NCBI RefSeq assembly: GCF_037975245.1
Contig: NC_092571.1
Span: 6,986,501 to 7,050,500, forward strand
Origin: Apostichopus japonicus
Taxonomy: Eukaryota; Echinodermata; Holothuroidea; Aspidochirotida; Stichopodidae
DNA: 64,000 bases
Direction: 5' to 3'
The notes under the pieces: generated by a model
What the model was told of the DNA's origin: nothing
Database searches by the model: none
What the model saw: only the letters and a program-made list of their open reading frames with translations
Position numbers and translations under genes: made by a program
In this document: in pieces, positions 1 through 64,000 of the stretch
Layout of the letters: each line of letters opens with the position of its first letter
Position numbering within the stretch: the stretch's first letter is position 1

Positions 1-39
1 GATACTTCTGTTTCTGTTGTTTCCCTGTCCAACCATTTA

Positions 40-156
40 TAATGGCTAGCACTCCATTCACACAGGCTGAGTGGTTAGTAATAGCATGCACTCTATACAC
101 ACAGGCTGAGTGGTGAGTAATGGCTAGCACTCCATACACATGCTGGGTGGTTACTA
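40..156 (+). repeat. Short tandem repeat, ~39 bp x 3
   Basis: Three diverged copies of a unit containing gctagcactccat and cacaggctgagtggt. No gene is seen in bases 1-441. Confidence 0.7.
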
Positions 157-441
157 TAGTAATTATCTTACTGTGTGTGATACTACATGTAATTCATCAA
201 TGAACAGACACAGGTATATCCATAGACTTTTACTTTACACATGGAATGCCCATCTCCCTAGACTATTATCTGCTGGAGTGCAAAATGGAGAAAACATTAG
301 TTATTTGGTTTTGAAACAACCAAGTGTCATACAAAAACTAGGAACTGGTATTGTTACACCAAGTGTGTGTAATTAAAAAAAAATTAATTGAAATAAGAGC
401 AGAAATCTGCATTCAACTAAAAATGAGAAGAAAACAAATAC

Positions 442-525
442 CTTAATTGACACTTTCAAAGCAGCTAGTGCTTGCTTCTTGGCTGGAAGTATCGATTTGG
501 AGTAGTCTTTCTTCTTATAAAATAA
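442..525 (-). CDS. ZCWPW1: ZCWPW1-like coding exon 8 (PWWP C-terminal helices)
   Basis: Acceptor ..ttcttttgcggcag|TTA, donor ATTAAG|gtattt; 28 whole codons encoding LFYKKKDYSKSILPAKKQ and ALAALKVSIK. The amphipathic, lysine-rich sequence fits the helical bundle after a PWWP barrel. Both phases are 0, fitting exon 7. The ORF and splice sites are clear, but domain similarity here is weak. Confidence 0.7.
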
Positions 526-3500
526 CTGCCGCAAAAGAAGAAATAAGTTGGCTTTTGATGAATTATATCATATATTTAACTTCAGAACATTCAACATTGT
601 GTATGACATTTGAAACTTATGGGTTTGCTTCCAACTTAAAAATAAACAATGTATACAACATATATGAAAACATAGCAGTACTGTTGAAGTTGAATAAACT
701 GTGAACAAATATAAGCTTGATTACTTTTACTTGTAGAATATGATGACATATTCAAGTTTGACAACCTCCATTCCCATCTTTCCACTTTACAAGGAAACTT
801 AAACAATAAAGTGCCATTACTCATATTATTATTATCTGTATAAATGCTAGCTTTGCAGTTGTCAAAATGTTGTGACAAACAAACCTGTATTTAAATTGAT
901 ACCTTATAGATTCCCTTTGGTGATATTAATTGTGTGCATGAATACGCTGGCACAAAGACTCATACTGAATGACTAAACTTAAGGAATTTCATTAAAAAAA
1001 AAAAAAAAAATATCAAGTTTGTGTGCTACAATTAAGTATATTTACATGTTGGTTGTTGTAACCCTTAATATGAAGTGCTATTAACCTTTTAATGCTACTA
1101 GTACCACTAAAGCTGGCTTATATAATCATGTCTAAAAGATAGGTAGCTTTCACTTTAAAACTAAAGAGAAGCTGCCAGTGTTAAAGCTGTTCACTTTGCA
1201 TTTTCCACCCCAAATTTATCCTACTTTTGACACCTGCTAAACAATGGCCGGCATGTCAGCTCTTTTGGGAGCCATTCCTCTTACATCTCTTACATCTTCA
1301 GTTTTGAACCCCAAATTGAATTTCTAACCCCAGATAAACTCTGCATCAATTCTGCACATTACTAAGCAATGGCAATCGTGTATAACTTTATTCCACTGTA
1401 ACCAACATTTTCCCCTTTAGAACTCAAAGAGTCATGTTCCATCCAAAGTTGATCCTTTGTGAAAGATTTTCTGACGTATTTATAACACTGAAATAATGAC
1501 ACTTATAAAATCAGGTGCCATAAATTCCATAGTGTGGAAATGGTAGCAGATGACAAAATTTTCATATTTAATTGCAAATCTGCATGTTTCATGCCAACTT
1601 GGCCCGATCTTAATTCATTAATGATGTTTGCCCGTTTCCTGCGAATATAAATAACCACTGAAAATTTGGCAGAAGACATCCCTGCAAAACAGAATGAATA
1701 AATGATCCCAAATAATTGCAAAACTCACAGATCCTGGAGGTTTCCCAGAATCTTCAAACTTCTTCACTGAGGCTGCACGAACCCAGGAACGGCTCACGAC
1801 CTCGTCCAGGAATACACAATGATAGTGAGTCTACAGGAGATGATATGATGTTTAAAGATAATTCTAAGCTATATAATAGTAGTTCCATATGTCATAACTC
1901 AATAAACTTGAAACAATTTTTTTCCTCCAAATCATGCTTGTGATTCTTTGAGGTTAATAAACACATATCTATTCATGACCACATAGTTTCAAATTTCTTC
2001 ATGATGGATGAAAAGCTGACCATCAAAAGCAACATTCAAATCTATCACCTGGCTTGCTGAATTTGTTCTTTGTAACAAATAATCTCAATGATGTATTTTT
2101 CTTGTGCAGCCAAATTGGTTTCCCCTACCTTGTACTAAACACAGCTATTAAAAATTAGTAATAATTATGTATAACTTTCATTGAAGATTCTTTCACACTT
2201 GTTTCCTCAATTAGTTTTTAAATAGTCCACAAGTTTTCTGGGTTGTATCAAATGAAACTTGGGTGTGATCCTTGGTTACATAATATGCAAAGTACCCTCT
2301 ATACCATGGATTGCTAACAACTAAGGAATGAGAGCTGGTTGATGGAGCACAGGACTTGTACAGTTGCATACCTGCGTTCACCAATTTCAATGAAGTTCTT
2401 ACCAGTATTTTATTTGCATTTCTAAATTTATTCTAAAAGTTGGTAACAGACTCCAAAAGAAATGTTCTTGTAACAGAAAAGAAGAGGAAAGGCCTTTGCT
2501 TACCACATCTGAGTCTATTCCATTGTGGAACATAAATTCACCACGGTCAGGGTCGGTCTCTACCATGGCAGGCCACCATGGAAATCCCTGCATCTTAGCC
2601 CACACGATGGAGCCTTCTGTGAACTTGTTGTGAATGAATTCCAATTGTGAGTAGTCTTCTTCTAGTTTGTCACATGAATTAAAATTTTCATCTATTAAAC
2701 AAGAAAGAAAATGAAACAGTTCCTTACACACTGCAGACAAGCAACAGAATAGTCAATGTAATGAGTAAGTTCATGCAAACTTTGTATTGCCAAAGACCCT
2801 GGAGTCGTGACTTTTGGTTGAAATATATTCTTATGCAAAATAGAACCAGAGAAACAATTTAATTGAGAGAACCTGGAATGATTGTTCATCCATTCACAAA
2901 TTTTCTACTGCTCTATTTTATTTTGATGTCATATTTTGTTCTAATGTGCTGCCAAAAGAAGGAAAAGAAAACACATAAGAAATGGATACCATCCTGTGAC
3001 TAATGCAAAACTGTTGCAAAATGATCAACCAAATAAGCCATTACTAGCATACACATTGTTGGCTTTTAGTATTTACAGGGTATAAAATATAAAATATATA
3101 AAGGTAATGTATATCAGTAGAGTAGATTCACTACCTTATATGTGCAATTAGTATGCACTTGAACAATATCTCAGAGGCAAATGGATCACTCCATGAGGTT
3201 GGGGTGCAAAGTGTGGCATCAATGTCAAATTTTCAAAATGTTTTTTTTGTTTCATGTGAAGGTGATCTTTGTATAGCCAAGAATAGGTGAAACATGCAAT
3301 ATGTAACAAAGCTGTATCTACATCATATATGGTCTTAACTCTTAAATACATATGACATGAAACATACAAGCTCAAATACCCATTTAACAAGTTAAATATT
3401 AATTTCAAGTTCTTATGTAGTTTTAAAACAGCATGAACTACATTCTCTATCTAGCAAAAGTACCTTGTGCATTCATGAAGTCATAAATGATGACACAATT

Positions 3501-6500
3501 TTCATGTAAATTCATGTTACATTAAAGAACAGCAGATTTCCCTGAAAATTGGTTCCATAAATAGTATAAAACCTTAAATGTGTTGCTTTCAAAGTCCTAG
3601 AATCTCACAAATCTGGGATTGTTCTATGTACATGTTAATAATGTTCTAATTTATCTACATATCCCAGTAAATTTGTCATATAATCTGCAAATTTTAGTCT
3701 TACCTAACAGAAAATAAGCTGAGCTTCCCAGTGCTCTCCTGGAAGGTGCACCGATAAAGCATTAAAAAGTAACAAATTCAATGTCACACATTTTGATAGT
3801 TTTGAGGAAATATAATCACAAGAGAAACAGTTCATGCTTTATCCAAGTTTAAGTTTAATTTTCCACAGTATATTTCTACATTTAATATCTCCGTTTCAAG
3901 ATGAAATACAGCTTGATCCGATCAAACATTATCCACAATGGCTTTAACCTGGGATGCCAGCAAATCCCTGTTACTTTACGGAGAACATCTGTACTACATG
4001 CTGTGACTTACTGGGAGTGGTACTGGTATAGTGTATTTTATACCCCTATATTGTCTGTACAAGTACAAATCTAAAGGCAGGTTGTGATTTCATGGCATAA
4101 TTCTGTATAAAAGCTTGAATCGTGGTGTTAATGGTCAACAAATACACTCTCTAATTCACTTTGAAAGATTCAAGTAAAGTCCCACACAAACAGTAGAATA
4201 TTACTTATCCTAAAAGGTCAGATATTTTACTACAGTAAGCAGTCCGATGTATGTGTAGGTAAAAGGAATGGCTTGTAACTTGCAATTCGGAAGAGGGTTC
4301 ATGAAATTTAACTTCAGATGTAGGAGCTCATTTTTTGAACACCTTTTATTCACAGTGTTATACCTTTACACCCATAGTAAACTTGAAAATGTCCATCTTT
4401 ATGACTTACCAGGATGCATGATGCATGTCCACTGCTCTGGTATTTTAGCAGGGTCAGTCTCAGATTTAAGAAAGCGCCATTTCTTGCATTGCATGTTTTC
4501 ACATTGTACCCAGACACCATCTTCTGTTATATCACGATCTTGAAACTTTTCTCTTTCCTTTAGCTTCCTTTTCTGGGAAGGTTTCTTCGATACCTTAGAA
4601 TCTAATCATAGGCAACAGAAGAATTAAATCCAACAATTTTCTGTTAATCTCCTCAAATTACTTTAATAAGTCAATAAATAATGTTGACAGCATTTTTCTA
4701 GAGAGCATCACTTCCCTTCTCGATCACTGTAGCTTTTGTGGAATATCAACCACACAAATTTAAAGAGAAGAACCACATAGTAATTGAATAACCTCAATAC
4801 ACTACAAACTTTAGTACCTACACATAATACCAAGATCATGGATATGTCATGGTATAAATAGTATGACCATTTCTAGCCTAAAATCTGGCTGCCTATGACT
4901 GTATACTGTGATTTATCTCTCCTTTAGTCCAGCTCTCTGAATCAATATAAAATCTTCTTCAAGGCAGTATGTATATACACGATGTTTGGAGCAATTGAAA
5001 GAACTGCATAAATTCTCGAAAAAAAAAAGGAAAAGGGGAAAAAAAAGAAAAAATCCCTTAAATTGTCATTTTATATGTCAACAATAAGACCCACATGAGA
5101 ATTCAACTTGAGCACAACCAAACCTGATTGCATTTTTCTTCTCTCACTCTTGATATCTAGAGTTGAAGTCCCAGAATATTTTGCCATGACATTTGCACTT
5201 CATTTGTTTCAAATCCACTTTTGGTCATTTCAAACAGCTGCTTAGATATCACATTCCTCTTCCACAAGTCAAATAGAAATTAACTTCTGATATATTACAT
5301 AGTTTTACATTCATTTTAATCACTTGTATGAAATATATAATTTATTTTCAAGGTTTTATATGCTCTCAGTCACCATGCAGTAGAATAGTATTGATTTGTT
5401 TAAAGGGTGTGAAGACTCGCACAAAAAGAAACGTCTAATGCCGGTAATCTGACCTAGTTTCGAATGAGGTGTAACAGAAGTGTTAGACACCACCATCGAT
5501 CCCAGAACTGAATACACAGCTTGCTACCGTCGGTAATTAGACAGTAGTGTACAGTCAGTACATACAGCTGCGGTCAATACCCACAGCACAGTGTATCAAC
5601 GATACAGTGATGGACATCTCAGGTCCAGCTAAAGATAACAAGGTATCACGTTTCATTACTGTTTGCATTTTGTAGCGACACAAACAAAACGTCACTTGCA
5701 AGCAACAGAAAGTTAAACTTTTTCAGATGGCCGCCTACGGTTTGGGGCAAGTCTTCAATGCCTTTAAATTTAAAAAAATTGTTTAACAAAAAAGTTCAAT
5801 CAATACTGTGTCCATTTCTTCTATCATTGCTTCTTCATAGTAAATGAATTAATATAATCGTTTTACCTGCTGAACCAAACAATTCCCTGCTTGGATTCCT
5901 TGGACATTCTTTAGAGTGAGCTTTCTTTCTTTTCAATTTCTTCTTTTGAGGTGGGTTTGGTGTTATCTCCACAGGATATCCCATAATTTCATCCAGAGGT
6001 GTACAATGCAAGTCATCTTCAAGACTGTCAAACATTTAATAATGAGATGACAACGAGAAGAAGTTCAAAATATTAAAAAATCAGGATGTAAAGTGATAAC
6101 AAACTCTCTGAGATTTCAAAAACACATAACTTACATATGGCTTGCCAAGGAAGTGTGTTGGTTCAAATCCCAGCTTCATACCATGTTCAGTTGCTTGGCC
6201 ACAGAATGTTGAAATTAAATTAATTTCATTCGGAATAGCACATGGTGCAATATTTTTCAATGTCATATGTTCACTTTGGCACAAGACGTTCTGGGATACC
6301 CCCTTAAGTATTTTAATGATTGTTTTTGCATGTTGAGTTAATTGGATGCTAATCATTTAGCCATGGTTTTGTGCATCCTTAAGCATTGCATAATAATGTA
6401 TTGTTAACAGAGTATCGGACTTCGGCATAGTCACATGCTCTTTCCTTTCTGTCTCGGGCTTGACCCGAACATAAGCAAACTGTAAGTTGCTCTTGTTTAA

Positions 6501-9500
6501 TTGTGCAAAGGTTAGGCCAAATTTTAGTTGAAAAGAAAGGAAACCAGTATATCCACCAATTTCCACCATCATTTGAGATCACACTGACTCATTTCCTTAT
6601 GAATTAAATTGGGTGTTGTTTGGACCTTTTATAGATGGCAAAAGAGACAAGGAAAATACAAGCTGAACGAGAAAGAAAGAACAAGAACGAGAAACTAAGG
6701 CCAAATGCCCACGCTCACGCTAAAGACATGCTAGAAAGATAAACGAGAACATATTTGTAATTAATCGCAATGAAGTCAAACACTTTGAAAGAAACTTCAA
6801 CGAAACAGAACTTAAACTAAAACCAAAAGGAAGAAAGAATATTGAGACCGAGTGAAGATGAGGCCGAATGAAATAAGAAAGCATATGCAGTAGATACGAA
6901 ATAGACGTAAAATACTTAAGAGAATATATATAAAGATGCTTCTATCTAACTGTTATTAATTTGGTTGTTGTTTATGACTATATTGCACATTGCAACTCAT
7001 ATACACTCTGTCCTTCTTTACGCCCTTGTTGACTGCTCTATGAAGTATCCATGGCAAAATTCACCATCAACAGGTTTTTTTTAATCTTTAAAATTCAAGT
7101 TATTACTATAAAACTGTGGGAAAATTTACAATTGATAGTGTGAAGGGATGCTGTTATATGGCAATAAGGTATGATAAAGTGCCTTTACCAGAATTATATA
7201 GTGATTTTAATTGCAAAAGTAAAACATAAGAGTATGAAGACAAGGGTGGGAAACATGTTTGCTGTGTACAGCAAAAGATTGAGTCTTTTCAAAAAACTTT
7301 AGTGTGTCACTTCAAACTACACCTATAACATCATACAGTACTGTAGTGCAAAATGCATTGGTCAAAAATAGGGTGAATAAATTTCAGAAAATTTCATCAA
7401 TGAAAAAAGCTATGCAGTTGGAACAATGTTTCATTTTAAGTGGTTCATTACTTTTATAGGGTCACTCTACATTATAAATTTATATCACAAAACAAGTAAC
7501 TTGCATCCACAAAAGCTATTTCAATGAAGGACCAATCAAAGAATGCGGATAGGAGGATGGCTAATGAAGCTTTTTCCAATATGTCTGGTTCGGATGAAAG
7601 AGTTCTAAGAATGATAAATATTGCATACAATGATGCTGCATCACTCAGATCCCCCGCTTGCTGTTCCTCCTCCCCTTCTTCTTTGTTTGGATCTTCTGGT
7701 CTAAGTAAGAAAACAATGTTACAAAAATATCAAGTTTGCAAAAACAAAATATCATTGATATTAATAACAAATATGATATGAAACAAATTGTATATACATA
7801 TTACTATGACTCCAGCTTATAATGAACTTTCACACAATCTGTTCTATTGGTCATGCATTCCTCAATGAATGGCAGCTCTCAAAATTCAGCAGATAGTTGT
7901 ACAGGTTGGGGCAATATCTGATGAGGAGGGTAATGGTCACTAGAAACACTGGGCCCCAGGATCAACTAGCAGATACCATCATACAAGAGCCACTTCACAC
8001 ACAGTTGGGCACCCTTTTTCGATGGCTACTCCATTATGAATATTCAGATATAAGTTATAGTAGAGATATCAAAGGTGTCGCCTTCTCGATAGCCATTTTG
8101 GGGCTAAAACTTAACAAGAAGATTTCCTTAATAATAAGGATGAACTTTGCAACCGGAAAGAAAGGACATCACGTGAGTTATCTAATGGCTGACCATATAA
8201 GATAATACAGTTAGCTTGAACACTGAAGGAGGAAGACCTGTTCAAGGTAGCAAGACAAGAAGAGTCCCTGAACAATAAGGCTGAAATTTGCAACTGGAAG
8301 GAAATAACATAACATTAGGGATCTAATGGCTGACCATCTAAGAAAAGATAGTTAACTGGAACACTGAAGGAGGAAGACCTGTTCAAGGAAGCAAGACAAG
8401 AAGAGTCCCTCAACAATAAGGATGAACTTTGCAAGTCTGGAAAGAAATGACATCACGTGAGTAATCTAATGGCTGACTATACAGTATAAGAATCTAATGC
8501 AAGAGAGTTGGCTTTAACACTGCAGGAGGGAGACCTGTTCAAGGTATCAAGACAAGAAACACTTCAAACTGGAGACAAGGCTGGAGCGGCAAAAGCAAAT
8601 ATCTACGATCACTCAGGACCAACATTTGGCACCTACTGCTAAATGGTGCCAACCTAGGTTATCTTCCATCTGGTAAAAGTGGATCTGTGAGTCATCACCA
8701 GAGATTGTTGCATCATAATTAAATGCCATTCACCTACTGGGGACAGGGAAAGTATGTATAGATTACTACCCATGGTCTCCCCTTGAAGTGTTCGAGGGGG
8801 GTTTTGATGGGCTTATTCCTGCCCCATTGGCCAAAATGAAAACCAAAAAGGCCCCCCATCTTAACCACCTCAAGTATTGCTTTGGCTATCTAGCAATGTA
8901 CCATTCAAAGTATCCAATATTTTCAAGGTTACTACAAGCAAATAAATTTTCCTCCATTCTAGGACCTTCTCCAAAAATTTAACTGCACAAGAATTCAAGG
9001 TCAAATTAACTCTGAGAACAGATCGATACTATCAAATAGCAGTTGCAGACATTGAGTAACTCCTTTGCATACCAAATTAAGTGAAAGCATATATGGAGTA
9101 CTATAGCATAGAATACTGCAACCTAACTGAATTCAATGGTCTGTTTACCCAACTTTTTATAACACATTTTCTTATTTATTGAAGTTTTCACTCACATAAA
9201 TTCTGGAGGTAACTGTTCATCTTCCTTATCCTGCTCTCTGCAGTTGCCACAATTATCTTCTTCCTTTGCCCCAGAAATGACCACACTCATTGCTGAATCA
9301 TTTGGCTTCAAACCATCTGTTACATTGGAGAGACCATTTTCCTCTTTTGTAGAGAAACAACATGAAAAGAAAATACAAAGTCAATATAAATATATTTAAC
9401 AAAAGACTTTAATTGCAAAGACTTTAAATATTATTAAATGGAAGGTTATAAACTTTGCCAAAAGCTATTTTTATAGTACATGAAAATATTGCTTGAAGTG

Positions 9501-10223
9501 ATGTAGTTTATAGAGAAATATACCCTCTTGTACAATCTGTAAAGCAAACCAATCAAGTCTACATCTCATGCAGTAGCATAAACCAGGGAGCATTCTACAT
9601 TTGTAACTGACTACACCAAAATTACACCCCATTAAAATATGATCTGCAAAGTATAGTACCTTTTAACCACACTAGAGACTTAGTGTATTTTGTCAATGTG
9701 CTTCAACACTTTAATAGACTTCATAAATCACCTGTTTATTTGAAATATATACTGCTTAAAAAGTTGGATTACACAAAGCAATGGATTTAGCAATTGGACT
9801 ACTAGCCACTGATTTCTGGCTTTTATAATGGAACCCACTTGCAGCCAGTCATGTATGCACTAAAACTGCCAACCATATGTGATTTATCCCACCTCTTGTA
9901 CTGTACTATGTCAAATATGCACAACATCTTCAATGACTGATACTACTAATTTTTGATGAGATGGCTGCCCTCATACCCTTCTGACATTTTATTTCTGGGT
10001 ACGTGTTTGCACTTTGCAATTACTATCATTCATTATTTCTGTAATACAGCTATTCCAGGTCAGAGTATAGTAGTTTCCTAAGCAAAAATAACATTTCACA
10101 TGAATCTAGGGTCTGACCACCTTCATAGTCCCCTAAATTTAATTCTGAAACAGGGATGTACCATAATTTACCTTTGGTTGTGACATGCCCAATTTCTGCT
10201 GCACTGTCTGATTTCTCTCCCAT
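442..10223 (-). CDS. ZCWPW1: ZCWPW1-like CW + PWWP histone reader (gene span, 8 coding exons, 3' partial)
   Basis: Coding exons in transcript order: 10223-10172, 9343-9196, 7700-7629, 6024-5867, 4601-4410, 2691-2504, 1830-1729 and 525-442. All join in phase to 332 codons without a stop; no stop codon was found before base 1, so the C-terminus is outside the window. An acidic N-terminus (about residues 20-90) precedes a lysine-rich stretch (KKKLKRKK, ~118-125, likely nuclear localisation). A CW zinc finger follows: Trp174 in WVQC, zinc ligands Cys177, 182, 203 and 214. A PWWP domain comes next (motif PWWP at 245-248), with a helical tail to 332. In the family, CW binds H3K4me3 and PWWP binds H3K36me3; mammalian ZCWPW1 acts in meiotic recombination at PRDM9-marked sites. 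The extended N-terminus and the divergent MEPCE neighbour favour ZCWPW1 over ZCWPW2. The gene runs head to head with MEPCE. Confidence 0.88.
526..2503 (-). other. ZCWPW1 introns 6-7 (two introns around exon 7)
   Basis: AT-rich intronic DNA with a poly(A) run at ~993-1010. A good acceptor-like site at ~1684 (tctgttttgcag) opens a frame of ~60 codons, but it does not continue the PWWP fold. Nothing else was recognised. Confidence 0.5.
1729..1830 (-). CDS. ZCWPW1: ZCWPW1-like coding exon 7 (PWWP second half)
   Basis: Acceptor ..ctcctgtag|ACT, donor GGATCT|gtgagt; 34 whole codons. YHCVFLDEVVSRSWV corresponds to the family's YHVTFF..VSRAW block, which carries part of the PWWP aromatic pocket and the final beta strands. 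Confidence 0.88.
2504..2691 (-). CDS. ZCWPW1: ZCWPW1-like coding exon 6 (end of CW, PWWP core)
   Basis: Acceptor ..ttgtttaatag|AT, donor GATGTG|gtaagc. It encodes the last CW ligand (ENFNSCDKLEE) and the PWWP core GSIVWAKMQGFPWWPAMVE, followed by DPDRGEFMF. It ends on a codon boundary. Confidence 0.92.
2692..4409 (-). other. ZCWPW1 intron between PWWP and CW exons
   Basis: AT-rich sequence; no repeat, RNA gene or additional exon recognised. Confidence 0.5.
4410..4601 (-). CDS. ZCWPW1: ZCWPW1-like coding exon 5 (CW zinc finger)
   Basis: Acceptor ..cctatgattag|AT, donor CATCCTG|gtaagt. It contains most of the CW domain: DGVWVQCENMQCKKWRFL, then EQWTCIMHP. The fourth zinc ligand (NSC) is on exon 6. 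The conserved Trp of WVQC is one wall of the aromatic cage that holds H3K4me3 in known CW domains. Confidence 0.92.
5404..5763 (+). mobile_element. TTAA-flanked MITE family A, copy 1
   Basis: 360 bp between TTAA sites (5400, 5764). The inverted ends AGGGTGTGAAGACTCGC and, from the other side, AGGCATTGAAGACTTGC match at most positions. TTAA targets are used by piggyBac and Kolobok transposons; no transposase is encoded. Lies in a ZCWPW1 intron. Confidence 0.8.
5867..6024 (-). CDS. ZCWPW1: ZCWPW1-like coding exon 4 (basic region)
   Basis: Acceptor ..tgtttgacag|TC, donor TCAGCAG|gtaaaa. It encodes 52 codons starting LEDDLHCTPLDEIMGYPVE and including the lysine-rich PPQKKKLKRKKAHSK, a plausible nuclear localisation signal before the CW domain. 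Ends in phase 1, matching exon 5. Confidence 0.8.
6025..7628. other. ZCWPW1 intron with purine-rich stretch
   Basis: From ~6630 to 6870 the plus strand is strikingly purine-rich and includes a 35-codon ORF at 6635 (MAKETRKIQAERERKNKNEK..). A further open stretch in another frame ends near 6850. It may be a decayed mobile-element fragment; no family was recognised. The rest is AT-rich and featureless. Confidence 0.3.
7629..7700 (-). CDS. ZCWPW1: ZCWPW1-like coding exon 3 (short acidic exon)
   Basis: Acceptor ..ttcttacttag|AC at 7701; the exon encodes PEDPNKEEGEEEQQAG and continues to ~23 codons. The donor is inferred at ATT|gtatgc (7628), because it is the position that gives phase 2 and joins in frame to exon 4. 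The donor is weaker than the others, so the 3' edge is less certain than the 5' edge. Confidence 0.62.
8114..8558 (+). repeat. Tandem repeat, ~141 bp x 3
   Basis: Units start at 8114, 8255 and 8396, with a partial fourth at 8552. Shared segments include acctgttcaagg, agcaagacaagaag and ctaatggctgac. It lies in a ZCWPW1 intron. The ORFs over it change frame between units and are not genes. The flanking 8560-9190 shows nothing recognisable. Confidence 0.75.
9196..9343 (-). CDS. ZCWPW1: ZCWPW1-like coding exon 2 (acidic N-terminal region)
   Basis: Acceptor ..ctacaaaag|AG at 9344; donor TTTAT|gtgagt at 9196. It encodes 48 whole codons of low-complexity acidic sequence, including EEDNCGNCREQDKEDEQ. 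There is no recognised domain. Phases fit exons 1 and 3 exactly. Confidence 0.78.
10172..10223 (-). CDS. ZCWPW1: ZCWPW1-like coding exon 1 (start codon)
   Basis: ATG at 10223-10221 begins MGEKSDSAAEIG; the exon ends AAAG|gtaaat at 10172 in phase 1. The next exon begins AG and completes a Glu codon. A likely acceptor (..gaatag) about 50 bp upstream of the ATG suggests a preceding 5'UTR intron, with the first exon near the MEPCE promoter. Confidence 0.75.
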
Positions 10224-12768
10224 GCTTGCTTCTTAATTGCTTTGCTCCACCAATATGTTGAAGGGACAAAGCAGCTATTCATTCAGAAGAAGTCACTTGA
10301 AAATAAGGAAGCAAAAACAGTCATTAATAAAATACCAGTATAAAGTGGGAGCCTTTAGACCAGATAATTAATACTGTTAGTTTCAATTATATTATGATGA
10401 AGTTATGGACAAAGATGGCTTTCTTATTATAAAGAACAAGTTATGTCGATCAATATAACATACTGAAACGTATCTCTGCTGAAACAAAAGAGCTAATTAA
10501 CCATTCACTTTGTACAGAAATTGAGCATCTGGAGTACCAGGGATTGAAGATCATTTGCTAATAGAGAGCCATCATGCAGATGTCCCAACAGCTATCATTT
10601 GTCAATATTCATTTGTAAATGAACTTTGTTGAATTAGACCTCTTAGAAAGAATAGTGGATCTATGTGTATATAGCTGTACATAAATCAGAAATGTGGTTG
10701 ACTGCAGCAGAGGAGAGTGAACAGTCAGTCAAAATTCTCATACTATGCTGTCCAGGCTAGTTGGCCTAAAAATATTGGAAGGCCAAGGCGTGGATGACTT
10801 TAGACGTAATTTTAATCTTGATATATCATACTTAAAGTAAAAGGAAAGCAAAAGCTACATTAAAAGGTTTCTACAACTATACTGGTCTTAAAAGCTACAT
10901 TAGCTTTGATTGTATTTTCATGTATTCTAAATTTCTGGCTTATTATTATTATGTATGTAAATATAAAAGTTAAATCCATAAAAGACTTGTTTTCCTACTA
11001 CGCTCAGTTTGCATATATGAGCAAACCAATTACTGGTCTCTTTGTAGACCACAGTTAGTATCCTAGTCTGTTAGACACTATAATAATGGATGATCCTCAG
11101 AAGTTTAAAGGGGTCATTTATCAAAGTGATCTGAAGCAGCCAATAGAAGTGTATATTTACAGCCGACAAGATATCAAACTACATAGTAATGCCAGCTAGC
11201 TAGTCATAGGGCAGGGTTTTCCAACCTACGGCCCGCGGGCCACAGTCCGGCCCGCCGCAGGGTTACGTCCGGCCCGCCAGAGATGCTTCTACAGTGTGAA
11301 ATTTTAGTGAGCAGAATTATTGATAACAATTTGAAGCTATATAATCAATCATTCAAACCTTCTGGGTACAAAAAACTGCATACAGGTCAGTTTGTGTGAC
11401 ACTCTCAGTGGAGGGGGGGGGGGCTGGACTTTATTCATCTGTTTTATCAGGAAGGAAAATAAATCAGTGCGCTCCGCGCGCAATGCTCACATTTGTTGCC
11501 TTGGGCTTCGGGCATAAAATTTGAAAAATCGAGCCTAGGGTTCATGCGTCCCCGTCCTTCATAATCATTCCATGTGGCCCTCCTCCGCAAAAGGTTGGAC
11601 AACCCTGTCATAGGGCTTTCATATACTTTTTAATGATAAATGTCAAATCCCTTCACTCTGGAGTGCCATGAATCAAAGCTTGATATAGTCCCAGTTGAAT
11701 AATGTGGAATTGCAGGTTTTTTTTCAAATTTAGGTGGGGTTTACTTTATCAGATAATTTAACACTTTAAGAATTCTCCACAGTGCACAGTAATACCACCA
11801 TCCCATATTGGGTTTCCAACACATGGCACTTGCTACAGTCATACTCATAGGCCTTAGTAGCATGTTTAAGCTCAGCTAGTTGCCTATGTAACAGCTAGTA
11901 CACTGTGCAGACGTAGGCTAGACAAAGGAGCATTGTTCATAAAGCCTATTGATCCTATTTGGGAAGATAGATAAATATCCTTTATTGTACGGTAACTTTG
12001 CATATCCCCTAAATTTGTGTACTGTGTTATAGGTATGTAGTTGCAGCTGCACTGATAGACAGTGTAGTTGCCTTGTTCGTAAGTCAAATTGTAACAACTT
12101 TTTCAATCACACTTTTACTCAGATACAAAATACCTTTCACAAAAACCGTCAAAATTGCCACAGAGAATCAAGAAAACATCAATTTTGAATAATAAGACAC
12201 CTTTGTGGATTATTACACCCATTTAACAGAATTACACAGTAAAATTCAATGAATGCACAAAGTTAGGAACATTTTTCTTCAAGTGCTTCAAGCTGCTTGA
12301 CTCCCGACATGATTGTCATCACCATTATCTTTTTGAAGTAACTTTGATGCCCGGCCTTACTATCCCAAATTTACCATGATTGATACCATCATACACTAGT
12401 CTTAGTAACAGTAAATCACCAAGCGGCATATCAACATCCTAAAGACACATCAGTTTATCGTTTTTTTCTTGTGTTTTCAAATAAAGTCAGACATGACATA
12501 TCCAGTAGGTCTAAATCACCTTTTCACTTAATCAAATTTCCCGCCATAGCCTACTAACGTTAGTACTATAGAAATGTACCAGCCTAACATTTATTACAAC
12601 CTAGGTCTACTTCGATCAGTTCAAATGCACGAATTGGAACCAAATCTTGCATTTATATTGCAGTAGTGACTTAGAGCAAATTGCTCAAGAAGAGTATAAT
12701 GAGATAAAACTCACGTAGGATCGATCTGATTTGTTCCTTAGCAAGGCCTAACGCTAGATCTAACTCAC
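10224..12768 (-). other. Presumed ZCWPW1 5'UTR intron
   Basis: Sequence between the first coding exon and the putative promoter-proximal donor at 12769. It contains the hAT-like element at 11212-11607; the remainder is AT-rich without recognised features. Confidence 0.45.
11212..11607. mobile_element. hAT-type non-autonomous element 1
   Basis: 396 bp with ends CAGGGTTTTCCAACC and, inverted, CAGGGTTGTCCAACC. It is flanked by a perfect 8-bp target duplication TCATAGGG (11204-11211 and 11608-11615). The GGCCCGCGGGCC palindrome inside the end resembles Charlie/Zaphod-type hAT termini. No coding capacity. Confidence 0.9.
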
Positions 12769-12769
12769 C

Positions 12770-13637
12770 AAAATCAAAGACGAATTGCCCAGCAGCAGAC
12801 GACAACAGAGGGAACTGTTAAAAAACACTACTGTATTGAACAATGTTTTCAGCAGTTGTGGGACGTATTCATAATACTTTACATTTGCTGGTTAAGAAAT
12901 GGACAAGTGAAAATTTATAAAAAGAAATGCTGCATCTAGTATTTTGTAATAACTTTATTATGAGGCTTGCTTATTATTTAAGGATAACAGAAAATTTGTA
13001 AATCCGTCTCAAAAATTTCTGTGAAAGCAACTACTAGAACGGCAACACGCGAAAAGATCCTGCGTCTGCGCACTGAAGATGTGATGTAGCCAAATACTTG
13101 ACTAAGTATAACACATGCACACAATGTCATCAAGTTCTACGCATGCACTACATGCTGATATACGTACCGTACCTCACCACACTAAATACGTACACTGGCT
13201 GATGCCGAACGTATCAACATCGTTATATTCTCGACCGTCTCCTTCGAGAGAAGAACGCAAGCTAGTTAGTCGTGATGAGAAGACTTTAAAGACCGCTTGT
13301 TAAGGCTAGAAATAACCTTAATTACACTGAAAGATATTTGGGTACTAGGAATCGGGAGATTCTGACTCTTTATTCACAGAACGTCAGGAAAAGGAAGGTT
13401 TTGCAGTCGTGGTCGTGAAACGAGGTCTTCCATTGTGCATTACAGTTGGGGACACGAACCTCCATATTACAACCGAAACGAGACTGCGCATGCATGTTAC
13501 ACTTGCCTTCCACTTGCCCTCTGTATGCAAATGAGTTCAGTGCAATCTTCATGTGTTTGTAAACAAAATGGGAACACTCGTTGCAGCGGTAGTGTGTCTT
13601 CACGACCCTGGATGCTGAGCTAGAAGTAGTGGTACCG
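12770..13637. promoter_or_regulatory. Divergent ZCWPW1 / MEPCE promoter region
   Basis: The interval lies between a possible ZCWPW1 5'UTR donor (minus strand ..TTTTG|gtgagt at 12769/12768) and the MEPCE start codon. It is richer in CpG than its surroundings and holds NRF1-like cores, TCTGCGCACTG at 13065 and TGCGCATGCATG at 13485. NRF1 sites are typical of divergent housekeeping promoters. The transcription start points themselves cannot be read from sequence. A minus-strand first exon would lie between about 12769 and 12850. Confidence 0.5.
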
Positions 13638-13649
13638 ATGGAAGAGTGA
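13638..13649 (+). promoter_or_regulatory. Minimal upstream ORF (Met-Glu-Glu-stop) before MEPCE
   Basis: ATG GAA GAG TGA ends two bases before the MEPCE start codon at 13652. The upstream ATG has a C at -3 (ccgATGg), so leaky scanning is likely. If used, it could dampen MEPCE translation. Confidence 0.45.
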
Positions 13650-13651
13650 AG

Positions 13652-15043
13652 ATGTCGGCAGCTGAAATCATTCGAGAGGCTCATCAAGGAGATGCCTGCA
13701 AATTGGCATCAAAAACTTTGGGTGAAAAGGTACATTTGCAGACAAGCTCTGATATATTTGCCCAGCCTTCAGACTACAAAAAGGATGGCTTTGGATGTGT
13801 CTCCAATAGTTCAAAAGTTTCGCAAAAAGAGTTGTCAACAATTGAAAACGTTGAAACAGCTAATAATAGTAATACCTCTGGACCAGAGCTGAAAGATGGT
13901 GGGATAACTCCATCATCTTCATTTCATGGAAAACGAAAACTTTCGCTTTCAGTGGAGAACAATAATAAGAAAGTTCCCAAGAAGAGAAGAAAAACTGTAG
14001 AAAAAAGCAATGTAAGATCTGTAAAAAAGTTTCTGTTAGGCGGGAACCGCACAGACCCATTGAACTTGAACAGCTTAGTTGATGAAGAAGTATCAAAGAT
14101 TGCCAATGCCCAGACACCAATATCTTCCCCATTGCCAGAGAGAAACAAGGATCCAGACCCGGTTATTGTTCCTCAGGATCTGCGTGATCCATTGAAGTTA
14201 AACAGTGACACAGATGAAAGTAACCCCAGTCTCACAAAAGTGGTAGTTGTTCGCAAGAGAAAGAGGCGCAATTCATTTCGTAACCCCACAGCAGACGATA
14301 CATCGTTTGAAGAGGATACCAAGTCGGTGCAAAGAAACTCGTTGGCGAAAGAGACCTTAACGATCGACGTTCGACCCCACCAAGCAAAGCATCCTATTGT
14401 CGATAAAATTGTATCACCTGTCATTCCAGAAGCGTGTAGAAAGCGCAAGCACAAACGAAAGTCAGATCCTTCACCGACTGTTTCAAAAGTTTTACTAACG
14501 GATGAGGAGGGAAAGCCTTATGCACCAGTGAAAGCAAAGGACAAGAAAAATGATCATAAGAGCCCAGAAAAAGCCAGAGGGTCAGGCAGTGAGGAAGTCT
14601 CACTCCCCAAGTTTAGGGACAAAGGAGAACAATACCAATATGGTAATTATGTGGGTTACTACGGATACAGAAATGCAAACCAGAAAGATGTACGTCTAAC
14701 ATACTTCAGACAAAATTGGTTTGAGGGCAAAACTTGCCTTGACATTGGCTGTAATACAGGTCATGTGACCTTGTATGTTGCCAAGACTTTTCAGCCAACA
14801 AAAATTGTTGGAATGGATATAGATGCTAAACTTATTAACTTAGCCAGGAAAAGTGTGCGTCAGTGTTTAGAAGACATGTTGAAGTCAAAGGGTGGCTTTG
14901 GTGGTGGGAAGTTCCCAGTTTCTATGAAGAAATGTTATGGTGCTCTACCAGCATTGCAAACAGTGCCTCAGTTACAAGAAGGAAACAGCAGCTCTGCAAA
15001 AAAGACCCAAGATCTCTTCCCAGGAAATGTTTTGTTTCGTTGT
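13652..15043 (+). CDS. MEPCE: MEPCE exon 1 (N-terminal region and SAM motif I)
   Basis: 464 codons from ATG ([12 protein letters not shown]) to CGTTGT|gtaagt at 15044. It contains the whole disordered, basic N-terminus and the first half of the Bin3-type methyltransferase, up to FPGNVLFRC. Reading on past the donor meets a stop within seven codons. Confidence 0.94.
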
Positions 15044-18000
15044 GTAAGTACAGCAGTGAAGTGATTTAAGATTCTCTGCAAATACCTTGCTACTTTATGA
15101 AATGGAGTCACTATGACTTGCTAATACTGTAAGCTTTCCAAGTTTCAAATGGTAAATACGAGTAGGAGGATAGTGTTAAAATTGTATACAGTTTATTAGG
15201 TTTGGTATTAAACTTGCATTGCCATGTAGGTTGATTGCACATCACTGCTTAGGCCTAAATGCAAAATATATACAGAGTCAATTTTAAACTGTTATTACAC
15301 TCAGTCTCAGACCACCATGGGACCTCTAATAACTGGCTTGGTAGAAACAGAACTTTAGGTGCAATCATGTTTGGTTCATTAAGCAGATTGTCAATTTCCA
15401 CTGAAAGTGTAGGCTGTCCAAATGTAGCATGGCCAAACTTCTAGCAAGTTTGTAAACTTGTGGGTTTACTGTTGAAGAGTGAGCATTCATAATCTTTTAT
15501 TATTTTGGCCTTTTTGATTCCTTGCTGATGGAGATGGTATATGAGTGGGTACAGTATTTGTGAGGGTGTGTTGCCTTGGTTTGCAAACACTATAACTCAA
15601 AAAAGTACATGGTGCTTCTTTTTAAACTTGATATGTGGATAAATCTTAGTAAGTAGACAGACCTTATCACTTTCCATGAAGGTCATTGGAGGTCACCAAA
15701 GGTAAACAAATGTTAAAACTGAGAAACCTTTAAATGGGGAAAACTTCAAAACAAACCATTGGTTAACTTCATACCTGGCATGTGGATGTACCTTTGTCAG
15801 AAGAACAACCCATTTTGTTTATCTTGAGGTTCAAGGTCATGAGAGATCAGAGTCTGAAATGTGTATTTAAACACTACACTGAGTGTTAAGTTTGGATGAA
15901 TTCATATGTAGACCCACCATAGTGATTTCACTGAACCTATAGTTTTTGTGGGAGGTCAAGGGTCATCTGCAGTTATCAGTGGTCAAAGTCTAAAAAATCT
16001 GAAAGTTCAAGTTATTCCAAAGAAAGGTAAGGTGAGCTTCGGTTGTTACAGCTGCATTCAAAGGTCATTGGAAGTCAAACTTGAAAAATATAGTGTTATT
16101 TATTAAATGTTCTTATATATGTAAATTTTGTACTTAAGGAAGCACTATTACAGCTAATTAGCTTTTTGAGTAACTAATTTACTACTTGCAAAAGACAAAA
16201 GAATCTAGATGTGCACAGGTGCTAAATTGATCAAACTTGTGCATGAAGCAAGGTACTGAACATTTTAACACAATAATGTTAAGAGCTGATAAACTTATGT
16301 CTGTTATGTGATTATTTGTACTTAGATTGAATTCTCTTTTAATAAAGTTAGATTTTCCTTCTATGTTTGGTAGACGTCAAATTGGGTGTTAATTTGGGAC
16401 AGAGAGTGTCATTGTGTAGATGAGACATCTCTGGCATAGTTTGATTAAACAATGGTTTTATCCATACCACAGTTCTGCATGTTATTGTTTCTAAGTGTAT
16501 GGTATATACATTTTAATGACAGATGTACTGAACTGTTAATTATGTATATATAACCAAACATTAATTCATCAATTCATTGTCATCACAATGAAGGCTGACA
16601 CTGACCTCTCACAGTGGATTGTGAATGTGAGATCATTCATGATCTGGCCATGTGGACAGATTTATTAAAAAACTACACCATATGACATAGACATTACCCA
16701 TTGAGGCCACATTTATCTTTATAGTTTAAAAATTAGTCTGTACATAGCATATTAAAATTAATTTGCTTAAGTTGGTACGGTGCAAGTTGCTGATGCAATA
16801 TATTTCTCAACTGCAGTGTGATTTATGTGAAAGTTATCATATTATTGTACATGGCTATGAAAAAAGCTTGTGACTTGCATTCAATATTAGAAGTAGGATA
16901 ACTCGTATTTCAATACTCCTCAGGCTGTATGCTGTATTTCCTATTTAAACCAATATCTTGCATTAGTTGTACTGATAGTCAATAAAATAATTGTAAACTG
17001 GGACAGTGCACAAGAATCATAATTTACGTTCTGATCAATAGCCTTACAGTATTTACATTAGACTATAATACTTATATTGTGTTTCATGATCAAATTTTCA
17101 AACAGTTTGATGCACATTCAAATTGACACTATATCCAGTTTCCTTATTATGATGATGTGACAGTTTGATATGTAGCACTGTCTTTGATTTTGACATCAGA
17201 CTGGGCTGGTTATAAGGTTAATGTAACTATATGGCCTGTACTTGACTTATACTTAGCTAAAGATGGATTCAAACTGAACGGAAGTGTCTAAAATTGTTTC
17301 AGGAAATGGTATAGAAAGGTTTGCAGGGTATTTGTCATCAACTCTGTAATTACAGTATTTTCTACGTGCTCTGCCCATTGTGGTACAAAGTTACTTACAT
17401 TGGTGTAGGGGATGAACTGCAACATTGAGACTATGAATCCATTAGTATGTTAAAGGCATTGAAGACTCGCCCCAAACCGGGTGCCGCCATCTGAAAAAGT
17501 TAACTTCCTGTTGCTTGCAAGTAACGTTTTGTTCGTGTTGCTACAAAATGCAGACAGTAATGAAACGTGATACCTTGTTATCTTTAGCTGGACCTGAGAT
17601 GTCCATCGCTGTATAGTTTATACACTGTGCTGTGGGTATTGACGGCAGCTGTATGTACTGACTGTACACTAGTGTCTAATTACCGACGGTAGCAAGCTGT
17701 GTGTGTATTTTCTGGGATGGTGGTGTCTAACACTTCTGTTACACCTCAATCGATACTAGGTCAGATTACCGGCATTTCGTTAGACGTTTCTTTTTGCGCG
17801 AGTCTTCACACCCTTTAATACTCTGGGATCATTATGAAGTTTGTGTCTAAAAATCTACTTACAGGTCACTGAAGTTCCATTGTAAGGTCACTTCAAGAGG
17901 CAATATTGATTATTGACACATTATTTTAAATGTTTGTTGATGTTCTTGTAATCTCTGTGAGCCATTTGCCACCTACTATTATGTGGTAATGTGGTTACGG

Positions 18001-21000
18001 AGGATGTTAAAAAGTCAATTCTTAATGAGTTATGTATTTGGTAAGGCAAAGTTTTTAGATACCGTTGGTTAATGTGCTCGGTGCATGTCTTACATGCACT
18101 TTGCTCAGTTTGCTGGAGTAAATCTATATATATATATATAGTAGGGAATTATAAATCTATTACACAACAACTTTCTGTTCAGTGGAAACAATGTTCTATT
18201 TTTGAGGCTGATGCAGGCCAAAAAATTATGCTTTTCCTTCCATCCAGTTCAAAGGTTGTAAATATAATCTCTCTGTAAAGATTATTGATTTAATTCCAAA
18301 ATACAGTTCATGCATGAATACATTTGAAAGGATCCTGCTCCATAAAGGGTGGAAATGAAAGGTCATGTCCTGTAATAGGTATTATTGTAGAACCTTGTGA
18401 ACAAGGTATGTCAAGGAAAGATCATAGCCAAATATTGGTGGATATGTAAATATGTACCCCATATTGAGTATACATACCAGCTACATGTGCTTCTGATGGA
18501 ACTTGTGTAAGGGTCAACATAGGTCAAAATAAGGAAACCTTGTCAACAGATTTATAGATTTCAAGAACAGAAAATTGGATGGATCTCACTCATAATATAT
18601 GGGAAACTATTCAAACAAGTCAAAGGTCATATGAGTTATAGGTATTCCGTGGTGAGATGCACTAGCTTGTTAACATGAGCTCACAAGAAAGGCTATCCTG
18701 TATTTGACTCAGTTTTCCCCAAAAGTAAAATAATACAGTTAATGTTCGTTGGAGGTCAAAATTGTACCAAAAGTCACTAAAATCACTGAAAAGAAGTTGT
18801 CAGGGACTTAGTGTTTAAGATTGTGAGAGGTACTATAAGTTATAGTTTCCACACTCTGGTAAATAACAAATTATTGTTATGGTGACTTCTTCTCACTCGA
18901 TTGAATATTTAGTGGACAGAAATGGTTATATAATCAACTGATTATTAGACAATTTACAAGATGCATAACATCTTGCTGAAAAGTTGTCATAAATAAAGAA
19001 TATAATAGCATTTTAAGTACATTGCAAGTAATGCTGATTAATGCAGGTACATTGTGAACATTCTGCTGTTTAAATGGTCATGATATTTTCAAATACTGTA
19101 GATCTGACAGTTGACAAATTTCAAAAGATAGACCAGAGGGCAGAGGCATACCCAATGTGAGCTTGAAGCAAAGAGTTGTGATGTCACATATGTGAGCACT
19201 TAATGCCTTATATGAATAATATATACACACACATTTACTGGTATTTTGGTAAGTTGAAAGCCCCATCCCATCATCTTAGGTCATAGCAACAAGGTGATAA
19301 AGGAAGGAAGGCAGAATATTTTATTGTCATTGTGCAACAATGATGTCCCTATTTGATTCAAGTTCACTTGTCATACAAAATATGACAACTTCATTTATCA
19401 TCATGAGCTTAGATTATGTCTCTCTTTTATCAATTAAAAATGTAATATAAAAGAGCCACGTGGTACCCTCGATGTGTTATCGCCAGATGGACTTGGCACG
19501 GTGTAATCCTGAAAAGGACAAGCTTAATACTAGTCTGTCTTTTGATATCTGATCACTTGGTGGCATACGAACTTTCACCAATTGATACTGTAGTACAAAA
19601 TTTATTTTGATGTTCCTGGTACTATTGTACTTTTTTCTGTACATGTACTGTACTAGAAGCTAACAGTGGTGTCAACTTTAAGAGTTCAAGCAGTGTTTTC
19701 TGAAATGTTTGCCCCTTTTTTTTATTTGCAGGGTAACTTTGTTCTTAGCAAAGACGAGCTTCTGAAAACTCAGAAGGAAGAGTATGAGACGATACTGTGT
19801 CTCAGCATCACAAAGTGGATCCACCTGAACTGGGGTGATGATGGCTTGAAACGTTTTTTCCGTCGTATATTTCTAGCCCTGAAACCAGGAGGTGTATTCA
19901 TACTGGAACCACAGGCTTGGCCTTCATATGCAAAGAAGAAGAAAATGACAGTAAGTCTCCTCTCTCATTGCACTTGGAAGGCTGCTACAGGGGATTGGTA
20001 GTGTTGTGGGGGTGGGGATGGTGGGGGGGAGGGAGGGTGGGGGATGAGAGATGAGAGGGTGTGTGTGGTTCAGGGATGACTTAAAAGAAGGGTTATTGAA
20101 AGGCAATGGTCATTTGAGAAAATAAGTCTATAAATACTGTAGCAAAGTAACATTAAAACACATAACATGCTTAGCAGTGTACTGTACTGTCAGACACTGC
20201 TGCTGAAGTGATTTTGTTTTTAACTTTCACCGTCATTGTAACTAAGTGCTAGACATCACCTTATCAGGCGCGGATCCAGAGGGGGGGTCCAGGGGGTCCG
20301 GACCCCCCCTGCTCTTGGCCAAAAAAAAAAAAAAAAAAAAAAAGGAGAAAAAAAAAGAGAGAGAGCAAAAAATAATTACATTAAACGCCAATTTTAAACA
20401 TGTAGGACGTCAGAAGGGCGATTATCCTTACAAGTCAGCCAGGTGTGTCTTTTCCGTCAAATGAACTATAGTGTGCATGCGTGCTACACGTGCCAAAAAT
20501 GCCAAAAATTCTCAATTTTCAGACCGAAAAGTTTCAAAATTGAGGTGGTGTTCGAGAATTTCATAATGGATAGAGGGAATCCCACTCCCCTTAGACCCTA
20601 GGATCACTGGAGGCCAAACCCCTCACCTTTCCAGAATCCTGGATCCGGCCCTGCATCGAACAATGGTGACGGAACGGGAGGGGGATTGGGGGCTAAAGGC
20701 ATTATGATTTTTGTATCATCTCAACTCATCTGATATGTATTACCATATTTCATAGATTGTTTTTTTCTCATCAATTGAGAAATTGCAGACATGAGATCCA
20801 TATTTTCAGGCTAGGTACATGCAGCCTAGAATACTCGGGAGGGGGCGTTTCCGGCCATCTGCGGGGTTTGTAAAGCCAAAAATTTTCTGGTACGCTCCAC
20901 GCCAACCGATGGTGGCGCTCCGCTTAGAAAGTCTTACGTTCAGGCGCGGCTGGACCAGTCAGACCCCCCCCTGTCACAAATCCTGCATCCGCCCCTGCTT

Positions 21001-24000
21001 ATGTTGAAAAATGAACTGCGTAAGTAACATCTGTTTAACCAGTGAAATATCAAGCACAATGTGTTGAACTAGTTTGCAAAAAAATTGAGTGTCAAACATT
21101 ACCATTGCACTGCTCTGCAAATGAGATTTGTCTGGTCAAAAATTCCATACCAATTACGTGGACACTCCACAATGAAGACAATGTCATTAGAATACTGTAG
21201 GTGCTAAATGTTGGTTAGTTTCCACTGATAAAACTAGTTCAACATAATGGAAATGAGTGAACATGATTGAATCCAAGACAAAATTTGGCACCCTTCATAA
21301 TATTTCGTACATTATTTGACTGTACGTAGAAGTACAAGGGTGCACTTAACATTTGGAAAGAACAACAGGGCTCTAAGAAGATTGGGATAAAATTAGGTAA
21401 CATAAAGGTACCATGGTAACAAACTGACTGCTCTGAATCAGAAGTCTTGTCACTGGGTCATTCCATATCAAATCACCAGATTTTGGGGTATGTTGTAGTT
21501 CGACATTTTTGAAAAATTCCCAAATTTATTGCATGAGTGGACCAACATAAAATAAGCATACTCTGAAAATTTCAGTTGCATTGCTTTACAATTGGCCGAT
21601 TTAAAATTCTTTGAAATTCCGCAATTTGTCGCCACCATGGCAATTTGGCATTTTCTTGACTTTTGAGGTCTCATTTCTCAGCAATTACACATTCTACTAC
21701 CTTTCTATTACAGATGCCTATAGAGTCTATCCCATAGAACAGGAAAATAAAAAATTAGGCTACAAAAATATTGTCTTGTGGAGTTAGGTCAACTTAAAAG
21801 TGTCAAAATATTTAATTTTTGTACTTTTCACTAAAAAATGTGCTATTTTTAGTGATGAATTGCTCCTAAACCATTGCTTCAGGGTACTTGATTCTTTCAG
21901 AGGTTATTATGTATAGTACAAACATTACAAAATAATGATAACAATGCTTTCCTAGAATATGTTTGCAAGTTGTGCAACTCTAAAGTTGCTATTTCATGCT
22001 GCGATTCAGCATGAGGTAGGGGTTTTGATGCCAATTTTTTACCAAAGTAACCATGTTAGAGGTGTTAGGGTTTATACTTTATTAATAAATATAAAGTTCT
22101 TACACATTAACAAATTTCAGGGTTCTAGCTGTTCTCAATATTAATTTATGAAGTTGTTAAGTTGCTCCGATGTACAAAAGAGGTCGTTTTTGACGGCCAA
22201 TAACTCAAAACGCGTCAAATTAAAAAAAATTGATAATTTTTTCTGGAAGAGATATAGTACCACCCTGTTTGTACAAAAAATTTCAGGAGGGTGTTTTGCC
22301 TTATTTTGAAATGAAAAATCCTCAAAGTTTGTCAAAGTCAGTACACACATATGTATGTACAGTGTGTACAGTACATACACTGCACTGAGTGTATATGTAC
22401 GGAGTGCCATGAGTGCCAGAAGACTATGTTAAAACAACACTAACACACTGTACATGTACACCCAGTACAGTTTTGTACTGTACATACATCTATGTACTGG
22501 TTGAAATTAATTCTATAGTAAATTCTTCTAATTCAACCAATTGTATATGTACAGTGTGTATATTAGTGTTAGTTTAAACATAGTCTTCTGGCACTCATGG
22601 CACTCTGTACATATACACTCAGTACAGTGTATGTACCATACATACTGTACATACATATGTGTGTACTGGTTGAAATTCATTTTATAAGTCTTCTAATTAA
22701 ATGAATTCAACCAGGACAGACAAGTACATTGCAAATAGTATTTTGTTATATGAAATTAAAAACTGCACAGTATTGAACTGAATGACCTTGAAGTACAGTA
22801 CAATACCCAGGGTCAAAACTCATGGAACATCAAAACAGGCAAAAACGTTTTTTTTGTAAAAATCCCAAACTTTGAGGATTTTTCATTTCAAAATAAGGCA
22901 AAACACCCTCCTGAAATTTTTTGTACAAACAGGGTGGTACTATATCTCTTCCAGAAAAAATTATCAATTTTTTTTAATTTGACGCGTTTTGAGTTATTGG
23001 CCGTCAAAAACGACCTCTTTTGTACTTCGGAGCAACTTAACAACTTCATAAATTAATATTGAGAACAGCTAGAACCCTGAAATTTGTTAATGTGTAAGAA
23101 CTTTATACTTATTAATAAAGTATAAACCCTGACACCTCTAACATGGTTACTTTGGTAAAAAATTGGCATCAAAACCCCTACCTCATGCTGAATCGCAGCA
23201 TGAAATAGCAACTTTATACTTGCACAACTTGCAAACATAGTCTAGGAAAGCATTGTAATCATTATTTTGTAATATTTGTACTAGACATAATAACCTCTGA
23301 AAGAATCAAGTACCCTGAAGCAATGGTTTAGGAGCAATTCATCACTAAAAATAACACATTTTTTAGTGAAAAGTACAAAAATCAAATATTTCGACACTTT
23401 TAAGTTGACCTAACTCCACAAGACAATATTTTTGTAGCCTAATTTTTTATTTTCCTGTTCTATGGGATAGACTCTTTAGGCATCTGTATTAGAAAGGTAG
23501 TAGAATGTTCAATTGCTGAGAAATGAGACTTCAAAAGTCAAGAAAATGCCAAAATGCCATGGTGGCGACAAATTGCGGAATTTCAAAGTGTGATAAATCG
23601 GCCAATTGTAAAGCAATGCAACTGAAATTTTCAGAATATGCTTATTTCATGATGGTCCAATCATACAATAAGTTTGGGAATTTTTGGAAAGGGTGCAGCA
23701 ACAGCCATCCGTGATTTGACACGGAATGACCCCACTGTATTATGAGGAGAAGGACTCCATGGGAAGATTTATACTAAGGAAAGGAAGTAATAATTACATA
23801 AATCAAACTTTGCACAAGAACAAGACCTTTCACCAGTAGGAGCAGCTGATTTATTTTGACTGAAAAAATGTGTATGGTTTAATGGTTAATTAACATGAAA
23901 ATTAAATTACTTGGGTGCACACAAACTGTGTTTATGATATGAGCTAACTGTAGCAAGTTCAAATTTTGTACATATTTTTTTCTAGCGTTTCTGAGAAATG

Positions 24001-27000
24001 TATGTACACATTCACTGTTTATATAATCCTTTGACAATTGAGAATCAGGTGGATTGTGACTTAATCTTAGAGGGCTTTATAGTAATATAAACTTATTTTA
24101 TTGCTACTTTTGTGGGTGCTGTGACTTTAGTAAACTAACCAGTTAAGACCATATCTAGTTATAATTGGAATCTCTACTGTATGTGATTGTGAGGTCATAA
24201 GTTCATCACCATGGGGGTTAATGTGAATCAGTCTATTGCTATACTTGGTACAAGATGAAACAAACTCAGGAATCAGGACCACATCTAATGTATGCTGTGG
24301 CCTAGGGCAATGAATTGCTTATATAACTGAGGCATTATTCCTGGAAGGGTAAGAAAGGCAGTCCTGAATAGTGCAAAGACTACCCTCACAACTTAGACAG
24401 ATGAGGGCACAGATAGAAAAACAAAAGTTGTTTAGGTATAGTGAAGTTTAAGGTAGCATACGCCCATTTAAAGCCCCATTGACTTACACACTAAATCACA
24501 AAAGTAATGTGGTCTCTAAGTCTAGATAGAAGTTTTCACTAGCTAAACGCACCCATCACCGGATAGCTGACAAGTTGGCCTTTCATGGCACCATCAATTT
24601 TCCATACCATGACCGCGCAGATTTGTTGCTATCCGAGCTGGAAGTTTCGTCACTTGTAAACAAACCTCTTCACTCAGTAGTAAACAATTTTCCTACGCTG
24701 CTCCTGGGAGGCCTAAAGGGGTCTAAAATTGCCTCAATTGACCCAATTTTCTCACCACATGTACTTCCATTCATGCTCTTTAACATGCAAGCCATAAAAA
24801 AATAGATCAGGATTGATAACAGGTCAAAAAAGATGTTCTCCTGCTGCTTTTTGGCACTTTTCCGGAAGGAGAACAATCGAGCGGATGGATATAGACTCTA
24901 ATAGGAGTATGCCACCTTGGGGCAATTCTGGTGCACCATGTGGAAAGCTTTGTATGGGAGGTCTGTGGAGATCATTGGGTCAGATTGTTGAACCTAACAT
25001 GTTAGTACCCTGGATAGGCCAACTAGAGTTCAAAGTCTTTCAGTTTCTCAATATGATACTACAAAATATATGTCTTTTCTTGTTACATTGTGAATTTTCT
25101 CAGACCTTGAGATTCAATGTGTACATTTGTTATGTTGAAATACCCCCAAAGGTACTGAGTTGGTGAAGTGGGAGAGGAATAGTTTATTTCTTACCACAGT
25201 ACCTGGTTTAAGTACAATAAGTAATACTTAACATGATGCTGCATGGTATGAAATTATGAATGGCTGTGCCAAATGCTGAAAAACCTAAAGAAAATGCCTG
25301 TAGATATACTTATATGTACAGTCTTGCAATGGACGATTTGAGCCAACGATAACAAATTTTATCTAGGAAACTTGTTATAGTAGGTCTACAGTACATCCAT
25401 GCATATTAGGTTTGACTACTTAAATATTTACTTCATCAAAAGTTACAAATATGGGAGATCAAATCAAATCAAACAAGAAAATATTGTAACCTTTTCTGTA
25501 AAACATCAGCTAAAGACTAATGTGAACCTGTTGGGAGGACAATTGTGCAAAGGAGTAAGAATTAAACTCAAGAATGTGATCAGAGTACTGTATGTGTAAA
25601 GCAGTTAGCAAGTTTTCATTGAAGGTATTCTACATTTTAAATTAAAGCCTATAGAAGCCGAGAAAACAAACATAATTACAAAATCACAAGAAATGTAAAA
25701 TTACAAGAAACAGTAGCATCAGGGTGGGGAAGGGGAGGGGATAGGGGACCGGACAGGGGCGAGTGTAAATCCAGTTGAATATGAGTGTGCCTGAAAACAG
25801 TACAGTGAGCAGTGAGCACTGTCGTTATGTACAGTAGTCAACATAATGCATTTGCTGCCAGTTTTGTGACAAACCTGAATAAGGTTATGATTTGTAGGTA
25901 GTTGTGTCATTGTGCTAAACTAACAACCATGACCCCTTCATACATGGACTAACAGCTCAATGTTACTGGTAATATCATCAATCAACAGTGTGGAATTTTT
26001 GAGGTTTGGAGCACGTCCATACAGTAGATCACCAAATGGTTGAAAAAGTGACAAGTATCTGTGAAATATTTTAAGGAACAAACTGAGAGTTTGCAAGACC
26101 TGCAAATTTAGTTGTTTGTTAATTTATTTTAGCTATGATACCTGTCCCTAAGGGCAAGTTGCAGTTTTGGCTGAGTATCTACAGTAATTCATCAAGATAG
26201 ATACCGATCTGTTTCAAGCTTTTGTTTCTCCACCTAAAGTTGCAACAACTTGTTAGATCTCAGTGAATCTGTCATGTTTGCCACTGTTTTTTATTAGCTG
26301 CTTCTGTTGTGTAGTGTCTTGTCTGTTTCTAATTTTAAGTTCTAACGGTGAATATTATCAGAATTAGCAATATTCCCACTCAGTCCCAGAAGACTTTGTT
26401 TGTTGCATAATAGGATAATGGATGAGCTTTACCTTTGATTATAATGTATTTAGAAATCTGATATATTTGCCTGGATTGTTTGTGGTGCTAATGACACTTT
26501 CATACTCTACTATAATTTGTTGTTTTGTCTTTGTGAAAAGATGGAGATACTTTCTTTGTGGCAGGCAGAGAATTAACAGCTGGCTTTAAAGGTTGCCAAT
26601 GGGAATCCATAAACTTGCAGCAAACAAGCTGAACTATACTAGTAATTTCTGTTCAGTCTGGTGAATGGAGCTGCTTTTACTGAAGTCAGTCAAGTGATAT
26701 GCTGATAGGTCGTATTATTAAAACTAGTCAATACAAACAGTTAACAGTGATTGTCAATGTATCCTTCCTATGTGGCATGTTCAGTCAAGTGATATAGGCT
26801 GATAGGTTGTACAGTATCATTAAAACTAGTCAATGAAAACACTTAACATGGATTGTCAATGTATCCTTCCTCTGTGGTGTGTTCAGTCAAGTGATATATG
26901 CTGATAGGTCGTATCATTAAAACTAGTCAATACAAACAATTAACATGGATTGTCAATGTATCCTTCCTCTGTGGTGTGTTCAGTCAAGTGATATAGGCTG

Positions 27001-30000
27001 ATAGGTTGTATCATTAAAACTAGTCAATACAAACAATTAACAGGGATTGTCAATGCATCCTTTCTCTGTGGTGTGTTCAGTCAAGTGATATAGGCTGATA
27101 CATCGTATCATTAAAACTAGTCAATACAAACAATTAACATGGATTGTCAATGTATCCTTTCTCTGTGGTGTGTTTAGTCAAGTGATATAGGCTGATAGGT
27201 TGTATCATTAAAACTAGTCAATAAAAACAGTTAACAGTGATTGTCAATGTATCCTTCCTATGTGGCGTGTTCAGTCAAGTGATATAGGCTGATAGGTTGT
27301 ACAGTATCATTAAAACTAGTCAATAAAAACACTTAACATGGATTGTCAATGTATCCTTTCTCTGTGGTGTGTTTAGTCAAGTGATATAGGCTGATAGGTT
27401 GTATCATTAAAACTAGTCAATACAAACAATTAACAGTGATTGTCAATGTATCCTTCCTCTGTGGTGTGTTCAGTCAAGTGATATAGGCTGATAGGTTGTA
27501 TCATTAAAACTAGTCAATACAAACAATTAACATGGATTGTCAATGTATCCTTTCTCTGTGGTGTGTTCAGTCAAGTGATATAGGCTGATAGGTTGTATCA
27601 TTAAAACTAGTCAATACAAACAATTAACATGGATTGTCAATGTATCCTTTCTCTGTGGTGTGTTCAGTCAAGTGATATAGGCTGATAGGTTGTATCATTA
27701 AAACTAGTCAATACAAACAATTAACATGGATTGTCAATGTATCCTTTCTCTGTGGTGTGTTCAGTCAAGTGATATAGGCTGATACATCGTATCATTAAAA
27801 CTAGTCAATACAAACAATTAACATGGATTGTCAATGTATCCTTTCTCTGTGGTGTGTTCAGTCAAGTGATATAGGCTGATACATCGTATCATTAAAACTA
27901 GTCAATACAAACAATTAACATGGATTGTCAATGTATCCTTCCTCTGTGGTGTGTTCAGTCAAGTGATATAGGCTGATAGGTTGTATCATTAAAACTAGTC
28001 AATAAAAACAATTAACAGTGATTGTCAATGTATCCTTCCTATGTGGCATGTTCAGTCAAGTGATATAGGCTGATAGGTTGTACAGTATCATTAAAACTAG
28101 TCAATAAAAACACTTAACATGGATTGTCAATGTATCCTTTCTCTGTGGTGTGTTCGGTCAAGTGATATACAGTAGGCTGATAGGTTGTATCATTAAAACT
28201 AGTCAATAAAAACAGTTAACAGTGATTGTCAATGTATCCTTCCTATGTGGCGTGTTCAGTCAAGTGATATAGGCTGATAGGTTGTATCATTAAAACTAGT
28301 CAATAAAAACAATTAACAGTGATTGTCAATGTATCCTTCCTATGTGGCATGTTCAGTCAAGTGATATAGGCTGATAGGTTGTACAGTATCATTAAAACTA
28401 GTCAATAAAAACACTTAACATGGATTGTCAATGTATCCTTTCTCTGTGGTGTGTTCGGTCAAGTGATATAAGCTGATAGGTTGTATTATTAAAACTAGTC
28501 AATAAAAACAGTTAACAGTGATTGTCAATGTATCCTTCCTATGTGGCGTGTTCAGTCAAGTGATATAGGCTGATAGGTTGTATCATTAAAACTAGTCAAT
28601 AAAAACAGTTAACAGTGATTGTCAATGTATCCTTCCTATGTGGCGTGTTCAGTCAAGTGATATAGGCTGATAGGTTGTATCATTAAAACTAGTCAATAAA
28701 AACAATTAACAGTGATTGTCAATGTATCCTTCCTATGTGGCATGTTCAGTCAAGTGATATAGGCTGATAGGTTGTACAGTATCATTAAAACTAGTCAATA
28801 AAAACACTTAACATGGATTGTCAATGTATCCTTTCTCTGTGGTGTGTTCGGTCAAGTGATATAAGCTGATAGGTTGTATTATTAAAACTAGTCAATACAA
28901 AGAGTTAACAGTGATTGTCAATGTATCCTTCCTCTGTGGTGTGTTCGGTCAAGGGATAAATATAGGCTGATAGGTCGTATTATTAAAACTAGTCAATACA
29001 AACAGTTAACAGGGATTGTCAATGCATCCTTCCCCTGGTGTGTTCGGTCAAGTGAAAAAAATAGGCTGATAGGTCGTATCATTAAAACTAGTCAATACAA
29101 ACAGTTAACAGGGATTGTCAATGCATCCTTCCTCTGTGGTGGTGTGTCCAGTCAAGTGCATCTCGCTTCATTACACAATTCTTCTCCTTTCAGGAAACCA
29201 CCTACAGAAACTTTTACAAGATCGAATTCAAGCCCCACGACTTCAAGCGGTTTCTTCTCAAAGACGTTGGTTTCTCCACTTGTGAAGTAATTGGGACACC
29301 AGTGAACCAGTCAAAAGGTATCAAATTACTGTTGTAAATGGTTTTGTCTTTATAGGGCAGAGGAGGCGGGTTTAATCCCTCAATTGGAGCTTTGAATGTT
29401 TATATCTCTTTCTTTAATCTGACCTTCTTTGTGACTGGCAAGAGTCCAGTTTGGTAAATGTTAATACTACATCGAATTGTAGTATGTTGTCCTAGGTTGT
29501 TGTTCAAAAATATTGCCAAAAGAATACAGGCCGGTATTTGGATGTCGTCCTCAAATGAGTTGGGGCAGTTATTAAAAAAACATCTTGAATTTTCAAAATC
29601 TACACGGAAGATCTAATAGACGTAGTACTTCAAACTTTGCTGAATGCTGATAAAATGTACTGATCATTTTCATGGTACACACACCAGTGTCAGCTGAATG
29701 ATGAGAGCTGATCTTCACAAGCAAAATAGGTAAAGGCTTGTAAGGAGTGAAAGGGTGAAACAAACCAGCGCTCAGTTCATCCATGCTAAATGCTAACTCT
29801 CACGTACCTCTATTATCCAAGAGTTGACTCTATGTTCAATCGACCTAACATCAGTCACCGCACAGCATTAACCTTACTATCTACTATCAAACTTTTAAGT
29901 TATGCTTTGTTGAAATTTGTGACATTGCACAATCCTTTGTTGTAGCAAGGTTACAGACTGGAGGATAAATGTTGGGGAAATCTTCATTCTCAGGGCATTG

Positions 30001-30514
30001 AGAGCAGTTAATGTGATTTACTGTTCCATCATCCTTCAAAGTGATAATATAAAGTAATATTCACTATGTGGAAACTCACGCCAAAGCAATGTTGTAATAG
30101 ATATCAGCGACAGGAAGCATGTTGTTATTATTGCATTACTTATCCTTGTGGTACATATAAATTTCTGATATTCTTCCTTAAAAGTTTTATGCTGTTATTG
30201 ATATGAATTATGAATATGATATGAATTGTTATGAATTATGTGGTACATCTCGTACTTGCTATTTAGACATGTCGACCGTTTATGTTAACTTTATTTTTCT
30301 TGCAGGCTTTAGGAGACAGCTGTTGCTGTTTAAGAAGCTGAACCGAAGACCAGCAGATGCTCAGATTGCTCAGAGTATAGAGTTAAATCATAAGGACTCC
30401 TCAAGCCAATCTTCCTTGGAAAGTAGTAACCCTCCAGCTAGCTTACACTGTCTAGTACATAAGGAAGCTACAAAATGGAAAGACCGACCTAAAGAGGACA
30501 AAACCAATCTGTGA
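13652..30514 (+). CDS. MEPCE: MEPCE, 7SK snRNA methylphosphate capping enzyme (gene span, 4 coding exons)
   Basis: Exons 13652-15043, 19732-19950, 29194-29317 and 30306-30514 join in phase to 647 aa. MEPCE transfers a methyl group from S-adenosylmethionine to the gamma-phosphate at the 5' end of 7SK RNA and stays in the 7SK-LARP7 particle that holds P-TEFb inactive in the nucleus. The basic N-terminus has KKRRK and RKRKRR clusters. The block [19 protein letters not shown] (127-148) with DPLKLN (179-184) matches human MEPCE as I remember it, and separates this from BCDIN3D. The methyltransferase follows: [13 protein letters not shown] (329-341), SAM-binding motif [10 protein letters not shown] (363-371), VGMDID (386-391), then [14 protein letters not shown] and [12 protein letters not shown] in exon 2. 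A conserved GF.R..LLFKK strand is in exon 4. The start is the first ATG in frame in strong context (gtgaagATGt). Confidence 0.94.
15044..19731 (+). other. MEPCE intron 1
   Basis: 4.7 kb of AT-rich sequence. At ~15650-16090 and ~18360-18790 there are diverged segments rich in aaggtca / ggtcaaa motifs, related to the repeats at 37.4-37.8 kb. It also holds MITE family A copy 2 and a (TA)n tract at ~18125. No exon recognised. Confidence 0.5.
17454..17814 (-). mobile_element. TTAA-flanked MITE family A, copy 2
   Basis: 361 bp, reverse orientation to copy 1, between TTAA at 17450 and TTAA at 17815; ends AGGCATTGAAGACTCGC and AGGGTGTGAAGACTCGC. In MEPCE intron 1. Confidence 0.85.
19732..19950 (+). 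CDS. MEPCE: MEPCE exon 2 (central Bin3 methyltransferase)
   Basis: Acceptor tttttttatttgcag|GGT, donor ATGACA|gtaagt; 73 whole codons, [11 protein letters not shown] to KKKMT. It holds the most conserved Bin3 block, [15 protein letters not shown] then [11 protein letters not shown]. Confidence 0.95.
20008..20045 (+). promoter_or_regulatory. G-quadruplex-forming tract after MEPCE exon 2
   Basis: Six or more runs of three to seven G on the coding strand within ~40 bp, about 60 bp downstream of the exon-2 donor. Such a tract in pre-mRNA could fold and affect exon-2 splicing. Confidence 0.5.
20265..20997. mobile_element. 733-bp TIR element, superfamily uncertain
   Basis: Ends CAGGCGCGGATCCAG and, inverted, CAGGGGCGGATGCAG, bounded by a 5-bp direct repeat CTTAT (20260-20264, 20998-21002). 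A second internal end-like sequence near 20640-20652 suggests a nested or composite structure. It shares a ~100-bp segment (ggtggcgctccgcttaga) with the elements at 39.2 and 47.3 kb. No transposase. Confidence 0.65.
21455..23732. mobile_element. 2.28-kb foldback (long inverted repeat) element
   Basis: Two ~880-bp arms (21455 to ~22335 and ~22855 to 23732) are near-perfect reverse complements. An inner palindrome (~22340-22450 / 22560-22670) and a short unique centre lie between them. Termini are GGGTCATTCC...GGAATGACCC, flanked by CACT on both sides (21451, 23733). Matching ORFs in the two arms are only mirror images. Superfamily not assigned. In MEPCE intron 2. Confidence 0.85.
23737..26680 (+). 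other. MEPCE intron 2, middle part
   Basis: AT-rich. A ~470-bp segment (24447-24920) has inverted ends AAGGTAGCATACGCC / AAGGTGGCATACTCC and two short ORFs of no recognised family; it may be another MITE. A G-rich tract lies at 25724-25760. No exon recognised. Confidence 0.4.
26684..29158 (+). repeat. 97-bp minisatellite, ~25 copies, ending at the MEPCE exon-3 acceptor
   Basis: Units run from cagtcaagtgatatagg through aaaactagtcaata to tctgtggtgtgttc. Variants, such as a four-base insert giving ttgtacagtatc, recur at intervals of several units and show higher-order duplication. The array stops ~35 bp before exon 3. Confidence 0.95.
29194..29317 (+). CDS. MEPCE: MEPCE exon 3
   Basis: Acceptor cttctcctttcag|GAA, donor TCAAAAG|gtatca; begins [17 protein letters not shown] and includes [13 protein letters not shown], matching the family's C-terminal ET.YKNYY and VGFSS.E blocks. 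It ends in phase 1. The donor is non-optimal, and the exon begins ~35 bp after a 97-bp minisatellite. Confidence 0.93.
29318..30305 (+). other. MEPCE intron 3
   Basis: About 1 kb of AT-rich intron; no repeats or RNA genes recognised. Confidence 0.6.
30306..30514 (+). CDS. MEPCE: MEPCE exon 4 (terminal coding exon)
   Basis: Acceptor ..ttttcttgcag|GC completes a Gly codon, giving [15 protein letters not shown], the last conserved strand of the domain. A lineage-specific tail follows ([24 protein letters not shown]) and a TGA at 30512. Two AATAAA signals lie ~250 bp downstream (30766, 30776). Confidence 0.88.
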
Positions 30515-30765
30515 CAAGATTGATTCACAGTCAGGCATCTAAAACCCATTCACTTTGCTGTATGTTAACACTGCCAGTAGAACTCAGCCAGTAAGAAGTC
30601 ACCGGTGGTAAATACAGTGTGAGGACTTACTCGTTAAATAAGTGAAGAAAGAAACTAAAGTTAAAATCAGAATTGTTCTAGACATGATATGTGTGATCAA
30701 AGTGAGACCGTATGTTGGAGAACACTTAGACTTAATGGAAATCTGAGGTAGAACAGTCTCAGTGA

Positions 30766-30781
30766 AATAAAGAGCAATAAA
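30766..30781 (+). terminator. Candidate MEPCE poly(A) signals
   Basis: Two AATAAA hexamers at 30766-30771 and 30776-30781, about 250 bp after the exon-4 stop codon, would give a short 3'UTR. Confidence 0.45.
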
Positions 30782-31497
30782 TGCCAAAGCAAACAAACAA
30801 ATAAACAAGTAAACAGAACCATACAAGGTAGTGGGAAGCAAAGCATTGAGAGTGAGTCCTTCCATTAAAGTTATACAATCATTGTAGCAAAGGGACTGAA
30901 AATTTACGTTTGTATGTGTAAGCATTCAATGAGATTGTTCCATTTAGCATGAATGCTCCCTTTTAAAAAGTGTATAACTTTGTGCTTGTGATACCACTTG
31001 TTTCTTCTTGGTTTTGGGTTACAGTATGTGGAAATATTTCTGTTTCATACTCACTGATGAGTTGCATGATAGTTTACCTATATATTCTCTGTGGGTTTGA
31101 TTGTCACAGTCATCTACTTACAGTCAGGGGTGTCTGCAACAGTATATTTTGGGCTATCAGTTCAAGTTAACGTTTCTGATATTTGAATGAGGACTTTATT
31201 TTCATCATTGAGAAGTTATAGACTTAAAACAAGTTCCATATGGCAGAGGAAGCCTACAAGAATTAGAATCTCAACAATTACATCTAATATGCTTATTGTC
31301 TGATCAAGAATCCTGCAATAATAATGGTAGTTGTTAAGTTGCTTCTGCATTGCTGAGATGCTTGACCCTAAAAGGGCTTCATATCGCACAATAAAAGGTG
31401 GAATCTGGCCATTTAATTTCAATTTCACACAATGATTATCATTTGTATATTTACTGTGGCATTACAGAAAGATTGTTCTACACTGCTTTGATTTGAT

Positions 31498-31910
31498 TGT
31501 GTTACGGTTCCCTTAACCGAACAGTGATAGTGTGTTACAGTCTCCCGAACAGTGATAGTGTGTTACAGTCCCCCGAACAGTGATAGTGTGTAACAGTCCC
31601 CCGAACAGTGATAGTGTGTTACAGTCTCCCAAACAGTGATAGTGTGTTACAGTCCCCCGAACAGTGATAGTGTGTAACAGTCCCCCGAACAGTGATAGTG
31701 TGTTACGGTCCCCTTAACCGAACAGTGATAGTGTGTTACGGTCCCCTTAACCGAACAGTGATAGCGTGTTACGGTGCCCTTAACCGAACAGTGATAGCGT
31801 GTTACGGTTCCCTTAACCGAACAGTGATAGCATGCTACGGTCCCCTTAACCGAACAGTGAAAGTGTGTTACGGTCCCCTTAACCAAACAGTGGTCCCCTT
31901 TGGTGGCTGC
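31498..31910 (+). repeat. 28/33-bp minisatellite
   Basis: About 13 units of gtgttacrgtcccc..gaacagtgata. The proximal units are ~28 bp and the distal ones 33 bp; the latter are multiples of three, so both strands stay open for 70-90 codons. No splice sites or start context support translation. Confidence 0.9.
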
Positions 31911-33975
31911 TGAGTGAAGATATCTCATGATTGATGATAATTTATCAGAATTGATGTGGAACCATATTTAAAATTCAGCCCTGAATAAAGAGAGCAAGGG
32001 ATAATTTGTGGTATAGCCAAAATGCTTCACAAGATGGTCGACATGCTACACAAACCAAAAGATACATATCAAATTATTAAACTTTGTAAATTAGAACATG
32101 GAACAATAAAGAAAACAATCGCAGCTGACATTCTACATAAAACCCCAAGCTGAAAGGTCACTTTCTTTAAAAGCATATTATATAACAGATATATCTCATG
32201 TTGATATTCAAATTAGAATTAAAAAAACCCCACATAATACAAGCATAGAGTAGCACCTTCACGCACTTGTTCAGAATGACCTTTGAACAGACAAATAGAC
32301 AACAAGTAGGGTCATAGGTCAACTATATGTATGACTTGAGTAGCGAATCAAAGACGTGACTACTGCCACCACATGTTAGTGATGTTTTTAGCTTGCTTGG
32401 TACTAAAGCAATTCTCTGCCATGTTTGACTACAGGTGCTTATGAAGACTATTGATCAGGTACGATATTAGATGCCGTCCCTGCTTTTCATTTTACCAAGA
32501 TTTTATTTATTTTATTATTTAGGATGAAACAAATGTGCCATAGCATATGGTCTTGTTTGTTTAATGAGAATATCATTTAATTAATGGAAATAGTAATTAC
32601 CTGTAACGTCTCATTCCTGATGCTACTTCGAAGGCATTATATTATTTTATATAACAAAACCACCGATTGAAGGAGATGTTTTGTTTTTGCCCCTTGTGCA
32701 TATTTAAACCATACATTCCACAATCTCAGGGGCACACGTGGGATGAATTTATGTTCAGTTATGATGAAGATTTGGCGAGGTTTTGTCCGTGATTACCATA
32801 TGATGGATGAAATATTCTTTATATGGTTATATACCACTAAAATATAACACTGTTGGTCATATCACATTTGTAGTTATGTTCATAATTCCACCAGGCATTT
32901 CATGAACAAACAATGATTCTAAAGAAGAATGTTTGTTGATTGATAGATTATGCAAATTTTTTCATCCTAAAGGGTTAGATTTTTTCCATAAAGAAACCAT
33001 TTGCAAAATTGATAATTAAAAAATGATACTATTGTAGAAAAGCATAACTATTTTTGAAAATGGAAAGTTGCATGGATTTCAATTAACATGTAGCTGTGAT
33101 TACCGCACTGCAGGAATTAAAGGAGTTAACACTTCATAATATTCTCTGATATCCCAGTATTCGAATCACCTTGTGAATTGCTAAAATTACCAAGAGAAGA
33201 AACTTCAGAATTGTGCAAGTAACATAACTCAATTCTTGTTTGTTGCCTAGTACCAACTACAGTTAAAATGTTGTCTCTGTTAAAAAAGTAGAATTGCATA
33301 TCTCATTTTCATGCGGTATTGTGTAATTGCTGTCAGTTTGGGTTGCATGTGATGCCTGATTTTAATTGACTCTAAACTAAAATGTAAGTTGAATGATATA
33401 CCAAGTTGTGCTTTTACGTTGTTCTATCGAAAGGGCATTAGGGATGCTTCACAAACACTTTATATCTTTTATCAACTAACCTTTAGGTGAGCAGAAAGGC
33501 GAAACTCAAGGGAATTAGGAAGAGAGGGCAGCATATAATGTTCTATGGCACATCAATACAACAAATGGTTACATTGTTTATTCAGCTTCTGATTTACAAT
33601 ACATGATTCTATTAGGACATTAAAGTTGACTTTGAATGTAAGAGTGGGGTGGGCTAGTGAGTGCTTTATCATTCATATTGGTATTTTACTCTGAAGCCAA
33701 ACAGAAGATGGGAAAAGATGTTTCAGGTTTATCAGTTTCCTCTCGGTATAAGTCGATGATTCAAATATCTCCTCTGAAATTGCTGTATTCCAACTCTCAG
33801 CTTAATTCTTTAGTATATCACACCATGCTGTCTGTGTACATTGAAACCATGTGCGTAAAACTGTCTGTCTGTGATACTCTTAACTTTGTAAAAGGTGCAG
33901 TTTCACAATCCATTTTAACTTGAAGCATCATTGCATTATTTACAAGTCAAACGCAAGATGACTTATTGTGTCACT

Positions 33976-34298
33976 CAGGGGGGTAGGAAGCTTCCAAAAA
34001 GTGGGGGGGGGGACAACATCAGAGGGGCACTTTCTCATTCCACAACCACCACTTGTTATGCTATAAACCGATACACACCGGCAATATCACTCAAATATAT
34101 TTATGATGTGTTAGTATGCTATCAGTACCATTATGGTGTACGTGAATAATTAAAATAAAATATTAAAATTAACAAAGGCTTTAGATACCCAAAAGACAGT
34201 TCTTCATCAAAGGGGCACATTTTATTTGGCAGTAGGGCACATTTGCTATTTTGGAAAGAAGTGGGGGGGGGGCATGCCCCCCGGCTCCTACACCCCTG
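33976..34298. mobile_element. hAT-type non-autonomous element 2
   Basis: 323 bp with ends CAGGGGGGTAGGA and, inverted, CAGGGGTGTAGGA. Flanked by a perfect 8-bp duplication GTGTCACT (33968-33975, 34299-34306). G-runs just inside each end are complementary. Confidence 0.9.
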
Positions 34299-34965
34299 GT
34301 GTCACTTACACTGATACAAAAATGGATGGATAAATTAATCACAAAGCAGACCTACAGTAGTGAATACATTCTTCTTGTTTTGAAAGAAGAAAACTTTCTC
34401 CCGATATTTTTTCAAATAGGCGGTAGTTAGTCTGCTAAATAAAGTACAAAATTGTCTAACACAAGCAAAGAGATGACATATTTTCATTTTGAACATTAAT
34501 AAAATGTGGAACATCATGTCTGTTTACATTTCACATTAAAAACATCTTAAAAATCTCTAACAAAGATACAATTGACCAATTATTCATATTAACGGATGTA
34601 TTGCAACATAACGGAAAAACAAGTGCTAGTGTTTATTTTTTCATTGGATACTCTTGCTGATGTTGGCTGAAATATTTAAAGCATTTCCTAAAGGGGTATT
34701 TTGTTTATTTAATAGTTGTCTGCAAGAAATGCGCCTCTTTCAAATACGAAAAGCTTTTTACCTAAATCCTGATGTAACCAAATATCACAAATAGTGTCTG
34801 CTATAATGATGCAAGAAATCAATCAATGATACAAAATGTGTACAACTACGTAATGTTAGCTAGCAAGGGGTCTTTTTAACCGAGCAGAAGATTTGTACAT
34901 ATTGTTAATTCTCTCTGCTTTCTGGGAAATTTCATTGGCAAGAAAATATTGATGCTGCTTTAAAA

Positions 34966-35223
34966 TTTGGTTTGTTGAAGCAAGCAATTTTCTTTGAATA
35001 AACGAAGCTGTGCCTTGTGATAATCCCTTTCCTGGGCAGCTTATTAACTTAACTTTTGGTTTGATGAAGCAGCAATTTTCTTTGAATAAGCGTAGCTTTG
35101 CCATGTGATAATCCCTTTCCTGGGCAGCTTATTAACTTTAATTCTGTTTCTTTGAGGCAGCAATTTGCTATGAATAAGCGGAGCTTTTCCATGTCATATT
35201 TCCTGGGCAGCTTATCAACTTTG
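34966..35223 (+). repeat. ~90-bp tandem repeat x 3
   Basis: Three diverged units sharing gcagcaattt, ctttgaataagcg and cctgggcagctta. The last is the most diverged. Confidence 0.75.
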
Positions 35224-36898
35224 CATCATGATATTCATTTCAGATGAGGGCGAAACATTTGTTGGTGTTCACTGGGGCTGGATGTGATTATTACCATTGT
35301 AGCAAAAAGTGAATTGGATGGAACAGTAAATTAAAATAGGAACTGTGGCTACCTTTGTGTGGCAATATCAGGAAGATATCTAACTTTTATTAAATACTGT
35401 CAGATTTTGATCAGCTCTGGATACCTTTGGTAAACATGGCATGAATTTCTGAAGTGGTGTTTAACTTTTCTACTGCAGCGATACCAAGCAGTGTTTGTTA
35501 TTGGTATTAAACTACGGTTGCCCATATTTACAAAATGCAGCTGATGTACTAAGCGTTCCGATTTGAATCAAATTGAAATTGGAACTTATTATTGTAATTA
35601 GATGTTTTTGTACCATGCATCAGACTCTTAAATGTTTACTTTAAGCAAACTACTACCACTTCAGTGGTTTGCATTCTCTCTGAGAATTGCTATGACGTAC
35701 CCAGTAGTACCATCATTGAGCTGTACTACAAGCATTGAGAGGGATAATAACAAAGTTTTGACATTTAAAAACAAAATTTATAATACAGAGTAGCACATTG
35801 TTCTAAATCAGACCTTAAAACCTTGTTCCATTGTTGAGATTATAATATTGCAGTTTATTTTTATTAGTGCAATATTCTGGAATGTTATACAAGGACTACA
35901 CCAACAGTTGTTGTTGTTTTTTCAACCAAAAGTGAAATGATTAGATAACCATGGAAAAAAAAAAAAATCTAACTTTGGGAAGGGATGTCTTTTTGTTTTA
36001 GTGAGGTGTGACCAAGTGACTTCATAAAAAATTAAATATCGATTTCAGTTGCAGGTGTTGGGTCCTGATTTAGTCACTGAAAAAAGTGGTTTTGTGTATG
36101 ACATCACAAGTTCTTACTCAATGTAATTTTCCAATTTTAATGAATAAATTTCAGAATCTTATGTGTTCCTTTTCATTTGCTATGCATTATATCTGTTTTG
36201 AGTTTTACACATAGTTATCCTTTTTTTTCTTATAAAATTGGTATGATTTATTGAAATATGCATTGCCAGGGGTAAGGAGAGTAGTCTGTTAATATTTGTT
36301 CTCATATTTACTGACTGTCTCTGAAGTAACATCTCATTTTGTTTGCCTAAGTTGATTCTTTGAGGATTACTACTTGGCCGTATGAGATGAAGGTACAAAT
36401 TTGATATTAAATACAATTGTCCCTTTACATTGCAATGATTTGTTTGGTAATATTTTGCTGTGAGATTCGACTAATAAATTTTAGAAGTATGTCTCTCTCG
36501 TAAGAAAATAAGAAAGTTCATGTGAAGTAATATAGAAATCCATTCTTCTATTCTCTAAAGATCAGTTAAGAGGAGCATACTGTTTACTTTTTCGGAATGT
36601 TTTCCTCTGCAAAATTCATATTTCCATTCTGTATAACTTAAAGCAAAACCAGAAAGCCAACTGGCTTAGTGATTCCTTGTCAAATTTTGTATGAAAACAT
36701 TCAGCAATAATACTGCAAACAAGGGTTCTAATTGTTTCTAAGAACAGTCACGGAAGATATAGCCTTGGCACAAAACCAAACAACGTAACTGATCCACTCT
36801 CAGTCCCCTTACATCGAGACACGCTGTATGACAATATTACAGTAAATGTGCATCACGAGTCCCTTGGAGAACAGATACTAAACATGATCTTAGCTTAA

Positions 36899-37249
36899 AG
36901 GCATAGAAGACTCGCCCCAAACAGCGTGCCGCCATCTTTAAAAAGTTAACTTTCCGTTGCTTGCAAGTGAAATCTTTCTCTTGTCGCTACAAAATGCAGA
37001 CAACGTGATACCTTGTTTTCTTTAGCTGGACCTGAGATGTCCATAGCTGCTATGTACACTGTGTTGTGGATATTGACCGTAGCTGCATGTTCTGACTGTA
37101 CACTAGTGTCTAATTACCGACGGTAGCAAGCTGTGCGTGTGTATTTTCTGGGATCGATGGTGGTGTCTAACACTTCTGTTACATCTCATTCGAAAATAAG
37201 TCAGATTACTGGCATGACGTTTCTTTTTGCGCAAGTCTTCACACCCTTT
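36899..37249 (-). mobile_element. TTAA-flanked MITE family A, copy 3
   Basis: Same orientation as copy 2; TTAA at 36895 and again at ~37250. More diverged internally, with small deletions. Confidence 0.8.
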
Positions 37250-37376
37250 TTAAAGGCCACGAAGCTTTCTAAGTGATGACCATTACTAATTTCAAGTTAG
37301 CAGGCCTATGGTCCTTGCACTGCAGTGGACTTGCCTTTTAAGTACTAACTTCATCCATGTAAGGTTTACTTTTGTG

Positions 37377-37800
37377 TCATCAGGTTGACAAGGTTTTCAG
37401 ACTTTGACCTCTGTTGACCTCCACCAACCTTAATATTGTTCTGGTATGCAAAATATATAGATCTATATACAAAAGTGTAAAGTTCAAACCAAGTTGTAAA
37501 TTGGAGTTGTTATCTTAACAAGGTTTTCAGACTTTGACCTCTGTTGACATCCACCAACCTCATTGTTGTTCTGGTATGCACTAAGCAGGATCTATATACA
37601 AAAGTGTGAAGTTCAAACCAAGTTGTAAATTGGAGTTATCTTCACAAGGTTTTCAGACTTTGACCTCTGTTGACTCCACAAGTTTCTTGTATTTCTTGCA
37701 GGGATTTGATTATCATCTATGGACTGCAACCAACATGTGTTAACAGGGTTTTCAGACTGATAGTTGTTGTCTTCAAACGACCTTTGACCTCCACCAATAG
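37377..37800 (+). repeat. ~125-bp tandem repeat with TGACCT pairs
   Basis: Two full units and two partial ones sharing aaggttttcagactttgacc and ttcaaaccaagttgtaaatt. The first unit contains TGACCT ctgt TGACCT, a direct repeat of nuclear-receptor half-sites on the minus strand. Confidence 0.75.
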
Positions 37801-37886
37801 GATTCTTGTACTCACCATAGGAGGATCTACATACTAAGTATGAACTAGAAGATGTACTTTTTGAGTAATCGTGTTTACATTTTCAG

Positions 37887-37999
37887 ACACTGACTTCAGT
37901 ACAGAGAAGATAGGTCTTGTATCCAAAAAAGATGGAACCATGTACCAAGCTCATCCACTAATCAGGGCTTCTCACACCTCCACAGATAACATCGCGTAG
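37887..37999 (+). CDS. Possible alternative last exon of MEPCE (or an unlinked exon)
   Basis: Acceptor gtttacattttcag|AC followed by 36 open codons (TDFSTEKIGLVSKKDGTM and onward) and a TAG at 37997. An AATAAA lies at 38265. The entry phase (two bases completing a codon) matches the phase-1 end of MEPCE exon 3, or an internal GT in exon 4 (CAGA|gtatag). The peptide is not recognised. Splicing directly from exon 3 would drop the conserved [11 protein letters not shown] strand, so use from an internal exon-4 donor is more plausible. Confidence 0.38.
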
Positions 38000-38264
38000 A
38001 TTCCGTTTGCCCTCGACAAGATATAAACGTTTCAAGGTCCCTTTATTTTAGATGTTCAATTTCATTTGTTAAGATGTAGTCAAGTTTAGTTACAAGTGCC
38101 AAAGGATATAAATGAATGATGGTTTTGGTTGAACAACTGCTGTAGTAGTAAAGTAACCCAAGTGTTGTTAGAATGCCCTTCATATTTATGAAGTTCGTAA
38201 ACCTGCGATCGAAGCTTAAATCCATGTTTCCACACATAAAACTGCTTTAAATTTGTTTAACTGG

Positions 38265-38270
38265 AATAAA
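38265..38270 (+). terminator. AATAAA poly(A) signal after the possible 37.9-kb exon
   Basis: AATAAA about 265 bp after the TAG of the putative terminal exon, in an otherwise unremarkable AT-rich stretch. Confidence 0.35.
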
Positions 38271-38579
38271 GGATTCATAGGTCTGAATTTGCTATCTTGT
38301 TTAAATGGGATTTTATATGATTTGTAGGCAGTCAATGGCTTTGAATTATTTGGATTTGGTCAATTGGGTCAAATGAACCAAAATATAGTGAAACCAGGAA
38401 ACGAAAACGTTTCAGTGGTTCCGATACCTCATGATATTCGTGGTGTGGTATGCAATACATGTTAGTATTCATGCATTCAACTTGTGCACACTTAAATGAA
38501 GAGGATCATGTATTGACTGATGTGGCAACATATAAAGGGGGGTACCAGGAATAGTTATCGTAATATAGTATAAAAACAT

Positions 38580-40310
38580 ATAGGGCCTACATTCATGAAT
38601 ATTAATGAGGTCAACATTTTATGATCTCATAAGCATGTATCTATATATTTACATTGCATGCTGCAAGTAGGCTTACATGTGTAAATCTAATGAATTTCAG
38701 AAATATCTGATTAAGAATTGTATGTTCACTGATTAATTCATGATATGCACACTAGCACAACATGGTTGATTGTATGAATGTAGTGTGTCAAATTTAATAT
38801 GCCAAGGATGAAAACCATGCAACATTTGGTTCTTGTCCTGTGTTTAAAGGCATTTCTTGCAATTTGATGAATATTAATGACATAAAGTCAAAAAATACTT
38901 GTTATGCACCAACATTACCATACCAGCATGAACCAACTTTATGTTGAGCCCCAACCACTCATTTATATTCATGAGATGAGAACCAAGAACAATAGGGCAC
39001 ATCTACTCATCATGGGACATCTATCTACCCTTTATTGATTCAACTAGTATTTGTAGAGATATCATGTTTACAAGCTGTTTCTGACAATTTCCCATTACAC
39101 CTCACCCACTCATGAATATCAATGAGGTAAAAATTATTTTGCAAAGAACTTAGTATACATAGTTACATCACTATACCAACAATGAACTAAATCCAGTGCT
39201 GCCAAGTCACCCGCTTTGGGCGGGTATCACCCGCATTTTCGGGTCGTCTCCCGCTCACCCGCCCACCTGTCCGAATCTCCCGCATTTTCCCAAAAACTCC
39301 CGCATTTTTGAAGAATCTCCCGCATTGTAGGCCCACAGAGTTTTTCCTGTGAAAGTGTATCATTGCTAGCGTGAAATTCATTTCATCACACCAAAATGCG
39401 AATTATCTCAGAACCGCCAGGATCGGAAATTACTCAAAGCCGATCGTGCTAAATATGCCCGGCTGAAAGCAACGTTACCTATACGATTCGTGAAAAATAA
39501 TACCGTTACGACACACGTGAACGCTACAGCGTCCGCAAAATTTCAGAGATTTTTTCTATTTCAAGATATTTTTTCCTCTGGAATGAAAAAAAAAATAGAC
39601 ACAATACAAATATGGAGACAGTATAGATTCAGCTTAGATGACCCGGGAAGTGATGTTTCCGGCCATCTGAGGGGCCGTAAGATCCCAAAATTTTCTTGTA
39701 CGCTTCGCGCAAACTCATGGTGGCGCTCCGCTTAGATGGTGTACGTAACCAACAATACCAGACAATTTTCACCCGCCTAAAAAACAACTGACCTTGGCAT
39801 CTCTGTAAATCAGACATATGGTTGAAGAGACATTTTAATAATGTTAAGCCCTGCCCACTCATTGATATTCAAGAGATGGGAACCAAAACCAATAGGGCAC
39901 ATCTACACATCATGGGACATCTGTACCTACCAAGTACAGTATGTCATTGATTCAACTTGTGTTTGAGATATCATGTTTACAAGCTTTTTTGATGATTTCC
40001 CATGAAGCACCATCCACTCTTGAATATAAGTGAGGTACAATTGTTGTTTTGCAGAGAATATGTACTTACTATGTAGTTACATCACCATACCAAATATGAA
40101 CTATATCGGACATACGGTAAAAGAGACATTGACATTTTAAGAATTTCACGTTAAGCCCCGCCAGCTCATTAATATTCAAGAGATGGGAACCTACATACAT
40201 TTGGGAACACCTACACATCATGAGGCATCTACCTACCAAGTATAACATTGATTCAACATGTGGTTGTTGAGATATTTTTGCAAGCTATTTGTCACATACA
40301 CACATGCTAA
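38580..40310 (+). repeat. ~290-bp degenerate tandem repeat, interrupted by an insertion
   Basis: The landmarks tcat.aatat.atgag, aatagggcacatct, catgggacatct and gatatcatgtttacaagct recur at about 280-300 bp once the 612-bp insertion at 39194-39805 is removed. Four to five units, strongly diverged. Confidence 0.7.
39194..39805. mobile_element. 612-bp TIR element inside the 290-bp tandem repeat
   Basis: Ends CAGTGCTGCCAAG and, inverted, CAGAGATGCCAAG, with TAAATC duplicated at 39188-39193 and 39806-39811. The neighbouring tandem unit (atgaactatatcggacata, ~40095) acts as the empty site. It carries the same ggtggcgctccgcttaga block as 20.9 kb. Superfamily uncertain. Confidence 0.75.
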
Positions 40311-41096
40311 CATAATAATTATTGCAAAAGTTACTGAGCCTTCTGACATCGTAACTTCCCTTCGGACATCGTAACTTAAAAGTTACCTAAGTTTGTGTGA
40401 AATGGGTCAGATTAACAGGACTGTTGTACGTCAGTGTGAGTTAACATATTCTTAACTTGCACATATGATGTCATCACAGCTAATGGTGTGAACTTATTAC
40501 AATGGACGGAATGTTGTACATTAAAAACATAACATAAACACTGTGATGTTTATCTGCAAAAATAGAATATTTATTGTATTATTGCTCTTTAACAAACATG
40601 TTTACAGAATGTGGCAAGACATAGCTGGACCAAAGATAATCATTACAGTCACAAATATCAGTTATTGGTAAATGAGGCAATAAGTTACCATTTCTCATTG
40701 CAATGCATTCTTCCAACTGATCAAATATAGTATAATAACCTTGTTTGCTAACAGAATCCTTATAAAAAAGAAGCACAGTTTTATATTTACTAACTCAATT
40801 CCTTCTGAACATTACAAGTAAATTATATTTTCAAATATTAACATGGCAATGACATTCAACTTATGAGAATAATAAGTTGTATCAAGGGTATTCAGTAATT
40901 GCAGTACATTTATTACCTATGGATATATTGTTGTCTTTACTCTTGTAACAGTGGAGTGGTTTTGAAATGAAAACGTGTCATTCCAGTTTTACATTGATGA
41001 CTCAATAATCAAGTTTTGGACTAAAGACAATACCTTTACCACCCATGATATTAAAAGATGGCTTAAATAGGGAAAATACAAACTGTCATCAATAAT

Positions 41097-41466
41097 CATA
41101 GGCGTAGGAGCCCAATTTGATTTGGGAGGGGGGGGGGGGGGCTGTAACGACTTGCCCGAAAAATATAACCAAAACGTTCAACATTTTAATGTGCATATCA
41201 TATAGGCATGCATCGGTTATTACATTACATGCCAATAACATACAATCATTTGCTGTGTTATTACCCTTCCATATTGGTTATAATTATTGGGGAAGTTGTT
41301 ACAATAATCATGATAATAATATCAGTCTAACCATTGAAAAGCACATTGCAAATTATTTTGTAGTATATGCCCGAATAATTCTCAGCATATTGCCCAAATT
41401 TTCACAATAAATATTGGTTGGGGGGCTTCAGCCCCCCCCCCCAGCCCCCCACCTCCTACGCCTATG
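41097..41466. mobile_element. hAT-type non-autonomous element 3
   Basis: 370 bp with perfect 14-bp inverted ends CATAGGCGTAGGAG and a perfect 8-bp duplication TCAATAAT (41089-41096, 41467-41474). G/C runs follow each end. ORFs inside are not transposase. Confidence 0.92.
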
Positions 41467-42322
41467 TCAATAATTACTGAAACAAAGAGTGGCATATTAC
41501 TGTGATATTTCCAACTAAGTCTGATGAGTTTGATACAGAATAGTGTAACTGGATGAAGATGCAAATGTTTGTGTCAAAGTTTAAAATGGTGCTCCCCCCC
41601 CCCCAAAAAAAACTTTGTCCTTTAATATGGTAAACTGCATTGAGCTACTGTAACTTGAATGGTTTACCTTGAATCCTTGGTACAGTATTTCAGTCCATTT
41701 GATTCTACTGATCTAAATTTGATGTAACCAAACAAATACTAAACACACCACAACTAATTATGAGTAATTAATATGGTTTGCCACAGAGGGTTATTACTCT
41801 CCATAACTATATATATATATATATATATTAATATAATACTTTCAGGGTTGACCTAGTCATGACAACTACCAGGAGTGATGACCAAGCTGAAATTAATACT
41901 AAGCAAGGCTTTTCTTTCCCAAAATCTGACATGTAAAATGAAACCCTGCAGGAATTTGCCAATTTGGGTCATCATTGATAAACTATGAAGAAATCTTTTT
42001 CAGCGACTATCAGATTATTATATTAACAGAAAGGTTTTAAACATGATGACGTTTAACTTAGCATGTCAAATCGTGTGAGTTAAAGTAACATCCAAAAATA
42101 TTGTCCCTGAAATTTTGTATAAAGTCAATGTGAAAGTTCTTAACAAAGAATAAAAAAAATATAAAAAAAATACAGAAGAAGATGGAGAAGAAAAAACATG
42201 CAAGTAGAGACTAAGTGAGGAAAGTAAGAAGACCAAAACACTGCTGGAAGATGCAACAAGTCTTAACCAGATGGAGGACTTTCACAGACTTGGCTACTGT
42301 ACTTGCCTTATAAGGAAATTAA

Positions 42323-42688
42323 AGGGTGTGAAGACTTGCGCAAAAAGAAACGTCTAATGCCGGTAATCTGACCTAGTTTGGAATGAGGTGTAACAGAAGT
42401 GTTAGACACCACCCATCGATCCCAGAAAATACACACACAGCTTGCTACCAGTACCATCAGTAATTAGACACTAGTGTACAGTCAATACATACAGCTACGT
42501 CAATACCCACAGCACAGTGTACACACGAAACAGCGAAGGACATCTCAGGTCCCGCTAAAAGTAACAAGGTATCATGTTTCATTACTGTCTGCATTTTGTA
42601 GCGACACGAACAAAACGTCACTTGCAAACAACGGAAAGTTAACTTTTTCAGATGGCCGCACGCGGTTTGGGGCGAGTCTTCAAAGTCT
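42323..42688 (+). mobile_element. TTAA-flanked MITE family A, copy 4
   Basis: Orientation as copy 1; TTAA at 42319 and 42689. About 1 kb beyond the B3GALT6 stop codon. Confidence 0.85.
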
Positions 42689-43672
42689 TTAAAAGGCAAC
42701 ATTCAAGTAACCAATTTTGCTACTCTTCTGTATGCACATTTCTTCCACATATCTGAAGGGAGCTGTTTCAATCTTTAAGAATTTTGTTAAAGAGGGTTTG
42801 TTTTGACATAAATGTCACATTAATTGTCAAACTAAATAAGTTACTTGAAATGATAACCATCAGACCTTTGGCTGAGGTCTTCTGATGGACAAAGGTTAAA
42901 AATATGCGCAGTAAAATAAATTTCATGTTTTGCTGGTTTTTCTGGTCTTGCTTTCACTTATCGCATATTGTGCCATATAGCAAAATCTGAATCAAACTTT
43001 CAAAGCTGTAAGGGATTGATTTGATCAGAATTTTTTAACAGAGATAGCACTTTGAAGACTCTCATTTTAGCATCATTCCGTTTACCTCAAATGATCTTTG
43101 ATGACACCAACAAACAATAATTTGGATCATCCTTGCACTTGTTAAATTGGAAAGGCACAAACTAATTATGATAATCTGTCAACATCACCCTTCTTGAGAT
43201 ATCATGTTCTCACATTAGGGTTGTGATGGTACAGTATGTCCATGAATGTCAGCTTGGGATCACAACTGCTAGATCTCATACCACAGACAGTAATGAGGTA
43301 AGTCCAATTTGCCGGTATGTGACAGATAATTCTGTTGAAGGTGATGTACTTCAAAATAAGTAGATATAGACTGTTCCTGGATGTACACAAACATAATGAC
43401 AGCTTAGAAACATTGCCAGTTTAACTCTCAGTACCAAGATATTTTCTCAGCTTCTAACAGGTACTGCAATGTAATCATGTTGTAATTGTTATTCACCTGA
43501 CATTCTGTTAAGTTACAAATCATCTCACAAAACCCAAACAGTATTAACCTGATGGTAGCTTCATATGACTTGCTCATGTGTAGAATACATGCAAGGTTCA
43601 TTTCTGTTGCAAGCTTGGGTCATTCCAAGGTTCTAGAATCCTAGCAGTACACTTCTCGTCGCAGGTGCCCCC

Positions 43673-44686
43673 CTAAGGCACACCCTGTACCCGCTCGCAG
43701 CACTCCGAGGGTAATTTATTCCAGTTGTAAACATAAGACTGTCTGAGTTGTTGTTCACTTTCACACATCTTACCAGTACTTTGCAGATGCTGCCATTTAT
43801 TTCTAAGGCTCTCTATGCTCTGTTTATGAGAGATGATATACACATTCCGACAGCCTCGTGATTTGTACTCGGTGTCGAACCTGGGGTCGTGCTCCCTGGT
43901 GACATCGACCGGAGCCAGCCATGAGCCCAAGGAGACGTCTTCGGCATGGTGAAGTTTAAGGTACGGAGCATTCCTGGCGACAAAGTGAACAAGATCCGAT
44001 GAGATGACGTACCCTCCTCCGAGAGCATAGGGAATGTATCTATCGCAGAGGACCCAGTCAGCTTCACCATACTTGCCATTTCTATGGACATGCGCCCGGC
44101 CATCAAAGAATCCCCAGTATAACTTGACCTTACTCTTGCTTTCGAGTTCTCTCTGGAGTACATCCAGTCTCACAAAGGAATCATCGTCCACTTTAAGCAT
44201 GTAATCAAATTCAACGTTACTGTCGGCCCATACCATCATTTCCAGAACTTTACGGGTCAAACTCTTGAAAGCGTCTTCGACGTTGGTCAAGTATAAGAGA
44301 TCTTTAAACTTGTCGTTCTCTTTCTTTAACTCTGCAAATTCCTTTTCAGAGACTTTCGCCGTTCCTAAGACAAATCTGATCATGACATCTTTATTTTGCT
44401 TCTGTAGCCAATTGTTTCGTAACTCTTCCCTCCTGGTCAGGAGAGGTGGTGCAGAGAGAATAAATACAACGAGAGATGCTTTGTATTTCTTATGGACAAT
44501 GGCTGAATCATCCCGGCTAAATATGTCGGCACTTTGATGGTCATTGCCGGCACATTGACCACCGGAAGGATTGCATCTCGCCAGGTACAGGAAGATTGCA
44601 ATGAAAGACAGGCCTGGGATTATGATGAGAAATGGGTTTGTGGTTCTGACCATTCTGCCCACCTTTCTTTGGGCTTTGTAGTTCAT
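43673..44686 (-). CDS. B3GALT6: Beta-1,3-galactosyltransferase 6 (proteoglycan linker galactosyltransferase II)
   Basis: An intronless coding region of 337 aa (human protein ~329 aa). It adds the second galactose to the GlcA-Gal-Gal-Xyl tetrasaccharide linker of proteoglycans, in the Golgi. It is a type II membrane protein: short basic cytosolic tail (KAQRKVGRMVR), one membrane segment (~19-36), then a lumenal GT31 domain. Visible motifs are RREELRNNWL (85-94), the metal-binding DxD motif KVDDDSF (165-171), GGGYVIS (223-229), and EDVSLGSWLAPVDV (249-262) with HDPRFDTEY (266-274), which are B3GALT6-type. The start is ATG 44686, two bases after an acceptor (cttgatag|GT); the open frame above it is intronic. 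Its neighbours are repeat-rich intergenic DNA on the 3' side and its own 5'UTR intron. Confidence 0.95.
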   Translation of the reverse strand: MNYKAQRKVGRMVRTTNPFLIIIPGLSFIAIFLYLARCNPSGGQCAGNDHQSADIFSRDDSAIVHKKYKASLVVFILSAPPLLTRREELRNNWLQKQNKDVMIRFVLGTAKVSEKEFAELKKENDKFKDLLYLTNVEDAFKSLTRKVLEMMVWADSNVEFDYMLKVDDDSFVRLDVLQRELESKSKVKLYWGFFDGRAHVHRNGKYGEADWVLCDRYIPYALGGGYVISSDLVHFVARNAPYLKLHHAEDVSLGSWLAPVDVTREHDPRFDTEYKSRGCRNVYIISHKQSIESLRNKWQHLQSTGKMCESEQQLRQSYVYNWNKLPSECCERVQGVP

Positions 44687-45984
44687 ACCTATCAAGAACA
44701 AGGAAAAAGTAATCATTATTTATTAGAGGTGGTAGGTATGTTACATAAATGTGTTAAATAAACTAAAAGCATTCTTAAACAACAATGTCAGTCATCAGTA
44801 TATCTGCGATTGAAAATGGTGCAACTGTGTACATCGGCAATCTACTGTAGCTCTACAGTAAACTACTGAGCAAAATCAGCAAAGTTGTTCTTTTGTTAAC
44901 TATACAATAAGGACAGTGTGAGGAACTTTAATGGGGGAAGGGTAGGGGGACTTAATTAAAAAGTTCTTGTGTCTAGTCATAAAATTAAAATCTAGCATAT
45001 ATACTGTAGTACTATAGACATTGTAGCATACTCATTTTTAGTAAATTAAAGGAGATAAAAATGTCGCTCATGATGCTAAAAGTTGCTTTTAAGATTTACT
45101 TTCTTACTCAGTAAAATGAGCCTTCAAATTTTTCTGAACTACTGTATTAAGGAGGGTTAAATGAGACAATTCACAACTGACTGACATTACATTTGGCAAT
45201 AGTCAAATATGTTGCTGGACAGAAATACATCAGGCACAGTGTATCATTCTGGGTAAGTCATGGATGTGTTAATAATGCTGTTTACTTCAGCATGCAGTAG
45301 GTAAGACATCCCATCCACTGCATTTTATATCGGTTAGACAGCTACTATTAAGCATTCTGAAGATCATCAAATCCTGAATAGCTTACACATTCAGCATGTT
45401 TTAATGAGCTACATGCACTTTGCATACAAATAAGGAAGGGCTTCAATGTACTGTACTTTTTCCAAAGGGCTTCTGATTGTGCTGGCCATTAATGGCCTGG
45501 AAGTCGGATCAAAGTGCTTTGTTTGCAAACTTTGAGCCACTGTAATTACTCTTTGGACAAGATACTGATGAAAGTGTCTTAGTGATGTAACACTACTGTA
45601 ACAATGGTTTGCAGCCACACCTAGGCTGTAGTGGCATGCACTGGATTTGAAAGGTAGTGGAGGGAGGTTGGTATGTCTAGCCTGGTTAGGTTACTAAAAT
45701 CTAGATTATTGAGGATTACTACTTACTTAATAGTTTCTACAATTTCATACTTCACAATTTAACTCTTTAACAACGTGGCAAGTTCTTCAAATGCAAACAA
45801 GGTAGCAGTGCATAAACTGTAACACAATTGGAGTTGAACAACGTCCGGATATCTGACGTTAGGCTACATTGTGTCCATATTAGTAGCGATCAGCTGTTTC
45901 TTGTATTATGCTCCACGCAGGCAGTAAACAAACCGGCACTTCAACAAATTCTCGTCCGAATTCTTTAAAGCAAAAACCACTTAC

Positions 45985-46100
45985 CTGATCTAGTGCGGAT
46001 TGATAATGATGGTACCTTGATCCAAATTTCTGTCACATTTGCCCTGACATTTGACTGTATGATAACAACGACCATCTAGCGGTATTTTTTCGCGTAGGCA
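45985..46100 (-). promoter_or_regulatory. Probable B3GALT6 5'UTR exon and promoter vicinity
   Basis: A strong minus-strand donor (ATCAG|gtaagt) at 45985/45984 pairs with the acceptor two bases above the B3GALT6 ATG, defining a ~1.3-kb 5'UTR intron (44689-45984). The exon's upstream edge is not visible; 46100 is a guess. Confidence 0.45.
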
Positions 46101-47251
46101 ATGGTAGCCCCTGATGTAGGCGTATATAGCAACGTCAACGTAGTGTCCATGTGTGTTTGCACACTAGTTTTCAAACAGCAGACTATTTTGCCTGTCAGCA
46201 AAATACATCTCAGACGAAACATCACCGAACAAGCATGGAACGCCGAACTATCGCACGCATTTCTGTTGTGTGTAAACGATTTTATGGTAAAATACACTTT
46301 CCAGGCAGTGGCTCACCGCTCACGTACAAATGTTCGACGGAGATGGGGAGGAAGGGTTGAATCAATGTGTTGTTGGCACTTTGCACCTTCAAAAATCTCT
46401 GTTTGTCCCGACAAAAATCTGTTTGTCCCGACAAAAAATTCTCGAATTTCCCATAACTCATACTCCTCATCATTGATGGTGATAGCACACTATGTACAAT
46501 CAAGTAATTAATTTTCTTCATAATCCGTCGAATTTAGATTTATTTTGTCAATATTAAAAAAAAAAGGGACAAAATAGTTGAAATTTTGTTCTAAATCGTC
46601 ACAATGATGAGATTAAACATCAAAATTTTGAGACATATTTGTAGAAGACTTGAGATAAAAAGTGACATAAGTTGTCACACATTTGAGATGAAAAGTTGAC
46701 TTACAAGTACACCACATTACTGTGACAATTTTGTGATGCTTAAAGGTAGTCGACTCAGTATAGGCCCCAAATTATAGCATGCTATAACTGCTGGAAGTTT
46801 TCATAAAGTACTTTCCTGGAGGTCTTTACTCTTCAAATTGTTCTCAGACAATTTTAAGTAACACACAAGATGACTTCATGTCGCAGTGAGGAAAATTTCC
46901 TCCAAGGTTGTAATAAAAACAGTTTAAGATTTTTGACCAAAGGTGACCATATTTGAAATATCTAGCATATTTGGGGTGAATACAGCAAACCTTTAAGTCA
47001 CCTTCTAGGAAAATTACATGGAGTATGCTACCCTAAGATGCTTCCACTATATTCTTCATCGCAAAGGTAGAATCCACTTTCACAGTTGGTCCACTGTCTT
47101 ACCCACTGGTAAACATGACAGCCTGCACATAGAAAAACAGTCCTCCTCAAATTCACTCGAACATTAATAATTTGTTACCTGATAGCATTATATACCCCAA
47201 ATGCTGTCGTTAGCGTTCATCCTTGAGCACAACTAGTTAATTGACCAGTCA
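46101..47251. other. Intergenic region upstream of B3GALT6
   Basis: Contains a ~295-bp dispersed repeat (46741-47035; right end ggagtatgctacc) related to the reverse complement of ~50470-50830. Short ORFs near 46.1-46.5 kb overlap both strands and lack any family resemblance. Confidence 0.45.
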
Positions 47252-47259
47252 CCTGTGTG

Positions 47260-48700
47260 CAGGGGCGGGATTTGAGTTGTTAAAGTGGGGGGGGGGGGGC
47301 AAACCTGCCCGCAAGACTATCTCAGCGGAGCGCCACCATCGGTTGGCGCGGAGCGTACAAGAAATGTCTTGGCTTTACAAACCCTCCAGTTGGCCGGAAA
47401 CGGTACTTCCCTAGTGCTCTAAGCTGCATGTACCCATCCTTGAAATATGGATCTCATGTCTGCAATTGTATCTAGATAGTTAATTTTCGTTTAAAAATTT
47501 GAAGAGGATTGAAAGTAGAACATATGGTCAGATGGTGATGTACAACTTTTGTTATACGTCACTATCTAAGCGGAGCGCCATCATCGGTTGGCAAGGATCG
47601 TCGAAATTTTCGATGAAAGGTACCCTTAGATCGGTTAAATTAACACCCATATAGGCTTTAAATTGCATCTAAACAATTAATGAACGGGTGCAAATTTAGG
47701 GAGGACGGATAGAAGAACTTATATGGTGATGTACAACTGAAGCTTATACGTACACGTCACTATTAAGGCGGTGCACCACCATCAGTTGGCGTGGCGCGTC
47801 GAAATTTAAGCAAAAAGGAAATCCTAGATCAGCAAAAATGACACCTCTGGTAACAATAAATCGCATCTAGACAGTTCTTTCCCCCTAAAATTATTAGTAT
47901 ATTGTGTATTGGACCGATCAAGAAAATGTTCAGCACCCACTTCGAAATTCTCCCCGCGGTCCCCACTTCTTGGAGCACTTGGTAAATATTGGGGGCTGAA
48001 CATACCTTTACCCCCCCCCCCACACTTTTTCATGGGGGATAAGCCCCTCAAGTCCACCGGTTCCGTCGCCACTGAAGTCGAGGCGGGGTGACTTTTTCGA
48101 TTTTACAATGCGACTAGGTGCAACATGGAGCAATATTTACGGCTAATTTCATAGTACTGGCTGAGATGCATCATTCCAGGATTTCGAGCAGTAAAGAAAT
48201 TGCATCGGCATTGCCATTGCATATTGTTGAATGACACGGGGGGGGGGGGGGTGTCATGTGTCAGTGTATTGAATTTAATTATTGATATACCCAATATGCA
48301 AATCTGGATTTCGTAAATCGTTTCTCTGGATTTAGTTATTCAACGCATTCAGTAGAGCAGCAACGTTGAAAATCAATTCCTGAAGCTAGCACTGTAGCAC
48401 ATGTCGCGGATTCATCACATGCATAATTGAATCGCTAGTGTGTAAGCTCCAGGATTCGTAACCTGTGCTGCCAACCATGTGCTAGTTCCAGTTATTCTGC
48501 ATGCTACATGTTAAACACATATTCGACTTAGATTCGAAACAAATAGGCCTATTTGATAGAGCTGTTGTGGGGGAATAATTTCGATTAGGGTTGTGAACAT
48601 TTGTGTGCAAAAACGACAAAAAAGTGAACTAAGGTCTGGGAAAAAGTGGGGGGGGGGGGGGGGGCAAATGCCCCCTCTTTCCCCCGTAATCCCGCCCATG
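47260..48700. mobile_element. 1.44-kb hAT-type non-autonomous element
   Basis: Ends CAGGGGCGGGATT and, inverted, CATGGGCGGGATT; perfect 8-bp duplication CCTGTGTG (47252-47259, 48701-48708). The left part carries three related ~200-245-bp segments with gcggagcgccaccatcggtt-like cores (47313, 47565, 47760). Long G/C runs lie at 47287, 48010, 48239 and 48650. No transposase. Confidence 0.85.
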
Positions 48701-48708
48701 CCTGTGTG

Positions 48709-51413
48709 ATTGTAAGCACAAGTGCTCTAGTGGCCAGCACTACTTTCCTGTGTGTGAAGACAAGTTTAGCTTGACCACTGAAATGGTACGCTGTGCGTTT
48801 AATTTCTGCATATGTGCATTCAGTATGGCTACCATTATCAACTCTGGTATGGTAGATTTTCAATCACCCGTTTTTGGCCAAAGCAGGGGACTCTGGTGGT
48901 ATTTTCTATAGGCAGGGAAGATCGTAAGGAATTCACTATCATTGGCAAGCTTGCTAACTGATTCTCATGGCAAACTACTACACAAAATCATCGGAAAACA
49001 GACAGAAAAAGAAACACCAACCAAAGCGGAAGCTCGGTATTTTTTATATCTTTACGTATATTTGACTTCTAAAGGAACAGAAACTTGTTTCTAATTAGTT
49101 CATTGTAACATGTAAAACTTTCCGATGAACCAGGTTACTAAAAGAGGGACACGTGACCAATATTAAGCATATTAAAAACAAATTTCAAGGCTCAGATGTC
49201 TTAAAATGTAATCTCTAAAGTCATCTTATTAGGAATCTGTAAACTGGAGGCTTGTATCACAGATAAACCATTGTACAAGTGATGGTGGCACCTAAAAACA
49301 TCCGTATTTTGAATTTTTTTCACTCTCAACACAACAAAAATGAGTTACCTGCACATGATTAAATTAAGGTATGTTATGGTTTAATTCATCATACTCCATA
49401 GTAAGTTATTATAGCAAAGGCATTACAGCGTATTATAGTTCTCATGTAGTTCTGGTCTGAGTTTGTATGGTTCTTGTTCCAGCTTAGACTCTCTGGTCAA
49501 GTGTAGCTCCTGTTCCCTTGTAAAGAGATGCTTGATCCCAACATAAACACAACATGCTGTGATTCATAAATGCTTTTTCTTAAATTTCAAACTAACAAAA
49601 ACATATATCTAAAGAAGGGGAGGAGTGAGGAGGGGAGAGATGGGGAGGGGAGAGGAAGTGAGGATTAGAAAAGATTTTAAAACTGGGGATTAACTGTATA
49701 TGGTGGACCAAGAGTGTTTACTGAAGGTTGCTGGAGTTGAAGAGTGGATTTGAAAAAAAAATCCAAATCCAATACCTTTATTTTAACAACTCGGCTGAGG
49801 CCTTCACTGAATTTGCATCAAGACATACATATTTTTTACTTAAGGTCCAATGAACTAATGAATCTTAATGATAGATGAAATTCTTGAGAAGCATCCAGCA
49901 AGATTGACTGAGAGCTTGGCTCCACTACTATTACTAATAATGGTAAATGTGTGACACTTCTTGAGACAATGAACATGTGCATAAACTCTTCTCTTTCACA
50001 GACATAAAAAGGAGTTTCAAGTGAAAAGGAAAACAAACAAAAGTCAAAGCCCAAAAGTTACCATAAACAGATAAAAAGGTTCCCATTGTTAACGATGTGC
50101 CACTAGTCTTGAAAAAAGGTCAGTATTGGTAGGCCAGGGTTGCAAGCATTTCTCAATATCATTTATTTTCCAACTTTTTTATATCTTTCAAACTGAAACA
50201 TCTGGTGGCTTCCCCCAAACTCTACAAATAATTGTATTTAGTAAAGACTGATTATAATGCATAAAGGCACTGTCCTTTGAGCAAGTCATAAATGATAACT
50301 ACATGTACATGTTGCAACTTGTCATAATCGAACACTACATCATTATGTTATCTCCTTGTGATACATAAAATCATGTACCTATGCAATTCATCACCAATAC
50401 ATGAGAAACAGGTTCTGATTGGAGGATAGAGCTGCTTAAAGGCTAGGCCTGTAGCTACATCTGGTGGAAATGTGTGGTAGGATATGACTTTTTGGAGAAT
50501 AAAGGTCATCACTATTGCACCCAAAATATGCTAGGAGGTCAGAAAGTGGTCACCAATATTCAAAATTCAACAAGTACTTCCCAACAACTCTAATGTAGCG
50601 ATTCTGCGATATTTCATTGTCTACTTTAGGTCTACTCGACAACTGGTATCAGAACCTTTAAGAAAGTACTTTTTGAAAACTTCAAGCAATTTTAAGTACG
50701 CTATAATTTGTGGCCAAAACCGATGACTTTGACAGTTGACCAAATATGCTAGACAGTATGAAGTCATATGTGAACAAATATCCTCAACTATTTTTCCGGG
50801 TATGCAGTGCCATACTTATAGATATAATGCCTGTATCTGTTGGTAACCTTTGACCTCACTGTGACCTATGACATACCCATGCACAGTTGAACTCATGCAA
50901 CCTTCACAACTAGACAAGATAAAGTGTGTGTCTTTAATTCACCTTCCATCTTTCAAGAGATAATTCCTTCACGAGCATAGAGAAGCAAATCACATTTCAA
51001 GAAATCTGGTATCCAATAATCAAATGAACAGGATGAATCAGAAACTAACTAGGTAAACCAATCCATATCCTTCAATGCAGAGCACAGAACCATTGGTTTA
51101 CATAGTAAAAGCTATTGAAACTAGCCAACAGTAATAACAATTCACCCAGTTGTGGAAATGCGATGGTGTATCAAGCAACTTAGATAGAATTCATGAAAGA
51201 TAATATGTGTGATTCTGATCTCTGATCAATGGCCTCTCATACAGGCACCCTATCTGGTAAATCACAGCCACTTACAGAAGGACAAATTTCATGTATGTTT
51301 ATTTAATATGTAACAAATACATACAAATTAAATCCAGACTATTGGATCCAAAAAGGGGCTGGTGTTCCAAACTCTGTCTTTCAGTGGGTAGAATATATAC
51401 TTAGCTCACTCAA
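48709..51413. other. Intergenic region between B3GALT6 and ABCF3
   Basis: AT-rich. It holds a G-rich strand segment at 49616-49665 and the dispersed repeat copy at ~50470-50830. No coding sequence recognised. Confidence 0.5.
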
Positions 51414-51774
51414 ACGGTGTGAAGACTCGCGCAAAAAGAAACGTCTAATGCCGGTTATCTGACCTTGTTTCGAATGAGGTGTATCAGAAGTGTTAGACAC
51501 CACCATCCATCCCAGAAAATACACGCACAGCTTGCTACCATCGGTACTTAGACACTAGTGTACAGTCAGTACATACAGCTGCGGTCAATACCCACAGCAC
51601 AGTGTATAAACGATACAGCGATGGACATCTCAGGTCCAGCTAAAGATAACAAGGTATCATGTTTCATTACTGTCTGCATTTTGTAGCGACACAAACAAAA
51701 CGTCACTTGCAAGCAACAGAAAGTTAACTTTTTCAGATGGCGGCACGCGGTTTGGGATGAGTCTTCAATGCCTT
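51414..51774 (+). mobile_element. TTAA-flanked MITE family A, copy 5
   Basis: Right-hand TTAA at 51775 is intact; the left is TCAA (51410), apparently mutated. Orientation as copy 1. It lies ~290 bp beyond the ABCF3 stop, possibly inside its 3'UTR. Confidence 0.82.
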
Positions 51775-52064
51775 TAATGATATCCCTGTATCCTTTGACA
51801 CGAGCAATGCCCATTGTGGCTCTTATTCTGATGATCTGTACTTTAGTAATGTAGGTCACAACAGCAGAAGGTGTATCAATATCAAACCCTTGAGGTAGAC
51901 ACATACAGCAGGAGTGTTCTTGCAGTATAAACCCCAAGAGTGTGTCCATTGTGAAAAACATCCCCAAAAGTGATCATTACTAATGACAATCCCAACCGAT
52001 ATGGTAAAACATGATAAGATAATACTAAAACATAAAAAAAGGAGTCCCCGATTGGTCGTCAAGT

Positions 52065-52217
52065 TTACTTCTGCAGAGCGAATTCCTTCTCCACCATCTT
52101 CTTGTAGGCATCGATTCCTCCTTCCATCGCCTTCACCGTGCCTGATCCACAAACCCACAATTCCTTGCAGACCATCCGTATTAAACTCTCGTCATGGGAC
52201 ACGAGAATCACACCGCC
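52065..52217 (-). CDS. ABCF3: ABCF3 exon k (terminal)
   Basis: Acceptor tatcatag|GGC; 50 codons [20 protein letters not shown] to EKEFALQK, then TAA at 52067-52065. It carries the second switch histidine. No AATAAA is obvious in the first 250 bp of 3'UTR; a MITE lies ~290 bp after the stop. Confidence 0.95.
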   Translation of the reverse strand, partial: GGVILVSHDESLIRMVCKELWVCGSGTVKAMEGGIDAYKKMVEKEFALQK

Positions 52218-55200
52218 CTATGATAAAGAAATGAGCCAAACCTCAAATTACTGGACGAAAATAATGTTGCCTTCTTCTGAGAAAAACAATAAACAAAAAC
52301 AGGAATCCTTTGTGTGACTTTAATTTTGTTTTCCTACAACACTCTATTTACTTAAGTTTAAGAGAATCTTCATTTTGTTTTTTCTTCAAAGTTGGTTTGT
52401 TTTTTTAGTGATAAAAACATGAAAAAATATACTAATTTATGTCTTCTCTGTTCATTTCTTTATGTTCTTTCTTGATCAATTTCATATTCAAAATAATTAA
52501 CTGTCGACCCACAAATTTATCAAAGCTCATTCTAGTTCATACATAGTCATTAATCAAAAGCTTGTTTGAATATACAAAGCTTGGTAGAGAATTTAAGATC
52601 AATCTGTCGCAATTATGGTTTGATTAAACTTGACCAATTTTGAGCAAATACCAGATAAGCATTAAGCTGTATTTTATGTTGAATTTACCATATGTTGACA
52701 CCATAATTGACATTTAATGCAAAAATAAGTAAACAACATACGCTGCTGTAGTATACAAATCTGGCACCAGTTAAGATAAAAGAAGGCAAAGTTTAAAAGT
52801 GGAACATTGAAAAAAATCATTAAAATTTGTGGGTCTTGGATGAATAAGTTAATAACATGTGAAACTAGAAGTAAGCATAATGATGAAACCAAACAGATGT
52901 CAAAATTAGAATAAGAAGTATCCTAGTACCCAACTAATATTTGTTAATATTCCATAGATTGGTCAGAAATGACTAAAAGTAACAACTGTTTGTAAAATAC
53001 AGCAATAAATCAACTCCTAACATCGGTTCTAGCAACATGTCCATCGCAACTCACCTTAAACTTGTTCAAAGCATTTCCTAGGCCTTCTACAGTCTCTATA
53101 TCTAAATGGTTGGTAGGTTCGTCAAGGATAAAGAAATTTGGACTGTGGAGAGATAAAGAATGTCGGTCATTATTGACGAGACTAGAATGTCTACTTGTAT
53201 TAATGAAGGCAGCTGTCTGAACTTACAAAGAATTTCTACATCAGAGGAACAAAACACACATTCTGAGGGTAAAGGCTGGGGAAGGGCATGAGAGTAAATT
53301 ATAGTCCCATTATGCTTGTCTTCTTGCCATTCTGAAGAATCTTCTTGCCAAAAGTTTGGCTCATTCCCAGAGATAGAGCAAATGAAAACTTCAAACGCTT
53401 TGAATACATGATATTAAAAACCAATGCAGCTACAGTGAACAAACTTCGTTGGACACTATATTGCAATGGAAGAGGCTTCTTTGTAGAACTCGCGAAGAAG
53501 CCTCATTGGCTTATCAAAGCCCCAAGCTGACCGAAGTCAGTCTCTTAGATTCATATTTAACGTCCACGATGATGAATTGTCAACAACTCTGTAACTGGAC
53601 GACATACATTAATCTTGGAGTGACTCAAACTCCAAGCATAGGACATGAAGCATGGGGAGGGGTCCGAGGGGAGGTGGGAATAATAGAGAGAACATGAATT
53701 ATTACGACTTCTAATGAGATGAATCAAGGGCCGACACAATACCTACTATCAATCTAAAACTCTATTCTAATAATCCTATCTAATAGTCGGGTGTTACCTG
53801 CACCTCTCATGAAATATAAGTACAGAGAAGTGACCTTCATCAGTGGTTTACAGTAACATCCTGGCACTCTCCTGCACCATCCATGTCAAGTTGAAGACTT
53901 TCATATTTTAAAGGCGAAGACAGTTGGAAGGTGTTTTGTTCTTGATATATAGTTTCACAATGGCTGATAGAGGGCGATAACTCAGTGTTTACAGACTATT
54001 CATGAGTGTTGATATTGTTTTTACAAAACTCTGAAAAGTTTCACATACTTTGCCATGCACATAATTGCAAAAGCGACACGACTCTTTTGTCCTCCGGACA
54101 AGCTGGACACTGCTCTTGTAGCTAGTTCACCTGTTACACCGAACCCACCCAGTATACTTCTGTATTCCTCAACATGTTTGCCTGCAAGAGAAGCAGAGAA
54201 CAAGAAACACCTAGTGGTTTGCTCATTAGTTCTTATTAATGGATAAATTGATATCAGGAGAAAACATGAATGCAGATACCAAGCTAAAGACTGCCATAGC
54301 ATTCTTGTAAAGTGGTGAAGCATACATACACACACACATATATACATGTTTGTATTACATTCTAACCGAGGACCCCATTGTATTTTCCATTGTTCAAATC
54401 CACGTACCCTAACCTTAACAATACCCCATACAATAGAATTCCTCTGGGACGTGGTGATTCTTTAGAAATCACAACCGAGGACCTGGAATTCTTTTGTTCA
54501 AGTCCTCGGGCAGATAAAAAAACAAATGCACACACACACACACACGCATATATATATATATACCCTAATGTAATTGACAAGCAAAACTGTCTGAAATTAT
54601 CTTGAAGATAAACATGAATGCTACCAGAGAAAGGAAAAATTAAAATTTGAAATAATTCCTGTTGTGACTCACCAGGATACCTAGCAGCACACACTTCAAT
54701 AGCATTCTTGTTTAGGTCCATCTGTTCTACGTGGTGTTGACTGAAATAACCTATTCTGAGGTTACGATGGATGTGACATATACCACTGGTCGGACTTAGC
54801 TGGCTCTGAATAAGCTTCAATAGAGTTGTTTTACCAGAACCATTATCTCCAACCTAGAAAAAAACAAAACAAAACAAAACGTGGCAGCATAATGTTGCAT
54901 CACTTATTGTTGACAGGATACAGTTAAAATTGAACTATCCAGGGCTTTATACCCAGATGGTGGTTTATGTGGATGAGAAATCTAAGCAATCCGTATTGTA
55001 TGCCTATGTATAGTCAATACAGTCCAGTACTACCATTAACAAAATACATTTACTTGTCATTACTATAACATCAAAGCAGGCTATTTAATGTTTCTCAAAT
55101 AATGAAGCTATGACTGTAAGCTCATTATTGTAATGTCACAATGTACTGTCATGAAACACAGGCACAGAGGGCATTGGACGGTTTGTAAACTACAAAATCA

Positions 55201-58200
55201 GCCACAGCGGCCAATGGACAGTCTATTAACTACTAAATCAGCCACAGCGGCCACTGGACAGTCTATTAACTACTAAATCAGCCACAGCGGCACTGGACAG
55301 TCTATTAACTAGTAAATCAGCCACAGCGGCCACTGGACAGTCTATTAACTACTAAATCAGCCACAGCGGCACTGGACAGTCTATTAGCTACTAAATCAGC
55401 CACAGCGGCCACTGGACAGTCTATTAACTACTAAATCAGCCACAGCGGCCACTGGACAGTCTATTAACTAGTAAATCAGCCACAGCGGCCACTGGACAGT
55501 CTATTAACTAGTAAATCAGGTACAGAGGGCACTGGATAGTCTATTAACTACTAAATCAGCCACAGCGGCACTGGACAGTCTATTAACTACTAAATCAGCC
55601 ACAGCGGCCACTGGACAGTCTATTAACTACTAAATCAGCCACAGCGGCACTGGACAGTCTATTAGCTACTAAATCAGCCACAGCGGCCACTGGACAGTCT
55701 ATTAACGACTAAATCAGCCACAGCGGCCACTGGACAGTCTATTAACTAGTAAATCAGCCACAGCGGCCACTGGACAGTCTATTAACTACTAAATCAGCCA
55801 CAGCGGCACTGGACAGTCTATTAGCTACTAAATCAGCCACAGCGGCCACTGGACAGTCTATTAACTACTAAATCAGCCACAGCGGCCACTGGACAGTCTA
55901 TTAACTAGTAAATCAGCCACAGCGGCCACTGGACAGTCTATTAACTAGTAAATCAGGTACAGAGGGCACTGGATAGTCTATTAACTAGTAAATCAGCCAC
56001 AGCAGCCACTGGACAGTCTATTAACTACTAAATCAGCCACAGCGGCACTGGACAGTCTATTAGCTACTAAATTAGCCACAGCGGCCACTGGACAGTCTAT
56101 TAACGACTAAATCAGCCACAGCGGCCACTGGACAGTCTATTAACGACTAAATCAGCCACTTGATCAACTGTATTTTGTGGTTGTGTTACAAGCACATGCA
56201 AGTTCTTGAACTACAGTATGTGCTACACACTCAATACTCTACCTAGATTGTTTCATACATCGCCAGTCATTTCTAAGAATGCACTTACTACACTCATTCT
56301 ATTGTGTGTATGTTTTTATGTATATCTCTCAGATCTATGCAAAATGGTTCTAGGAAACTTTTCCTATGGTATCCTCATGCAAACACACTTGAAAATAAAC
56401 TGTATTGATAGTTAACGTTGTTGCACTAATATATACAATATGTGTAAAACCTTGAAAAACTGTTACTTTGAAAAAAACAAATATCAAAATTAATATGCAA
56501 TTTTCACAACTTCATGTATCAGATGAATAATTTTCACCTACTTTGCATAAGACCTGGGCGGGAATTTCTCGTCATTGACAGCTAAGAACTAATTTACCAC
56601 CGTTTTAAATATTGTACTCACATTACACATAAGACTGAAGTGTTTACTTGTGTGGATCTTGTAAAGAATGGTTATGTAAGGTAAAGCTCATCAGGTTGTC
56701 CCACAAATAGATCACACTTCAAGAGGCATGTTAATACCATTTTCAAAGTATCGTCCAATGGTCAGAAATGCAAGTTTCATGTGCAATGTTTGGAAACAGG
56801 TTGGAAGATCTTGTACAGCAGGGGTTCCCTAACTAGGGTGCATGAACCCCCAGGGGGTGCATGAGTCCATCTCAGGGGGTTTGTGAGACGTTTCTGAAAG
56901 TCAAAACTAGAATAGTTTTTGTTGAACTAAAATCTGACAGATCATATAATTAAGTAATGTACAAAAGTCATACCTATCGACAAACTCTTTCCGCGCTCCA
57001 TACGCATATGTTGCCATAGTAGTACCGTACCGTGCATGTACCATGCATATATAAATATGTTATGCGTATTATAGTATAAAAATGACTCAGATCGTATCTC
57101 GAAAGTTGGGGGTTCGTGCACAACTCTGACACCCACAGGGGGTTTGTGGGGGAAAAAGTTAGGGAAACCCTGTTGTACATGCTCCAGGACATTTGAAATC
57201 AAATAGTAAGGAAAAGCAAGAGGTTCTCTGTAACTTGCTAAGCTTTGTGAATGCTCTAATTATCAAGACACTGAGATTCTGGTTTTATCAGTGTAAAGGT
57301 ACTCACTATACAGATTCTTGATTCTAGGTTTGCCGAGAGATCTACACTAGTGAAGATCGTCTTTCCCGGAGAGTAGTGGAAACCGACCTCATCCAACTGA
57401 ATAATCGGGGGAGAGAGTTTGTCGACATCTGCAGGGAACCTGAAATGAAACCAAAGGTATAAAACCCAAGATATGTATTTAGTCCTTCTGTAATGTACAC
57501 AAAATTCTCAATAAAAGATTATGACATATGTTGTCAAATCTTTTTGACAAGAAAGGATAACAAGAAAAAAGAAAGCAAAAAAAATAAAAAAAATCAGTAT
57601 TTGCATAAGATTGAAATTGATTAAATTAAGTATATGTTGGAAAAAAAACAGTTTTTCCAAGAAAACAAGACTGAAAATATCGATAATATCACCACCAAAA
57701 AACAGTAATAGCAAAGCCACTATTGTGACCATTCTTCGTGAATAATTTACCAGGAAGTGTGGGACAGAGGAAGGAAACAGCAATGTCTGACTAAACATAA
57801 AAACTGTCAACAGTTGTTTTGGTATTATCATGTACCTGTATCAAGAAATATTTGATAATCACATCAAAGGTTTTATTTAGTGAAACACAATGTAAGGTAA
57901 AAGGGGAAGGAAACTACTCACCTAAACGTCACATCTGGTTCTCGCACAACTGGTTTAAGTTCTGGCCTGCAAAAGATTTGACATTTCTTTGTAATAGTTT
58001 ATTCCTGTTTTCCAAATATTAATCACCTTACAATGCTAAGCTGCCACATATGCCATGTGGAAAACACAAACAAGGCTTATATAGCTTCTATTCCTCAGTT
58101 CTATTGACTTTTTATTTTTTTTGTATTATTGTCATCTTTAACGAAGGTAGTCCTTCTCAGTGCAGAAGCGCTGCTTTCCAGAGGAGCCCTCAATTAAGTG

Positions 58201-61200
58201 CTCTAGATGCAGTTTGTTCACTCTCTAGCACACCACATTGAGCTTCCAACATGGTCTTCAATACTCACTGCACGTCTTTATATCTCATTAGGTGGTTGCT
58301 TTAATTAATTCATGGTTCTAACATGCTACAGTACGAGGATTGCTATGACTGCAATCAGAACAGTGCTTGTACCTTGTCACAAATGGCAAATAACACAACT
58401 AATAAGAATACATACACTTCAATTAGCATTAAAAGGCCATCTCAACTTCTTCTTCTTTACATATGTCTTGTTTAAATGTTAAATGTTGTCACTGGCTGCA
58501 TATTACACTTAAGATGACAGACACAGCCCACTGGACAATTGGTCATCAATGCCTGTTTTTGTTTGAACGGATTATTATCGACAAATCCACGTCTAAAACA
58601 ATAGAAATACGGCAAAACATTTTCTACTCACAGTTTCTCCAATTGTTTCAGTTTGCTTTGTACCAAGGAAGCCCGTTTTGCGTTGTAACGGAACTTATTT
58701 ATGAAAACCTGCAACGAAAGGCAGCGTTAATTACCAACGCATCAATTTGTTGTAACAACAAAGAATAACAAAAACATGCTTGTGTTTCTGAAACTTTGGC
58801 ATTAAACTATCAAAATATAGGTTTGCATCATTTATATACTTTTACATATCACACCATTTGGGAATGAATAAAATAATAAAACTTTGCAAAAAGAAAGAAA
58901 CAGTCTTTTAAACAAATTTAACTTCTCAGATTCCTAAGACTGAATGACATGCTAGACAAACATGATAGCCATGAAAGAAGTCCAATGCAAAACTTCATCA
59001 CAACTTGATAATACCACGAACACCTCCCCCAACCCCCTGCCCCCACCCCCAAAACACTCAGTTCTGCTATCTGGCAATAATGGGATAATGTAAGTTAGTC
59101 ATTCCGAAAATTGATCTCTCCATATTTCAATTGTGTATTACAATCGTCCTTCCTAGAATTACTTGCCAACAAGGAAACCTTACAGTTTAATTTTATTTCT
59201 GTCTGATTCGATATTCTGAGCAAGCCATGCAATATTCCCACATAATTTGATACCCAGTAGTCTCAGTAAGTGGTTACAACAATTTGGTTAAAGTAAACCA
59301 GCCAATCAATACTCATTTAGTTCAATAAAGCAATCTTCCAACATTTAATGTGATGTGTTATATTTTGCTCCTTTGTAAAGTACTATTTTATGGTTACTGG
59401 TGTAATTTTGGGTGGACTTAAATGACAGATTATGTTTAACGATTTAACAAAGATGTCAATACCATTATGTAATAAATTCGTGGCAAACTTTCATCTGTAT
59501 TTCAGCAATGTACCTACCATAGCATGAGCCCTGAATTGCATCTGTATTTCAGCAAGGTACCTACCATAGCATGAGCCCTGAATTGCATCTGTATTTCAGC
59601 AATGTACCTACCATAGCATGAGCCCTGAATTGCATCTGTATTTCAGCAAGGTACCTACCATAGCATGAGCCCTGAATTGCATCTGTATTTCAGCAAGGTA
59701 CCTACCATAGAATGAGCCCTGAATTGCAGCTGTATTTCAGCAAGGTACCCACCATAGCATGAGCCCTGAATTGCATCTGTATTTCAGCAATGTACCTACC
59801 ATAGCATGAGCCCTGAATTGCATCTGTATTTCAGCAATGTACCTACCATAGCATGAGCCCTGAATTGCATCTGTATTTCAGCAAGGTACCTACCATAGCA
59901 TGAGCCCTGAATTGCATCTGTATTTCAATGTACCTACCATAGCATGAGGCCTGATTTGCATCTGTATTTCAGCAATGTACCTACCATAGCATGAGCTCTG
60001 AATTGCATCTGTATTTCAGCAGGGTACCTACCATAGCATGAGCCCTGAATTGCATCTGTATTTCAGCAAGGTACCTAGTACCTACCATAGCATGAGCCCT
60101 GAATTGCATCTGTATGTCAGCAATTTACCTACCATAGCATGAGCTCTGATTTGCATCTGTATTTCAGCAATGTACCTACCATAGCATGAGCCCTGAATTG
60201 CATCTGTATTTCAGCTAGGTACCTACCATAGCATGAGCCCTGAATTGCATCTGTATTTCAGCAAGGTACCTACCATAGCATGAGCCCTGAATTGCATCTG
60301 TATTTCAGCAAGGTACCTACCATAGCATGAGCCCTGAATTGCATTTGTATTTCAGCAAGGTACCTACCATAGCATGAGCCCTGAATTGCATATGTATTTC
60401 AGCAAGGTACCTACCATAGCATGAGCCCTGAATTGCATCTGTATTTCAGCAATGTACCTACCATAGCATGAGCCCTGAATTGCATCTGTATTTCAGCAAT
60501 GTACCTACCATAGCATGAGCCCTGAATTGCATCTGTATTTCAGCAATGTACCTACCATAGCATGAGCCCTGAATTGCATCTGTATTTCAGCAATGTACTT
60601 ACCATAGCATGAGCCCTGAATTGCATCTGTATTTCAGCAATGTACCTACCATAGCATGAGCCCTGAATTGCATCTGTATTTCAGCAATGTACCTACCATA
60701 GCATGAGCCCTGAATTGCATCTGGGCTTCGTATTCTCTGATCTGGTTCTTCATCTTCTCTTCCTTGGTTTGTGTAAACTTGTCGTAATTGCCTTTGTATG
60801 CATCGATTCGCTGCGAGTGCAGATATATGATGTCAGAGGCGACCTCTCGTAAGAACTGTTTGTCGTGAGATACTACGAGGAGAGTTGTCGGCCATTCCTG
60901 ACGGTAAAGAGAGCGAGAGAGAGAACCACTGTCACTGCTTGCAATATAAGAGATCTAATCATCCAGAACCTCTTCAAAATGTCAGCAACCCTGGCAATGT
61001 ATCTACCCACTTCTTTTGATAATCTCTTGCTTGCAAGAATACAACATGTAGTTTAAATATAATTAACTTAGTTCATCGCTTTCATGGCATTCCTCATCCG
61101 ATCACACATTCCAAATATTCTTGTCAGGATCCCAAAGCTATATCAGAACACTTGAGACACTATTTCTGGTAGTTTTTACAAAATCTACCAAGAGTACGAT

Positions 61201-63931
61201 TGACAAATTGATCTACTAAGACACACTCCTAGAATTTTTCCTAACATATACGGTCTATAATATCTCTGCTTAGTCAATAAACTCTTGCTAATATTCACAG
61301 CATCAAATTTGTACTTAATATTACTTTGCAACTCAGCTAATGCATTTTAGCAACTCATATTTACCTTTGCTTTGTGAGCTGTTATTCAATAATGTCAATC
61401 TCATTACTTGATTTTAAGCCTGTGTAATCAACCATTGTGATGACGATGAGTTTAACAGATTCGCAGAAATTGTGCTTCTGGTGTATAGATTACTTTATGA
61501 TCAAATTCTGAGATGATGATGATGTTTTACCACAAACTGAGCAGTGTGCAAAAACACTCATTGGTGTTTGGGAGATGAAGAGCAATTAATCACACGATTT
61601 TATATTATATCACTGGGAATGAATGCTTTACCCATAAAACAAAAGTCTTGGAACAGACTTTTAAGACTAATATGAATATTTCAACCTAAGCTGGAGTCAC
61701 CAAACTGACATATCAAGGATAAGCATAATTTCAAATTGGGAAGAAATTTTCCTGACTCTTGAGACTAGTGAATTCACACAATGCTATCAATAATAAACGT
61801 TTGCTTAATATTTCAAAGTAAATGATTTATTTGCTCTTATTAGCAAGCTTCCATTTGAAAATTTGGGTTTCAATAATTTTGTCTGCTTGTCTCTGAAGAA
61901 GATCCTGCCAGTGGCAAAATATTTTGCCATTCAAGTTTTATGGACAAAAAACATTTCTAATGTCTATATGAAAACTACTGTCTGTAGATGTAACAAACAA
62001 AAAAGAAAAGGCTTTAATACTGTGCAAAATTTAATATTAACTTGCTCCTGGAACATAGCCAATCAAAATCACAGATTGAAAGACTTACCTGTAAGTAATC
62101 TTCGAGCCATAAGATAGCTTTCATATCCAACATGTTCGTAGGTTCATCTAGAAGCAACAGATCTGGTTTTGAGAACAGTGCTCTTGCTAATGCTATCCTC
62201 ATTCTCCATCCACCAGAAAATTTCCTAGGAAGAAAAAATTGTTTTTGTTTTGTTTCATAATATAGTCAAAAACAGAAATATGGTTTTGAAACAAGAATCA
62301 TTAACAATCATATGCCCCAAAGAGAGTAGCAACAGTGAGAATAATATCATGATACTTTGAATAATTACCGGTCATCTAAGTCATTGCAAAATTGTGGCAG
62401 ACTTTTCAGTACCATTTAAAGACTTAACAAAGCCCAAATACTCTGGAAAGAAGTCTTGTTTATGGTACAAACTAATGATTGACAATAGAAGAACAAATCA
62501 ACCCTCAATATTGTGCCACACACTTCTCGCATCCTTCGGTCATCCTCTGAAACTTCTGCTCTCACAACTTGTAGATCAAAACAAGCGAGTCGGGGAGCAA
62601 GCTTTTAGCCATGTCGCACCTTTGTTGTGGAACAAGTTACCATCAGAAATACGAAGCCTTACCTCTATCAGCACTTTCAAATCATCGTTAAAGACTTTTA
62701 CTTCAAACAAACCTATGGTTAAGTGTATTAAATTGTACTTTGTATTTGTTTTGTTAAGCGCATTGAACCCTGGGATTTTGCGCTATATAAGCACCGGTGT
62801 AATCATAATAATAATAATAAAATCAACTCTCAATATTGTGCCACACATAATGTACTGTATAAAAACTACTATAAGGAATATAACTGAGGTCTATGTTTTT
62901 GAATAATTTATTCATTTCCTTTATGTCCTATGAGGTCAAATTTCAAGAGCAAAGTTGAACTGATATTAAACTGTGTAACAGTCAAAACAGTCAATATGCA
63001 TAAGGTGCTGTAACAACATGTAGATCTTTTTATGTACACTTTCACTGTTATCAAAATGAACACTCTTTCACCATTATCTAACAAAACTTACAAAATAAAA
63101 AGTGGAAATAGATTTGAATTTATCATGACAAGAAAATGAAATGGATTGCTTTAACTTTGACTTACTTTGTTTCTTGTACCTGCATTTCAGAAGTGAAACC
63201 TAGACCAGACAATATCATGGCAGCTCTATTTAGACAAATAAAAGAAGACAGAAAAAAGATTACTTTATGAAATTTACAGATCCAGTATATGAAGAACACA
63301 CAATGTGACTCCATATAATGTCAAAGGGCTGTTAACTTATAACTACTGCACACAAATCTAATAGAAATATTCAATTAATGTCATAAATACAAAGATTTCG
63401 CAAAGGACTGTAGAGTTGATTTGGGAGGAACATTTAACACAGATGTCCGTTCATGTCAAAGATGTCATATGACCTCATGGACAAACTGAACATATCAAAT
63501 ACAGAGAAACTCAAAAACAAAACAATGGTAGGATGTATAAAATATCAAAAATGATATTTTTCACTCGGTCAAGGAACCAGTGTAAAAGCAAATGACATAT
63601 AATGGCATGGTTCACATGTACTGTATTACTGAATGTGGTGGGTACAACAACAGCTCACTTAGATATAATATTAAATACATTATAATAATAACAATGATAA
63701 CCACACCATAGTAGAATGAACAACCATCTACTGAGACCAGCTATCTATACACCTAAATAGTTAATGTTAAAATCAGCATACAATGTACTACAGCATTCTT
63801 TAGGAATATCATTACAGAGTCAATCTTTCTTTTCAACGTACCTTGCAGGGGCTTTGTCGGCTTCTATTGCTTCTAACTGTGTGTAGACTTGGCTAAGCCT
63901 GGAGGATAACTTGGGATCAGATGATCCAGGA
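52065..63931 (-). CDS. ABCF3: ABCF3, ATP-binding cassette subfamily F member 3 (gene span, 11 exons, 5' partial)
   Basis: Exons in transcript order: 63931-63842, 63225-63166, 62224-62089, 60897-60697, 58708-58632, 57966-57922, 57439-57307, 54853-54673, 54181-54049, 53142-53055 and 52217-52065. They join in phase to 431 residues plus TAA (human ABCF3 is ~709 aa). The first Walker A lies beyond 64000. Visible: first ABC signature FSGGWRMR and Walker [10 protein letters not shown]; switch His VSHD; the inter-domain arm ([26 protein letters not shown]); second Walker [11 protein letters not shown]-loop region YFSQHHVEQ; signature LSGGQKSRV; Walker [13 protein letters not shown]; second VSHD; end [12 protein letters not shown] proteins are soluble twin-ATPases without membrane domains that act on ribosomes or translation; ABCF3 is reported to have antiviral and growth roles in mammals. 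Introns contain two large minisatellites, a LINE and a hAT element. Confidence 0.95.
52218..54048 (-). other. ABCF3 introns around exon j
   Basis: AT-rich intronic sequence on either side of exon j (53055-53142); no repeats recognised. Confidence 0.5.
53055..53142 (-). CDS. ABCF3: ABCF3 exon j (ABC2 Walker B)
   Basis: Acceptor ctccacag|T, donor TTTAAG|gtgagt. [20 protein letters not shown] is the Walker B and D-loop. Confidence 0.96.
54049..54181 (-). CDS. ABCF3: ABCF3 exon i (ABC2 signature)
   Basis: Acceptor ctcttgcag|GC, donor GCAAA|gtatgt. Contains [15 protein letters not shown] and [14 protein letters not shown], the C-loop of domain 2. Confidence 0.95.
54673..54853 (-). CDS. ABCF3: ABCF3 exon h (ABC2 Walker A and Q-loop)
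   Basis: Acceptor tttttctag|GTT, donor TATCCTG|gtgagt. Begins [15 protein letters not shown] (Walker A) and includes [20 protein letters not shown], a near-diagnostic ABCF3 block. Confidence 0.96.
55150..56160 (+). repeat. 40-bp minisatellite, ~25 copies, in an ABCF3 intron
   Basis: Unit ctggacagtctattaactac plus taaatcagccacagcggcca; a 39-bp variant lacks one C. The variant aggtacagagggcactggat recurs at ~55517 and ~55955, so ~11 units form a higher-order period of about 436 bp. Confidence 0.95.
56819..57172. mobile_element. hAT-type non-autonomous element 4
   Basis: 354 bp with ends CAGGGGTTCCCTAAC and, inverted, CAGGGTTTCCCTAAC. The 8-bp duplication TTGTACAG / TTGTACAT (56811-56818, 57173-57180) has one mismatch. 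It ends ~135 bp from ABCF3 exon g. Confidence 0.88.
57307..57439 (-). CDS. ABCF3: ABCF3 exon g (start of ABC2)
   Basis: Acceptor catttcag|GTT, donor TGTATA|gtgagt. Encodes [20 protein letters not shown], then [12 protein letters not shown] and ANLESRICI: the A-loop and first strands of the second ATPase domain. Confidence 0.94.
57922..57966 (-). CDS. ABCF3: ABCF3 exon f (45-nt exon)
   Basis: Acceptor cttttgcag|GCC, donor TTTAG|gtgagt; encodes [15 protein letters not shown] second AG (gccag) lies 5 nt downstream, but only the first keeps the frame and the conserved LPELKP. Confidence 0.9.
58632..58708 (-). CDS. ABCF3: ABCF3 exon e
   Basis: Acceptor cgttgcag|GTT, donor AAACT|gtgagt. [20 protein letters not shown] is the second half of the helical arm between the two ATPase domains. 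Confidence 0.95.
59484..60720 (-). repeat. 47-bp minisatellite made of the ABCF3 exon d / intron junction, 26 copies
   Basis: Read on the gene strand, each unit is ATGCAATTCAGGGCTCATG + CTATG (24 nt, the last eight codons of exon d) followed by a 23-nt piece starting gtaggtac and ending atacag. The copy nearest the exon is the exon's own end. Nearly all copies keep GT after CTATG and the AG before ATGC. One copy (donor at 60602) has the consensus gtaagt. Confidence 0.95.
60697..60897 (-). CDS. ABCF3: ABCF3 exon d (switch His; 3' end copied in a minisatellite)
   Basis: Acceptor tttaccgtcag|GAA; 67 whole codons from [16 protein letters not shown] through the arm helix [14 protein letters not shown] to MQFRAHAM, ending GCTATG|gtaggt at 60697. 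The human counterpart has the same length up to the next exon, so the first donor is the ancestral one. The last 24 nt of the exon and the first 23 nt of the intron are repeated 26 times downstream (toward lower coordinates). Confidence 0.94.
60898..62088 (-). other. ABCF3 intron between exons c and d
   Basis: 1.2 kb of AT-rich intron; no recognised repeats or RNA genes. Confidence 0.55.
62089..62224 (-). CDS. ABCF3: ABCF3 exon c (ABC1 signature and Walker B)
   Basis: Acceptor tttcttcctag|G, donor TTACAG|gtaagt. Contains [16 protein letters not shown] and [13 protein letters not shown], the C-loop and Walker B of the first ATPase domain. Confidence 0.96.
62523..62819 (+). mobile_element. 5'-truncated LINE (CR1/Jockey-like) 3' end
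   Basis: Encodes the C-terminus typical of CR1/L2/Jockey-type reverse transcriptases, [19 protein letters not shown] then [18 protein letters not shown]. Next come a 3' tail with gcgctatataagcaccggt and a (AAT)n terminus. A ~28-bp target duplication with one mismatch flanks it (62495-62522 and 62820-62847). It lies antisense in an ABCF3 intron. Confidence 0.88.
63166..63225 (-). CDS. ABCF3: ABCF3 exon b
   Basis: Acceptor ..tctaaatag|A, donor ACAAA|gtaagt. Encodes [20 protein letters not shown]; the ILSGLGF segment is characteristic of ABCF domain 1. Confidence 0.92.
63842..63931 (-). CDS. ABCF3: ABCF3 exon a (first in window)
   Basis: Acceptor ctctccctag|T, donor GCAAG|gtacgt. Encodes [20 protein letters not shown] then AIEADKAPA, matching the family's [14 protein letters not shown] linker before the first ABC signature. 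Confidence 0.9.
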
Positions 63932-64000
63932 CTAGGGAGAGATACATATGATAATAAGACATAAATAAATCTGTATGCAAAATACATATATTTCTGCATA

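Follow-up and report, generated by a model that had tools for sequence, protein, structure and literature searches.

In the sea cucumber Apostichopus japonicus, the junction between an exon and the following intron of a gene for an ABC-F ATPase has been amplified into a tandem array of 26 units, each of which carries a 5′ splice site. We consider it likely that this array is for the most part a passive, length-variable minisatellite, which was born at the exon–intron junction, and that its decoy donors are rarely used. The window, that is, the whole stretch of 64 000 nucleotides that was analysed, is C11:6986501-7050500 of a 671.6-Mb assembly with 35 contigs. Positions are those of the window unless they are given in Mb or with the contig name C11.

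The array and its gene

The gene with the array lies on the minus strand. Peptides from neighbouring exons match PF00005 (ABC_tran) and PF12848 (ABC_tran_Xtn) in Pfam, in the order expected for the ABC-F family, an ABC_tran domain and then an ABC_tran_Xtn linker. The top PDB matches for the exon peptides are YheS, ABCF1, and ARB1, which are all ABC-F proteins. The gene may be ABCF3, the name given in the preliminary description; the comparisons that were run do not separate it from other ABC-F members. The features of the gene around the array are as follows.

60697-60897, minus strand: exon d, which has 67 codons and ends in phase 0, with a Pfam match to ABC_tran_Xtn positions 3-43
58709-60696, minus strand: intron d, 1988 nt here and 1213 nt in a second copy of the region, with the array at its start
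58631-58708, minus strand: the next exon, 26 codons compared, beginning VFINKFRYN, with 11 pyrimidines of 14 in its acceptor
59492-60723, minus strand: array of the 47-bp junction unit, with 26 units that bear a donor, followed by a terminal CAGATG

TRF gives the array a period of 47, with 26.1 copies and 95% matches. Its units lie head to tail, as in a minisatellite or VNTR, and minisatellite units are generally about 10-100 bp. Each unit of about 47 bp combines the terminal 24 nt of exon d with the initial 23 nt of the intron, and the array extends from the exon edge at 60697 into intron d. A fuzzy scan located 26 blocks of the 24-nt sequence, of which the first is the end of exon d itself (60720-60697) and the last is at 59541-59518. 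Thus, by homology, the authentic donor of coding exon d sits inside the array, as the donor of its first block. The 24-nt sequence is exact in 22 of the 26 blocks, and 23 of them encode MQFRAHAM in frame. Two units are off length, at 54 and 44 bp. All 26 blocks are followed by GT, in the form of GTAGGT in 24 cases and GTAAGT and GTGGGT in one case each, while AG precedes 24 of the 26.

The preliminary description of this DNA had presented the array as a 26-fold amplification of an exon–intron junction, in which every unit joins the MQFRAHAM codons to the intron start and bears a donor, and TRF and the block scan largely bear this out. It had also placed an AG before each 24-nt block, which is true for all but two of them. 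The GTAAGT copy that it had noted two units away from the exon edge was located at donor 60602-60597.

Donor choice and the reading frame

The sites that matter for the choice of donor are the following.

60695-60696, minus strand: the exon-edge donor GT (GTAGGT), which gives the family-conserved protein
60597-60602, minus strand: decoy donor GTAAGT, the third donor of the array and the nearest to the donor consensus, by approximate weights
60646-60648, minus strand: TAG, within reach when reading continues beyond donor 2, placed by residue position and letters

Residues 26-66 of exon d match ABC_tran_Xtn positions 3-43, and residues 2-26 of the next exon match positions 46-70. The residues at the junction therefore correspond to positions 44 and 45, and there is no space for a further block. 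When exon d was joined to the next exon via the first donor, the domain score was 73.3 bits; with one additional MQFRAHAM it was 60.8 bits, and with two it was 60.4 bits, so that a single added block of 8 residues costs 12.5 bits. The alignment with YheS, over residues 2-137, is ungapped across the junction. Use of donor 2 adds 47 nt and shifts the frame, and a stop is then met inside the next exon. Joining donors 3-8 and the last of the 26 donors to the next exon gave products that all carry the TAG at 60648-60646, and, as the sequence reads, every donor past the second would include it. Among the donors tried, it is the first alone whose junction with the next exon preserves the conserved reading frame. 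The earlier claims on the frame are thus correct, with one refinement: the product of donor 2 stops in the next exon, and the TAG is carried by the products of donors 3-8 and the last donor.

The blocks might also be viewed as a bank of micro-exons, with single 24-nt blocks included in the mRNA and MQFRAHAM repeats added to the linker helix. The AG before nearly all of the blocks and the in-frame coding of most of them would allow this. However, the unit acceptor has only 7 pyrimidines of 14, whereas the real acceptors, eight of which were checked in this gene, have 11-13. The loss of domain score with an extra block and the lack of an insertion at the junction in two YheS alignments also argue against it, and we regard inclusion of the blocks as highly improbable.

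Some observations on the donors speak against the predicted use of the first one. The GTAAGT decoy scores 6.63 and the real donor 4.09, with approximate weights. When the RNA was folded under two settings, the accessibility of the first donor ranked 8th and 2nd among the 26 donors of the long copy and 1st among the 9 of the short one, and the best decoy was 0.8 to 2.5 times as accessible as the first donor. We have therefore rejected masking of the decoys by RNA structure, since it would give the first donor no more than a small advantage in exposure. SRSF1 is able to favour the intron-proximal of two competing donors (PMC5585400). Such a preference would predict use of the decoys, and the choice of the first donor is thus not a foregone conclusion.

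It may be asked if the array is a control of splicing that depends on copy number. More units would capture more U1 or regulators, and longer arrays would make productive splicing less frequent or cause the next exon to be skipped more often, thereby setting the dose of the ABC-F protein. The retention of GT in all 26 donors fits with this proposal, as does the finding that the extended products reach a stop. However, at the array's own rate of change, the probability that all 52 GT bases remain intact is about 0.29, and it is 0.24 when both copies are included. Since chance suffices for the retention of GT, selection on the decoy GT was rejected. Furthermore, donor accessibility shows no clear pattern. 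We consider this control unlikely.

With regard to selection on the decoys, the distribution of changes within the array was also compared. In the long array, exon-type positions have 7 changes in 624 and intron-type positions have 19 in 598 (Fisher P 0.017), with 11 of the 19 intron-type changes being one shared variant. The short array leans in the opposite direction, with 3 in 216 exon-type and 1 in 207 intron-type positions. No polarity of variation was found along either array (Spearman 0.16, P 0.43, for the long array and 0.43, P 0.25, for the short array).

The second copy and the origin of the array

A genome search with the array gave at least 18 matches, at two places, its own locus and C11:10427749-10428177. 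The second place is 3.4 Mb away on the same contig, and there the array has 9 units at the same exon edge, with both of its edges identical in place. The preliminary description had proposed that an array located away from the exon would speak against an origin at the junction; the one other copy, in the same genome, has the array at the same exon edge. With 26 units at one copy of the locus and 9 at the other, be the copies alleles or paralogues, the array shows the variation in copy number that is characteristic of a VNTR. The coding sequences of the two copies differ by 16 synonymous and 0 nonsynonymous changes in 287 codons, compared in 6 of the 8 exons listed, the other two being outside the stretch of the second copy used. 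Both copies therefore look functional despite the unequal lengths of their arrays. The identity between the copies is 98% in exon d and 91% of aligned bases in intron d outside the array.

The similarity of the two copies extends well beyond the gene. The window, compared over 1-9 kb and about 35-64 kb, with 9-35 kb compared for two tandem arrays only, matches the second copy in collinear pieces of 87-99% identity, with gaps. Seven places were probed between 5.5 and 9.0 Mb, and for six of them a partner was found at a distance of 3.2-3.7 Mb, namely, for the window and the places at 5.50, 6.60, 7.40, 8.20, and 9.00 Mb, and two of these six match at 100% identity (rounded). The 7.40 and 9.00 Mb probes are less clean. 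The former has about 1 kb outside a dispersed repeat, which matches three places near 11 Mb, and the latter is locally repeated and also matches near 5.34 Mb, its own place being absent among the matches listed. The 6.80 Mb probe, which is dominated by a repeat family, had no partner among the best candidates, and a direct comparison of this piece with the stretch guessed as its partner gave no match. About 3 Mb of the contig seems to appear twice, as C11 5.5-8.2 Mb and 8.7-11.9 Mb, with the order kept and 87 to 100% identity where probed. The doubled region mixes identical stretches with others that are about 10% different. We think that it probably represents both haplotypes of one region, placed end to end in the assembly; the alternative is a true segmental duplication with gene conversion.

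This apparent doubling shows that the assembly is not clean here, and the array, or its length, could be an assembly error. On the other hand, there are distinct variants among the units, and two diverged copies have both array edges in common. An error of this kind is accordingly very hard to credit.

Some other differences between the copies were seen. The second copy lacks an element of about 370 bp that is present at 5405-5787 and is found on many contigs at about 92-95% identity; its flanking matches are separated there by about 20 bp, an insertion difference. About 300 bp at 62523-62819 have no counterpart in the second copy, in which the matches on either side overlap by 28 bp; a reading frame on the plus strand of this segment may resemble the end of a LINE reverse transcriptase. 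The stretch 47260-48706 in the window belongs to a dispersed repeat family, with best candidates on 18 contigs, mostly at 85-95% identity.

The junction array is not the only one to differ in length between the copies. The gene contains another minisatellite.

55159-56159, no strand assigned: second minisatellite of the ABC-F gene, 40-bp unit, in the intron between exons 57304-57435 and 54674-54853

This 40-bp array, the sole other array placed in a known intron, serves as a comparison case away from an exon edge, and its copy number is 25.2 in the window and 2.7 in the second copy. The 97-101 bp array at 26686-29158 has 23.8 copies here and 5.9 there, and the 33-bp array at 31498-31892 has 12.9 and 9.9. 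An 88-bp array hardly differs (3.0 and 2.7 copies), and the array at 40-151 is apparently longer in the second copy, with several shifted matches. For the 141-bp array at 8114-8558, TRF gave no row in the second-copy stretch examined. Since other arrays of the window also vary in length, expansion is not peculiar to this splice junction, and this variation is a further argument against a control of splicing by unit number.

The ends of the array suggest how it began. When the array is collapsed to one unit, the hexamer CAGATG is found at its exon-side end and recurs in the intron after 47 bp.

60718-60723, minus strand: CAGATG at the exon-side end of the array, coding, identified in the collapsed-array comparison
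59492-59497, minus strand: CAGATG at the end of the array on the intron side, which comes to lie 47 bp from the exon hexamer when the array is collapsed

Among 200 000 random pairs of breakpoints drawn 20-149 bp apart in the window, 0.39% had an identity of at least 6 bp. The 6-bp CAGATG at both ends thus suggests tandem duplication between short repeats. Together with the second array at the same edge, it supports the earlier proposal that the exon–intron junction was duplicated in tandem.

The proposed course of events is as follows. A tandem duplication between the two CAGATG hexamers, one coding and one intronic, would have given rise to the array, and subsequent expansion and contraction would have led to the 26 and 9 units of the two copies. 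In most transcripts, the spliceosome would take the first donor, and the rest of the array would leave with the intron. An occasional slip to donor 2 would give a frameshifted mRNA, which is probably degraded.

Comparison with known systems

Judged by titles and the beginnings of abstracts, the literature searched showed nothing closer to the array than the human ABCA7 VNTR, repeats in human paralogues, PRDM7, and potato RdRp, apart from a repeat in TERT, and phage records gave no match. The ABCA7 VNTR appears to be the closest precedent, although ABCA7 and the ABC-F gene belong to different ABC subfamilies. This VNTR of intron 18 consists of 25-bp units, includes the donor of exon 18, and ranges from about 12 to 427 units (PMC5954066). 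It resembles our array in that it starts at the exon edge and contains the donor, with 23.7 units in the reference compared with 26 here, in that its length varies, and in that splicing from the next donor causes a frameshift (PMC5954066). It differs in its unit, which begins with GT as its first two bases and for which coding bases are not described, whereas the 47-bp unit here has 24 coding nucleotides. Moreover, a length effect on splicing has been shown for ABCA7, while the ABC-F array is known from sequence alone.

According to the same study, ABCA7 has two frameshifting isoforms, at 14 ± 6 and 2 ± 1%, neither of which depends on length, and, going by the order of the text, the latter is the retention of one unit (PMC5954066). 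By contrast, skipping of exon 19 rises with length, up to 45 ± 10% in one brain region, and expression drops as the VNTR lengthens (PMC5954066). The altered forms together exceed the canonical form in 90% of samples from one brain region (PMC5954066). This precedent supports the rare use of the next donor, and it also indicates that arrays of this type are not necessarily harmless.

The skipping of the following exon and the loss of expression with VNTR length in ABCA7 (PMC5954066) are an argument for a control of splicing by unit number. Another is the 38-bp repeat in intron 6 of human TERT, which reportedly needs at least 9 copies for the splicing outcome (PMC3948165). However, the retention of one unit in ABCA7 is constant across lengths (PMC5954066). 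In a bolder form of this idea, the array would be a natural titration of donor competition that is under selection. The number of units would set the loss of transcripts through decoys or skipping of the next exon, giving a heritable and rapidly mutable control of ABC-F dose, with 26 and 9 units as two settings. We consider this bolder form quite improbable.

A study of human paralogues, which reported 27 intron modifications, describes tandem repeats at exon–intron boundaries with repeat numbers that differ between gene copies, as they do here (PMC2812944). Those cases rest on transcripts with altered gene structure (PMC2812944), whereas no altered structure is evident for the ABC-F gene. PRDM7 has an internal duplication of 89 nt, which is likewise in tandem and carries a cryptic splice site, and which is stated to have arisen 8 times in the chimpanzee genome (PMC2082429). 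Unlike the present case, the PRDM7 segment is duplicated within an exon and may create a GC-AG intron (PMC2082429). In the potato RdRp gene, a segment bearing a splice site was also duplicated in tandem, leading to an intron gain according to the Rogers model (PMC4974935). The duplications in both PRDM7 (PMC2082429) and potato RdRp (PMC4974935) are linked to new introns, and intron gain by tandem duplication was reported by Hellsten in 2011 (cited in PMC4974935).

The duplication of segments that bear splice sites is a described route to intron gain (PMC4974935, PMC2812944, PMC2891723), and a pair of units in our array could be turning into a new intron. In contrast to the Rogers model, the piece duplicated here carries a donor along with a weak AG, and a new intron is not evident. 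In addition, the array is contained in an intron of which the junction is already a part. The introns between adjacent blocks would be 23 nt, which is too short, and their acceptors are weak. Longer introns are possible by skipping units, but the acceptor is then equally weak. We find an intron gain under way very unlikely. Thus, the earlier suggestion of micro-exons or of intron gain in progress is not borne out, given the acceptors with 7 of 14 pyrimidines, the 23-nt unit introns, and the lower domain score.

Compared with all of these systems, the ABC-F array is distinctive in the coding half of its unit and in its occurrence at two lengths in one assembly. Within the preferred reading, that of a mostly passive minisatellite, it suggests a route for the birth of a minisatellite that spans a boundary, from a pair of short direct repeats, of which one is coding and the other intronic. 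The array is also a natural test of the choice made by the spliceosome, which has one donor to find among 26 near-identical tandem ones, and the 9-unit copy provides an internal comparison. In ABCA7, splicing slips to the next donor at a low rate, yet skipping of the exon that follows increases in long arrays (PMC5954066). Together with ABCA7, the ABC-F array would show the limits within which such donor-bearing arrays are tolerated.
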